From positions 1 through 39,014 of IMG/VR virus record IMGVR_UViG_3300002835_000457: a DNA stretch of 39,014 nucleotides; one strand, written 5' to 3'. This document shows, piece by piece, positions 1 through 39,014 of the stretch. The position numbers and the translations under genes were made by a program. Source of the stretch: a virus. Under the pieces are notes generated by a model. The model saw only the letters and a program-made list of their open reading frames with translations, ran no database searches and was not told where the DNA came from. Every line of letters begins with the position of its first letter. Positions within the stretch are counted from its first letter, which is position 1.

Positions 1-1
1 A

Positions 2-253
2 TATGTACTAGATTTATGTGTTAGTCAGGATCAGCTACAAAGATGCGGACAGGAACTTTTGCTGTATCAAGAAAGAAACTTATTCGATCTTTTAAGATTT
101 TTGAAATATCTCATTGATGTCATTGACACAAATCACATAATTATAGGCATCGGTCGTGGATCAAGTGTGGCCAGCTATGTGTTATACTTACTAGGGGTGC
201 ATCGAATTGATAGTCTATATTATGACTTAGATATAAAAGAATTTTTCAAATAA
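2..253 (+). CDS. DnaE-palm-like fragment protein (5' end outside window)
   Basis: The open frame runs in from the left edge and ends at the TAA at 251-253, so only the last 83 codons are visible. The segment GIGRGSSVASYVLYLLGV followed by HRIDSLYYDLDIKEFF matches the palm entry of bacterial DNA polymerase III alpha (pattern GRGS-x-x-x-S..YLLGI..(V/I)DPL.Y.L.FERFL). In DnaE the catalytic PDxDxD motif follows directly, but here the protein stops just before it. It therefore cannot be a polymerase by itself. I recall a conserved protein of roughly 170 residues of this kind next to the same downstream neighbours in marine T4-like phages; its function is unknown to me. A role in binding primer-template or a polymerase partner is only a guess. 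Confidence 0.75.
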   Translation, partial: YVLDLCVSQDQLQRCGQELLLYQERNLFDLLRFLKYLIDVIDTNHIIIGIGRGSSVASYVLYLLGVHRIDSLYYDLDIKEFFK

Positions 254-261
254 AAAATAAT

Positions 262-269
262 TGTAAATA
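262..269 (+). promoter_or_regulatory. Late-promoter-like octamer (TGTAAATA)
   Basis: One mismatch from the T4 late-promoter octamer TATAAATA, placed 17 bases before the ATG at 287, with an AGGAG ribosome site (277-281) in between. Weak on its own. Confidence 0.3.
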
Positions 270-286
270 AGTTTTTAGGAGCTAAC

Positions 287-601
287 ATGACAAATAGAAT
301 TTATACTAGTTCGATGGGCAGGAAGGTTGACATGGGTGCTTTAGTTTTGCAAAACGAAAAAACTCGAGCAGTTGGTAATATGAATGTCAATGCTCGAGGA
401 GACAGAATTGATGTTAATGGTCAACCATTAGTAACTCGCGCTCAACAAATTAACAAAAATCTACAAAAACAAAGACAAACTGCACAACCCGAACCAGTTA
501 TGACTAGACAAGTCCCTGCAAAAAATACTGAACCCGAAACAGAAACACAAGATAGCGGTATTGCTGCCGCTGTCAACCGTGCAAGAAAGAGAAAACAATG
601 A
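287..601 (+). CDS. Conserved hypothetical phage protein, 104 aa
   Basis: Small basic protein whose N-terminal half contains RKVDMGALVLQNEKTRAVGN and NVNARGD, a pattern I recognise from conserved hypothetical proteins of marine T4-like phages next to the DnaE-like fragment. The C-terminal half is a low-complexity Gln/Pro/Glu-rich tail ending in RARKRKQ, so it is probably disordered and nucleic-acid friendly. The start is set by AGGAG at 277-281, five bases before the ATG. It overlaps the next gene by ATGA (598-601), which implies translational coupling. No enzyme motif is visible; it could be a structural or DNA-associated protein. Confidence 0.8.
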   Translation: MTNRIYTSSMGRKVDMGALVLQNEKTRAVGNMNVNARGDRIDVNGQPLVTRAQQINKNLQKQRQTAQPEPVMTRQVPAKNTEPETETQDSGIAAAVNRARKRKQ

Positions 602-978
602 ATAACCCAGCATTCAGTCCGACAAAAGTATCTAAATTAAAAGCATTGCGCGATCAAGTCATAGTCTTTGACATGAATTTTGAAAACCGTACAACCTCAA
701 CGGGTCTCATACTGTTGACCGACAATGGAAAAGGCACAGGTATAAGACCAAGATGGGGCAAGGTCTATGCCATAGGCCCCGAGCAACAATCAGTCAAAGT
801 TGGTCAATGGATTTTAGTTGCCCACGGTCGTTGGACCAGAGGATTGACTATTGAGGATGGAGAAGGTATTAAGACTATACGGAAAATTGATCCCAACGAT
901 ATTCTCTTAGTCAGTGACGAACCTGTCATCGATGACACAATTAGTGATGCAATTCACATAGATCAAAAATCAAGGTAA
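598..978 (+). CDS. GroES/gp31-like co-chaperonin
   Basis: Predicted co-chaperonin of 126 aa that would cap host GroEL for folding of phage proteins, as gp31 does for the T4 capsid protein. Residues 14-24 (LKALRDQVIVF) match the GroES N-terminus. Residues about 27-52 form a mobile-loop-like stretch with TSTGLILL, where LIL stands in the place of the GroES IVL tripeptide that docks on GroEL. GKVYAIGPE and VKVGQWILVAHGRW follow as in the GroES barrel, and DILLVSDE resembles the final strand. It is slightly longer than GroES (about 97 aa) and gp31 (111 aa) because of an acidic tail. ATGA overlap with the previous gene. No GroEL gene is in the window, so host GroEL is presumably the partner. Confidence 0.75.
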   Translation: MNNPAFSPTKVSKLKALRDQVIVFDMNFENRTTSTGLILLTDNGKGTGIRPRWGKVYAIGPEQQSVKVGQWILVAHGRWTRGLTIEDGEGIKTIRKIDPNDILLVSDEPVIDDTISDAIHIDQKSR

Positions 979-998
979 AAATAAAAAAAATCCTAACA

Positions 999-1006
999 AA
1001 TAAATA
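999..1006 (+). promoter_or_regulatory. Late-promoter-like octamer (AATAAATA) touching the start codon
   Basis: AATAAATA ends two bases before the ATG at 1009. The gene has no Shine-Dalgarno sequence. If this octamer is used like the T4 late promoter, transcription would start at or just inside the ORF. Confidence 0.35.
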
Positions 1007-1008
1007 AC

Positions 1009-1503
1009 ATGATTTTTAATAAAATCAAAGAACTTAAATCACAGGGTCTAAAAATTGGTATAGTTTTCAGTGCATTTGATTTACTTCACGCAGGGCATAT
1101 TGCCATGTTAGCCGAAGCCAAGAATCACTGTGACTATCTTATAGCAGGTCTACAAACTGATCCTACAATTGATAGACCAGACACAAAAAATCAACCTGTA
1201 CAAAGTATTGTTGAAAGGCAAATACAGTTACAGGCTGTGAGATTTGTGGATGAAATAGTGGTATATCAAACAGAAAAAGATCTCGAAGACATTCTGTTAA
1301 CTTTGCCTATTGATGTTAGAATATTAGGTGTGGAATATATCGACAAGGACTTTACAGGTCGTCAAATCTGTGCTGACAGAAACATTGTTTGTATTTTCAA
1401 TCAAAGAGATCACAGTTTTAGTTCTAGCAATCTAAGAAAACGAGTAGCCGAATCTGAAAAATACGCTCTGATTCATAGACAAAAATCGACACATCAGTTA
1501 TAA
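1009..1503 (+). CDS. HxGH-family nucleotidyltransferase (cytidylyltransferase-like)
   Basis: A 164-aa member of the nucleotidylyltransferase (Rossmann, HxGH) superfamily, closest in layout to TagD/RfaE-type cytidylyl- or adenylyltransferases. FDLLHAGHI (residues 23-31) carries the HxGH signature, followed by an AEAKNHCDYLIAGLQ strand-helix, R at the ERQIQLQAVRFVDEIV position typical of glycerol-phosphate cytidylyltransferases, and SSSNLRKRV near residue 147 in place of the (I/T)SST.LR.R signature that binds the triphosphate. It would join a nucleotide to a phosphorylated small molecule; the substrate is unknown. A second, unrelated-looking HxGH protein lies at 13347. Its 3' end contains the promoter for gp44. 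Confidence 0.8.
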   Translation: MIFNKIKELKSQGLKIGIVFSAFDLLHAGHIAMLAEAKNHCDYLIAGLQTDPTIDRPDTKNQPVQSIVERQIQLQAVRFVDEIVVYQTEKDLEDILLTLPIDVRILGVEYIDKDFTGRQICADRNIVCIFNQRDHSFSSSNLRKRVAESEKYALIHRQKSTHQL

Positions 1504-1504
1504 T
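1476..1504 (+). promoter_or_regulatory. Sigma-70-like promoter for gp44
   Basis: TAGACA (1476-1481), 17-base spacer, TATAAT (1499-1504). It sits in the 3' end of the previous gene and about 27 bases before the gp44 ATG, with AAGGA at 1520-1524 as ribosome site. Typical host-RNA-polymerase early/middle promoter geometry. Confidence 0.6.
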
Positions 1505-1530
1505 ACTCTAACAAGAGATAAGGATAGTCA

Positions 1531-2454
1531 ATGAATCGTTTATGGACAGAAGTCTACAGACCCAAGACTTTAGATCAATATGTTTTTAGAGATCAAGCAC
1601 AGCGAACTCTAGTGGAAAGTTGGGTTCAGTCACGATCAATTCCACACTTATTGTTTTCGGGTGCGCCCGGTGTAGGCAAAACTACATTAGCAAAAATTCT
1701 AATCAGCGAATTAGAAGTCAATGACTATGATGTTTTAGAAATTAATGCCAGTAGAGAAAACAGTGTAGATACTATCAGAGACAAAATTGTGGGATTCGTA
1801 CAAACCATGCCCTTTGGTGATTTCAAAGTGGTACTGCTAGATGAATCCGATTTTATGTCGGCCAATGGTCAGGCAGCATTGCGCGGTGTTATGGAAACCT
1901 ATCACGAAACAGTCAGATTTATTTTGACCTGTAACTATCCTAATAAGATCATTCCAGCACTACATAGTCGCTGTCAAGGTTTCCACATTGACAAAATTGA
2001 TCAAACTGAATTTACTGCAAGAATTGCCACAATCTTAGTTAACGAAAATGTTGAATTTAATTTGGATACACTAGACAGTTATGTCAAAGCTACCTATCCG
2101 GATCTGCGTAAGTGTATCAACAGTTGTCAGATGAATAGCACCACAGGCGAACTAACACTGACAGTGGAGAACGATTCTGCCAGTCAAGACTACATGTTAA
2201 CTGTGATAGATTTGTTTAAGAAAGGTCGAGTCAAAGAGGCCAGGGAAACACTGTGTCGTTCAGTTCGAGTCGAAGAAATTGAATCAATGTATAGATGGAT
2301 GTACGACAATCTTGACCTTTGGGGTAGAGATGACATCGAAAAAGATGAAGCAATTATCAAGATACGCAATGGTCTAGTTAATCATAGTCTAGTAGCTGAC
2401 CCAGAGATCAATCTCAGTGCATGTCTAATTGAACTAAGCCAAATTTCAAAATGA
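1531..2454 (+). CDS. gp44: Clamp loader ATPase subunit (T4 gp44 / RFC-small-like)
   Basis: AAA+ ATPase of 307 aa that loads the sliding clamp (gp45, here at 28402) on primer-template DNA. The N-terminus LWTEVYRPKTLDQYV is the classical RFC/gp44 box. Walker A is GAPGVGKT at 44-51, Walker B is LLDESD with D104-E105, sensor 1 is FILTCNYPNKI, and the arginine-finger SRC motif is at 146-148. The C-terminal helical collar follows. Its length is close to T4 gp44 (319 aa). Its own sigma-70-like promoter precedes it. In T4 gene 62 follows directly; here the next gene is an 88-aa protein that does not look like gp62. Confidence 0.95.
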   Translation: MNRLWTEVYRPKTLDQYVFRDQAQRTLVESWVQSRSIPHLLFSGAPGVGKTTLAKILISELEVNDYDVLEINASRENSVDTIRDKIVGFVQTMPFGDFKVVLLDESDFMSANGQAALRGVMETYHETVRFILTCNYPNKIIPALHSRCQGFHIDKIDQTEFTARIATILVNENVEFNLDTLDSYVKATYPDLRKCINSCQMNSTTGELTLTVENDSASQDYMLTVIDLFKKGRVKEARETLCRSVRVEEIESMYRWMYDNLDLWGRDDIEKDEAIIKIRNGLVNHSLVADPEINLSACLIELSQISK

Positions 2455-2717
2455 GATATTTTTTTCTAACATATTATCGTCAACCCGACGGCAAATTTAC
2501 TGAATCCAGTCAAATAGCAAAAACAGTAAAAACCAGTGATTTTCAAAAACACAATGTCATAATGGATTTCCGCGAAAAGAAGATTCTAAAATGTCATGTT
2601 GATAATACCACGGTAGACAAAAACTGGAATAACATTTATACTTACTACGAGCAATACTACAGAGAAGTGTTTGATCAATTGACTAAACTTAATGAAAGAA
2701 ATAATGAAAAAACTTAA
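2451..2717 (+). CDS. Conserved hypothetical phage protein, 88 aa
   Basis: Overlaps the end of gp44 by ATGA (2451-2454), so it is probably co-translated with it. The pattern (R-Y-F-F-L-T-Y-Y-R-Q-P-D-G ... V-I-M-D-F-R-E-K-K-I-L-K ... Y-Y-E-Q-Y-Y) is one I have seen as an unnamed protein in marine T4-like phages. It is mostly beta in its first half with an aromatic-rich C-terminal helix. Its place is that of gp62 in T4, but it is about half the length and shows no recognisable gp62 sequence. Function unknown; a replication accessory role is only suggested by position. Confidence 0.75.
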   Translation: MRYFFLTYYRQPDGKFTESSQIAKTVKTSDFQKHNVIMDFREKKILKCHVDNTTVDKNWNNIYTYYEQYYREVFDQLTKLNERNNEKT

Positions 2718-3309
2718 AGATCGAGTTATTCTCACCGATTGTGATGGTGTGATTTGTGATTGGGAATGGGCATTTCACATCTGGATGAAAACAAATGGTT
2801 ATGAAATCAAAGATAGTGGCAAACTATCATATTCTGTAAGCAGTAGATATGGCATTGACCCAATGACCGGAAAGAAATTCACTAAACTTTTCAACGAATC
2901 TGCTGCTATCGGATTTTTGCCAGCCCTCCGTGATGCACAATATTACATCAAAAAACTACATGAAGAATTAGGTTATGTGTTTCACTGTATCACCAGTCTC
3001 AGTTTAGATCCCAATGCACAGGCATTGCGGACAATGAATATCAACAAGTTATTTGGCACAACGGCTTTTGAAAAGTTTATCTTTCTAGATACCGGTGCGG
3101 AGAAAGATGAAGTATTAGCCGAATATAAAGATACTGCTTGTTGGTGGATTGAAGACAAATACAAAAACTGTCTGTCAGGTCTAAATGTAGGCCTGCGTCC
3201 TATTTTGATGGAACATGGGCACAGTCTTGACTTTGAGCATCCGGAAATACGCAAAGTCAAGAACTGGCAAGAAATTTATAAATTAATTTTAACTGACATA
3301 GAGCTTTAA
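2704..3309 (+). CDS. HAD-superfamily phosphatase (5'-nucleotidase-like)
   Basis: About 201 aa. Motif I is ILTDCDGVICDW, with the nucleophile D12 and the acid/base D14; a motif II Thr/Ser lies in HCITSLS, and the acidic motif IV region is WWIEDKYKNC. The layout resembles short 5'(3')-deoxyribonucleotidase-like HAD proteins, which would recycle nucleoside monophosphates. I prefer the ATG at 2704, which has a weak purine-rich site GAAAG before it; an in-frame ATG at 2692 would add four residues. It overlaps the 88-aa gene by 14 bases. Its 3' end runs tail-to-tail into phoH, overlapping it by 21 bases. Confidence 0.8.
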   Translation: MKKLKDRVILTDCDGVICDWEWAFHIWMKTNGYEIKDSGKLSYSVSSRYGIDPMTGKKFTKLFNESAAIGFLPALRDAQYYIKKLHEELGYVFHCITSLSLDPNAQALRTMNINKLFGTTAFEKFIFLDTGAEKDEVLAEYKDTACWWIEDKYKNCLSGLNVGLRPILMEHGHSLDFEHPEIRKVKNWQEIYKLILTDIEL

Positions 3310-4017
3310 GATCTGACCTATGATAGGATGTCTTTGAATATCCTTGATATTAAATTCACAAACAGAAATGCCCTTAACGGGCATTTTTTTTAATTTGTTG
3401 ATAATATCAAGTAGTCCGTTTTCTCTGCTAGTTTTATCAGTCTGTTCTATGTCTCCAGTTACAATAATTTTGCTATCAGTTCCTATTCTACTTAATAGCA
3501 TTTTCATTTGAGTTGGCGAAGAATTTTGCATCTCGTCAGCTATAATCCAGGAGTTTTTAAAAGTTCTTCCGCGCATATATGCCAGAGGACTTATTTCTAT
3601 AATTTGATCTTCGATCATAGATAAAATGTCTTGAGGTCTATAATATTCGCGCAAGACATCGAGCAATGGTCTGGTCCAGGGCTCCATTTTATTAAATAGA
3701 TTTCCTGGTAAAAATCCATGTTGCTCGTCGTCGACTGTGACTGCAGGTCTAGTCAATATAATTTTTTCACAGCCTCCATTTTGTAAACTTTGTACTGCAG
3801 CCTGCATGGCCAAATAGGTCTTACCTGTGCCTGCAGGACCTGCTGCAATTACAATGCTTTTATCGCTGTTTATGAGATCTAAATAGAAGTTTTCTTGATT
3901 GACTGATTTGGGAATTATTGTTGGAGTTCTGCGAGTTTTGGGATTAGTTTGAAATTGTATTGTGTTTTCTACCATGGCTATTTTTCTTTGAGCTTTCGCC
4001 CCTCGTTGCTTACTCAA
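3289..4017 (-). CDS. phoH: PhoH-like ATPase
   Basis: 242-aa P-loop ATPase of the PhoH family, common in marine phages; the biochemical role in phage infection is not settled. Walker A is GPAGTGKT at residues 60-67, followed by YLAMQAAVQSL, the PhoH-typical ILTRPAV, Walker B in WIIADEMQN, and sensor TGDIEQTD. It is the only - strand gene in the window. The start is TTG at 4017-4015, seven bases after a perfect AAGGAGG (4031-4025). An ATG two bases after the SD opens only a two-codon ORF (ATG ACT TGA) that overlaps the TTG. The next in-frame ATG (residue 15) has no SD. Upstream lie an inverted repeat (4035-4054) and a late-type octamer on the - strand. Confidence 0.92.
   Translation of the reverse strand: MSKQRGAKAQRKIAMVENTIQFQTNPKTRRTPTIIPKSVNQENFYLDLINSDKSIVIAAGPAGTGKTYLAMQAAVQSLQNGGCEKIILTRPAVTVDDEQHGFLPGNLFNKMEPWTRPLLDVLREYYRPQDILSMIEDQIIEISPLAYMRGRTFKNSWIIADEMQNSSPTQMKMLLSRIGTDSKIIVTGDIEQTDKTSRENGLLDIINKLKKMPVKGISVCEFNIKDIQRHPIIGQILKLYVS
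3366..3391 (+). terminator. Intrinsic terminator embedded in the 3' end of phoH
   Basis: Perfect 8-bp stem AAATGCCC / GGGCATTT with loop TTAAC, the second arm running into an eight-T tract (3384-3391). It lies about 57 bases after the stop codon of the HAD gene and points along the + strand. The same bases encode PhoH on the other strand. On the - strand the downstream T tract is poor, so it should act mainly on + strand transcripts. Confidence 0.8.
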
Positions 4018-4024
4018 GTCATAT

Positions 4025-4031
4025 CCTCCTT
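4025..4031 (-). promoter_or_regulatory. Strong Shine-Dalgarno fixing the TTG start of phoH
   Basis: AAGGAGG on the - strand, seven bases before TTG at 4017. The ATG that begins only two bases after the SD gives a two-codon ORF overlapping the TTG by two bases (TTGA), so TTG is the plausible start. Confidence 0.7.
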
Positions 4032-4034
4032 GTT

Positions 4035-4054
4035 AGTCAACTGTTGAGTTGACT
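4035..4054 (-). promoter_or_regulatory. Perfect inverted repeat in the phoH leader
   Basis: AGTCAACT-CAAC-AGTTGACT on the - strand: 8-bp perfect stem with a four-base loop, just before the phoH SD. It could be a 5' mRNA stem-loop or an operator; nothing in the sequence decides. Confidence 0.55.
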
Positions 4055-4057
4055 CAG

Positions 4058-4065
4058 TATTTAGG
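4058..4065 (-). promoter_or_regulatory. Late-promoter-like octamer for phoH (CCTAAATA)
   Basis: On the - strand CCTAAATA differs at two positions from TATAAATA. It sits immediately before the inverted repeat, so a transcript starting from it would begin with the stem-loop. Tentative. Confidence 0.3.
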
Positions 4066-4111
4066 CCTATAAAATAATCGTTTTCTGCATATGTTACGAA
4101 AATTTTTCATT

Positions 4112-4119
4112 TATAAATA
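4112..4119 (+). promoter_or_regulatory. Exact T4-type late promoter octamer TATAAATA (distal)
   Basis: Exact TATAAATA in the phoH/4166 divergent region, 46 bases before the ATG at 4166. With the second exact copy at 4153 it makes a tandem late promoter for the + strand genes. Confidence 0.55.
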
Positions 4120-4152
4120 GCTTGCCGTAAACAAACAATTAATACTGATAGA

Positions 4153-4160
4153 TATAAATA
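4153..4160 (+). promoter_or_regulatory. Exact T4-type late promoter octamer TATAAATA (proximal)
   Basis: Exact TATAAATA ending five bases before the ATG at 4166. In T4 the start of transcription lies about six bases after the octamer, which would place +1 on the A of the ATG. No Shine-Dalgarno is present, consistent with a leaderless message. Confidence 0.55.
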
Positions 4161-4165
4161 ACTGT

Positions 4166-4735
4166 ATGGACAAAGAAATTTTCAAAGATCATGCCGATTA
4201 CTGGTTAGTGGCTGAAAATATTAAGGACATTTATCTCAGTGAAGGGTCATTATTGACTTTACTGGATTTTGAGCGTGTCTTAGACGAATTAGATCTCTAT
4301 GCATACAAAAACTGGATTAATGGAGAACTAGTGGACGGCCCTGACATCGGCAAATACAAAGTTACATGTACTTTTATGTACCCAGAGAAACTCATGCCAG
4401 ACCCGCGAGGAGGTCTAAGATTACTGCCATTTGACTGTAAAGTAAAATTTCGCCAAACAGAAATAAAAATTCCTGTGAAAATTGAAACACCTGCTGATTA
4501 TCGTCCAGGAACACATAAGGCCAGACTGATAAAAAAGCCAGTGTGGCTAGTAGAAATCGAAATGCCTAAGAATCTTATCTCGGATATAAAGACTGGCAGT
4601 ATTGAATTAGAAGATCAAGACGTTGATATGCAAGACATTGAAGATGCCTATAGCGAAGACTTGCAGAAAGAACAATATCACAACGACCAGGAAACTACAA
4701 CACAAAATGCGAACCAAATGGCCATACCTCAATGA
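4166..4735 (+). CDS. Conserved hypothetical protein, 189 aa, late-promoter controlled
   Basis: Not assigned to a functional family. The N-terminus (HADYWLVAENIKDIYLSEG, LLDFERVLDELDLYA, WINGELVDGPDI) and the central MPDPRGGLRLLPFDCKVKF plus PADYRPGTHKARLI resemble conserved hypothetical proteins of marine T4-like phages, always next to the homologue of the following gene. The C-terminal 40 residues are acidic and Gln/Asn-rich, probably disordered. The tandem TATAAATA motifs upstream suggest late expression and hence a virion or assembly role. It overlaps the next gene by 29 bases in another frame. Confidence 0.8.
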   Translation: MDKEIFKDHADYWLVAENIKDIYLSEGSLLTLLDFERVLDELDLYAYKNWINGELVDGPDIGKYKVTCTFMYPEKLMPDPRGGLRLLPFDCKVKFRQTEIKIPVKIETPADYRPGTHKARLIKKPVWLVEIEMPKNLISDIKTGSIELEDQDVDMQDIEDAYSEDLQKEQYHNDQETTTQNANQMAIPQ

Positions 4736-5267
4736 TAAAGTTTTAACTGAAAGTCTAGATTACAAAGATCTAGAGGGAATGTTAAAATCTACAATACATA
4801 TTGACGAGTTTTCCAGTAAGATGGGTGATGACGAAGATATTGTAGTAGTAAGTTTTTTTGTAAGAGATCAAAAAGCTGCAGATGATCTAGTTCAATGGTT
4901 CGAAAAGGGTTATGACTTTGTTTTAGATGCAGACCAAAGTCCAGGCGAAATCAAACCTAATAGGTATTTGGTTTATATTGAAATGCGTAGGAAAAATTCT
5001 ATCCCTTCGCAGATTACACAACTTCTAGAAGATCTAGAAACTCTAACTGAATTCACAGTCGACGACTGGATCATGGTCTATAAAGATCGACCATATCATT
5101 ATGATCAAGATACATTAGCAAAATTAGTGCCTTTAAGCCCTAGAGAATATCGCGAAAAAGAAAATCGTGAACTAAACGAAGTAAGAAAAGCTGCAGGATT
5201 AGAAACTAAATCAATTTACGAAGTTGATGGTGAATTACGAGCTTTGCAAGCTGCAGCAGGTATATAA
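4707..5267 (+). CDS. Conserved hypothetical protein, 186 aa
   Basis: The frame is open from 4623, but the ATG at 4707 gives the N-terminus MRTKWPYLNDKVLTESLDY that I recognise from homologues; the longer form would overlap the previous gene by more than 100 bases. Features: SSKMGDDEDIVVVSFFVRD, a WFEKGYDFVLDAD segment, PGEIKPNRYLVYIEMRR, and a C-terminal LVPLSPREYREKENRELNEVRKAAGLE. It is alpha/beta with no enzyme signature. It forms a conserved pair with the previous gene, and its stop codon (5265-5267) is followed directly by the ATG of the next gene, so the three genes are one translation unit. Late virion or assembly role inferred only. Confidence 0.8.
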   Translation: MRTKWPYLNDKVLTESLDYKDLEGMLKSTIHIDEFSSKMGDDEDIVVVSFFVRDQKAADDLVQWFEKGYDFVLDADQSPGEIKPNRYLVYIEMRRKNSIPSQITQLLEDLETLTEFTVDDWIMVYKDRPYHYDQDTLAKLVPLSPREYREKENRELNEVRKAAGLETKSIYEVDGELRALQAAAGI

Positions 5268-6797
5268 ATGAAAAAAAATCAAACAATGAATGAAACCGAC
5301 ACCGACATGCAACAATGGCGCGATGGAAAAATCTCCACTCAAGAGTTAGAAAAAAGACAGGCAATAACCCCAGTTTATCCCGAATTAGCTATTCCTACAT
5401 TGCGTGCATTGGCTGGTATAATGAAACCTGCTAACTCGACTGGCACTAAGCCTGGACCAAGACAAGAACCATCGATACCGGACCCCGAGGCCCCTGATAC
5501 ATCTCCTGCCTTAGATAATATGGCAGGACAATTATTATTATTAAGGAAGCAACAAGACCAACCAGTGGTACTTAAACCAACCCCTCGAGGGCCCGACTAT
5601 AAATCGCCCTACGAAAAACCTCGTATTGTGCCTCGTCCTGGAGAAACACCCCGGCAAGCCATTGACAAAATACAACAAATGCCCCCGCAACAAACACTTG
5701 AAGAATTTGAAAAAAATCTTTATCGTGTGACCAACGAATATAAAAAATTTAAAGAACAAATCAATGACCGCACACTCAAAAGACTTTCAAATGAGTTACC
5801 GGTTTTCAAAGAAGAAGGTCCAGACGAAACTTTAGTCACTCCAACCAGGCAAACCACATTTAAAGAATTAGGGCAAGACTGGCGAAAATGGGGACAAGAA
5901 AACCCCATCGCTAGAACAGTTGTAGGGAGCATTCCAGTCTTAGGGCAATTAGCAGCAGGAGCAGATGTTGCCGCTGCTGTATCGCAGGGCGATTACGAAG
6001 GGGCAGCAAGAGGTGCATCTGGATTCGTCCCTGGGGGAGCAGGAAAGATTTTGCGTACCGGTACTGGTGCAATTGACGCAGCAAGAAATATAGAACAAGG
6101 ACAGTACAAACAGGCGGCGACCAGTGCATTGGGTGCTGCTTCAATGGCAGGAAGCACTGCTGCACAAAAAGCCAGTTCTGCAATTTCAAAAGCTCAAACA
6201 ATTGCCAATGCTCCCGACACTATAAAAAGTGCGGCCAATACTGCCCAAAAATTGCCCGGCATGATTGCTAATGCATTTCCTAATACTCAATCAACTTCAA
6301 CCACTAGTGCAGGTCAAGCAGAACTTAAATCACCCACAACTACACCCGGAACTGCATCAGGCAGTGTAAAAGTAGATGAGAATGCGTTTAGAAAATTAAT
6401 TAATATAGTAGAATCTACCAATAAAAGTTGTCCCATAGCCACATATAACATAGATGTTAATTTAAAAAATCGTCAGAAAGCCATAGATGAATATCATTAC
6501 GGACCGGCCAATCCTGATAAACCAGAAAATTATTGGCGAGATCTGGCTGCAATTTGGAAAATCAAAGAAGCTACAGCTAAAACAATGAAATGCGAAAATT
6601 GCGGCGCATTCGATGTCAGTGATGATATGCGTAAGTGTATAGAGGATGGAATCAGAGGCGACGACAATAAAATCGCAGACGCCAGAGCACCCATTGACTT
6701 GGCCGATCTAGGCTACTGTACATTTTTGAAATTTAAATGTGCAGGATCTAGAAGCTGTTCGGCTTTCATTGTAGGTGGCCCCATTACAAAAGATTAA
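5268..6797 (+). CDS. Large virion-type protein with Ala/Gly-rich segment and Cys-rich C-terminal domain
   Basis: 509 aa, no certain family. Residues 1-130 are Pro/Gln-rich and look disordered. Residues about 145-190 are helical and charged. Residues about 210-300 are Ala/Gly-rich and amphipathic (GSIPVLGQLAAGADVAAAV, GGAGKI), like the linker before effector domains in many secreted or virion proteins. Residues about 300-370 are Ser/Thr linker. The last 120 residues hold seven cysteines (SCPIA, MKCENC, RKCIED, GYC, FKCAGSRSC), which suggests a metal or Fe-S site or disulfides; I recall the pattern NRQKAIDEYHYGPANP with CENCGAFD from other phage structural proteins. It starts directly after the previous stop. 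Possibly a tail or internal virion protein. Confidence 0.7.
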   Translation: MKKNQTMNETDTDMQQWRDGKISTQELEKRQAITPVYPELAIPTLRALAGIMKPANSTGTKPGPRQEPSIPDPEAPDTSPALDNMAGQLLLLRKQQDQPVVLKPTPRGPDYKSPYEKPRIVPRPGETPRQAIDKIQQMPPQQTLEEFEKNLYRVTNEYKKFKEQINDRTLKRLSNELPVFKEEGPDETLVTPTRQTTFKELGQDWRKWGQENPIARTVVGSIPVLGQLAAGADVAAAVSQGDYEGAARGASGFVPGGAGKILRTGTGAIDAARNIEQGQYKQAATSALGAASMAGSTAAQKASSAISKAQTIANAPDTIKSAANTAQKLPGMIANAFPNTQSTSTTSAGQAELKSPTTTPGTASGSVKVDENAFRKLINIVESTNKSCPIATYNIDVNLKNRQKAIDEYHYGPANPDKPENYWRDLAAIWKIKEATAKTMKCENCGAFDVSDDMRKCIEDGIRGDDNKIADARAPIDLADLGYCTFLKFKCAGSRSCSAFIVGGPITKD

Positions 6798-6824
6798 CGA
6801 CCTAGAAAATTTTTTTGTTGCCAA

Positions 6825-6832
6825 AATAAATA
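6825..6832 (+). promoter_or_regulatory. Late-promoter-like octamer (AATAAATA) before the endolysin
   Basis: One mismatch from TATAAATA; it ends five bases before the ATG at 6838, exactly the geometry seen at 4153/4166. No Shine-Dalgarno lies between. Confidence 0.5.
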
Positions 6833-6837
6833 ATTGT

Positions 6838-7461
6838 ATGACTACAATTATAACCCAGCAACAATTACAGGAACTTTTACCGGGTAATCCTTATCTGTCT
6901 TACTGGACAGATGCACTAAACAAAATTTTACCCGAATATGAAATCAATAGTCCATTACGAGTAGCTGCATTTCTGGCTCAGTGTGCACACGAAAGTGGAA
7001 ATTTTAAATTTCTCACTGAAAATTTAAACTACCGTTGGGAAAGCCTTAGAAAAGTATTTCCTCGATATTTCCCCACAGATGAACTTGCTCAGCAATATGC
7101 TCGACAACCGGAAAAAATAGCTAATAGAGTCTATGCTAACCGTATGGGCAACGGAGATGAAGCTTCCGGCGACGGATGGCGTTATCGTGGTCGCGGACTT
7201 ATACAATTAACAGGAAAAGATAATTACTTTTGGTTTGCACAAAGTATAGATACTCTGATAGAAGATGTACCAGCCTACTTAGAGACTTTTGAAGGCGCAA
7301 TACAAAGTGCCTGCTGGTTTTGGGAAACAAATAAACTAAATCAATGGGCCGATCAAAAAGATATATTGACATTGACTAAGCGAATAAATGGAGGAACCAT
7401 TGGTTTAGAAGACAGAAAAAAGCATTATGCTCACGCATTACATATCTTAGGAGAGCACTAA
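6838..7461 (+). CDS. Endolysin, GH19 chitinase-like lysozyme
   Basis: 207-aa peptidoglycan-cleaving enzyme of the GH19 fold. The catalytic acid lies in FLAQCAHESGNF (E52), with the second Glu candidate at E61 in LTENLNYRW. VYANRMGNGDEASGDG and YRGRGLIQLTGKDNY are the GH19 endolysin signatures, and the C-terminal TKRINGG is also typical. I chose ATG 6838 because the longer frame from 6775 starts inside the previous gene, whereas 6838 follows the late octamer. There is no signal peptide, so export depends on the holin (8593). First gene of the lysis cassette, with spanins right behind it. Confidence 0.92.
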   Translation: MTTIITQQQLQELLPGNPYLSYWTDALNKILPEYEINSPLRVAAFLAQCAHESGNFKFLTENLNYRWESLRKVFPRYFPTDELAQQYARQPEKIANRVYANRMGNGDEASGDGWRYRGRGLIQLTGKDNYFWFAQSIDTLIEDVPAYLETFEGAIQSACWFWETNKLNQWADQKDILTLTKRINGGTIGLEDRKKHYAHALHILGEH

Positions 7462-7463
7462 AA

Positions 7464-7970
7464 GTGTTTCCATTGCCAATTGGTACAGTAATTAAAGCAA
7501 TAACAGCTTTAGTCATTGTTGTGTTATTTTCAATAGGGTTTTGGTGGATCACAGGACTGCGTGAAGAGTTAGCTGTCAGTCAAGCTAACACAGAAAAATT
7601 AGCTGAAGCTGTGGAACAACAACAAGCAGCCTTAGAGCAAATGCGTATAGAGCAAGAACAGATAAGAGCTATAACAAAAAGTGTAAATGATCAAATTACA
7701 AAACAAAATAACGATGTCAATGCACTGCGAGATAGATTTAACCGTGCAGCCAATGGGCAACAGCGAGATTGGGGTCGCTCAGCAGCCGAAAAGCCAGCTC
7801 AGGTAGAAAAAGCAGTCAATCGCGGTACAGTAAACGCATTGCGATGTTTAGAAATAGCCAGTGGTGCCCCACTAACCGAGGCAGAAAAAAATGCAACCAA
7901 GCCAGAAGAAATCAACAAAGAATGCCCATCAATCGCCAATCCTAACTATAAGCCTAATACTAGTCGCTAG
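7464..7970 (+). CDS. i-spanin (Rz-like inner-membrane lysis protein)
   Basis: 168 aa, GTG start two bases after the endolysin stop. One N-terminal transmembrane helix (residues about 8-29: VIKAITALVIVVLFSIGFWWI) is followed by a long coiled coil rich in Gln/Glu/Ala (about 33-95), the type II membrane protein plan of Rz. Its C-terminal region overlaps the start of the o-spanin gene in another frame by 80 bases, the arrangement known for Rz/Rz1 pairs. The two would bridge inner and outer membrane and fuse them after endolysin action. Sequence homology to a named Rz is not claimed; the call rests on topology and context. Confidence 0.85.
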   Translation: MFPLPIGTVIKAITALVIVVLFSIGFWWITGLREELAVSQANTEKLAEAVEQQQAALEQMRIEQEQIRAITKSVNDQITKQNNDVNALRDRFNRAANGQQRDWGRSAAEKPAQVEKAVNRGTVNALRCLEIASGAPLTEAEKNATKPEEINKECPSIANPNYKPNTSR

Positions 7971-8319
7971 TGTAGCTTTGAGTGGTTGTGGCATTGGCAG
8001 CATGTTTCGACCCAAGACTCAGCCCATCGAGGTCAAAACTGTACCATTGGAAAAAACACCGCTGAACTTAGATAATCCTCAACCATTGAGATTAAGACCT
8101 GTTGATTGGATTGTAGTAACTCCACAAAACTGGGAAGAGGTATTTAAACAGATGCAGACCAAAGAACAAAATCTTGTTTTGTTTGGCCTTACCAGTGAAG
8201 GCTATCAAACTTTGGCAGTGACAATTGCTGAACTGAGAAATCTCATTAATACACAAAGAATAATTATTGAAAAGTATAAAGAATATTATGAACCGGCTAA
8301 ATTACCGGGACGACCATAA
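7891..8319 (+). CDS. o-spanin (Rz1-like outer-membrane lipoprotein)
   Basis: 142 aa. A lysine-rich n-region, a hydrophobic stretch (ILTISLILVASVAL) and the lipobox LSGC with C33 predict a signal-peptidase-II-processed lipoprotein. The mature part has PVDWIVVTPQNWEEVF and a C-terminal helix, longer than the classical Rz1 (about 60 aa). GAGG at 7878-7881 lies nine bases before the ATG. It begins inside the i-spanin gene (+1 frame relative to it), the usual spanin overlap. Its stop overlaps the next ATG by one base. Confident as lipoprotein, slightly less so as spanin. Confidence 0.85.
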   Translation: MQPSQKKSTKNAHQSPILTISLILVASVALSGCGIGSMFRPKTQPIEVKTVPLEKTPLNLDNPQPLRLRPVDWIVVTPQNWEEVFKQMQTKEQNLVLFGLTSEGYQTLAVTIAELRNLINTQRIIIEKYKEYYEPAKLPGRP

Positions 8320-8600
8320 TGGACAGATATTACGAAACTAATCATATTCCTTATACTTACTTAATTGGTTGGTCTAAACATAAAAAATACTATTATGGTG
8401 TTCGTTATGCCAATGGATGTACTCCCGATGATTTGTGGAATTCGTATAAAACTTCAAGTAGCAAAATCAGTGAGAAAATTAAAGGAATACCTAAACCAAC
8501 GATCGAATGCCCGCACTGTAAAAAAATCGGCGGGACACACCTCATGTATCGCTGGCACTTTGATCATTGCAAAGTGTTGAAAGGAAATGCCAATGTATAA
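8319..8600 (+). CDS. Internally deleted homing-endonuclease remnant (GIY-YIG-like start plus Zn-finger end)
   Basis: 93 aa. Residues about 11-46 (PYTYLIGWSKHKKYYYGVRY, then NGCTPDDLWNSY, TSS) match the N-terminus of phage GIY-YIG-type homing endonucleases. Residues about 64-86 (CPHCKKIGG, then RWHFDHC) match the CPxC...HxxxC zinc-finger found at the C-terminus of such phage enzymes. In full-length proteins about 70-100 residues, including the catalytic Glu, lie between them; here they are missing without a frameshift. It is therefore likely a deletion derivative, dead as a nuclease, or a small domesticated DNA-binding protein. It sits inside the lysis cassette and overlaps the holin start by 8 bases. 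Confidence 0.65.
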   Translation: MDRYYETNHIPYTYLIGWSKHKKYYYGVRYANGCTPDDLWNSYKTSSSKISEKIKGIPKPTIECPHCKKIGGTHLMYRWHFDHCKVLKGNANV

Positions 8601-8856
8601 TGAAACTTGGATTAACAACAAATGGCGTCCGGCCATGGGATGGATGTATTTTTCTGTGTGTATTGCGGATTTTGTATTGTTTCCTGTATTGTGGAGTATC
8701 TTACAGGCAGTCAGCCACGGACAAGTACAAACACAATGGAATCCCATTACACTACAAGGAGCAGGGCTATACCATATGGCTATGGGTGCAATTTTAGGTA
8801 TTACGGCATGGTGGCGCAGTAAAGAAAAAATTGCTAATTTAGAAACAAAACAATAA
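8593..8856 (+). CDS. Holin (small multi-spanning membrane protein)
   Basis: 87 aa from the ATG at 8593, which has AAAGGA about seven bases upstream; an in-frame ATG at 8587 is too close to that site. Two hydrophobic helices are clear (MYFSVCIADFVLFPVLWSIL and AGLYHMAMGAILGITAWW) separated by a polar loop with QWNPITLQGAG, ending in a charged tail RSKEKIANLETKQ. The N-terminal WRPAMGW and the general plan resemble the 3TM phage holin/GTA holin group. It completes an endolysin-spanin-holin lysis set. The exact holin class is not certain. Confidence 0.8.
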   Translation: MYNETWINNKWRPAMGWMYFSVCIADFVLFPVLWSILQAVSHGQVQTQWNPITLQGAGLYHMAMGAILGITAWWRSKEKIANLETKQ

Positions 8857-8866
8857 AGGAATAGAA

Positions 8867-9076
8867 ATGCGTACAATAATCGGAACAATATTTGCTGCTG
8901 GTTTAATGTTACCTGTTTATGCTGCTGACAAACCTGCAGAAACTAAAAAAGTCTGTGTAGATGCCAAAGATTCCAAAGGCAATATAATCAAAAATAAAGA
9001 TGGTTCTACAAAACAGGATTGCAGAGAAATTAAAGTTCATAAAAAATTCGAAGGTACAGAAATACCTAAAAAATAG
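8867..9076 (+). CDS. Small secreted periplasmic protein, 69 aa
   Basis: Residues 1-19 form a signal peptide (MRTIIGTIFAAGLMLPVYA) with a VYA|AD type-I cleavage site. The mature 50 residues are Lys/Asp-rich with two cysteines (VCVDAK and DCREIK) that could form one disulfide in the periplasm. A good ribosome site (AAAGGAAT) precedes the ATG, ten bases after the holin stop, so it belongs to the lysis operon. Function unknown; a lysis-timing or envelope role is possible by position only. Confidence 0.75.
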   Translation: MRTIIGTIFAAGLMLPVYAADKPAETKKVCVDAKDSKGNIIKNKDGSTKQDCREIKVHKKFEGTEIPKK

Positions 9077-9104
9077 TCTAGGAATTAGCAGCTATAATTA
9101 CTAG

Positions 9105-9854
9105 ATGCAGGATTACTATAAGATACTGGGAATTGACAGAACTGCGTCACAGGATGATATCAAAAAGGCCTACCGTAAATTGGCCAGTCAATATCATCCT
9201 GACCATGGTGGGGATACTGGAAGATTTCAGGAAATACAATCTGCCTACGAAGTTTTAGGTAACCCCGAAAGAAGACAACAGTACGACAATCCTGTCAGTA
9301 ATAGAGCTTTTTTTGACCACAACTTCTCTCCATTTGACTTTTTCCAACAACAATTTAACATACGATTACCTACTAAAATTAATCTATGGTTAGATATTCG
9401 TGATCTATTGACACTAGGAAAAAAAATAATCACAGTATCAACACAAAACGGACAAATACATAATATAGAAATCACTATACCACCAGGACTAGAGGATGGT
9501 CAAGTTTTTCGCTATGAAAGATTAGGTTTAAATCAGGACGATCTATTAGTGGTATTCAGAATAAAACCTGACAATAAATGGTTTAGATCAAACAATGATT
9601 TAGCCACAAATTATGACATATCGGTTTGGCGTCTAATCACAGGAGGAGAACAGATTATCATAGATCCTGTCGGGACACAGCTTTCAGTTTCAGTACCACC
9701 AATGACTAAGCCTGGTACAGTATTAAGAATGCGTGGTCGAGGTTTTATGAATAAGGCAGGACAACGCGGAGACATGTTGATTAAGGTACAAGCACAGTTA
9801 CCAGAGACCATATCACCGGAACTGTTAGAGATAATTAAACGTGAGAACCAATGA
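9105..9854 (+). CDS. J-domain co-chaperone (CbpA/DnaJ-like without zinc finger)
   Basis: 249 aa. The J domain (residues 1-62: MQDYYKILGI, KKAYRKLASQYHPDHGG, FQEIQSAYEVLGNPERR) has the intact HPD at 31-33 needed to stimulate DnaK ATPase. A short Phe-rich linker (FFDHNFSPFDFFQQQF) follows. Then come CTD-I/II-like substrate-binding beta domains (ITIPPGLEDGQVFRYERLG, VPPMTKPGTVLRMRGRGF). The CxxCxGxG zinc finger of DnaJ is absent, so it is of type II, like CbpA. It is followed by a ClpA-like unfoldase, suggesting a phage proteostasis pair acting with host DnaK and ClpP. Confidence 0.9.
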   Translation: MQDYYKILGIDRTASQDDIKKAYRKLASQYHPDHGGDTGRFQEIQSAYEVLGNPERRQQYDNPVSNRAFFDHNFSPFDFFQQQFNIRLPTKINLWLDIRDLLTLGKKIITVSTQNGQIHNIEITIPPGLEDGQVFRYERLGLNQDDLLVVFRIKPDNKWFRSNNDLATNYDISVWRLITGGEQIIIDPVGTQLSVSVPPMTKPGTVLRMRGRGFMNKAGQRGDMLIKVQAQLPETISPELLEIIKRENQ

Positions 9855-9861
9855 CATGTCC

Positions 9862-9890
9862 TTGACTTTACTCAAGACATTAAGTACAAT
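9862..9890 (+). promoter_or_regulatory. Sigma-70-like promoter for the ClpA-like gene
   Basis: TTGACT (9862-9867), 17-base spacer, TACAAT (9885-9890), then an A-rich leader and AGGA before the ATG at 9912. Five of six consensus bases at each box. Confidence 0.6.
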
Positions 9891-9911
9891 AATAAAAAAA
9901 ATAGGACCATT

Positions 9912-12158
9912 ATGAATCCATCGCAGAATCCCGAAATTGAATCGATTATTGAACAAAGTGTCAAGCTAGCTAAGAGTTTCCGTCATGAATATGTATTAAC
10001 TGAACATTTATTGCTGGCATTGCTGCAACATGATCCATTTAGAAATATTTTGATAAAATTTGGTGCTGATATTGAAAGTTTTGAAAAGGATGTCATAAAC
10101 TATCTCTTGAGTTTGACTGCATTGGTTAGAAAAGGACAGGTAAATCCTAAAAAAACCAATGCACTAGAAAGAACTTTTAACCGAGCACTGACTCAGGTCT
10201 TATTTACTGGTCGAAGAACTGTTACTACCATTGATCTTTATTTGAGTTTAATGGGTGAAACTAATAGTCACACACATTACTTCTTTTTGAAATATGGGAT
10301 AACTAAATTAGAGTTTGTAGAATTCTGTCAAGAAAACTATCAAAATACCTATACGATCAGCGATAAACAGGCCACTGACATACTAAGTGAATACTGTACC
10401 AATCTCAGCAAAATGGCCGAGGAGAATAGGTTAGAACCTATGATCGGTCGTCAAACTGAACTAGACGAAATGATTGCGGTTTTGGCTAGAAAATTCAAAA
10501 GCAACATCCTATTAGTAGGTGACCCAGGTGTTGGTAAAACCAGTATCATTGAGGGTTTGGCACAGCAAATATTCAATGATTCAGTACCTGAATTCTTAAA
10601 GAATCACGAAGTATGGTCATTAGAAATTGGCAATATCTTGGCCGGTAGTAAATACCGAGGAGATTTTGAAGAAAAATTAAAATTAATAATCGCCGCGTTA
10701 GAAGCCAAAAAGAACTGTATATTGTTTATCGACGAGGCTCATACAATGCGTGGTGCTGGATCCGGTAGCAATAGCAGTTTAGACTTTGCTAATATGTTGA
10801 AACCTGCTATTACCAAAGGAACATTTAAAGTAATTGCCAGCACAACTTGGGAAGAATTTTATGAAAGTTTTGAAAAAGACCGTGCCTTAATGCGGCGCTT
10901 TCATAGACTGGCCATCGACGAACCCGATCTATCCACTACTGAACAAATACTCATTGGTGTTAGTGTAAGATTAGAACAGTTTCATAGAGTCAATATTGCC
11001 ACAGAAGCCATACAGGCTTCACTAGAATACAGCCATAGATATTTGCATGACAAAAAGAATCCCGATAAAAGTATTGATTTGTTAGATGCAACCTGTGCAA
11101 GACAAAGGTCCCGTGGCAATACTAATGCTGTGATTACTCGAGATCTTGTCACTGAACAAATCAGCAAGATGACCGGTATAGGTATAGACAATTTAGAAAA
11201 CACTACTAGTGATAAAATTAATAATTTGGAATCGGGAATCAAAGATCGACTTTATGGTCAAGATCATGTTGTCGATCAAGTTTTAGAAAGAATCTATATT
11301 AGTTTTTCAGGGCTAGGCAATGCACAAAAACCAATGGCCAGTTACTTGTTCTTAGGGCCAACCGGAACTGGCAAAACCGAACTAGCAAAATTGCTCAGCG
11401 AACATTTAGATATGAAATTGCTGAAATATGACATGAGTGAATTTCAAGAAAAACATACTGTCAGTAGTTTAATTGGTGCACCACCGGGCTATGTGGGATT
11501 TGAAGATGGTAATGTCGGTGGTGGAAAGTTAATCAGTGATATCAGTAAAAATCCACATGCAGTGATTTTGTTTGATGAAATCGAAAAAGCACATCCTGAT
11601 GTCAGTAATATTCTGTTACAAATCTTAGACGAAGGCACGATTACAGGAAATAATGGTAAAAAAGTCAGTGTAAAGAATTGTATTATTATCATGACCAGTA
11701 ATCTTGGCAGTCAGGACAATGAACTAAACAACATTGGCTTTTCAGTAGATCTGGCCAAAAGCGACAGTGAAGATCGCGCTATGAAAGATTTTTTCAAACC
11801 TGAGCTGAGAAACAGAATTGATCTAGTTTGCAAATTTAAAAAGTTAGATACATTAGCAGTTAGAAAAATTGTTGTTAAATTCGTCAACGAATTGAAAAAA
11901 TCTCTAGACAAACACAGTATCGGTATTACTGTCAAAGAATCAGCAGTTGACTATCTGTCAGAAAAGGGCTATGACAGTAAAATGGGTGCGCGGCCATTAG
12001 CTAGAAAAATTGATGAAATGATTAAGATTCCTATGTCAAGAAAAATCTTGTTTGAAAATCTCCAAAACTGTAATGTTGTCATAGACATTAAAAATGGAGA
12101 AACTGTAATAACCACTAAAGCACGACGGCACCATGTTAAAAATACAGAAAATCAATAA
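9912..12158 (+). CDS. clpA: ClpA-like double AAA+ unfoldase with ClpP-docking loop
   Basis: 748 aa, the size of bacterial ClpA (758). The Clp-N repeat domain (residues 1-150) includes SFRHEYVLTEHLLLALLQ. D1 has Walker A GDPGVGKT (203-210) and Walker B ILFIDEAHTM. D2 has Walker A GPTGTGKT (482-489), Walker B VILFDEIEKAHPD and the arginine-bearing FKPELRNRID. There is no long coiled-coil M domain, so it is ClpA- rather than ClpB-like. The tripeptide I608-G609-F610 lies where ClpA has IGL and ClpX has IGF, the loop that inserts into ClpP. No ClpP is in the window, so a complex with host ClpP is the natural inference. Sigma-70-type promoter upstream; it overlaps the next gene by 26 bases. Confidence 0.92.
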   Translation: MNPSQNPEIESIIEQSVKLAKSFRHEYVLTEHLLLALLQHDPFRNILIKFGADIESFEKDVINYLLSLTALVRKGQVNPKKTNALERTFNRALTQVLFTGRRTVTTIDLYLSLMGETNSHTHYFFLKYGITKLEFVEFCQENYQNTYTISDKQATDILSEYCTNLSKMAEENRLEPMIGRQTELDEMIAVLARKFKSNILLVGDPGVGKTSIIEGLAQQIFNDSVPEFLKNHEVWSLEIGNILAGSKYRGDFEEKLKLIIAALEAKKNCILFIDEAHTMRGAGSGSNSSLDFANMLKPAITKGTFKVIASTTWEEFYESFEKDRALMRRFHRLAIDEPDLSTTEQILIGVSVRLEQFHRVNIATEAIQASLEYSHRYLHDKKNPDKSIDLLDATCARQRSRGNTNAVITRDLVTEQISKMTGIGIDNLENTTSDKINNLESGIKDRLYGQDHVVDQVLERIYISFSGLGNAQKPMASYLFLGPTGTGKTELAKLLSEHLDMKLLKYDMSEFQEKHTVSSLIGAPPGYVGFEDGNVGGGKLISDISKNPHAVILFDEIEKAHPDVSNILLQILDEGTITGNNGKKVSVKNCIIIMTSNLGSQDNELNNIGFSVDLAKSDSEDRAMKDFFKPELRNRIDLVCKFKKLDTLAVRKIVVKFVNELKKSLDKHSIGITVKESAVDYLSEKGYDSKMGARPLARKIDEMIKIPMSRKILFENLQNCNVVIDIKNGETVITTKARRHHVKNTENQ

Positions 12159-12792
12159 AAGCGGCTTGTTTTTTGACAAATACCGGTATTCGATTTGTGT
12201 ATATCTTCCTGGGGCACATCTCTTAAGGGATGTTGCAAATTTAAATCGTGACATAATAGAAACACGAATTAGATTTAACAATACTATTAGATACAGTCAG
12301 AGTTTTATTGATGTCAAAGAAGAGCAAACTTTGTTTGATTTGTTCGATTTGCTATGTGAATTCAAGCAGACATTCAAGTTAATGTGTTATTACAATTGGC
12401 TATACATCTATATACAAGACTACCAAGACATAGTCGATTTTCTCAGTGGAAAGGACAAATTTCCAATAATCAGTGAAGCCAATGATATCTATGAAAAAAA
12501 CTGTGTGTACTTAAAAAATCCTGATTACTCCCAGAGATCATATCTGCAGAATCACAGATTGACTGATAAGGAGTTGGCATCTTTATTAAATTTTTTTGAT
12601 ACAAATAGCAATGATATTCGTGTTAACGGCAGATTAAATCGATCGATCCATGGTTTTGATCATCGGCATAAATCACACAAATTTGTCAGCAGCAGTGACT
12701 TTATCGATCATAATAACAGTGTAATAGTTTTAATGTTAAATATTATAGTACCAAACTTGGTACGAAAAACATTAGAAATAAAGGCTAAATAA
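12133..12792 (+). CDS. Hypothetical protein, 219 aa
   Basis: Not recognised as a functional family. It begins inside the end of the ClpA-like gene. An N-terminal beta-rich part (LFFDKYRYSICVYLPGAHLLR, TRIRFNN) is followed by a helical, aromatic part (LFDLFDLLCEFKQTF, YYNWLYIYIQDYQDIVDFL) and a Tyr/Asn-rich segment (YLKNPDYSQRSYLQNHRLTD). A basic His-rich patch (HGFDHRHKSHKF) precedes a hydrophobic C-terminal helix (VIVLMLNIIVPNLV) that could be amphipathic. Similar unnamed proteins occur in related phages as I remember, but no role is known to me. Confidence 0.65.
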   Translation: MLKIQKINKSGLFFDKYRYSICVYLPGAHLLRDVANLNRDIIETRIRFNNTIRYSQSFIDVKEEQTLFDLFDLLCEFKQTFKLMCYYNWLYIYIQDYQDIVDFLSGKDKFPIISEANDIYEKNCVYLKNPDYSQRSYLQNHRLTDKELASLLNFFDTNSNDIRVNGRLNRSIHGFDHRHKSHKFVSSSDFIDHNNSVIVLMLNIIVPNLVRKTLEIKAK

Positions 12793-12796
12793 CATT

Positions 12797-12970
12797 ATGG
12801 CACAAATACATGAAGAAGTTGTAGTAGTTAAAATCAGCAAACTCGCTAAAGTCAGTGACAAACCTAAATCTATTATATCAAAAGATTTAGTAGAAGCACT
12901 GCAAGAACTCAGTGAGCAATTAGTTGAACCTGGATGTATTGTAGAGATAGAAACAGCGAAACAGTCATGA
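12797..12970 (+). CDS. Small conserved phage protein, 57 aa
   Basis: Short ORF with ATG four bases after the previous stop. The translation starts MAQIHEEVVVVKISKLAKV and continues with a helix DLVEALQELSEQLVE and a final strand GCIVEIETAK. This strand-helix-strand protein is one I recognise as a small conserved hypothetical in marine T4-like phages. ATGA overlap with the next gene (12967-12970) supports its being translated. No function known. Confidence 0.75.
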   Translation: MAQIHEEVVVVKISKLAKVSDKPKSIISKDLVEALQELSEQLVEPGCIVEIETAKQS

Positions 12971-13329
12971 CCACAGTGGTTTTATTACCTTTGACAGTCT
13001 ATGGTGTTCCATCAGGAAACTATGATGGCAGCAGCATGGACTTTTATGGGCCAGCACAACCTGCTGCCAATTATTATCTTGGCCGAGGCAGTTTACAAAC
13101 TATATTTTATAGATTTGACGGATTCACCGGCGGAGTAAAAATCGAAGCCACCGTAGATCAAGATCCCGATTCGGCAACTTGGATTGAAGTCGACAGTTTT
13201 GGTGCGGATTACAGCACACAATGGTCAGGTGTTTATTCATCTAATGTCACAGGTAATTTTACTTGGTTACGGGCTAGAATTATAGATTTCATGGACGGCG
13301 ATATAGACTCAATAACCGCAGTTTACTAA
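12967..13329 (+). CDS. Hypothetical beta-rich protein, 120 aa (virion-type)
   Basis: The frame is open from 12934, but the ATG at 12967 forms an ATGA overlap with the preceding small gene and is preferred. The protein is Gly/Ser/Asp/Tyr-rich with alternating hydrophobics (KIEATVDQDPDSATWIEVD, FTWLRARIIDFMDGDIDSI), typical of an all-beta domain of virion decoration or fibre proteins. DPDSATW resembles the short beta-sandwich modules used as decoration proteins. No catalytic motif. Virion role is an inference from composition. Confidence 0.7.
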   Translation: MTTVVLLPLTVYGVPSGNYDGSSMDFYGPAQPAANYYLGRGSLQTIFYRFDGFTGGVKIEATVDQDPDSATWIEVDSFGADYSTQWSGVYSSNVTGNFTWLRARIIDFMDGDIDSITAVY

Positions 13330-13334
13330 TTCGG

Positions 13335-13342
13335 CATAAATA
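13335..13342 (+). promoter_or_regulatory. Late-promoter-like octamer (CATAAATA)
   Basis: One mismatch from TATAAATA; it ends four bases before the ATG at 13347, and no Shine-Dalgarno is visible. Same tight geometry as at 4153 and 6825. Confidence 0.5.
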
Positions 13343-13346
13343 CCTT

Positions 13347-14222
13347 ATGCGTAAATTAGTTATCATGAGCGGTGGATTCCATCCTTTCCATGCTGGACAT
13401 CGTGATCTTTATCTAGCAGCCAAAGAAAAATTTCCTGATGCTAAAATAGTTGTAGGTACCACCGATGACACCAGTGAACGACCATTTCCATTTGAAATCA
13501 AACAGGCACTAGCTCAGTTAGCCGGCGTTCCCAAAAGTGACTTTGTTCTTGTAAATCGACAATTCAGCGCATTAGAACCTGCCATTGCTGCCAGAGTTAA
13601 AGGTCAGGAAGGGGATACTGCTTTGATATTTGTTCGCAGTGACAAAGATCGTGGAACCCACCCAATGCCTCCACAGCGAGATGCCCAGGGCAATTTACCC
13701 TTGGTAACTCGCGGTGCCCGAAAAGGCCAACCTGTCAGTGACTATTTAGAATACTATGAAGGTAATGAAGATCGATTAGAACCCATGACTAAACATGCCT
13801 ATATGGACTATTTGCCTGTGAGGGAATTTGGCTCAGGTATGACCTCGGCCACACAAATTAGGAATTCGTGGCCCGGGATGTCGGCAGAACAAAAACAAAA
13901 GCTTGTCAATGACATGTATCCAATTACTGCTAACAATAAGAAATTGACACAATCGGCAATGGCATTAATAGACCGTGGCCTAGGGATTCAACAAACTGAG
14001 AAAAAGAAAACCCTGACCAATTCTGTTTACCCATACTTCCGCGAAGCAGCCGAAAGTATGAAATCAGGACAATATCATATTGCTGAAGCTATTATTAAAG
14101 AATGGCATACTGTTGCTGAACATATGACAAAACTACAGTCACTATTAGAAAACCGTTCGCAACAGGCAACATCGACAGATTTCCTTGACGAAAAAAAATC
14201 ACAGAGAACTTCCCCTCAGTAA
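13347..14222 (+). CDS. HxGH nucleotidyltransferase-like protein, 291 aa
   Basis: The N-terminal 170 residues are a nucleotidyltransferase-fold domain: LVIMSGGFHPFHAGHRDLY with HxGH, VVGTTDDT, then SDKDRGTHPMPPQRDA and the terminal FGSGMTSATQIRNSW that stands for the (I/T)S-x-T-x-(I/L)R signature. The C-terminal 100 residues are helical (KKTLTNSVYPYFREAAESM, HIAEAIIKEWHTVAEHM) and end in a Ser/Gln-rich tail. It probably transfers a nucleotide to a small phosphorylated substrate; the substrate is unknown. Proteins with this plan occur in T4-like marine phages. A late octamer directly precedes the gene, so it may be packaged or act late. Confidence 0.75.
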   Translation: MRKLVIMSGGFHPFHAGHRDLYLAAKEKFPDAKIVVGTTDDTSERPFPFEIKQALAQLAGVPKSDFVLVNRQFSALEPAIAARVKGQEGDTALIFVRSDKDRGTHPMPPQRDAQGNLPLVTRGARKGQPVSDYLEYYEGNEDRLEPMTKHAYMDYLPVREFGSGMTSATQIRNSWPGMSAEQKQKLVNDMYPITANNKKLTQSAMALIDRGLGIQQTEKKKTLTNSVYPYFREAAESMKSGQYHIAEAIIKEWHTVAEHMTKLQSLLENRSQQATSTDFLDEKKSQRTSPQ

Positions 14223-14225
14223 ATA
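14218..14225 (+). promoter_or_regulatory. Late-promoter-like octamer (AGTAAATA)
   Basis: Two mismatches from TATAAATA, overlapping the previous stop codon, 21 bases before the ATG at 14247, which has its own GAGGAAAG ribosome site. Weak. Confidence 0.25.
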
Positions 14226-14246
14226 TCTTATACCACAGAGGAAAGT

Positions 14247-15056
14247 ATGTCTGATAAACTGCAAATTGAACTAAATTTAGAACTAATTAGAAAAACTCGA
14301 GTACACATCTGTATGCCCTGTTATGGCGGGCAATTAACAGAAAGCACATTTATGAGTTATATCAAATGGGCTAACACTGCTAGACAATTGGGAATAGATT
14401 GGACTTTAGAAACTATGACCAATGAAAGTCTTATCTGTCGAGCAAGAAACACTTTGACTGCAAAATTTCTAATGACAGAGGCCAGCACACATCTTATGTT
14501 TATTGATGCTGACATTGGTTGGGAACCCTGGCATCTGCTATCGCTGTTAAACCATGATGTAGATGTAGTAGGTGGTTTATATCCAATGAAAACTCTGCCA
14601 GTGAAATGGTGTGTTAATGGGTTACCAAATGCAGATCAGCATGATCCCTCGGGCCTAGTTGAAGTCAGTAAAACTGGTACAGGATTTTTCTTAGTAAAAC
14701 GACATGTGTTCGAAAAGCTTAATGAACATCCTGCTGTAGTGCCTTTTGCCAACGATGTGGGATTAGAAAAAGAAGTAGATGCACATCTTAAAACTTATTT
14801 TACAACCGTGGTACGCAATAACAGATATTACAGCGAGGATTGGGCTTTCTGTGAAAACTGGCGTGATCTTGGTGGTAAAGTCTTTATTGATCGTAGAATT
14901 TTATTAAAACACACTGGTACATATACTTTTGATTATATGACACAGGAAAAACTTTACCAGGATCTCAAGCCTATTCACGAAAATTCTAACACAAATAATA
15001 CTCAAATTACACAAAATCTTGATCCTTCTCCAGAGGTTTTAGTTCAATCTGACTGA
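14247..15056 (+). CDS. GT-A glycosyltransferase-like protein
   Basis: 269 aa. VHICMPCYGGQL opens a nucleotide-sugar-binding fold, NESLICRARNTL follows, and THLMFIDADIGW carries the DxD motif (D87, D89) that holds the metal and sugar nucleotide in GT-A enzymes. VDVVGGLYPMK and the later YYSEDWAFCENWRDLGGKVFID, where ED would be the acceptor-side acid pair, complete the pattern. The GAGGAAAG ribosome site is good. In T4-like phages such enzymes glycosylate DNA bases or virion proteins; the acceptor here is unknown. Other sugar-transfer genes lie at 33010 and 37209. Confidence 0.8.
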   Translation: MSDKLQIELNLELIRKTRVHICMPCYGGQLTESTFMSYIKWANTARQLGIDWTLETMTNESLICRARNTLTAKFLMTEASTHLMFIDADIGWEPWHLLSLLNHDVDVVGGLYPMKTLPVKWCVNGLPNADQHDPSGLVEVSKTGTGFFLVKRHVFEKLNEHPAVVPFANDVGLEKEVDAHLKTYFTTVVRNNRYYSEDWAFCENWRDLGGKVFIDRRILLKHTGTYTFDYMTQEKLYQDLKPIHENSNTNNTQITQNLDPSPEVLVQSD

Positions 15057-15072
15057 ACTTAGATTAAGTTTT

Positions 15073-15080
15073 CATAAATA
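15073..15080 (+). promoter_or_regulatory. Late-promoter-like octamer (CATAAATA) at the head of the effector run
   Basis: One mismatch from TATAAATA; eight bases separate it from the ATG at 15089, with no Shine-Dalgarno. It is positioned to drive the whole run of genes to 22882. Confidence 0.5.
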
Positions 15081-15088
15081 CAGTTCAT

Positions 15089-17134
15089 ATGAATATCAAT
15101 GAACTGGACGCGCTACAACTCAGCGACTACATAAAATTTAACAGTGAATTAAATCCTGTTTTATGGACTAGCGATCAAAAGCTAAGGCCCGAAGTCAGAC
15201 GGGCCTTATTAGCTATCGCTGATGATTTTAAGGAATTTCTTGGTGTTAAAGATATTGGTTTAAAAGATATCACAGTCAGCGGTAGTAATGCAGCTTACAA
15301 TTACACAGATAGCAGCGACATAGATTTACATTTAGTTGTAGATTTACCCGAAGCAGATAGCAGCGAAATTTTTCGCGAGTTATTTGATGCCAAGAAAAAT
15401 CAATACAATGATCAACATGATATTACCATTGGCGGTTATGATGTTGAACTCTATGTTCAAAATGCAAACAAGCCTCATTACAGTCAAGGTATATACAGTT
15501 TGCTGAATGATAAGTGGCAGATTGTTCCTAAAAAAATTAAAACAGAAATTGATGATGACAGTGTAATAAGCAAATATCAAGACCTTGAGCAGAGAATTCT
15601 AAAAGCCATTGATAGCAATGACTTAGACAAGATTACAACCCTGCTGCAGAAAATTAAAACTATGCGCCAAACAGGGCTAGAAAAACATGGCGAATTTGGT
15701 GTTGAAAATCTTACATTTAAATTACTGAGATCGTCGGGTTTGATAAAGCAATTAATAGATGCCAAAAACCGCTTACATGACCAACAGTTAAGTCTCATTG
15801 AGCGAAAAAAGAAATCTAAAAAGAAAAAATTCACCTATGGCTATGCAGGATATTGGTTTCCGGGTTTTAATTTTGGAGATACCGGCAGCGGCGAAGGTGG
15901 CGGAGAAAGTCTTAGCGAAAGTCAAGACAGGAATATTGAGAATTTCGCTGATAAGATAATAAAAATGTTGGGTATAACTCATAGACCCAAATTGATTTTA
16001 CATAATGACCCGGACTGGACAGTTTCAACAGGCAGTTTCGGTCAATATGATCCCGACAAAAATCATTTGCATTTAGCTACCAATGATAGGCACATTCTTG
16101 ATATAATTAGAACACTAGCTCACGAACTTGTTCATTGTCAACAAAGACATCGAGGCCGATTTCCTGATGATGCCGGTCGAACTGGTAGTCCTTACGAAGA
16201 CGAAGCTAATGCCATGGCTGGAAGGATAATGCGTCATTTGGCTGATCAACATCCAGGGTTATTTGATAATGTTTCATTGGAAGAATCTGCTACAGGTTAT
16301 ATTCCACGCAACAAAAAAGAAGCTCAAGATCCAAGATATTCAATGGCTATTACACAGGATATTCAACCGGGACAGGTTGGCAAAGAAGCAAATAAATTGG
16401 CGCTAAACACCGGACCCAATGGTGAACCCGGTCTACTAATGAAAACCAAAAATCTTCGTGAAGGTGCCATTACCAAAATTGATTCCTTGGGTAATCAACA
16501 GCCCACAGGCCCGGAAACACCACCTACTATGCCTGCTGGTACTGTAAGGGTAGATGTCAGTGATGTCTACGATTGGTATAAATTAGGTCAACATATTTCT
16601 AACATGAAAGGACTAGGGCGGCACGACTTCGGCAAGGGTCCTCCCAGTGCTATCATTAGCTTCGGAGACGAAGACACCGAGCACAAATATATAAAAGATT
16701 TAGAAAAAACAGGGTTGACCACCACTGATATTGATCCTAAAGATCCCAATCAACCTAGCAATATACCTCGGCAAAAAACTGACCCAACTTATAATGTCGA
16801 CGAAGACCTTGCTAAAGAAGATCTTGTAAAAAAACTTCAAGGAAAGCTTGATAAATTTAAAGATCAATCAATGGATAAAGATCCTATACAAGAAAATTAC
16901 CATTGGCTAAAACCAGGACAACTAAGAGGCAGTTATACAGACCAAGAACTTAAAAAACTAGGATTTAAACAAAATTCTAAAGGTGCATGGTACATTGAGC
17001 AGTCGAAATGGGCTGAATTAGTCAATAACAAATTAATTAACGAAAAATGGAGTACCAAATATAAAAGATCAATAAACTGTAATAATCCTCGTGGATTCAG
17101 TCAGCGTGCACACTGTCAGGGGCGAAAAAAATGA
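15089..17134 (+). CDS. Modular protein: nucleotidyltransferase + HELVH zincin + C-terminal phage modules
   Basis: 681 aa in about four modules. Residues 1-270 include a Pol-beta-type nucleotidyltransferase (GSNAAYNYTDSSDIDLHL with G65-S66, D77 and D79, then DVELY as third acid). A Lys-rich then Gly-rich linker ends in ESLSE (E277). Residues 280-395 are a metallopeptidase-like domain with H345-E-L-V-H349 and a downstream ligand in EDEANAMAG (E372). SLEE|S (E399) is followed by SATGYIPRNKKEAQDPRYS, a stretch I know from other phage modular proteins, and an RVDVSDVYDWYKLG domain. PIQE|N (E602) is followed by a basic tail with two Cys (NCNNPRGFSQRAHC). The L/I-x-E sites fall between modules and fit prohead-protease cleavage. 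Substrates are unknown. ATGA overlap with the next gene. Confidence 0.78.
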   Translation: MNINELDALQLSDYIKFNSELNPVLWTSDQKLRPEVRRALLAIADDFKEFLGVKDIGLKDITVSGSNAAYNYTDSSDIDLHLVVDLPEADSSEIFRELFDAKKNQYNDQHDITIGGYDVELYVQNANKPHYSQGIYSLLNDKWQIVPKKIKTEIDDDSVISKYQDLEQRILKAIDSNDLDKITTLLQKIKTMRQTGLEKHGEFGVENLTFKLLRSSGLIKQLIDAKNRLHDQQLSLIERKKKSKKKKFTYGYAGYWFPGFNFGDTGSGEGGGESLSESQDRNIENFADKIIKMLGITHRPKLILHNDPDWTVSTGSFGQYDPDKNHLHLATNDRHILDIIRTLAHELVHCQQRHRGRFPDDAGRTGSPYEDEANAMAGRIMRHLADQHPGLFDNVSLEESATGYIPRNKKEAQDPRYSMAITQDIQPGQVGKEANKLALNTGPNGEPGLLMKTKNLREGAITKIDSLGNQQPTGPETPPTMPAGTVRVDVSDVYDWYKLGQHISNMKGLGRHDFGKGPPSAIISFGDEDTEHKYIKDLEKTGLTTTDIDPKDPNQPSNIPRQKTDPTYNVDEDLAKEDLVKKLQGKLDKFKDQSMDKDPIQENYHWLKPGQLRGSYTDQELKKLGFKQNSKGAWYIEQSKWAELVNNKLINEKWSTKYKRSINCNNPRGFSQRAHCQGRKK

Positions 17135-17613
17135 GATGCTATGAATTCATCATTGAAGCACAACTCAGAGTTGATGTTCCCAACGAGGGTTGGTTGGCAG
17201 ATAAAGTTGCCTATGCTAGAAAAAAAGGCCGTGATCGATTCGGTGCTCCCTACTTCGGTGCCACCACTGCCTATATACCCAACGATGAAAATGTAGTTGT
17301 GCCAGTTGATCTACTAAAAAGATTACCCGGTATGCGTAATGAACAACAAAATGTTAGACAGGATGATTTGGCTGCTATTATGAAGATAATGAAAGACACA
17401 GGGCGATTACCTTTAACCAAATCTGGCAAAGAGTATGTTCCATTTATTGTAGTAGCCTACAATGGAGAAGCCTGGGTTAACGAAGGCAATCACCGTATAA
17501 TGGCTGCTGCTCGCTTGGGTTGGGATAGTTTACCCATTGAGCTCAAATATTATGATGGCGGCGAAAGAATTAAAAACGGGCCACTATATCCTGGCAAACT
17601 AGGACTATTATGA
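17131..17613 (+). CDS. Capsid-tag-type protein with ParB/Srx-like domain
   Basis: 160 aa. Residues 1-10 (MRCYEFIIEA) resemble the T4 internal-protein targeting peptide, with I-I-E|A an exact match to the T4 prohead-protease consensus. The rest is a ParB/sulfiredoxin-superfamily domain: VVVPVDLLKRLPGM, a helical part, then VPFIVVAYNGEAWV and the signature E118-G-N-H-R122 with IMAAARLGW. Family members bind or cut nucleic acids or use nucleotides (CTP in ParB); the activity here is not determined. It overlaps the preceding and following genes by four bases each (ATGA), so the block is translationally coupled. Confidence 0.78.
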   Translation: MRCYEFIIEAQLRVDVPNEGWLADKVAYARKKGRDRFGAPYFGATTAYIPNDENVVVPVDLLKRLPGMRNEQQNVRQDDLAAIMKIMKDTGRLPLTKSGKEYVPFIVVAYNGEAWVNEGNHRIMAAARLGWDSLPIELKYYDGGERIKNGPLYPGKLGLL

Positions 17614-18047
17614 GAGCACAGGAATTTGTTGCAGAAATAACTATCTCCGGACCTGACTCTCGAGTAAAATCTTACATCGACCGGGTGTACGCAAAATATC
17701 CACAGACTTGGCAAAACAATCATGTCATGCCATTGGGTGGGACTGGCAACGATCAACAATTTGTCTTGTTTGAATTGGCACCGAATCCAGGTAAGAAAAA
17801 TACAGCGGAGATCAAATGGTTTCAAGCATATCCGCTAAGACAAGGTGTGGGTTCTCGAGCAATGAAAATTCTTCAAGATTTGGCAGCAGAGGATGGTATC
17901 TCGCTAACATTATTTCCCTGGGATCGGGGTCAAGTAAGTCAATCTAAACTAATGAAATTTTACCGACAACACGGATTCCGAGCTGCTCAAAAAGGTTCTA
18001 AAAATTTAGTTTGGGAGCCCGGTCAAGGTGTGGCGGAAGGCAGGTAA
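17610..18047 (+). CDS. Capsid-tag-type GNAT acetyltransferase (1)
   Basis: 145 aa. N-terminal tag MRAQEFVAE with Glu at position 9. The GNAT fold is shown by AEIKWFQAYP (strand 4), the acetyl-CoA loop R77-Q-G-V-G-S82 with AMKILQDLA (motif A), LTLFPWDRG and the motif B KLMKFYRQHGF. It probably acetylates a protein or small molecule of the host. The C-terminus is GQGVAEGR, the same GVAE sequence that separates the domains of the next protein, so a former fusion is conceivable. ATGA overlap with the previous gene; five bases before the next. Confidence 0.85.
   Translation: MRAQEFVAEITISGPDSRVKSYIDRVYAKYPQTWQNNHVMPLGGTGNDQQFVLFELAPNPGKKNTAEIKWFQAYPLRQGVGSRAMKILQDLAAEDGISLTLFPWDRGQVSQSKLMKFYRQHGFRAAQKGSKNLVWEPGQGVAEGR
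18028..18038 (+). repeat. VAE linker repeat, copy 1 (GTGTGGCGGAA)
   Basis: Identical 11-mer at four places. Here it encodes the C-terminal GVAE of GNAT 1 (residues 140-143). Copies 1-3 share 15 bases (AAGGTGTGGCGGAAG). Confidence 0.8.
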
Positions 18048-18050
18048 ATA
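18043..18050 (+). promoter_or_regulatory. Late-promoter-like octamer (GGTAAATA)
   Basis: Contains the stop codon of GNAT 1 and ends two bases before the ATG at 18053. Two mismatches from TATAAATA; may be fortuitous. Confidence 0.25.
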
Positions 18051-18052
18051 AA

Positions 18053-19636
18053 ATGAGGGCGAAAGAATTTACTAATAAACTATACGAAAGTTTAGATAAA
18101 CCATATCCTCTCACTTGGAATTACGATAAAGAAGCACAGGGTGAGATATCTGCTGAAACTGTATTAGATGATGGCACACCATTTATAATAGCATTTTATT
18201 CTAAAACCACACCCGGTGAATACACCGTCGCTTTTAGTAGAAATTATGAGGTCGGAACCACCGATCTAGGTCTAGAATTTAGAGTTTTTGCTACTGCACT
18301 AGACGGCATAAAAACGTTTATAAAAAAACGTTGGCCTATAAGTATAAAATTCATAACAGTAAAAGAAGAAGATCCGTTAGGCAAACGAGATAAGTTGTAT
18401 AAATCGATCATACGTCGAAATGCTGATACTCTTGGTTATCATCTAGAAATCTCTGATCAGCCGCATGTTGTGGTCTATTATTTTAAAAGAATCAATGTCG
18501 GTTCAAAAAAGCAAGGTGTGGCGGAAGACACAGGCGACAAAAATCCACAATGGCTTTACCACGCTACCTATCGTCCATTATTAAAAAGTATTAAAGCACA
18601 CGGTCTAGGCGGAGATCGAGCACAAGCTAAATGGGAGGACAGCAAGCCTGGTGTAGTATATCTTGCTTTAGATCCCAATGTAGCTGAAAGTTATGCTGAA
18701 AGCAGCGATGTAGTGCCCGAAGATTGGCTAGACCAAATTGTAATTCTTAAAATTGCAGCAAGTAAATTAGACAAATCTCGTTTGTTTATTGACCAAAATG
18801 TACAAGACAATCAAGGCGATACACTAGAATATCACGGTGTCATACCTTTTAGCAATATTTCCTTGTATAAGAAAGGTGTGGCGGAAGACATTGACTATCA
18901 ACGCCATTTAAAACTTATAAATGCCCATATGAAAAAAATGGGCTACAGACGGCTAGGGGGTGGTAGGGATGCTCAAGTTTACGCAAAACAAGAAGGCAAT
19001 ATTATAAAAATACTAATCCCCCAAGATGGAAAAACTGTGCGTTCTGCCGAAATCCCTTTCTTAGAATTTTACAAATACTGTCGTGCCAATCAGAAAAACC
19101 CACATCTTCCAAAATTTGGTAAGATACAAGGACAGGATTACGCAGATTTCCATCTAGACGGTGAAAGATTCGTTCAGATTGCCCAAGAACGATTGTCAGA
19201 TATTCCAGCACCCAGCGAATATGATGACATGCTCTTTGACATGATCAATTCTGTAGAAAATAATACACCTTTAGAGCAACAATATCCAAGCTATGAACTA
19301 TTTTACAAAACACTAAAGTCAGTGGCTCAGCGTGGCCGAGAACTTGGTTTTGAAAATGACTTTATAAAGTCCGACGATGATTTTAATATCATGCTACGCG
19401 GTAAAACATTAGTAATAACAGATCCATGGCTTGATGCCTCTCTCAACGAAAGTGTGGCGGAAAACTTTGCTGACGGGCGGAATCCAGGCCGCAAAGGACT
19501 GAGTCGCAGAGTGGGTATACCAAAAAAAGCCACATTGGGTCAACTGGAAAAAATAGCCAAAAGCAGCACAGGTGAGCGTCGCCGAATGGCACAGTGGCAA
19601 CTCAATATGCGTCGAGGACGGAACAAGAAAAAATGA
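18053..19636 (+). CDS. Capsid-tag-type polyprotein: unknown domain + ART-like + kinase-like + basic tail
   Basis: 527 aa. The tag-like start is MRAKEFTNKLYE. Module A (to about 158) is an alpha/beta phage domain (EFRVFATALDGIKTFI) of unknown function. It ends in GVAE (155-158). Module B (159-278) is ADP-ribosyltransferase/KptA-like: WLYHAT (H170), LLKSIKAHGL, GVVYLALDP (Y203). It ends in GVAE (275-278). Module C (279-470) is protein-kinase-like: Gly loop LGGGRDAQVY (301-310), K319 in IIKIL, catalytic-loop analogue FNIML (N445) and D457-P-W in place of DFG; no HRD Asp is obvious. It ends in SVAE (467-470). Module D is a basic tail (RKGLSRRVGIPKK, RRGRNKKK). ATG 18053 is chosen over an upstream frame start because it carries the shared tag. 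Modules may be freed by prohead protease. Confidence 0.78.
   Translation: MRAKEFTNKLYESLDKPYPLTWNYDKEAQGEISAETVLDDGTPFIIAFYSKTTPGEYTVAFSRNYEVGTTDLGLEFRVFATALDGIKTFIKKRWPISIKFITVKEEDPLGKRDKLYKSIIRRNADTLGYHLEISDQPHVVVYYFKRINVGSKKQGVAEDTGDKNPQWLYHATYRPLLKSIKAHGLGGDRAQAKWEDSKPGVVYLALDPNVAESYAESSDVVPEDWLDQIVILKIAASKLDKSRLFIDQNVQDNQGDTLEYHGVIPFSNISLYKKGVAEDIDYQRHLKLINAHMKKMGYRRLGGGRDAQVYAKQEGNIIKILIPQDGKTVRSAEIPFLEFYKYCRANQKNPHLPKFGKIQGQDYADFHLDGERFVQIAQERLSDIPAPSEYDDMLFDMINSVENNTPLEQQYPSYELFYKTLKSVAQRGRELGFENDFIKSDDDFNIMLRGKTLVITDPWLDASLNESVAENFADGRNPGRKGLSRRVGIPKKATLGQLEKIAKSSTGERRRMAQWQLNMRRGRNKKK
18516..18526 (+). repeat. VAE linker repeat, copy 2
   Basis: GTGTGGCGGAA encoding GVAE at the module A/B border of the polyprotein. 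Confidence 0.8.
18876..18886 (+). repeat. VAE linker repeat, copy 3
   Basis: GTGTGGCGGAA encoding GVAE at the module B/C border (ART-like to kinase-like). Confidence 0.8.
19452..19462 (+). repeat. VAE linker repeat, copy 4
   Basis: GTGTGGCGGAA encoding SVAE at the module C/D border (kinase-like to basic tail). Confidence 0.8.
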
Positions 19637-20238
19637 AAGCACGAGAATTCGTATTCGAAAACAACAGTATGGAAATTACCCCTGCCATTGAGTCATTAAT
19701 TGCTCAAGCACAAGACAATGGCAATAAGATGGCCTCCAATCGAAGTTTGAAATATCAACTTTACATTCCTCGTAATACACAATATGCGAAGGAGAGCATA
19801 TCTGTCAAGGAAGGGATTAAACCCCGAGCAAGTATATGGACCAGTACAGCTATACCCACTGGCAAAGATTCGTATACCAGTCAATGGGCAGAATGGTGTC
19901 GAGAAAACATGGCCCAATGGTTAGCACCCAAAGGGCAGCTATATCAGGTAGAAAGTGGTGCCCGAGTGCTGAATATCGGCAGTGATGCGGCAGCAAGAAA
20001 AATAGCCCGTATCTTGGGTCACGAATTGCAGGGATATAGTATCATAGATGATTACCCCTGGGCAAAATTAGGTCAGTTGGTAGATGGCATTAGATACCCT
20101 GCTAGATTAAGTGGTACTTGGGGCAGTGGTCAAAATAATATTCTAATGAATATGTGGGATGTAGAATCTACTGCTTGGTTTAATCGAGATCATCTTAGAC
20201 TCATAGGCGAAGTCAACATCAAAACTCGGGGATTTTAA
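19633..20238 (+). CDS. Capsid-tag-type protein of unknown fold, 201 aa
   Basis: Tag MKAREFVFE with Glu at position 9. The remainder is not recognised with confidence. Features: KPRASIWTSTA, SQWAEWCRENMAQWLAP, LYQVESGARVLNI, ARKIARILGHEL, and a C-terminal NNILMNMWDVESTAWF. The WTST plus W..WC pattern and the final WDVESTAWF recall unnamed phage domains that I suspect are ADP-ribosyltransferase-like, but the R-S-E residues cannot be placed by eye. The ATG at 19633 is preferred to an upstream frame start because of the shared tag and the ATGA overlap with the polyprotein gene. Confidence 0.7.
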   Translation: MKAREFVFENNSMEITPAIESLIAQAQDNGNKMASNRSLKYQLYIPRNTQYAKESISVKEGIKPRASIWTSTAIPTGKDSYTSQWAEWCRENMAQWLAPKGQLYQVESGARVLNIGSDAAARKIARILGHELQGYSIIDDYPWAKLGQLVDGIRYPARLSGTWGSGQNNILMNMWDVESTAWFNRDHLRLIGEVNIKTRGF

Positions 20239-20239
20239 T

Positions 20240-20977
20240 ATGAGAGCACAGGAATTCACATCAACAATCAATGAGATACAACGACGACCAGATGACCCCA
20301 ATGACCTTGACTATGCCAATGTAGACATAGACTCAAAGACTCGGAATCGTATAAAAATGTTGCCCGACAATGATCGATTCGGGTACACCGAAGGCAAGGG
20401 TGTGACCTTTTTCACAGGTGGCGACTACAAAATTGAACTATATGACTTGAAGCCACCCACAGGTGGTGTCAGATTAGTGGGATATTTGGCATTAGCAAAA
20501 TCCAATTTTCCCTTACCTAATGCCTACAGAGTTGCCAATGTCGGACGAGACAGAGAATATCGTGGACTGGGACTAGGACAAACACTCTATATCATTGCTA
20601 TGAAATTATTGGGTATGACCATATTGGCAGATGACACACAGACTGCCAGTGCCAGAAAGATGTGGGAGAGATTGGCAAGAATACCTGGAGTCGAAGTTCG
20701 AGGGTATACAACAGTAGGGACTAGGTCATGGCAAAATCGTGATAGACCTGACGAAATTTATGACTGGGACGATAAACCCATAATCACGTCACTGAGAAGA
20801 GTCGGTGGTCAGGAGCTAGGCGGCGACAATATTTTAACTTATGTAGGATTTCCTGTGACTGGCAATGTGAATCGTAATGAATTAGAATCATTAAATAAAA
20901 GATTGTCAATATACAGTGCTCGTCATCCCGAAGAAGGTGGCACAGACAATGGGCTTTATGCCAGGTGGAGAGGATAA
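20240..20977 (+). CDS. Capsid-tag-type GNAT acetyltransferase (2)
   Basis: 245 aa. Tag-like start MRAQEFTSTINE (Glu at 12). The N-terminal 40 residues after the tag are polar. The GNAT domain shows VRLVGYLALAKS, YRVANVGRDREYRGLGLGQTLY with the acetyl-CoA loop R108-G-L-G-L-G113, IIAMKLLGM and a following helix SARKMWERL. A 70-residue C-terminal extension (GDNILTYVGFPVTGN) follows the GNAT core. Only one base separates it from the previous stop, and its stop overlaps the next start (TAATG). It is not similar enough to GNAT 1 to be a recent duplicate. Confidence 0.82.
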   Translation: MRAQEFTSTINEIQRRPDDPNDLDYANVDIDSKTRNRIKMLPDNDRFGYTEGKGVTFFTGGDYKIELYDLKPPTGGVRLVGYLALAKSNFPLPNAYRVANVGRDREYRGLGLGQTLYIIAMKLLGMTILADDTQTASARKMWERLARIPGVEVRGYTTVGTRSWQNRDRPDEIYDWDDKPIITSLRRVGGQELGGDNILTYVGFPVTGNVNRNELESLNKRLSIYSARHPEEGGTDNGLYARWRG

Positions 20978-21819
20978 TGAAAGCTACCGAATTTTTATCG
21001 GAAGCACCACTAACAGACTATGTTCCTGTGGATTTTGATAAACCCCAGGGACAATTTAAACCTGTTGATAAAAGGCTGATTCAACATCCTGTTACAATGA
21101 AGAAAGTAGAAAAAGTCTTTGCCCGTATACCTTACGATGTCAGACTTTTCTTTATTAATAAAGCAGGGCTGAGAAGTCAGCGAGAAACCGGTGCTCGATC
21201 CGCAGAAGATATAAGAAAAATTCTAGGTAAAGACGCAGAGCAAATATTAAAAAATAGCGAAGACACAATTACCATATTGTTCATTGGTAACTACGGTGCA
21301 GATAAGGTAATGATGACCCCTTGGATTATGGCACATAGATTTGGTCATGCCATACAAGCAGGCACAAGATACAATACAAACAATGATACCAATGCTTGGC
21401 TCGCTGCTGAACAACACTTCTTTAAGGGTATTAATAAATTATTAAAAGATTTCTATGGCATAGAAAAAAATAATATATTCAGTACAAAAATAAACTGGAA
21501 CTTACAAAAAGAATATTCTGCACTTTTTAATGCAATAGGTACGCAACGAAGTAGTAGAACAGGTCAAATTAAACGCCCATACGAATTTTTATATGAATTA
21601 TTTGCACAGTACCTTATCACAGGATCAGTTAAACTCAATCCTTTACCAAAGAAAAAAGATTATGGTCGTAAGGCATGGGGGAGAAGTACAAAAAGTTTGA
21701 ATATGAAACCCGGTAGTGAAGAAGAATCTAAATACACAACAGAAATACTGGCCCATGATCTAGAAATACTGTTTAATGATGTATTATCAAATAGTGTCGG
21801 CAAAATTTTTGTTATGTGA
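20977..21819 (+). CDS. Capsid-tag-type zincin-like protein with altered HExxH (HRFGH)
   Basis: 280 aa from ATG 20977. Tag MKATEFLSE|A with Glu at 9 and an exact L-x-E|A site. The body contains MMTPWIMAHRFGHAIQAG, the position of a metallopeptidase HExxH helix, but the catalytic Glu is Arg (H-R-F-G-H). Further on, RPYEFLYELFAQYLIT has a Glu and Gln where a third ligand would be expected. The fold therefore looks like a zincin whose peptidase activity is lost or changed. The same TPW..AHR.GHA pattern occurs, as I recall, in other phage proteins, so this is not a random mutation. Function unknown; binding rather than cleaving is possible. Confidence 0.75.
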   Translation: MKATEFLSEAPLTDYVPVDFDKPQGQFKPVDKRLIQHPVTMKKVEKVFARIPYDVRLFFINKAGLRSQRETGARSAEDIRKILGKDAEQILKNSEDTITILFIGNYGADKVMMTPWIMAHRFGHAIQAGTRYNTNNDTNAWLAAEQHFFKGINKLLKDFYGIEKNNIFSTKINWNLQKEYSALFNAIGTQRSSRTGQIKRPYEFLYELFAQYLITGSVKLNPLPKKKDYGRKAWGRSTKSLNMKPGSEEESKYTTEILAHDLEILFNDVLSNSVGKIFVM

Positions 21820-21827
21820 ATATCGAT

Positions 21828-21879
21828 ATGGATTTTGTTAATTTAATCATTACTGTTAATGTACATTGCAAAAAATTGC
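21828..21879 (+). repeat. 52-bp direct repeat, left copy
   Basis: 50 of 52 bases identical to 22893-22944 (differences at repeat positions 6 and 31). Flanks the ART-like gene. Confidence 0.9.
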
Positions 21880-21911
21880 CGATGCTGGCGATTTTCGGGA
21901 GCCATAAATGA
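21828..21911 (+). pseudogene. Truncated duplicate of the 22893 gene (27-codon remnant)
   Basis: The first 17 codons (MDFVNLIITVNVHCKKL) repeat the start of the 103-aa gene at 22893 with only two base differences in 52. After that the sequence departs and closes at a TGA (21909-21911) that overlaps the ATG of the ART gene as ATGA. It is either a dead duplicate end or a leader peptide now coupling translation to the next gene. Confidence 0.75.
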
Positions 21912-22882
21912 GAGCGCAAGATTTTTTAGCAGAGTGGAAAAAGCAATATCGTCACATGATGCACGGTACATCGGATGCCTTTCTCAGAGGGATACTAAAA
22001 CAAGGCCTAAAGTTTGACTCGGGATTCCGTAGTTGGACTGGCGGAGCAGAAGGCAGCAATGCTGAATTACCCAGTCTTGGTGGTGTTTATTTTACAGACA
22101 AATTTAGCACTGCCAAAAAAGCTGCTCGGGCTGCAGCCAGTAAACACGGTGGTAGACCAATAATCATTGATGTTTTTGTCACAGCCAATTATGGGTATGC
22201 TGATGAAGATTTGCCTGCTGCAGTGATGATGGATACCACATTAGAATGGATAAAAGATCGCAGACAAGGACGCAATGATCGTCCAGATTCCTGGTACACC
22301 CAACAGATATTTCAAAAGATGCCATCGGGTAGATTTGATAAAAATATCTACAATAACACTATGGAATATGTAAGAGTTTTACAAAAAATTCTCAAGGAAA
22401 AACCGGAACTTGATCCCTTGACCGCAACAGATTATTATAACAAAGAACTTCGTAAAAGAATGTTAGTTAAAGAGCCTGAACTCAAAGCAGCACTAGAAAA
22501 AGTTTCAAAATCAACAAGACCTCGATCGATTCCTAAAGCACCAGAATATCCTGGTCAGTCGACTCTTCCTAAACCCGACGAAGCCAATGTCAGAATTGAG
22601 CGAGACATTGGATTTAGCGGCACAACCAGGATTATTTCTATATATGACATGGAAACCGGCCGACTTCTTTTTAAAGAACCCAATACTCAGTTGCAGCCCG
22701 AGACTCAAAGAATTATTGCAGATATACAGCATTTTGGGCCGAGCCAAACACCCAAGTACCCTACAGGTCATGAACCATGGAACGGCAAAATCACTGACAA
22801 CAGATACAAGCAACAGGCTGAAAAGGAAGCTGCCAATGCTGCTGCCGAACAGGCAAAACAAAATCAACCGACATCAACATGA
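21908..22882 (+). CDS. Capsid-tag-type ADP-ribosyltransferase-like protein
   Basis: 324 aa. Tag MRAQDFLAE with Glu at 9. Residues 16-95 resemble the ART/KptA-type fold: MMHGTSDAFLRGILKQGL (H19), LGGVYFTD (Y61), a helix TAKKAARAAASKHGG and the strand PIIIDVFVT. The pattern parallels module B of the polyprotein (YHAT..., GVVYLALDP). The second half is helical and charged, then Pro-rich and Ala/Gln-rich, probably disordered. T4 Alt is a known capsid-packaged ART that is injected with DNA and modifies host RNA polymerase, so a similar role is attractive. The gene is flanked by the 52-bp direct repeats and may be a recent insertion. Confidence 0.75.
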   Translation: MRAQDFLAEWKKQYRHMMHGTSDAFLRGILKQGLKFDSGFRSWTGGAEGSNAELPSLGGVYFTDKFSTAKKAARAAASKHGGRPIIIDVFVTANYGYADEDLPAAVMMDTTLEWIKDRRQGRNDRPDSWYTQQIFQKMPSGRFDKNIYNNTMEYVRVLQKILKEKPELDPLTATDYYNKELRKRMLVKEPELKAALEKVSKSTRPRSIPKAPEYPGQSTLPKPDEANVRIERDIGFSGTTRIISIYDMETGRLLFKEPNTQLQPETQRIIADIQHFGPSQTPKYPTGHEPWNGKITDNRYKQQAEKEAANAAAEQAKQNQPTST

Positions 22883-22892
22883 GAGGACTAAA

Positions 22893-22944
22893 ATGGAGTT
22901 TGTTAATTTAATCATTACTGTTGATGTACATTGCAAAAAATTGC
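22893..22944 (+). repeat. 52-bp direct repeat, right copy
   Basis: 5' end of the 103-aa gene; 50 of 52 bases match 21828-21879. Confidence 0.9.
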
Positions 22945-23204
22945 AACCAAAACCAATTTACAGACTGTATGTCAACGATGAGCTATTTACAGAAAGAACT
23001 TGGATCTGGTCAGACTGTTACTTAGAAGAAGATATTCCTATTAGGGCCAGCCCAGGTGAATATGTAATTAAATATCAAGTTATACCAGAATCTTCTGCTG
23101 TTATAAAAATGAAAAATATCAGAATTACTCATGCAGACGGGCCAGCTTACTTAGCCAAAAACACATTAAGGATACCATATGCAAAAAAATCTCAAAGAAA
23201 GTGA
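22893..23204 (+). CDS. Conserved hypothetical beta-rich protein, 103 aa
   Basis: The ATG at 22893 is preceded by GAGGAC ten bases after the ART gene stop. The pattern FVNLIITVDVHCKKL, YRLYVNDELFTERTWIW, CYLEEDIPI, SPGEYVIKYQVIP is beta-rich and I know it from unnamed proteins of T4-like phages. No catalytic signature. Its first 52 bases are duplicated at 21828. The 3' end overlaps the next small gene by 26 bases. Confidence 0.78.
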   Translation: MEFVNLIITVDVHCKKLQPKPIYRLYVNDELFTERTWIWSDCYLEEDIPIRASPGEYVIKYQVIPESSAVIKMKNIRITHADGPAYLAKNTLRIPYAKKSQRK

Positions 23205-23364
23205 TGCCGCAGTGACCTCTTCGGGCAATATTGCGGTTGTTTCGGGGCCAATAACTAAAGAACCCATTAGAAGAACTCAGGAAATATCCAAAACAGGTAA
23301 ATATGCTAATACACCAAATCTTAATGTTTTTGGTCAAAAAGGGGATAAAAGTGTTAGCAGATGA
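23179..23364 (+). CDS. Small hypothetical protein, 61 aa
   Basis: AAGGA (23168-23172) six bases before the ATG supports translation. Polar, Lys/Ser/Thr-rich, no transmembrane or catalytic feature; TSSGNIAVVSGPITKEPIRR is the only patterned stretch. It overlaps the previous gene by 26 bases and the Dps gene by 14. Function unknown. Confidence 0.65.
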   Translation: MQKNLKESDAAVTSSGNIAVVSGPITKEPIRRTQEISKTGKYANTPNLNVFGQKGDKSVSR

Positions 23365-23791
23365 TCTCAAAGTTTTATTAGCAACACAATATGCTTATAC
23401 AATCAAAGCACAATTGTTTCATTGGAATGTTGAAGGTTCAGACTTTGGCCAATTGCATGATTTTTTCGGAAAAATCTACAATGAAGTTTATGGTTCTATT
23501 GATACCAACGCCGAACATATAAGAACTTTAGGAGAATATACTCCAGGCAGTTTTGAGAGATTTTTAGAACTCAGTCAAGTTCCGGGTCAACAGAAAATTC
23601 CCCGTGCAAGACTAATGATAGAAGAATTACTAAACGATACGCAAACTGTAATAGATTTGCTGAATAGATGTTTTGAAAGTGCCGAATCGGAAAATCAACA
23701 GGGTATAGCAAACTTTATTGCAGAAAGACTGGATGCCATGGCCAAACATCGTTGGATGTTACAGAGCTTCCTCAAAACCGAAAGAGAGTAA
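23351..23791 (+). CDS. dps: Dps-family ferritin-like DNA-protection protein
   Basis: 146 aa from a GTG at 23351, with AAAAGGGG six bases before it. The frame extends upstream, but that part is not Dps-like. Signature: FHWNVEG..FGQLHDFFGKIYNEV. The ferroxidase residues H24, H36, D51 and E55 have exactly the spacing of E. coli Dps H51, H63, D78 and E82; the extra acid at E. coli D67 is Gly here. Dps oxidises Fe(II) with peroxide and shields DNA; the DNA-binding Lys-rich N-tail is missing, so iron or peroxide control is more likely than DNA coating. An unusual gene in a T4-like phage. Confidence 0.88.
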   Translation: MLADDLKVLLATQYAYTIKAQLFHWNVEGSDFGQLHDFFGKIYNEVYGSIDTNAEHIRTLGEYTPGSFERFLELSQVPGQQKIPRARLMIEELLNDTQTVIDLLNRCFESAESENQQGIANFIAERLDAMAKHRWMLQSFLKTERE

Positions 23792-23794
23792 ATC

Positions 23795-24457
23795 ATGGAC
23801 ATAGCCCGCATATTACAGAATCTAGATGTCATAGAAGGCCGACTAAGTCCGGTTTCTACTCGGCATGGACTTACTCCCCAGCAGAATAAAAGTCATCAAC
23901 TTCCGGCCTTGTTTAGACCTAAAAAGATTTCTGTATTGAAAAATCCCACCGATCCCGAACATCCAACCACGGGATATTTTGTCGGAGATGCAGTAGAACC
24001 TGATGTTGCTCAAACCCCATTGGAAGAGACTATGCGTAATGTCGAAGAAGATATGCTCAAAAAAACTCGTGCCAATCTTCGTCAATACTTAGATATGCTT
24101 TCACAGAAAAATACAGAACATAGAGATTTAATTCAAAAAACTCAAGAGGAATTAGAAAAAACAGCTGAGTCAGGGCAAGATGTTCAAGAAGATCCCACAG
24201 AATCTGATCCAGCACCAGATCCAACCCCTGCTAGAGAAATGACTGCTTCGGGCAGTTTACCGGTCAAAACTGTCGCAATGGAAGATGGAAATATCCTGGA
24301 AATTCATGGTAATGAACATGAAGGATTCAAAATCGGCTATAAAGGACATACCACAGATCTAAGGTTCCCTACTATAGATCAAGCCGAAACTGCCTTGAAC
24401 ATTTACCGTGCTAGAAAACAAAGAAACCTAAATCAGGACTACATTGACGAAAAATAA
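23795..24457 (+). CDS. Hypothetical coiled-coil protein, 220 aa
   Basis: Not recognised as a known enzyme. Residues 1-35 start with a helix (DIARILQNLDVIEGRL). A Pro-rich part contains PTDPEHPTTGYFVGDA. Residues about 70-130 form a charged coiled coil (LEETMRNVEEDMLKKTRANL, EHRDLIQKTQEELEKT). An acidic Pro/Asp linker follows, and a C-terminal domain (SLPVKTVAMEDGNILEIHG, GYKGHTTDLRFPTIDQAE) probably folds as a small beta domain. It starts three bases after the Dps stop. A structural or scaffold-type role is conceivable but unsupported. Confidence 0.7.
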   Translation: MDIARILQNLDVIEGRLSPVSTRHGLTPQQNKSHQLPALFRPKKISVLKNPTDPEHPTTGYFVGDAVEPDVAQTPLEETMRNVEEDMLKKTRANLRQYLDMLSQKNTEHRDLIQKTQEELEKTAESGQDVQEDPTESDPAPDPTPAREMTASGSLPVKTVAMEDGNILEIHGNEHEGFKIGYKGHTTDLRFPTIDQAETALNIYRARKQRNLNQDYIDEK

Positions 24458-24469
24458 TCAGTCAGAGGC

Positions 24470-24498
24470 TTGCGTTTTGTTGGGCAATAACATATAAT
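24470..24498 (+). promoter_or_regulatory. Sigma-70-like promoter for dsbA
   Basis: TTGCGT (24470-24475), 17-base spacer, TATAAT (24493-24498), followed by a leader ACAGTTTTTCAAGGA that is close to the gp45 leader. Start codon at 24520. Confidence 0.65.
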
Positions 24499-24519
24499 AC
24501 AGTTTTTCAAGGACAAACT

Positions 24520-24780
24520 ATGTCAGATAAAATGTTTACCGCCGAACAAAAGGCCAAACTAGGCCGCCTTATCAACGAAGGTATGCAGGTCATGCAAGAA
24601 GTTGAAACACTTAATGCCGGTCTCAGTGATACTATTAAAGCTATTGCAGAAGAATTAGAAATCAAACCTAATATTCTTAAAAAGGCAATTCGACTAGCTC
24701 ACAAGGCCGAATTTGGTCGAGAAAAACAAGATCACGAATTGCTGGAAAATATTTTAGAAACCGTTGGCCGTACACTATAA
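24520..24780 (+). CDS. dsbA: Late-transcription dsDNA-binding protein DsbA
   Basis: 86 aa, all-helical, charged: MFTAEQKAKLGRLINEGMQV, DTIKAIAEELEIKP, RLAHKAEFGREKQDHELLEN. This is the pattern of the T4 DsbA family, a small protein that binds double-stranded DNA at late promoters and supports late transcription (unrelated to the disulfide enzyme of the same name). Its presence fits the TATAAATA octamers in this window. It has its own sigma-70-like promoter and CAAGGAC ribosome site, and its end contains the -10 box proposed for the polymerase gene. Confidence 0.85.
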   Translation: MSDKMFTAEQKAKLGRLINEGMQVMQEVETLNAGLSDTIKAIAEELEIKPNILKKAIRLAHKAEFGREKQDHELLENILETVGRTL

Positions 24781-24781
24781 T
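24753..24781 (+). promoter_or_regulatory. Possible sigma-70-like promoter for DNA polymerase
   Basis: TTTAGA (24753-24758, four of six), 17-base spacer, TATAAT (24776-24781) overlapping the dsbA stop codon. It would start transcription about 17 bases before the proposed ATT start. Confidence 0.4.
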
Positions 24782-24791
24782 TATAGTTCCA

Positions 24792-24797
24792 TAGGAG
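24792..24797 (+). promoter_or_regulatory. Ribosome-binding site pointing to a non-ATG start
   Basis: TAGGAG; seven bases after it comes ATT (24805), and no ATG, GTG or TTG occurs in the polymerase frame between the TAG at 24784 and the GTG at 24856. This site decides the start in favour of an ATT codon. Confidence 0.6.
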
Positions 24798-24804
24798 AAT
24801 TATT

Positions 24805-27465
24805 ATTAGTTACGTCGATTGCCTTTACGATCGCGAAAAAGATCGTATACATGTTGTGGAGAGAAGAGACGGCCATCGTCTCTATCAAGAATATCCTGCA
24901 AATTATATTTTCTATTATGACGACCCTAGAGGCAAATATAGGTCCATCTATGATACTCCGATCAGTAAGTTTCAAAGTCGACATAACAAAGAGTTTAGAA
25001 AAGAACTTAGACTGCATCACGGTAAGACCATCTACGAATCGGATATCAATCCCACTTTCCGCTGCTTAGAAGAAAATTACAAAAACACAGAGCCGCCACG
25101 ACTGCATACAGCATTCTTCGATATCGAAGTTGACTTTGACCCTGTGAAAGGCTACAGTCGGCCTGAAGATCCTTTTAATCCAATTACTGCTATTTCTCTT
25201 TATCTCGACTGGTTAGATAAACTGGTTACCTTAGTGATACCCCCACAGACTGTGTCATTTGACCAGGCATCAAAGGTAGCAGCAGAATTTGATAACTGTT
25301 TTGTCTGCGAAAGTGAACATGAACTAATTGATACTTTTCTCAAACTCATAGACGACGCCGATGTGCTAAGTGGTTGGAATTCTGAAGGATTTGATATTCC
25401 TTATTTGGTGATGCGTACTACTAGAGTACTGAGCAGAGATGATACAAGAAGGTTTTGCCTATGGGATCAAATGCCCAAACAAAGAACTTTCGAACGATTC
25501 GGTGCAGAAAATATCACATTTGATTTAATTGGTCGTGTGCATATGGACTATATGCAACTCTACAGAAAATACACCTATGAGGAAAGACACAGTTATAGTT
25601 TAGATGCCATCGGTGACTACGAGGGAGTAGGTAGTAAGGTCGCTTATGAAGGCACACTCGATCAACTCTACAACAAAGAATTCGGCAAATTTATTCTTTA
25701 TAACAGGGAAGATGTGGCATTGATTGCCAGACTAGATAAGAAACTTAAATTTCTTGATTTGGCCAATACACTAGCACATGAAAATACTGTATTGTTGCCG
25801 ACCACAATGGGTGCGGTTGCAGTTACGGAACAGGCCATTATTAATGAAGCACATGACCGTGGTTTGGTTGTGCCTAATAGAAAGGACAACAGCGACACAG
25901 AAGATCTACAAGCTGCCGGTGCTTATGTTGCCTATCCAAAAAAAGGCATACATGAGTATGTAGGCAGTGTGGATATCAACAGTCTATATCCATCCACTAT
26001 TCGTGCGTTGAATATGGGCCCGGAAACTATTGTGGGACAAATTCGTCAGACTATGACAGAAAGTTATATCCGTGACAGAATGGCCAGAGGTATGAGCTTT
26101 GCTGAATCTTGGGAAGGTCTGTTTGCCTGTCTAGAGTATTCGTCTGTAATGGATCGTAGAACAGATCAAACTTTAATCATTGACTGGCAAAATGGCGAAG
26201 AAACAGAACATTCTGCTGCAGAGGTCTACAATATAATCTTTCACAGCAAAAAAACATGGATGCTTAGTGCCAATGGAACTATCTTTACTGGCGAAAGAGA
26301 AGGTGTGGTTCCTGGACTACTCCGGCGTTGGTATGCTGAAAGAAAACAAATGCAGGCCAAACTTAAAGAAGCTGAAAATCGTGAACAAGAAGAATACTGG
26401 GACAAGCGACAACTAGTTAAGAAAATTAACTTGAATAGCCTCTATGGTGCGATTCTTAATCCCGGCTGTAGATTCTTTGACAAACGAATTGGTCAAAGCA
26501 CTACTTTATGCGGCCGATCGATCACACGCCATATGACGGAAGAAATTAATTATATCATCGACAATGATAAAAATCATTTAGGTCGAAGTATAATATATAA
26601 TGACACAGATTCCTGTTACTTTTCTGCTTGGCCCATTCTTCGTGAAAATGTCGAAAATGGAACTACTGCTTGGAACAAAGACATTGCCATAGAACTCTAT
26701 GACAATATTGCTGATCTAGTCAATGGCAGCTTTCCTGTCTTTATGTCACAGGCCTTTAATTGCCCAGACGAGCGAGGATCTGTGATCCGATGTGGTCGAG
26801 AGATTGTTGCCGAACGAGGATTGTTTATTACTAAGAAAAGGTATGCTTTGTTATACTATGACAAAGAAGGTCGTAGGTATGACAAAGACAGTCCAGGTAA
26901 GATCAAGGCCATGGGTCTAGATCTTAAGAGATCAGATACACCAAAACTGGTGCAGGAGTTTCTCAACGATATATTAAAGGATGTCTTGTCTGGTGCTGAA
27001 CAATCTGTAATCATTGAAAAAATAAAATCTTTCAAAACAGAATTTGCCAAAAGGCCAGCTTGGGAAAAAGGTACACCTAAACGAGTCAACAACTTAACTA
27101 GTTACGCAAAAAAAGAACAACAATTAGGTCGTGCCAATATGCCCGGTCATGTTCGTGCTGCAATAAATTGGAACAGCCTTAGGCGTATGCACAGTGACAA
27201 CTACAGTTTACAAATTGTTGATGGTATGAAAACTATTGTCTGTAAATTGCGAACCAATCCATTGGGCTATACCAGTGTAGGATATCCCACTGATGAAACT
27301 CGATTACCAGAATGGTTTAAGGAATTGCCCTTCGATGACAGCTCAATGGAATCAACTATTGTAGATCAAAAGGTCGAAAATCTATTGGGTGTACTAAGGT
27401 GGAATATCAAAGAAAGCACCAATACAGAAAATACCTTTAGTTTATTTTTTGAATTAGAAGAATGA
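24805..27465 (+). CDS. gp43: Family B DNA polymerase (T4 gp43-like), apparent ATT start
   Basis: About 886 aa, close to T4 gp43 (898). Replicative polymerase with 3'-5' exonuclease. Exo I AFFDIEVDF (D106, E108), Exo II SGWNSEGFDIPYL, Exo III YNREDVALIARLD; Pol motif A VDINSLYPS (D390), motif B KKINLNSLYGAIL, motif C YNDTDS (D600, D602), and KKRY. A GTG at 24856 is the first standard start but has no SD and would drop SYVDCLYDREKDRIHVV, which belongs to the N-terminal domain of homologues as I recall them. The ATT at 24805 lies seven bases after TAGGAG. Two perfect 7-bp hairpins follow (24826-24847, 24865-24883). Residue numbers count ATT as 1. Confidence 0.93.
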   Translation: MSYVDCLYDREKDRIHVVERRDGHRLYQEYPANYIFYYDDPRGKYRSIYDTPISKFQSRHNKEFRKELRLHHGKTIYESDINPTFRCLEENYKNTEPPRLHTAFFDIEVDFDPVKGYSRPEDPFNPITAISLYLDWLDKLVTLVIPPQTVSFDQASKVAAEFDNCFVCESEHELIDTFLKLIDDADVLSGWNSEGFDIPYLVMRTTRVLSRDDTRRFCLWDQMPKQRTFERFGAENITFDLIGRVHMDYMQLYRKYTYEERHSYSLDAIGDYEGVGSKVAYEGTLDQLYNKEFGKFILYNREDVALIARLDKKLKFLDLANTLAHENTVLLPTTMGAVAVTEQAIINEAHDRGLVVPNRKDNSDTEDLQAAGAYVAYPKKGIHEYVGSVDINSLYPSTIRALNMGPETIVGQIRQTMTESYIRDRMARGMSFAESWEGLFACLEYSSVMDRRTDQTLIIDWQNGEETEHSAAEVYNIIFHSKKTWMLSANGTIFTGEREGVVPGLLRRWYAERKQMQAKLKEAENREQEEYWDKRQLVKKINLNSLYGAILNPGCRFFDKRIGQSTTLCGRSITRHMTEEINYIIDNDKNHLGRSIIYNDTDSCYFSAWPILRENVENGTTAWNKDIAIELYDNIADLVNGSFPVFMSQAFNCPDERGSVIRCGREIVAERGLFITKKRYALLYYDKEGRRYDKDSPGKIKAMGLDLKRSDTPKLVQEFLNDILKDVLSGAEQSVIIEKIKSFKTEFAKRPAWEKGTPKRVNNLTSYAKKEQQLGRANMPGHVRAAINWNSLRRMHSDNYSLQIVDGMKTIVCKLRTNPLGYTSVGYPTDETRLPEWFKELPFDDSSMESTIVDQKVENLLGVLRWNIKESTNTENTFSLFFELEE
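24826..24883 (+). promoter_or_regulatory. Two small hairpins at the beginning of the polymerase gene
   Basis: Hairpin 1: TACGATC (24826-24832) with GATCGTA (24841-24847), loop GCGAAAAA. Hairpin 2: AGAGACG (24865-24871) with CGTCTCT (24877-24883), loop GCCAT. T4 gp43 represses its own translation by binding a hairpin near its start, so these are candidate operators, although in T4 the hairpin lies upstream of the start. Confidence 0.4.
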
Positions 27466-28367
27466 AACTCAGTGAAATAGTTAAGAACATTGACTACTTA
27501 AAATTCCTGCAAAGAGAATTTTTTCTAGCCACCGGACAAAAAACGCGGCAAGAATTGTTTTTGGAACTGGCCAAGTTTCCCACTGACTTCGCTGAATTGT
27601 CCAATGACTACGAAACATTGGATAAAAAGTTTCTAGACAGTATTAATCAGCAATTACAATTTTTGAAAAGTACAACAGAGATATTACACAAAAATTATCT
27701 TATTGACAGTCAGCGACATTTTGGATCAATCATTGAAAGTGCTGAATATATTAGAAATGTAAGATGGCGGTTGAGTTCTCAAACTGAAACACTAATTAAA
27801 AATAAGATTCAATCACACAGTAATTGGATCTTCCCTGCATGTGTATTTCGACCCAGTGCATTGACTGATCTAAGATCGATTGTCAGTTGTGATCCTTTAT
27901 ATCTTATTGATCATAACCGTGAAATTCTCGATCAAACAGTTGGTCAATATCCCAGAGAATACCAAAATCGGTTGCGTCCCTATGTGTTAGATTATCAAGG
28001 TGGTTTAGACTTTTTACCACAAAACAATTTTGGTTTGGTGGTTGCTGCCTATTTCTTCAACTTCAAAGATATCAATACTATAGAAAGATATCTCAGTGGT
28101 ATTTTTAAATTGTTGAGACCCGGTGGTATATGTTCGTTTAGTTTTAACGATTGCAATTACAGTCACGAAATAGACCTGGCAGAAAATCGAATCAATTCCT
28201 ATGTACCCGGAGATCGGTTGAAAAAAATAATCATGTCATTGGGATACTATACTATTTTTTCTTACAGAGATCTAACCGGCATAAGTTGGTGGGAAATACA
28301 AAAGCCTGGAGAAATTAGTTCATTGAGAGGTGGACAAACTCTAGCAAAAATTATTGCAAAAATCTAA
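27462..28367 (+). CDS. SAM-methyltransferase-like protein, 301 aa
   Basis: ATGA overlap with the polymerase end (27462-27465). The N-terminal 130 residues are helical (LQREFFLATGQKTRQELFL, YIRNVRWRLSSQTETLI). The C-terminal 170 residues look like a class I methyltransferase core: DPLYLIDHNREILDQTV (acidic residue after strand 2), NFGLVVAAYFFNFKD (motif IV-like) and FKLLRPGGICSFSFNDC (post-motif). The glycine-rich motif I (GxGxG) is absent; FPACVFRPSALTDL occupies its place. It may bind SAM weakly or have changed function. Known, as I recall, as an unnamed methyltransferase-type protein next to replication genes of related phages. Confidence 0.65.
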   Translation: MKLSEIVKNIDYLKFLQREFFLATGQKTRQELFLELAKFPTDFAELSNDYETLDKKFLDSINQQLQFLKSTTEILHKNYLIDSQRHFGSIIESAEYIRNVRWRLSSQTETLIKNKIQSHSNWIFPACVFRPSALTDLRSIVSCDPLYLIDHNREILDQTVGQYPREYQNRLRPYVLDYQGGLDFLPQNNFGLVVAAYFFNFKDINTIERYLSGIFKLLRPGGICSFSFNDCNYSHEIDLAENRINSYVPGDRLKKIIMSLGYYTIFSYRDLTGISWWEIQKPGEISSLRGGQTLAKIIAKI

Positions 28368-28381
28368 ATAAGTTATATAAT
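28354..28381 (+). promoter_or_regulatory. Sigma-70-like promoter for gp45
   Basis: TTGCAA (28354-28359), 16-base spacer, TATAAT (28376-28381), leader ATACAGTTCAAGGAG before the ATG at 28402. The stretch TATAAT-ACAGTT-CAAGGA is shared with the dsbA promoter and leader, apart from small insertions. Confidence 0.6.
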
Positions 28382-28401
28382 ATACAGTTCAAGGAGAAAA
28401 C

Positions 28402-29127
28402 ATGAAAGATCAATTATTGGATCTAGTTCAACACACTTATGATCTAGGGTTCATTGATGTATTAAAAATTACTGGCAGCAAGGAAAAAACCAAAATCTAC
28501 AGTATGGCCGAAAACAAATCTGTGGTTATCCACGGCGAGTTCGCTGCACCCATTGAAGACTTTGAAGGTACCTTTGGTATGCCTAATCTCAACAAACTAA
28601 AGATTCTATTGAATCTCAATGAGTATAAAGAAAATGCCAAACTTACAGTAAGTAAACATGCCAGCACCGGCGAACTAGATGGTATTAATTTTGAAAACGC
28701 AGTTGGCGACTTTGCCAATAACTATAGGTTTATGTCATCTAAGATTGTCGATGAACAACTTAAAACTTATAATTTCAAGTCACCTGCATGGATTATCGAA
28801 TTCGAACCTAGTGCAAACAGTATTTTAAGGTTGAAGATGCAGGCTCAGGCCAACGCAGAAGAAACTGTATTTCGCACTGAAACTCGCAATCATAACTTAA
28901 TGTTTCACTTTGGTAATCATAGCAGTCATGCTGGTAACTTTGTGTTTGAACATGATGTCAGCGGTCATTTGAAAAATACTTGGTCCTGGCCAGTTAATCA
29001 AATCATCGGCATCTTGGGTTTGGTAGGAAACAAAACCATGAAGATCAGCGATGTTGGTGCAATGCAAATCACAGTAGATTCAGGTTTGGCCACTTACAAT
29101 TACTTTATTTCTGCACATACAAAGTAA
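28402..29127 (+). CDS. gp45: Sliding clamp (T4 gp45-like)
   Basis: 241 aa (T4 gp45 is 228). Trimeric processivity ring for the polymerase and, in T4, also the mobile activator of late transcription. The recognisable pattern includes LGFIDVLKITG near the N-terminus, FGMPNLNKLKILLNL, ELDGINFEN, and the C-terminal GNFVFEHDVSG with WSWPVNQIIGILGLV. AAGGAG five bases before the ATG. It is separated from gp44 by about 26 kb here, whereas T4 has the order 45-44-62-regA-43. It carries its own promoter. Confidence 0.9.
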   Translation: MKDQLLDLVQHTYDLGFIDVLKITGSKEKTKIYSMAENKSVVIHGEFAAPIEDFEGTFGMPNLNKLKILLNLNEYKENAKLTVSKHASTGELDGINFENAVGDFANNYRFMSSKIVDEQLKTYNFKSPAWIIEFEPSANSILRLKMQAQANAEETVFRTETRNHNLMFHFGNHSSHAGNFVFEHDVSGHLKNTWSWPVNQIIGILGLVGNKTMKISDVGAMQITVDSGLATYNYFISAHTK

Positions 29128-29130
29128 TTG

Positions 29131-29868
29131 ATGACAATTAATGTCAGTGACCGTCGGCGTAAAAATGTTCTGTTACCCTGCGACCATGGGCTAATGATCA
29201 TTAATAGATTTGATAGAAATGAACTAGGTGTAGGGCAAGCAGCATTCTTATTAGATCATGGCAATAGCTGTACCAAAGAAGCAGAAATTTGTTACAGTTA
29301 TTTGTCTAACATAGATCAACCAGTGATTTTGGATATTGGTGCTAATATCGGTACCTTTACCAGTTGGCTATGCAAGATATTCCCCGACAGTAAAATCTAC
29401 TGTTTTGAACCACAGAGATTAGTATACCAAATGCTCTGTGGAAACATTGCCATAAACAACTGGGAAAACTGCTATACTTATAATATGGGCGTGTCGGATG
29501 TCAATGACATTATTCCTGTGACCGAACCTGACTACTATAGCGAGCAAGACTTTGGCACTATTAGTTTGAATAATCCGAAGATAGATCATAGACCTGCGAA
29601 TTTCATCGAAGTAATCACATTAGATAAATTTGTACAGAAATTTTATATCAATAAAATAGATTTCATTAAAATTGATGTAGAGGGAATGGAATTGTCTGTG
29701 TTGACCGGAGCCGAAGAAACGCTAAAGAAATTTCGACCTGCTATTTTTATCGAATACAGCAACTACAAACAAAATACACTAGAACACATAGTTGAATTAT
29801 TGGGACAAGAAAATTGGCGATACTTTGTCTACGATAATAATGTCCTGGTATTACCTAATTCTAAATAA
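29131..29868 (+). CDS. FkbM-family methyltransferase
   Basis: 245 aa from ATG 29131 (a TTG codon directly precedes it). SAM-binding motif I is VILDIGANIGTFTSWL, the acidic end of strand 2 is IYCFEPQRLVYQML, and IDFIKIDVEGMELSVLTGAEE is the FkbM signature with DVEG. RPAIFIEYS closes the core. FkbM enzymes O-methylate sugars or other hydroxyls; here the substrate could be a phage-borne glycan or a modified base. It lies beside the TGT-like gene and several glycosyltransferases. Three bases after the gp45 stop. Confidence 0.87.
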   Translation: MTINVSDRRRKNVLLPCDHGLMIINRFDRNELGVGQAAFLLDHGNSCTKEAEICYSYLSNIDQPVILDIGANIGTFTSWLCKIFPDSKIYCFEPQRLVYQMLCGNIAINNWENCYTYNMGVSDVNDIIPVTEPDYYSEQDFGTISLNNPKIDHRPANFIEVITLDKFVQKFYINKIDFIKIDVEGMELSVLTGAEETLKKFRPAIFIEYSNYKQNTLEHIVELLGQENWRYFVYDNNVLVLPNSK

Positions 29869-29872
29869 GTCT

Positions 29873-31534
29873 ATGCAAGATAACTTTACAAATAAACAAT
29901 TAGACAGCAATGGTCTCAGTAAATGGGCAATCTTTTTGCCAGCTATATCGGGATTTTATGCAACCTTTATAGGTCGTCAAAGAGTAGAAAATTATGTTGA
30001 TCCTGCAAGATTTCCTGCAGGGATCACCGATATGGAACAACTGAACTGGATTAATAGTCAAAAATCGATGTTTCCATATCAATGGAGTCTGTACAGTGCA
30101 GGCCATGCCAATCTCAATTTAAATAAACCAGATCCCAGTGAGGACATGGTAAGGCAGCGCGAACCTGGGTCATTTATGTTAGGCGACAGTGGAGGTTTCC
30201 AAATTGCCAAAGGAAGATGGCCAGGCGAATGGCGTGATCCAAATAGTGCAGAAGTGGCGAACCATTTGTCACAGTTAAAAAGTCAAGGGGTGATTACCAA
30301 AACAATAAAAAACAAAACAAAAGTCATAGACCCTGTGCAGAATTATCTAAAACTAATTGCAGAAACAGATAAAAAAAGAAAAAGTGTTTTGACCTGGCTA
30401 GACAGCATTGCTGATTATAGCATGACATTAGATATTCCAACTTGGGTTATCCATGATCGAGCTGCTGGTCAAGCCTGCGGCATTAGTACCTTGAAGGAAG
30501 CTGTAGATGCTACTCGTTACAATAACGACTACTTTATAAAAAATCGCCGAGGCTGGCAAAACGGCGGTACACGAATACTAAATGTATTACAGGGTGACGG
30601 CCACGACAGTTCCGATCAATGGTATGAAACTATGAAGGAGTATTGTGATCCCAAAATCTATCCCGAAAGACATTTCGACGGATGGGCTATGGGCGGTCAG
30701 AATATGTGCGATGTACACTTGGTTCTGAAAAGACTGGTCAATATTATCTATGACGGACTTCTTAGACCTGGACTACATGACTGGATGCATTTTCTCGGTA
30801 CCAGCAAATTAGAATGGGCCTGCTTACTAACAGATATCCAAAAAGCAGTTAGACGATATCACAATCCCGGATTTACAATTAGTTTTGATTGTGCCAGTCC
30901 GTTCCTGGCCACTGCCAATGGTCAACTCTATATACACAATGACTGCCCGCCCAGATCCAAATGGGTATACAGGATGGAGCCAACTCTAGATAATAAAAGT
31001 TATAAAAATGACACAAGGTCATTTAGAGATACGGTAATACAAGATGGTATACACACTCATTTTGATGATAGTCCAATCAGTGCAATACTGAAAGCCAAGG
31101 ATATTTGTGTGTATGGACCCAACGACCGAAATAAAATAGGTAAAATAGGTAATACCAGTTGGGACAGTTTTAGCTATGCATTACTAATGGCTCATAATGT
31201 TTGGCATCATATCAACGCAGTTCAAACAGCTAATATGCTCTATGAGCAAGGACAAATGCCAATGATGTTAGCTGGACGAACTGATAACAAATATGATTTC
31301 GGACGAATTGTTGATGATATTTTTAGCCAAAATACTCGACAAAAAAGTCTAGATCGCATAGAATACTATCAATCATGTTTCGATCAAATCATTGGTACAA
31401 GAGGTTTTACTGGAAAGAATCTCATGCGACCAAACCCAACACTTTTCGATACTTTCTTTGAAGAAGAAAATTCACAACCAGAATCTGACGAACTAGATTC
31501 TACCAACTTGGAAATTTTAGAACAACATGAATAG
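29873..31534 (+). CDS. dpdA: TGT-superfamily transglycosylase (DpdA-like 7-deazaguanine DNA/tRNA transferase)
   Basis: 553 aa from ATG 29873, after the FkbM stop. The tRNA-guanine transglycosylase core is clear: MLGDSGGFQIAKG (D105, as in TGT TDSGGFQ), NVLQGDGHD (Q240-G241), HFDGWAMGG (D269), and FDCASPFLATANGQLY with D339 in the place of the TGT nucleophile (FDCV-P-TR). It is longer than TGT (about 380 aa), and the TGT CxCxxC zinc site is not seen. Phage DpdA proteins are TGT relatives that insert a 7-deazaguanine base into DNA, and the FolE, QueD-like and YhhQ-like genes downstream support that role. A tRNA-acting TGT is the alternative. ATGAATAG overlap with the next gene. Confidence 0.82.
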   Translation: MQDNFTNKQLDSNGLSKWAIFLPAISGFYATFIGRQRVENYVDPARFPAGITDMEQLNWINSQKSMFPYQWSLYSAGHANLNLNKPDPSEDMVRQREPGSFMLGDSGGFQIAKGRWPGEWRDPNSAEVANHLSQLKSQGVITKTIKNKTKVIDPVQNYLKLIAETDKKRKSVLTWLDSIADYSMTLDIPTWVIHDRAAGQACGISTLKEAVDATRYNNDYFIKNRRGWQNGGTRILNVLQGDGHDSSDQWYETMKEYCDPKIYPERHFDGWAMGGQNMCDVHLVLKRLVNIIYDGLLRPGLHDWMHFLGTSKLEWACLLTDIQKAVRRYHNPGFTISFDCASPFLATANGQLYIHNDCPPRSKWVYRMEPTLDNKSYKNDTRSFRDTVIQDGIHTHFDDSPISAILKAKDICVYGPNDRNKIGKIGNTSWDSFSYALLMAHNVWHHINAVQTANMLYEQGQMPMMLAGRTDNKYDFGRIVDDIFSQNTRQKSLDRIEYYQSCFDQIIGTRGFTGKNLMRPNPTLFDTFFEEENSQPESDELDSTNLEILEQHE

Positions 31535-32060
31535 AAATGGACACGAACAGGCAGAATTTTTCCTCGGTCACGAAGTCGAATACAGCCCAGCTTATGGCTT
31601 ATATACTTTATTTGTAGTTGGACTCCAACCACGAGAAAAAATTCTATCTATTATCAACCAATACAAAGACACAGATAATCCTATCGAACATGTATATATT
31701 GGGGCAAATCGAAGTTTCCCGGTCGATATCACAACCAATGATTTCGAAAGGTGGCGTGACTGGGAAGCCATTATTGACTCAGTGTTGTCCTTGGATGTAT
31801 ACTGTACCTTTGATATCGACATTTCACAAATTGAAGGATTGTTAGAAACTGGATTTTGTGAGTATGACAAATTTATTCCTATGATCAGTGCACCCATGCC
31901 TTACATTAGACTATTGGGATATAATGCAGTATTGAAGTTAGATGATAAAGATTTCAAAAGCACTAATCCTGGAGTTTGGTGTCATAGCGTACATGACTTG
32001 ACACAAAGAACCGGTATCTTTACTCCTTGGTCTAAATATACAAAGGACAAAGTATTATGA
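31527..32060 (+). CDS. Hypothetical protein coupled to the TGT-like gene, 177 aa
   Basis: Overlaps the DpdA-like gene by eight bases and the following gene by four, so it is translated with them. Not assigned to a family. Features: FLGHEVEYSPAYGLYTLFVVG, HVYIGANRSFPV, DWEAIIDSVLSLDVYCTFDI, FIPMISAPMPYIRLLGYNA and KSTNPGVWCHSVHDL. It is alpha/beta, with several conserved-looking aromatic and Asp residues. I remember similar proteins beside TGT-like genes in related phages, suggesting a partner role in base modification. That is inference from position. Confidence 0.72.
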   Translation: MNRNGHEQAEFFLGHEVEYSPAYGLYTLFVVGLQPREKILSIINQYKDTDNPIEHVYIGANRSFPVDITTNDFERWRDWEAIIDSVLSLDVYCTFDIDISQIEGLLETGFCEYDKFIPMISAPMPYIRLLGYNAVLKLDDKDFKSTNPGVWCHSVHDLTQRTGIFTPWSKYTKDKVL

Positions 32061-32320
32061 ATTGGGTTCGACAATTATTTCAACGACAGTATGGACATAA
32101 AGAATTAAGGTCCACTGGAATAACTAGTCACGATTCTCTGCATGGCAATGAACCACTGAGATTTACAATTTATAAAGCCACCGGGGGTCTAATTATTCAA
32201 ACTTTCAGTTATACTGACAAATAAGATACAGAGAACACACATCTGTACCTCATATATGACAATGAAAATTTAGCATCAGAACTTAGCAAAATTATCACAC
32301 TAGAAACATTAAAACTATGA
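32057..32320 (+). pseudogene. Small conserved gene interrupted by an in-frame TAA
   Basis: From ATG 32057 the frame reads MNWVRQLFQRQYGHKELRS, HDSLHGNEPLRFTIYKATGG, to TAA at 32222-32224 (55 codons). The same frame then continues without another stop, DTENTHLYLIYDNENLASEL and IITLETLKL, to TGA 32318-32320, which forms an ATGA overlap with the next gene. Homologues in my memory are single proteins of about 85-90 residues with both halves. So the gene carries a nonsense codon: a recent mutation, a consensus error, or programmed readthrough. The first half may still be expressed. Confidence 0.75.
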
Positions 32321-32766
32321 TTACACAACAAGATCGATCACAAATAAATAGAATAGTTGAAAAAGCCAACAAAAAAATCTGGGTCACTTTCACAAAAGAA
32401 GGTATTCACTGTTATCCAGCAGCAGCCACAGATCCCAAGTTGGCCACAGGAGATCAATACGATGTCAGTTTTTTGGCAAGCCCTCATAGGCATATTTTTC
32501 ATTTTCGTGTTTGGATTGATGTCTTACACAATGACAGAGACATTGAATTCATACAATTTAAACGATGGCTTGAGGGGCTGTATTCTGGCTCATCGAGTGT
32601 TTTGCAACTAGATTACAAAAGCTGCGAAATGATTGCAGATGATCTATATCTGCAGATTGCTAGTAAGTATCCAAACCACAGTGTTTGGATCGAAGTCTCA
32701 GAAGACGGAGAAAACGGTTGTTTTATCCGCTACGAAACACATCAACCACAACTTATTTCAATTTAA
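32317..32766 (+). CDS. Tunnelling-fold (QueD/6-pyruvoyl-tetrahydropterin-synthase-like) protein
   Basis: 149 aa. YDVSFLASPHRHIFHFRVWI has the HxH of the pterin-synthase zinc site in a beta strand. HNDRDIEFIQFKRWL and LDYKSCEMIADDLYLQI follow, the latter equivalent to the PT-x-E-N-x-A helix with the pterin-binding Glu, and VWIEVSEDGENG is the last strand. The Cys of QueD is not obvious. It probably acts on a pterin intermediate between GTP and 7-deazaguanine, or it is a structural relative. A second such protein lies at 35718; both share CEMIAD. ATGA overlap with the broken gene before it. Confidence 0.65.
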   Translation: MITQQDRSQINRIVEKANKKIWVTFTKEGIHCYPAAATDPKLATGDQYDVSFLASPHRHIFHFRVWIDVLHNDRDIEFIQFKRWLEGLYSGSSSVLQLDYKSCEMIADDLYLQIASKYPNHSVWIEVSEDGENGCFIRYETHQPQLISI

Positions 32767-32791
32767 TCTAACCACAACTAGAGAGAGCACT

Positions 32792-33013
32792 ATGAGTAAA
32801 GTCACTATTCGTCATAACCCACAAGTAGCAGAAGTCTTTGATACACTGGAAAAATATTTAGACTTTTGTCGCGAGTATGGTTATCGCTATAGCGAAAATG
32901 ATATTAACAATTTCCGCAGCTATGCTTGGCAACAATACACAAAATTCCTAGCAGGAAAGAATTTCAAAAATCAATGGGCCGAGGATGCCAAAAAGCTAGA
33001 AGGGCTGGCATGA
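32792..33013 (+). CDS. Small conserved hypothetical protein, 73 aa
   Basis: ATG 32792 is preceded by GAGAGAG and follows the previous stop by 25 bases; an upstream frame start would lie inside the previous gene. A basic strand (SKVTIRHNPQVAEV) precedes a helical body (FDTLEKYLDFCREYGY, INNFRSYAWQQYTKF). It ends in ATGA overlap with the glycosyltransferase (33010). Unnamed in related phages as I recall. Confidence 0.72.
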   Translation: MSKVTIRHNPQVAEVFDTLEKYLDFCREYGYRYSENDINNFRSYAWQQYTKFLAGKNFKNQWAEDAKKLEGLA

Positions 33014-34188
33014 GAACCTTGTTTTATATGGGCCTTGAATCTTACAAGGCTCGTTATACACTGCAACTTACAGAATGGAACAGGCGAGTATTTGCCCGCC
33101 GAAACTTGAATGTTGTCTATGTGCCCGGAACAACATTAGATAATACTAAAAGTATTTCTGTAGGACAGGTCTTAGATGCTCATGGCCGCAGTTATTATTC
33201 CATGAGTCAAATGATGAACCTTGTAGAGATGATGCGTAATGGAGAAGTCAACAGCGACGATGTCGTTTTTTTCGAAGACATGTTTCAGCCCGGTATCGAA
33301 AGCTTACCTTATATTCTCAATCAAATTACTAGCGATCAGCGCCCTAGGATTTTTGTTCGTTGTCTTGCTCAGTCCATTGATCCTGATGATTTCGTCCATG
33401 TATGGGGTATGTCAAAATGGATGGGCCTTTACGAAAAAATGGTTAACGAATTCGTAGATGGTGTTTTGGCCAGTAACGAAGAAATGGTCATGCATATGAA
33501 AATTGCCGGCTGGACTGCACCAATATACAATATAAGTGGTCTAGCTTTTGGCAAAGACGAAGTTCGAGAAAGAGTCAAAGACCTTAGACCATTCAAAGAC
33601 CGTAAATATCGTGTGGTATTTTCTGCTCGATGGGATCAGGAAAAACAGCCAGATTTTTATATGGACCTAATCGAAGCGTATTACCGCAGACATCCAACCT
33701 CAAATTTGGAATTCTGCGTATGTTCCGGTGGCCAACTTAAAAGCAATAATTCTAGCTATATGGCAAGAACACAACAACTGGTCGTAGATGGTCGTTTGAA
33801 AATCTACGACAATCTTGACAAGAACGCCTATTACGATATTGTCAATGATAGCCGTGTAGTTTTTAATTGTGCTTTACAGGATTGGGTCAGTAATACTGTC
33901 AGCGAAGCAGACGCATTGGGATGTAATGTACTTTACCCGGCATATCGCAGTTTCCCGGAAACATTTGCCAATGATCACGAACGCATGTATGTGCCATGGT
34001 CAATGGAGGATGCGCTCGATAAATTAGAAAAACTACTAGATCATCCACATCCCAGCATGGGCAAAATCAGCAACTGGACTGATGGCACTATAGATCGTAT
34101 CTGTGATATTATCACAGGGCAAGGTCAGCAATGGTTGCGCGATACTACAGATTACAGAAAATATCTTAGAGAAAGCAAATATCAATGA
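33010..34188 (+). CDS. GT-B glycosyltransferase (GT4-like)
   Basis: 392 aa from ATG 33010 (ATGA overlap). The N-terminal Rossmann half includes LFYMGLESYKARYT and DDVVFFEDMFQPGIESLPYI. The C-terminal half has RVVFSARWDQEKQPDFYMDL, the usual GT4 opening of the nucleotide-sugar domain, LEFCVCSGGQL, and the donor-binding WVSNTVSEADALGCNVLYP with E in the E-x7-E-like position. The layout is that of a retaining GT-B enzyme; donor and acceptor are unknown. Together with the FkbM, GT-A and methyltransferase genes nearby it may decorate DNA bases, virion proteins or host glycans. Confidence 0.82.
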   Translation: MRTLFYMGLESYKARYTLQLTEWNRRVFARRNLNVVYVPGTTLDNTKSISVGQVLDAHGRSYYSMSQMMNLVEMMRNGEVNSDDVVFFEDMFQPGIESLPYILNQITSDQRPRIFVRCLAQSIDPDDFVHVWGMSKWMGLYEKMVNEFVDGVLASNEEMVMHMKIAGWTAPIYNISGLAFGKDEVRERVKDLRPFKDRKYRVVFSARWDQEKQPDFYMDLIEAYYRRHPTSNLEFCVCSGGQLKSNNSSYMARTQQLVVDGRLKIYDNLDKNAYYDIVNDSRVVFNCALQDWVSNTVSEADALGCNVLYPAYRSFPETFANDHERMYVPWSMEDALDKLEKLLDHPHPSMGKISNWTDGTIDRICDIITGQGQQWLRDTTDYRKYLRESKYQ

Positions 34189-34194
34189 TAAATA
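34187..34194 (+). promoter_or_regulatory. Late-promoter-like octamer (GATAAATA) before folE
   Basis: One mismatch from TATAAATA, overlapping the glycosyltransferase stop codon. A transcript from it would begin inside the stem-loop at 34193-34227. Confidence 0.4.
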
Positions 34195-34227
34195 CTGTGC
34201 GGGGATATGATAGATTCCCACACAGTA
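34193..34227 (+). other. Long RNA hairpin in the folE leader
   Basis: TACTGTGCGGGGA (34193-34205) pairs with TTCCCACACAGTA (34215-34227): 12 pairs over 13 positions with one C-A mismatch and one G-U, loop of nine bases. No T tract follows, so it is not an ordinary terminator. Candidate transcript-end, processing or regulatory structure before folE. Confidence 0.6.
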
Positions 34228-34265
34228 CATCAATTACAAACTCACATTGAGTAAGGAGAACAAAT

Positions 34266-34949
34266 ATGAGTTTCGACAAAACTAAAGTAGATCCTGTATT
34301 GGGTCGACAAATTCGTCAACATCTAACTAAAATGGGCGTAGAAACACCCATTATTGAAGCCGCACTTGCTGTAGAGAATAAAAAGAAAATCGACATTCTA
34401 GAACGAGCATTTCGTGAAATTTGGCAAACAGTTGGCATGGATCTCAATGATGACAGTTTGGCAGAAACACCAAACCGCATGGCCAAAATGTATATAAATG
34501 AAATTTATTTTGGTCTAAAAGAAGAAAATTTTCCAAAATGCACTACTGTTGAAAACAAAATGAGCTACGACGAAATGATCGTAGAACGCAATGTCAATGT
34601 TCAAAGTAACTGCGAACATCATGGCGTAGTCATTGATGGATTAGCTACAGTAGCTTATATTCCTAACAAAAAGGTTTTAGGACTAAGCAAGATCAATCGT
34701 ATTGTAGAATACTTTAGCAAACGGCCGCAGATTCAAGAGCGGTTAACTGAGCAGATTTACCATGCATTACAGTATATTCTCAACACAGATAATATTGCTG
34801 TTGTAATTGATGCCACACACTATTGTGTACGCAGTCGTGGCGTAGAAGATACAGGAAGTTCAACTGTGACCAGCAAATTAGGCGGGGTATTTAAGTCAGA
34901 TAATTCTGTTCGTTTGGAATTTATGAATATAGTAAATAATTGTCGATAA
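34266..34949 (+). CDS. folE: GTP cyclohydrolase I
   Basis: 227 aa. Converts GTP to dihydroneopterin triphosphate, the first step to folates and to 7-deazaguanines. The signature is complete: AETPNRMAKMY, NVQSNCEHHGVVIDG with the zinc Cys and His, VAYIPNKKVLGLSKINRIVEYF, KRPQIQERLTEQI, and the second zinc Cys in HYCVRSRG. Length equals E. coli FolE (222). AAGGAG before the ATG. In this context (TGT-like, QueD-like and YhhQ-like genes) it most probably feeds a modified-base pathway rather than folate. QueE and QueC are not in the window. Confidence 0.95.
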   Translation: MSFDKTKVDPVLGRQIRQHLTKMGVETPIIEAALAVENKKKIDILERAFREIWQTVGMDLNDDSLAETPNRMAKMYINEIYFGLKEENFPKCTTVENKMSYDEMIVERNVNVQSNCEHHGVVIDGLATVAYIPNKKVLGLSKINRIVEYFSKRPQIQERLTEQIYHALQYILNTDNIAVVIDATHYCVRSRGVEDTGSSTVTSKLGGVFKSDNSVRLEFMNIVNNCR

Positions 34950-34960
34950 GGAGATTTAAA

Positions 34961-35647
34961 ATGCTTTTAACAGATCAACAATATATCTACAGAAGTGCGT
35001 CAGAGATTAACAGTGGTATGCTACGAGTTTACAATAACATGTTACTGGCGGTAGTAACAAGTTTAATTGTTAGTTTACTAGTAGCAAGCAGTTCAGCTCT
35101 TATGACTTTTTTCTTTACTGGTTTTATGAAATGGATTGTGATTTTTGCTCCTCTGGTAGCTGTTTTTGCCATCGGTATGGCTTTAGCAAATAATCCACCG
35201 AAACCCATTGCATTAGCTATGTTGCATGGCTTTGCTGCTTTGATGGGTCTAAGTACAGCAACAATTTTTCATACTTTTACATTAGGCAGTATTACCAGCG
35301 CATTTATGGGCGCCGCGGTATTATTTGGCACACTTAGTTTTTACGGTTACTTTACAAAACAGAATTTGCATTCTTTGGGTCGGTATCTTTTAATTGCGTT
35401 GATTGCAATCATTATCGCCAGTATTATTAATATTTTTATTGGCAATAGTATGTTTCAAACAATAATCAGTGCTGCTGCGATTGTGATTTTTTTAGGATTA
35501 ACAGCCTATGATACACAGCAAATTCGCGAGGAACTCAGTGTAGAAGGTAATAATATTGTCGAAGTAACGGGTGCTCTGCGTTTATACTTGAACTTTATTA
35601 ATATCTTTATTTCATTATTGCAGCTAACCGGAACACGACAAGAATAA
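34961..35647 (+). CDS. Bax inhibitor-1 / YccA-family membrane protein
   Basis: 228 aa from ATG 34961 (AAGGAG upstream, overlapping the folE stop). Seven predicted transmembrane helices, e.g. LLAVVTSLIVSLLVA, WIVIFAPLVAVFAIGMAL, FMGAAVLFGTLSFYGYF, YLLIALIAIIIASIINIFI, TIISAAAIVIFLGLTAYD. The family signature is GLTAYDTQQIR with ALRLYLNFINIFISLLQLTG at the C-terminus. In E. coli YccA binds and inhibits the membrane protease FtsH; other BI-1 proteins are pH-gated calcium leak channels. In a phage it could protect membrane proteins from FtsH or delay host death. Its insertion between folE and queD is odd. Confidence 0.88.
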   Translation: MLLTDQQYIYRSASEINSGMLRVYNNMLLAVVTSLIVSLLVASSSALMTFFFTGFMKWIVIFAPLVAVFAIGMALANNPPKPIALAMLHGFAALMGLSTATIFHTFTLGSITSAFMGAAVLFGTLSFYGYFTKQNLHSLGRYLLIALIAIIIASIINIFIGNSMFQTIISAAAIVIFLGLTAYDTQQIREELSVEGNNIVEVTGALRLYLNFINIFISLLQLTGTRQE

Positions 35648-35717
35648 TATCAGCGGTCTAGGACATTCATCCCGCTTTAGAAATTCTGCATGTCATCAAC
35701 GACTCTAGGAGAAAGAG

Positions 35718-36230
35718 ATGACAACCTATACACCTATTATTTACAAATTTACATCAACGAAAGAATATGTGGATGAATTTCCTTGTGCATACAAACAGTG
35801 GCGAGCGGATACACATTGCAATCTTAATCACGGTTATTCATTTAGTTTTAAGTTTTTCTTTGGAGCTAATCAATTAGACCGTCGTGGTTGGGTAGTTGAC
35901 TACGGCGGTCTCAAAGAACTCAAACAAATTCTTAAAGATCAGTTTGATCACAAAACATTGATAGCACAAGATGATCCAGATTTAGAACTCTATCGCAAAC
36001 TAGAACAAGACGGAATTCTGAAACTCACAGTATTGCCCGCTATGGGCTGCGAAATGATTGCCGATATGCTTTACAAATTCGTAAATTCAGTTTATATTCC
36101 AGACTATCTAGGTCAAGGAGAAGCAGAGAGAATTTGGTGCTATCGAGTAGAAGTTCGTGAAACTCAAAGTAATATGGCCTGGCGTGAAGGTCATAGAGAA
36201 TGGAACGAAAACCTAGACGAAGGTCTATAA
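35718..36230 (+). CDS. queD: QueD-like 6-carboxytetrahydropterin synthase with degenerate zinc site
   Basis: 170 aa. C34-NLN-H38-G-Y40 aligns to the QueD CxxxHGH box, with the third zinc His replaced by Tyr. The first zinc His is also missing (FPCAYKQW where QueD has AAHRL). Retained are GWVVDYGGLKELKQIL, the catalytic FDHKTLI, M-G-C-E-M-I-A-D as pterin-binding helix, and the final V-R-E-T-Q. QueD makes CPH4 from dihydroneopterin triphosphate, the step after FolE. Zinc binding may be lost or changed, so activity is uncertain. ATG with CTAGGAG upstream. Neighbours FolE and YhhQ support the pathway. Confidence 0.78.
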   Translation: MTTYTPIIYKFTSTKEYVDEFPCAYKQWRADTHCNLNHGYSFSFKFFFGANQLDRRGWVVDYGGLKELKQILKDQFDHKTLIAQDDPDLELYRKLEQDGILKLTVLPAMGCEMIADMLYKFVNSVYIPDYLGQGEAERIWCYRVEVRETQSNMAWREGHREWNENLDEGL

Positions 36231-36282
36231 TTTCTCTTAGACTCAATCCTAGATTAAATATCATACAAAACAAGGAAACACA

Positions 36283-36978
36283 ATGACAACTTCTTTACAT
36301 GATAAAATCTTCAATGATCCTTCAATGACATTAGACCACAAGACTCTATATTGGATAATTGGTCTCTCGGCAGCTCTAATTATGGCAATGACAGTGGCAG
36401 ATTTTGCTGCAGCCAAGTTTTTAGATTTTGGTTGGGTGGTTACTCCTGCAGGTGCATTGTTATTTGCAGTGGTCTTTGTGACACGGGATATGTTGCATAA
36501 ACTTGCTGGTGCACAGATAACCAAAAATGTTATTTTAATTGGTGTGGTGCTTAACTTAGCAGTAGCAGCATTTATGTACATAATGACCTTTTTGCCAGCG
36601 CCGGCATTTCGCCCTAGTGTAAACTTTGATGCGGTATTTCGAATGAGCTTGGGTATTGTATTAGGTTCGGAAATTGCCACTGTATTAAGCCAATGGGTAA
36701 ACACATATGTTTATCAGTGGATGTGGGAAAAGGATTACAGCAGCTGGGCACGAACATTTTTTAGTAATTTGTTTAGTTTGCCAGTGGATGCAGTTTTCTT
36801 TGTAATTTTAGCTTTTATTGTATTTCCCACTATTCTTGGCGGATCGGTTATGAATTTTGATACTGCGATAGCCAGAATTGTTTCAGGATCTACCTTATTT
36901 AAACTGGCAATTATCTTAGCGTTGACACCATTGGTCAGTTTGGCTCCCACTAGGGAAGAAGCCAGAGATCTACGCTGA
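36283..36978 (+). CDS. yhhQ: YhhQ/VUT-family queuosine-precursor transporter
   Basis: 231 aa with about six membrane helices (LYWIIGLSAALIMAMTVADF, ILIGVVLNLAVAAFMYIMTF, PVDAVFFVILAFIVFPTIL, LFKLAIILALTPLVSL). The VUT signature is seen in AAAKFLDFGWVVTPAGALLF and VVFVTRDMLHKLAG. E. coli YhhQ imports the 7-deazaguanines preQ0 and preQ1. A phage copy would let the infected cell take up precursor for the DpdA-like enzyme, which could compensate for missing QueE/QueC. CAAGGAAA ribosome site precedes the ATG. Confidence 0.85.
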   Translation: MTTSLHDKIFNDPSMTLDHKTLYWIIGLSAALIMAMTVADFAAAKFLDFGWVVTPAGALLFAVVFVTRDMLHKLAGAQITKNVILIGVVLNLAVAAFMYIMTFLPAPAFRPSVNFDAVFRMSLGIVLGSEIATVLSQWVNTYVYQWMWEKDYSSWARTFFSNLFSLPVDAVFFVILAFIVFPTILGGSVMNFDTAIARIVSGSTLFKLAIILALTPLVSLAPTREEARDLR

Positions 36979-36979
36979 T

Positions 36980-37207
36980 ATGCGTCAACCTTGGGCAGGA
37001 ATTTTTGAGTGGTCAATTACAGCAATCTTGATTATCGGTGCAGCATTGACCTCTCTGAATATTTACCCACTCAACATATGGTTCTTATTTGTCAGTAACT
37101 TAGGTTGGGCAATTCAGGCCATACTATGGAGAAAGTATAGCTTGCTGACTGTACAAACAGTAATTACAGCAATATACTTTCCTCCATTACTAAAAACTTT
37201 TGTATAA
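36980..37207 (+). CDS. Small membrane protein, 75 aa
   Basis: Starts one base after the yhhQ stop. Three hydrophobic helices: WSITAILIIGAALTSLNI, IWFLFVSNLGWAIQAIL, SLLTVQTVITAIYF, joined by short loops with NIYPLN and WRKYS. The spacing and the LTSLNIYPLN motif resemble half-transporters of the SWEET/PnuC-like kind found in phages, but this is a resemblance only. Tight coupling to yhhQ suggests a membrane partner. Confidence 0.7.
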   Translation: MRQPWAGIFEWSITAILIIGAALTSLNIYPLNIWFLFVSNLGWAIQAILWRKYSLLTVQTVITAIYFPPLLKTFV

Positions 37208-37208
37208 T

Positions 37209-38024
37209 ATGACCAGCAAATATAAAATCAGTGTGCTTTTACCTAGTAGAGGCCGTATCGCCGCTTTAGAAAAGTCCGTTGTAACGCTTTTAGAGCGTGC
37301 TTCTGATGCAAAACAAATTGAAATTTTGTTAGCATTAGACAAAGACGACAAAGCAGTAATAGAATTTGCCACTGGCAAACTTAAAGAATTTATTAAGGAT
37401 AAATTTGGTTGTGGGTATACTGTAGTAAGTTTTAATCCCATTGGTTACATTAGACTAAACGAGTATCTTAACGCCTTAAGTAAGATCAGTACCGGCGAAT
37501 GGTTGTTTTTTTATAATGATGATGCAGTAATGAAAACACAAAATTGGGATAGAGAGATTCTTAAGCATTCATCGCAATTTAGAGTTTTGAGAGCAGAAAC
37601 CACAAACGAACATCCTTACGCTATTTTTCCAATTGTTCCTAGAGAATGGACAGAAATTCTAGGACATCTTTGTCCACATCAAATCAACGATGCTTGGATA
37701 AGTCATATTGCATATATGTTAGACATAATGGTTAATATACCAGTCTTTGTTGAGCATGACAGATATGACCTAACAGGCAATAATCACGATACTACCTATA
37801 AGAATAGACCCATGCTCGAAGGCAATCCTAACGATCCTAGAGATTTCAACCATATAAGTTGGAGACAAAAACGATTGTCAGAAGCAGTTAAGCTCTGCGA
37901 ATACATTGAAAAAAAGGAAAACCGTATTTGCTCATGGTTCAGAGATGGGGCGGAAAATCGTCACGACATTTGGGAAAAAATGTACAAAGCCGATATTAAA
38001 AATCGTTTAACCAGAACACAATAA
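37209..38024 (+). CDS. GT2-family glycosyltransferase
   Basis: 271 aa from ATG 37209, directly after the previous stop. KISVLLPSRGRIAALEKSV is the GT2 opening and IEILLALDKDDKA the donor strand. STGEWLFFYNDDAVM holds the DxD-like acid pair N103-D104-D105. NDAWISHIAYML gives the later acid. The second half is polar with NNHDTTY, a region that may bind the acceptor. Inverting GT-A fold expected. Acceptor unknown; the next gene is a methyltransferase, which would suit glycan synthesis or modification. Confidence 0.85.
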   Translation: MTSKYKISVLLPSRGRIAALEKSVVTLLERASDAKQIEILLALDKDDKAVIEFATGKLKEFIKDKFGCGYTVVSFNPIGYIRLNEYLNALSKISTGEWLFFYNDDAVMKTQNWDREILKHSSQFRVLRAETTNEHPYAIFPIVPREWTEILGHLCPHQINDAWISHIAYMLDIMVNIPVFVEHDRYDLTGNNHDTTYKNRPMLEGNPNDPRDFNHISWRQKRLSEAVKLCEYIEKKENRICSWFRDGAENRHDIWEKMYKADIKNRLTRTQ

Positions 38025-38029
38025 TAAAC

Positions 38030-38806
38030 ATGAAATCGCTTACAGAAGAAATAGTTGAATACTGGGATAGGCAACCCTGCAACAGCCGTCATAGCCAAGC
38101 TGATCCCAATACTACACAATATTGGAATGAAATTACTGCAAGACGATATCATGTAGAACCACATATCAGAGATTTTGCCAGTTTCGACCAATGGCGCGGT
38201 CGAAGAGTTTTGGAAATTGGCTGTGGAATTGGCACAGATGCAGAGCAGTTTGTTCGCAATGGCGCTATCTATACAGGAATAGATATAAGCTCAAAGAGTA
38301 TAGAACTTTGTCAAAAAAGATTTCAAGTACAAGACTTGGATGGACGATTTATCTGTTGTAATAGCGCCGATCCAGACATAGTCTATGAGTTAGGACAATT
38401 TGATTTAGTTTATAGTATGGGAGTAATACATCATAGTCCACGCCCACAGGAAATCGTAAAAAATGTCTATAACCTAGTCAAAGACACTGGTGAATTTAGA
38501 TTTTTGGTTTATGCCGAAAACAGTTGGAAATCGGCAATGATCAGCGCAGGGTTAGATCAATATGAGGCTCAAGACAATTGCCCTTATGCCGAAACCTATG
38601 ACAACGATAAAATACATTGGTTAGTAATGGGATATTTTGATATAATTGATATTAGACAAGATCACTGTTTCATGTATAATGTTGAAGAATATCGTCGTGG
38701 CAACTATGTGTTAGAACCCTGGTTTGAAGCCATGCCAGACACAGTAAAAGCCGCGGTGAAAAAATATCTAGGTTGGCATCTTTGTGTAAAGGCAATTAAA
38801 AAATGA
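38030..38806 (+). CDS. Class I SAM-dependent methyltransferase
   Basis: 258 aa. Motif I RVLEIGCGIGTDAEQF (G64, G66), motif II YTGIDISSKSIELCQ, motif IV FDLVYSMGVIHHSPRP, post-motif VKDTGEFRFLVYA: a UbiE/COQ5-like (type 11) core. The N-terminal 45 residues (WDRQPCNSRHSQADPNTTQY) are typical of sugar or small-molecule methyltransferases that follow glycosyltransferases. Substrate unknown. It overlaps the next gene as ATGA (38803-38806). Confidence 0.9.
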   Translation: MKSLTEEIVEYWDRQPCNSRHSQADPNTTQYWNEITARRYHVEPHIRDFASFDQWRGRRVLEIGCGIGTDAEQFVRNGAIYTGIDISSKSIELCQKRFQVQDLDGRFICCNSADPDIVYELGQFDLVYSMGVIHHSPRPQEIVKNVYNLVKDTGEFRFLVYAENSWKSAMISAGLDQYEAQDNCPYAETYDNDKIHWLVMGYFDIIDIRQDHCFMYNVEEYRRGNYVLEPWFEAMPDTVKAAVKKYLGWHLCVKAIKK

Positions 38807-39014
38807 TAGACAATACAAATGAAATACTTTCTATATTGCAAGAAGAATGTGCAGAGGTCATACAGGCAGTTAGTAAAGTAAATAGATTTGGTTTTTCAGG
38901 ATTAAATCCCAAAGATCACAGAAATAATCGTCAACATCTCGAAGAAGAAATTGGTGATTTAATCTGCATGATAGAACTGCTGGTAGAAAATAATCTCATA
39001 AATCAAGCAAACAT
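38803..39014 (+). CDS. mazG: MazG-like nucleotide pyrophosphohydrolase (3' end outside window)
   Basis: 70 codons are visible before the window ends. ILQEECAEVIQAVSKVNRFG and LEEEIGDLICMIELL give the E-x-x-E ... E-x-x-D metal-binding pattern of the MazG/all-alpha NTP pyrophosphatase superfamily. Marine phage MazG proteins hydrolyse dNTPs, and possibly alarmone-type nucleotides; the role in infection is debated. Start by ATGA overlap with the methyltransferase gene. Confidence 0.82.
   Translation, partial: MIDNTNEILSILQEECAEVIQAVSKVNRFGFSGLNPKDHRNNRQHLEEEIGDLICMIELLVENNLINQAN

Follow-up and report, generated by a model that had tools for sequence, protein, structure and literature searches.

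The window analyzed here, the whole stretch of 39,014 nucleotides (39 kb), is a fragment, without head genes, of a large phage genome that comes from an environmental metagenome. Seven consecutive genes, hereafter designated by their first nucleotide, encode proteins that share a short N-terminal tag in front of unrelated bodies, and these are preceded by a gene for an untagged polyprotein (Table 1). The starts and N-termini given for all seven genes in the original prediction were confirmed exactly from the window sequence, as were the Phe at position 6 and the Glu or Asp at position 5 of every tag and the Glu at residue 9 (5 genes) or 12 (2 genes), with the consensus M[KR]xx[ED]F...[ILV]xE found at 7 of 7 consecutive gene starts. 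Mean identity among the seven proteins is 68% across residues 1-6 versus 8% across residues 14-40.

Table 1. Features of the tagged gene cassette (a slash follows the Glu of each hydrophobic-x-Glu site)
Feature	Position	Strand	Basis
Untagged upstream polyprotein: nucleotidyltransferase-like, zincin HELVH (16121-16135), shuffled modules	15089..17134	+	
Tagged protein, sulfiredoxin/ParB-N-like body, 160 aa	17131..17613	+	PHROG ParB-like E 8e-4
N-terminal tag MRCYEFIIE/A	17131..17157	+	window sequence, six-frame pattern scan, tag comparison
Tagged protein, GNAT-like body, 145 aa, C-terminal QGVAE/GR	17610..18047	+	Pfam Acetyltransf_7 E 0.014, below cut-off
N-terminal tag MRAQEFVAE/I	17610..17636	+	window sequence, six-frame pattern scan, tag comparison
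Linker repeat GGTGTGGCGGAA (QGVAE/GR), end of gene 17610	18027..18038	+	
Tagged four-module polyprotein, 527 aa: D1 (phrog_6387), ART-like, kinase-like, NFADG basic module	18053..19636	+	
N-terminal tag MRAKEFTNKLYE/S	18053..18088	+	window sequence, six-frame pattern scan, tag comparison
Linker repeat GGTGTGGCGGAA (QGVAE/D), joint D1 / ART-like in 18053	18515..18526	+	
Linker repeat GGTGTGGCGGAA (KGVAE/D), joint ART-like / kinase-like in 18053	18875..18886	+	
Linker repeat AGTGTGGCGGAA (ESVAE/N), joint kinase-like / NFADG module in 18053	19451..19462	+	
Tagged protein, fold unassigned, 201 aa	19633..20238	+	phrog_8582 E 1e-6, family of unknown function
N-terminal tag MKAREFVFE/N	19633..19659	+	window sequence, six-frame pattern scan, tag comparison
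Tagged protein with GNAT-like stretch, 245 aa	20240..20977	+	Pfam E 0.11; phrog_15502 E 5e-9
N-terminal tag MRAQEFTSTINE/I, resembles T4 IPI MKTFKEFTSTTTPVSTITE/A	20240..20275	+	
Tagged protein, zincin-like motif, HExxH altered to HRFGH (21334-21348)	20977..21819	+	sequence
N-terminal tag MKATEFLSE/A	20977..21003	+	window sequence, six-frame pattern scan, tag comparison
Tagged protein, PARP/ART-like body, 324 aa	21908..22882	+	Pfam PARP E 5.8e-5, below cut-off
N-terminal tag MRAQDFLAE/W	21908..21934	+	window sequence, six-frame pattern scan, tag comparison

For none of the seven tagged genes did a family model exceed the curated cut-off, and the body domains named in the original prediction correspond to weak to moderate matches: the sulfiredoxin (Srx)/ParB-like assignment of 17131 and the altered zincin motif of 20977, which is intact in 15089, were recovered, and the GNAT, kinase and PARP matches lie below the cut-off. 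This mostly sub-threshold status of the domain assignments was counted against the interpretation given below. Structure prediction was informative for 17131, where the AlphaFold2 model has a disordered tag (residues 1-16, pLDDT < 50) and the best Foldseek matches of the body are sulfiredoxin, SbnI and ParB-N (E 2e-3 for the Srx/ParB fold); the full-length model of 18053 was poor (mean pLDDT 54) and was not used. Homologues of 19633 were not found in the fetched loci.

Within the 39 kb window, the pattern M[KR].{1,4}[ED]F.{2,6}E matches the seven gene starts and nothing else in six-frame translation, and a slightly stricter version yields 0 or 1 matches in each of 40 first-order Markov resamples of the window, ruling out a chance origin of the tags. 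The 40 distinct tags of the window and its relatives are encoded by 40 distinct 27-mers with differing codon use, so that the tag is conserved at the protein level, as originally proposed, and DNA-level conservation, be it of a translation signal or of a repeat, is ruled out. T4-type late promoters were not found upstream of the cassette, nor is their motif enriched before tagged genes (2 of 320, versus 54 of 3200 other genes), a result that was also counted against the interpretation given below.

The likeness to the internal head proteins of T4 asserted in the original prediction was borne out by the T4 record, in which IPII and IPIII start with MKTYQEFIAE/A and IPI with MKTFKEFTST...ITE/A; the seven window tags closely resemble these capsid-targeting sequences. 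Truncation work on IPIII showed that its 10 N-terminal residues are enough to have it packaged, and the T4 prohead protease gp21 cuts after L/I-x-E (PMC9026906). Five of the seven tags obey this cleavage rule in its strict form (IIE, LYE, INE, LSE and LAE); those of 17610 and 19633 carry Val in place of Ile or Leu. Val is also the commonest residue at this position of internal joints in the phage group of the window, and its frequency before x-E, set against the L/I of the published T4 rule, was counted against the interpretation.

The original prediction overlooked the larger half of the pattern, namely the hydrophobic-x-Glu junctions between fused, shuffled domains, including three further sites inside 18053 (residues 158, 278 and 470) and the QGVAE/GR-stop that ends gene 17610. 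Shuffling of the kind seen in polyvalent proteins is evident in 18053, with four modules, and in 15089, with several, and these modules recur elsewhere in other orders. The NFADG module had no match in cultured phages. The joints of 15089 (LEE/SATG, VDE/D and INE/KWST) follow the same pattern, and this untagged polyprotein probably belongs to the same system as the seven tagged genes. Start tags and internal joints are interchangeable at the level of sequence: across 119 distinct contexts, [ILVM]xE precedes one and the same domain in 106, be it in a tag at the protein start or in a linker further inside (MRAQEFVNE/NFADG, MRAREFITE/NFADG and QGVAE/NFADG; for a second module, MRAKEFISE/KWSKKYK and QGVAE/EWSKKYK), compared to 2-18 for most control motifs and 28 for one that partly overlaps. 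Joints that lack the linker repeat before the same domain obey the same rule (LNE/A, LTE/S, VTE/G and MTE/S). Homology breakpoints fall within 8 residues of [ILV]xE/small in 44% of cases versus 15% in the null, with no excess for the K, Q or D versions of the motif in the same test. The control "Ex[ILV]/small" was also raised, probably through overlap with EGVA, at z 5.6, a value to be read in the light of shared descent among the sequences, which makes z-values overstate independence and the control motifs the fair comparison.

Loss of the tag in homologues from related phages, which the original prediction named as a refuting outcome, did not occur: such homologues carry the tag as well, and those of 18053 in Vibrio phage VH7D start with MKFSEYQNELTE/A and VKFSEYQRLNE/S. 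A scan for the exact MRAxEFIxE pattern in DNA produced at least 120 matches, where about two would be expected by chance on a rough estimate, and at least 138 distinct proteins in at least 29 body clusters. Among the matches listed, the ATG lies no more than 30 codons from an upstream stop in 126 of 138 proteins. In four related genomes, the tag pattern occurs at 22 of 3122 Met codons near ORF starts versus 4 of 5657 internal ones. The gp21 family (PF03420) scores above the cut-off in 7 of 17 relatives, adjoining gp22 and gp23, and was also detected in 9 of 10 further contigs longer than 180 kb with a tag or linker, so that a gp21-type protease accompanies the tag in most large contigs; in one relative, G004, the prohead protease gene lies at 224562-225188. 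No such protease is encoded in the 39 kb window, because this fragment lacks head genes.

We consider it probable that the tagged proteins are head-targeted cargo, partly in the form of polyproteins with joints cut by the prohead protease, and that this cargo is injected into the host. The main competing explanation is that they are components of the prohead core or scaffold that are targeted and cut but serve head assembly and either leave or remain as fillers, instead of being injected as effectors. IPIII of T4 affects head assembly and capsid-targeting peptides bind the core (PMC9026906), and the most numerous family of tagged proteins (73 of 138 among the matches listed) consists of a small protein ending in FKGY[PK][RK]; in the relatives G004 and G011, two genes for it lie in tandem close to the large terminase, within the late gene block. 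However, the bodies in the cassette are enzyme-like, recombine and vary between phages, as is typical of conflict effectors and not of a scaffold, and we regard this explanation as unlikely.

The major capsid proteins of the relatives bear on the identity of the protease. At the position where T4 gp23 is cleaved (FLTE/A), they have an LxE junction (LKE/NASAGST, LAE/SSAGTT, LME/NATAGAT and LRE/SATAGAT), and tags were found fused to the same capsid arm (MRAHEFLKE/NANAGTTSAG and MRAKEFMIKE/TASAGATSAG). It is thus very improbable that a different protease, such as the zincin of polyprotein 15089, cuts the sites and that the role of the tag is limited to marking proteins for complex assembly: this gene does carry a zincin motif, and metallopeptidase autoprocessing has been proposed for polyvalent proteins (PMC5512222), but hydrophobic-x-Glu is the gp21 rule, shared with the capsid protein junction.

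The linker [QK]GVAE/[GDNA] is encoded by an in-frame DNA repeat of 15-17 bp. All 163 occurrences of the 17-mer in viral contigs are in one reading frame; a host origin was ruled out, given that 257 Gb of genomes contain 70 matches in all frames, near chance (about 30 on a rough estimate). Among 420 in-frame near-copies, the second base of the Val codon and the first two bases of the Glu codon hold 8 of 313 substitutions, where an even distribution would give 63, and the Ala codon and third bases vary freely. To judge by these substitutions, the repeat is under selection for [VMLI]xE. There is therefore only the slimmest chance that the GVAE joints are a mere recombination repeat spread by exchange, with the tags serving a separate function: GGTGTGGCGGAA is nearly invariant in DNA (30 of 41 sites) and includes GCG, the rarest Ala codon in the tagged genes of the window (9 of 139), but its variants change elsewhere and retain [VMLI]xE, and both the tags and the non-repeat joints follow the same rule, so that the DNA repeat, although real, is ruled out as the whole story. 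A tentative and somewhat doubtful extension is that CAAGGTGTGGCGGAAGG (Q-G-V-A-E-G) is both a recombination joint and a prohead-protease site, making the cargo modular; if so, exchange at this repeat could link any two modules in frame, and within the head they could nevertheless be released as separate effectors.

In the cargo model, the tag of 9-12 residues, of the T4 capsid-targeting type, would bring each precursor into the prohead core, where cuts by a gp21-type protease after hydrophobic-x-Glu would take off the tag and split polyproteins such as 18053 into their domains at the joints. The domains released in this way (ART-like, GNAT-like, kinase-like and ParB/Srx-like) would remain in the mature head and most likely enter the host with the DNA to act early in infection. 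Comparative sequence data support the tag and cleavage half of the original prediction well, whereas packaging, actual N-terminal processing, injection and domain activity are what we infer from them. The tagged cassette and fused chains together suggest a combinatorial cargo system by which proteins would be injected into bacteria.

A cultured phage, the Agrobacterium phage Atu_ph07, has a comparable array of eleven consecutive genes (about CDS 53-63), ten of which start with M[RK]W..L.E and one with MRLFQLLE; the bodies have a YRG motif, some of them also contain GNAT and kinase domains, and the joints are VTE/, LTE/, LNE/ and ITE/. The prohead protease of this phage is encoded at 164585-165217. 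According to PMC6102473, 29 proteins of the block CDS 31-76, a count for the whole block that contains this array, were found in virions. By analogy, this block provides the nearest experimental hint of head packaging of tagged proteins, and the phage is open to direct testing of the cargo reading.

If this reading is correct, the tag and joint rule would make it possible to list from sequence what the uncultured jumbo phages of a large group inject, and most of this cargo has no known function. T4-type capsid targeting would have become a loading system that is open-ended and includes cleavable polyproteins, which bears on host takeover in the first minutes of infection and on phage heads as protein carriers.

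No earlier description of the whole as a single system was found in the literature that could be searched, in line with the original prediction, but cargo loading by capsid-targeting sequences and injected polyvalent proteins have been published. Phage P1 packages into its head and injects several proteins (DarA, DarB and DdrB); a reporter is directed to the capsid by the 30 N-terminal residues of DarB, and the prohead protease Pro cuts DarA (accessible text of PMC9024508 and PMC12810830). P1 differs in head lineage and protease, the same text describes no common short tag across genes or polyprotein joints, and none of the family matches names a Dar protein. The giant phages phiKZ and SPN3US likewise have many internal proteins processed by the prohead protease at x-x-Glu, but their propeptides are mostly longer than 100 residues, without a shared tag of 9-12 residues, and their cargo consists of ejection proteins and an RNA polymerase instead of a cassette of small enzymes (PMC5694885). 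Possibly closer in domain content, to judge by the weak to moderate matches described above, are the polyvalent proteins (Iyer et al. 2017, PMC5512222), which combine ART, ParB-like, kinase and zincin domains in one chain and for which packaging and injection have been proposed; in its accessible text, that study proposes metallopeptidase autoprocessing for some of them and mentions neither a short targeting tag nor prohead-protease joint sites. The nearest counterparts are IPI, IPII, IPIII and Alt of T4, where a short M-[KR]-x-x-(x)-E-F peptide ending in hydrophobic-x-Glu precedes unrelated bodies; Alt is a packaged ART, and the T4-type gp21-family protease is shared with the relatives of the window phage. 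Unlike T4, the window has seven such genes in a row and polyproteins with joint sites, and its phage group is distinguished by frequent Val before x-E and by shuffling via an in-frame linker repeat.

Rereading of the window confirmed seven successive plus-strand genes spanning 17131-22882 (named by start coordinate), with the N-termini originally predicted. Their starts, which carry the 9-12 residue peptide M[KR]xx[ED]F...[ILV]xE (the tag), are the sole matches to M[KR].{1,4}[ED]F.{2,6}E in the six-frame translation of the window, and Markov resamples of the window gave 0 or 1 match each. Mean identity across the seven genes is 68% over residues 1-6 and only 8% over residues 14-40. The tag is kept at the protein level, as had been proposed, because the DNA differs in 40/40 distinct tags from the window and its relatives. 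The effector domains assigned to the bodies behind the tags held in part: in a structure model of 17131, called ParB/Srx-like, the fold is sulfiredoxin/ParB-N and the tag is disordered, and 20977 does carry an altered zincin motif (HRFGH in place of HExxH); in profile searches, the PARP match of 21908 was sub-threshold, other bodies matched more weakly still, and the body of 19633 had no recognisable identity. A Ferritin/Dps-like gene directly downstream of the cassette has a similar counterpart in the same place in the large related genome G004 (74602), and a chaperone gene lies upstream. Elsewhere in the window, GTP cyclohydrolase I, a transporter and a nearby 580 aa gene, which has no Pfam match and looks like a transglycosylase, possibly represent a 7-deazaguanine DNA modification pathway.

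The tag recurs in related phages: 46 viral contigs, found by a scan with the untagged upstream polyprotein gene 15089, contain 60 tagged ORFs (42 distinct), all oriented like that gene. By DNA polymerase, the closest cultured phages are the jumbo phages Sinorhizobium phage Phosso (48%) and Agrobacterium phage Atu_ph07 (45%). In each of four large related genomes the homologous cluster is tagged, and two of the four also have tags at a second site, on two small proteins encoded in tandem. When MRAxEFIxE was searched for separately by its exact codon pattern, at least 138 different tagged proteins were found, whose bodies are of at least 29 unrelated kinds; the family ending FKGY[PK][RK] is the commonest (73/138 among the matches listed).

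In the T4 record, IPII and IPIII begin MKTYQEFIAE/A and IPI begins MKTFKEFTSTTTPVSTITE/A (slashes mark putative cuts). The nine-residue window tags resemble the former, one residue shorter, and gene 20240 (MRAQEFTSTINE/I) resembles the latter. Ten residues of IPIII suffice for packaging of foreign proteins, and gp21 cleaves after L/I-x-E (PMC9026906). Starts very near the T4 MKTYQEFIAEA were also seen at G004:260443, in the late block (MKTFAQYLTES), and at Atu_ph07:85148 (MKTLQDYLTES).

The joints inside proteins, hydrophobic-x-Glu sites between fused domains, are a larger finding than the tags. Three divide the modules of 18053, and 17610 ends in QGVAE/GR. In relatives, joint-type sites divide modules found in other orders; two relatives have the 17131-type ParB-like body on its own after a tag, and in other places it is fused after LTE/S, MTE/S, VTE/G, LNE/A or VAE/G. 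Directly before the tested domains, [ILVM]xE occurs in 106/119 distinct contexts; most control motifs occur there in 2-18 of 119, and [GSTA]xE, which overlaps [ILVM]xE, in 28. The tag end and the internal joint are thus the same kind of site, since the same domains stand after either: NFADG follows MRAQEFVNE, MRAREFITE, KQGVAE, LTHLNE and others, and KWSxKYK follows MRAKEFISE, MRANEFVTE, QGVAE, LDE and others. Of homology breakpoints, 44% fall near [ILV]xE/small, versus 15% in the null, and [QKRE]GVAE is almost confined to the cluster (10/12 copies in ~6% of ORF length). Lak megaphages of Prevotella (MK250020-MK250028, about 235 kb) encode a relative of the 18053 ART-like module (E 5e-8).

At the DNA level, the GVAE linker is a repeat as well, with GGTGTGGCGGAA in 30/41 sites. 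At least 120 viral contigs contain the 17-mer CAAGGTGTGGCGGAAGG, often more than once, and it reads Q-G-V-A-E-G in 163/163 of the viral matches listed; bacterial-genome matches are spread over frames. Among 120 loci listed from the repeat alone, 56 also have tags, on the same strand in 89/90. Near-copies of the linker number 420 in frame and 2 out of frame. In the former, few of the changes (8/313) fall on base 2 of V or bases 1 and 2 of E, the A codon and third bases vary freely, and V is replaced by M, L or I. Because changes avoid these positions, the pattern is, judged from sequence, a signature of selection on hydrophobic-x-Glu. That the repeat also encodes a putative cut site is supported; that it is a joint used in recombination is a guess.

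The predicted gp21-type prohead protease was found in relatives, adjoining gp22 and gp23, and in 9/10 further tag- or linker-bearing contigs >180 kb. At the position of T4 gp23 FLTE/A, the relatives' capsid proteins read YLKE/NASAGST, LLAE/SSAGTT, PLME/NATAGAT and MLRE/SATAGAT. Two proteins fuse the capsid arm straight to the tag (MRAHEFLKE/NANAGTTSAGSMATV and MRAKEFMIKE/TASAGATSAGNIATV), and Atu_ph07 CDS 53 has ITE/TSSAGSTGAGNVAT near its C-terminus. Since tags and joints meet the arm there, the tag end is tied to a position that is a gp21 cut in T4, and tag ends and joints are predicted gp21-type cleavage sites. Such fusions might anchor cargo to the shell.

Atu_ph07 carries eleven genes in a row, ten starting M[RK]W..L.E (MRWEQLTE, MKWHQLTE and others) and the last MRLFQLLE; a YRG motif is found in their bodies. 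In one, a zeta/polynucleotide-kinase-like domain and two copies of D1 are added, after VTE/, LTE/ and LNE/; another runs from a GNAT-like domain through ITE/ to the YRG unit. By counting annotated genes, the array is CDS 53-63, within block CDS 31-76, which as a whole holds 29 virion proteins, almost all without function (PMC6102473). By analogy, the array may be a cultured counterpart of the window cassette.

Coordinates of cassette-related features and neighbouring genes
Feature	Location	Context
Joint QGVAE/D	18053, residue 158	Between D1 (phrog_6387) and ART-like domain
Joint KGVAE/D	18053, residue 278	Between ART-like and kinase-like domains
Joint ESVAE/N	18053, residue 470	Between kinase-like domain and basic NFADG module
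Two small tagged proteins in tandem, conserved, with FKGY[PK][RK] at the C-terminus	G004:263121-263878; G011:102342-103108	Near large terminase
Tag or joint fused to capsid-arm-like sequence (E/NANAGTTSAGSMATV)	L010:18387; L252:280-504; Atu_ph07 CDS 53 C-terminus (L206)	Arm is mature N-arm of major capsid protein
Atu_ph07 array	39484-50592	
ClpB/ClpA-type AAA+ chaperone	window 9912-12158	Clp_N, AAA_2, ClpB_D2-small
Ferritin/Dps-like protein	window 23303-23791	Pfam Ferritin 5e-21
580 aa gene	window 29792-31534	
GTP cyclohydrolase I	window 34266-34949	Pfam 2e-60
Vut_1/YhhQ-type transporter	window 36283-36978	Pfam 2e-27

In open-access papers we found no description of a run of unrelated effectors sharing one short tag, in keeping with the original view that the cassette had not been described as one system, nor of polyproteins jointed by prohead-protease sites on a dispersed in-frame repeat. 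Already known are T4 capsid targeting, head-packaged ARTs, polyvalent proteins and the P1 Dar proteins with their targeting N-terminus.
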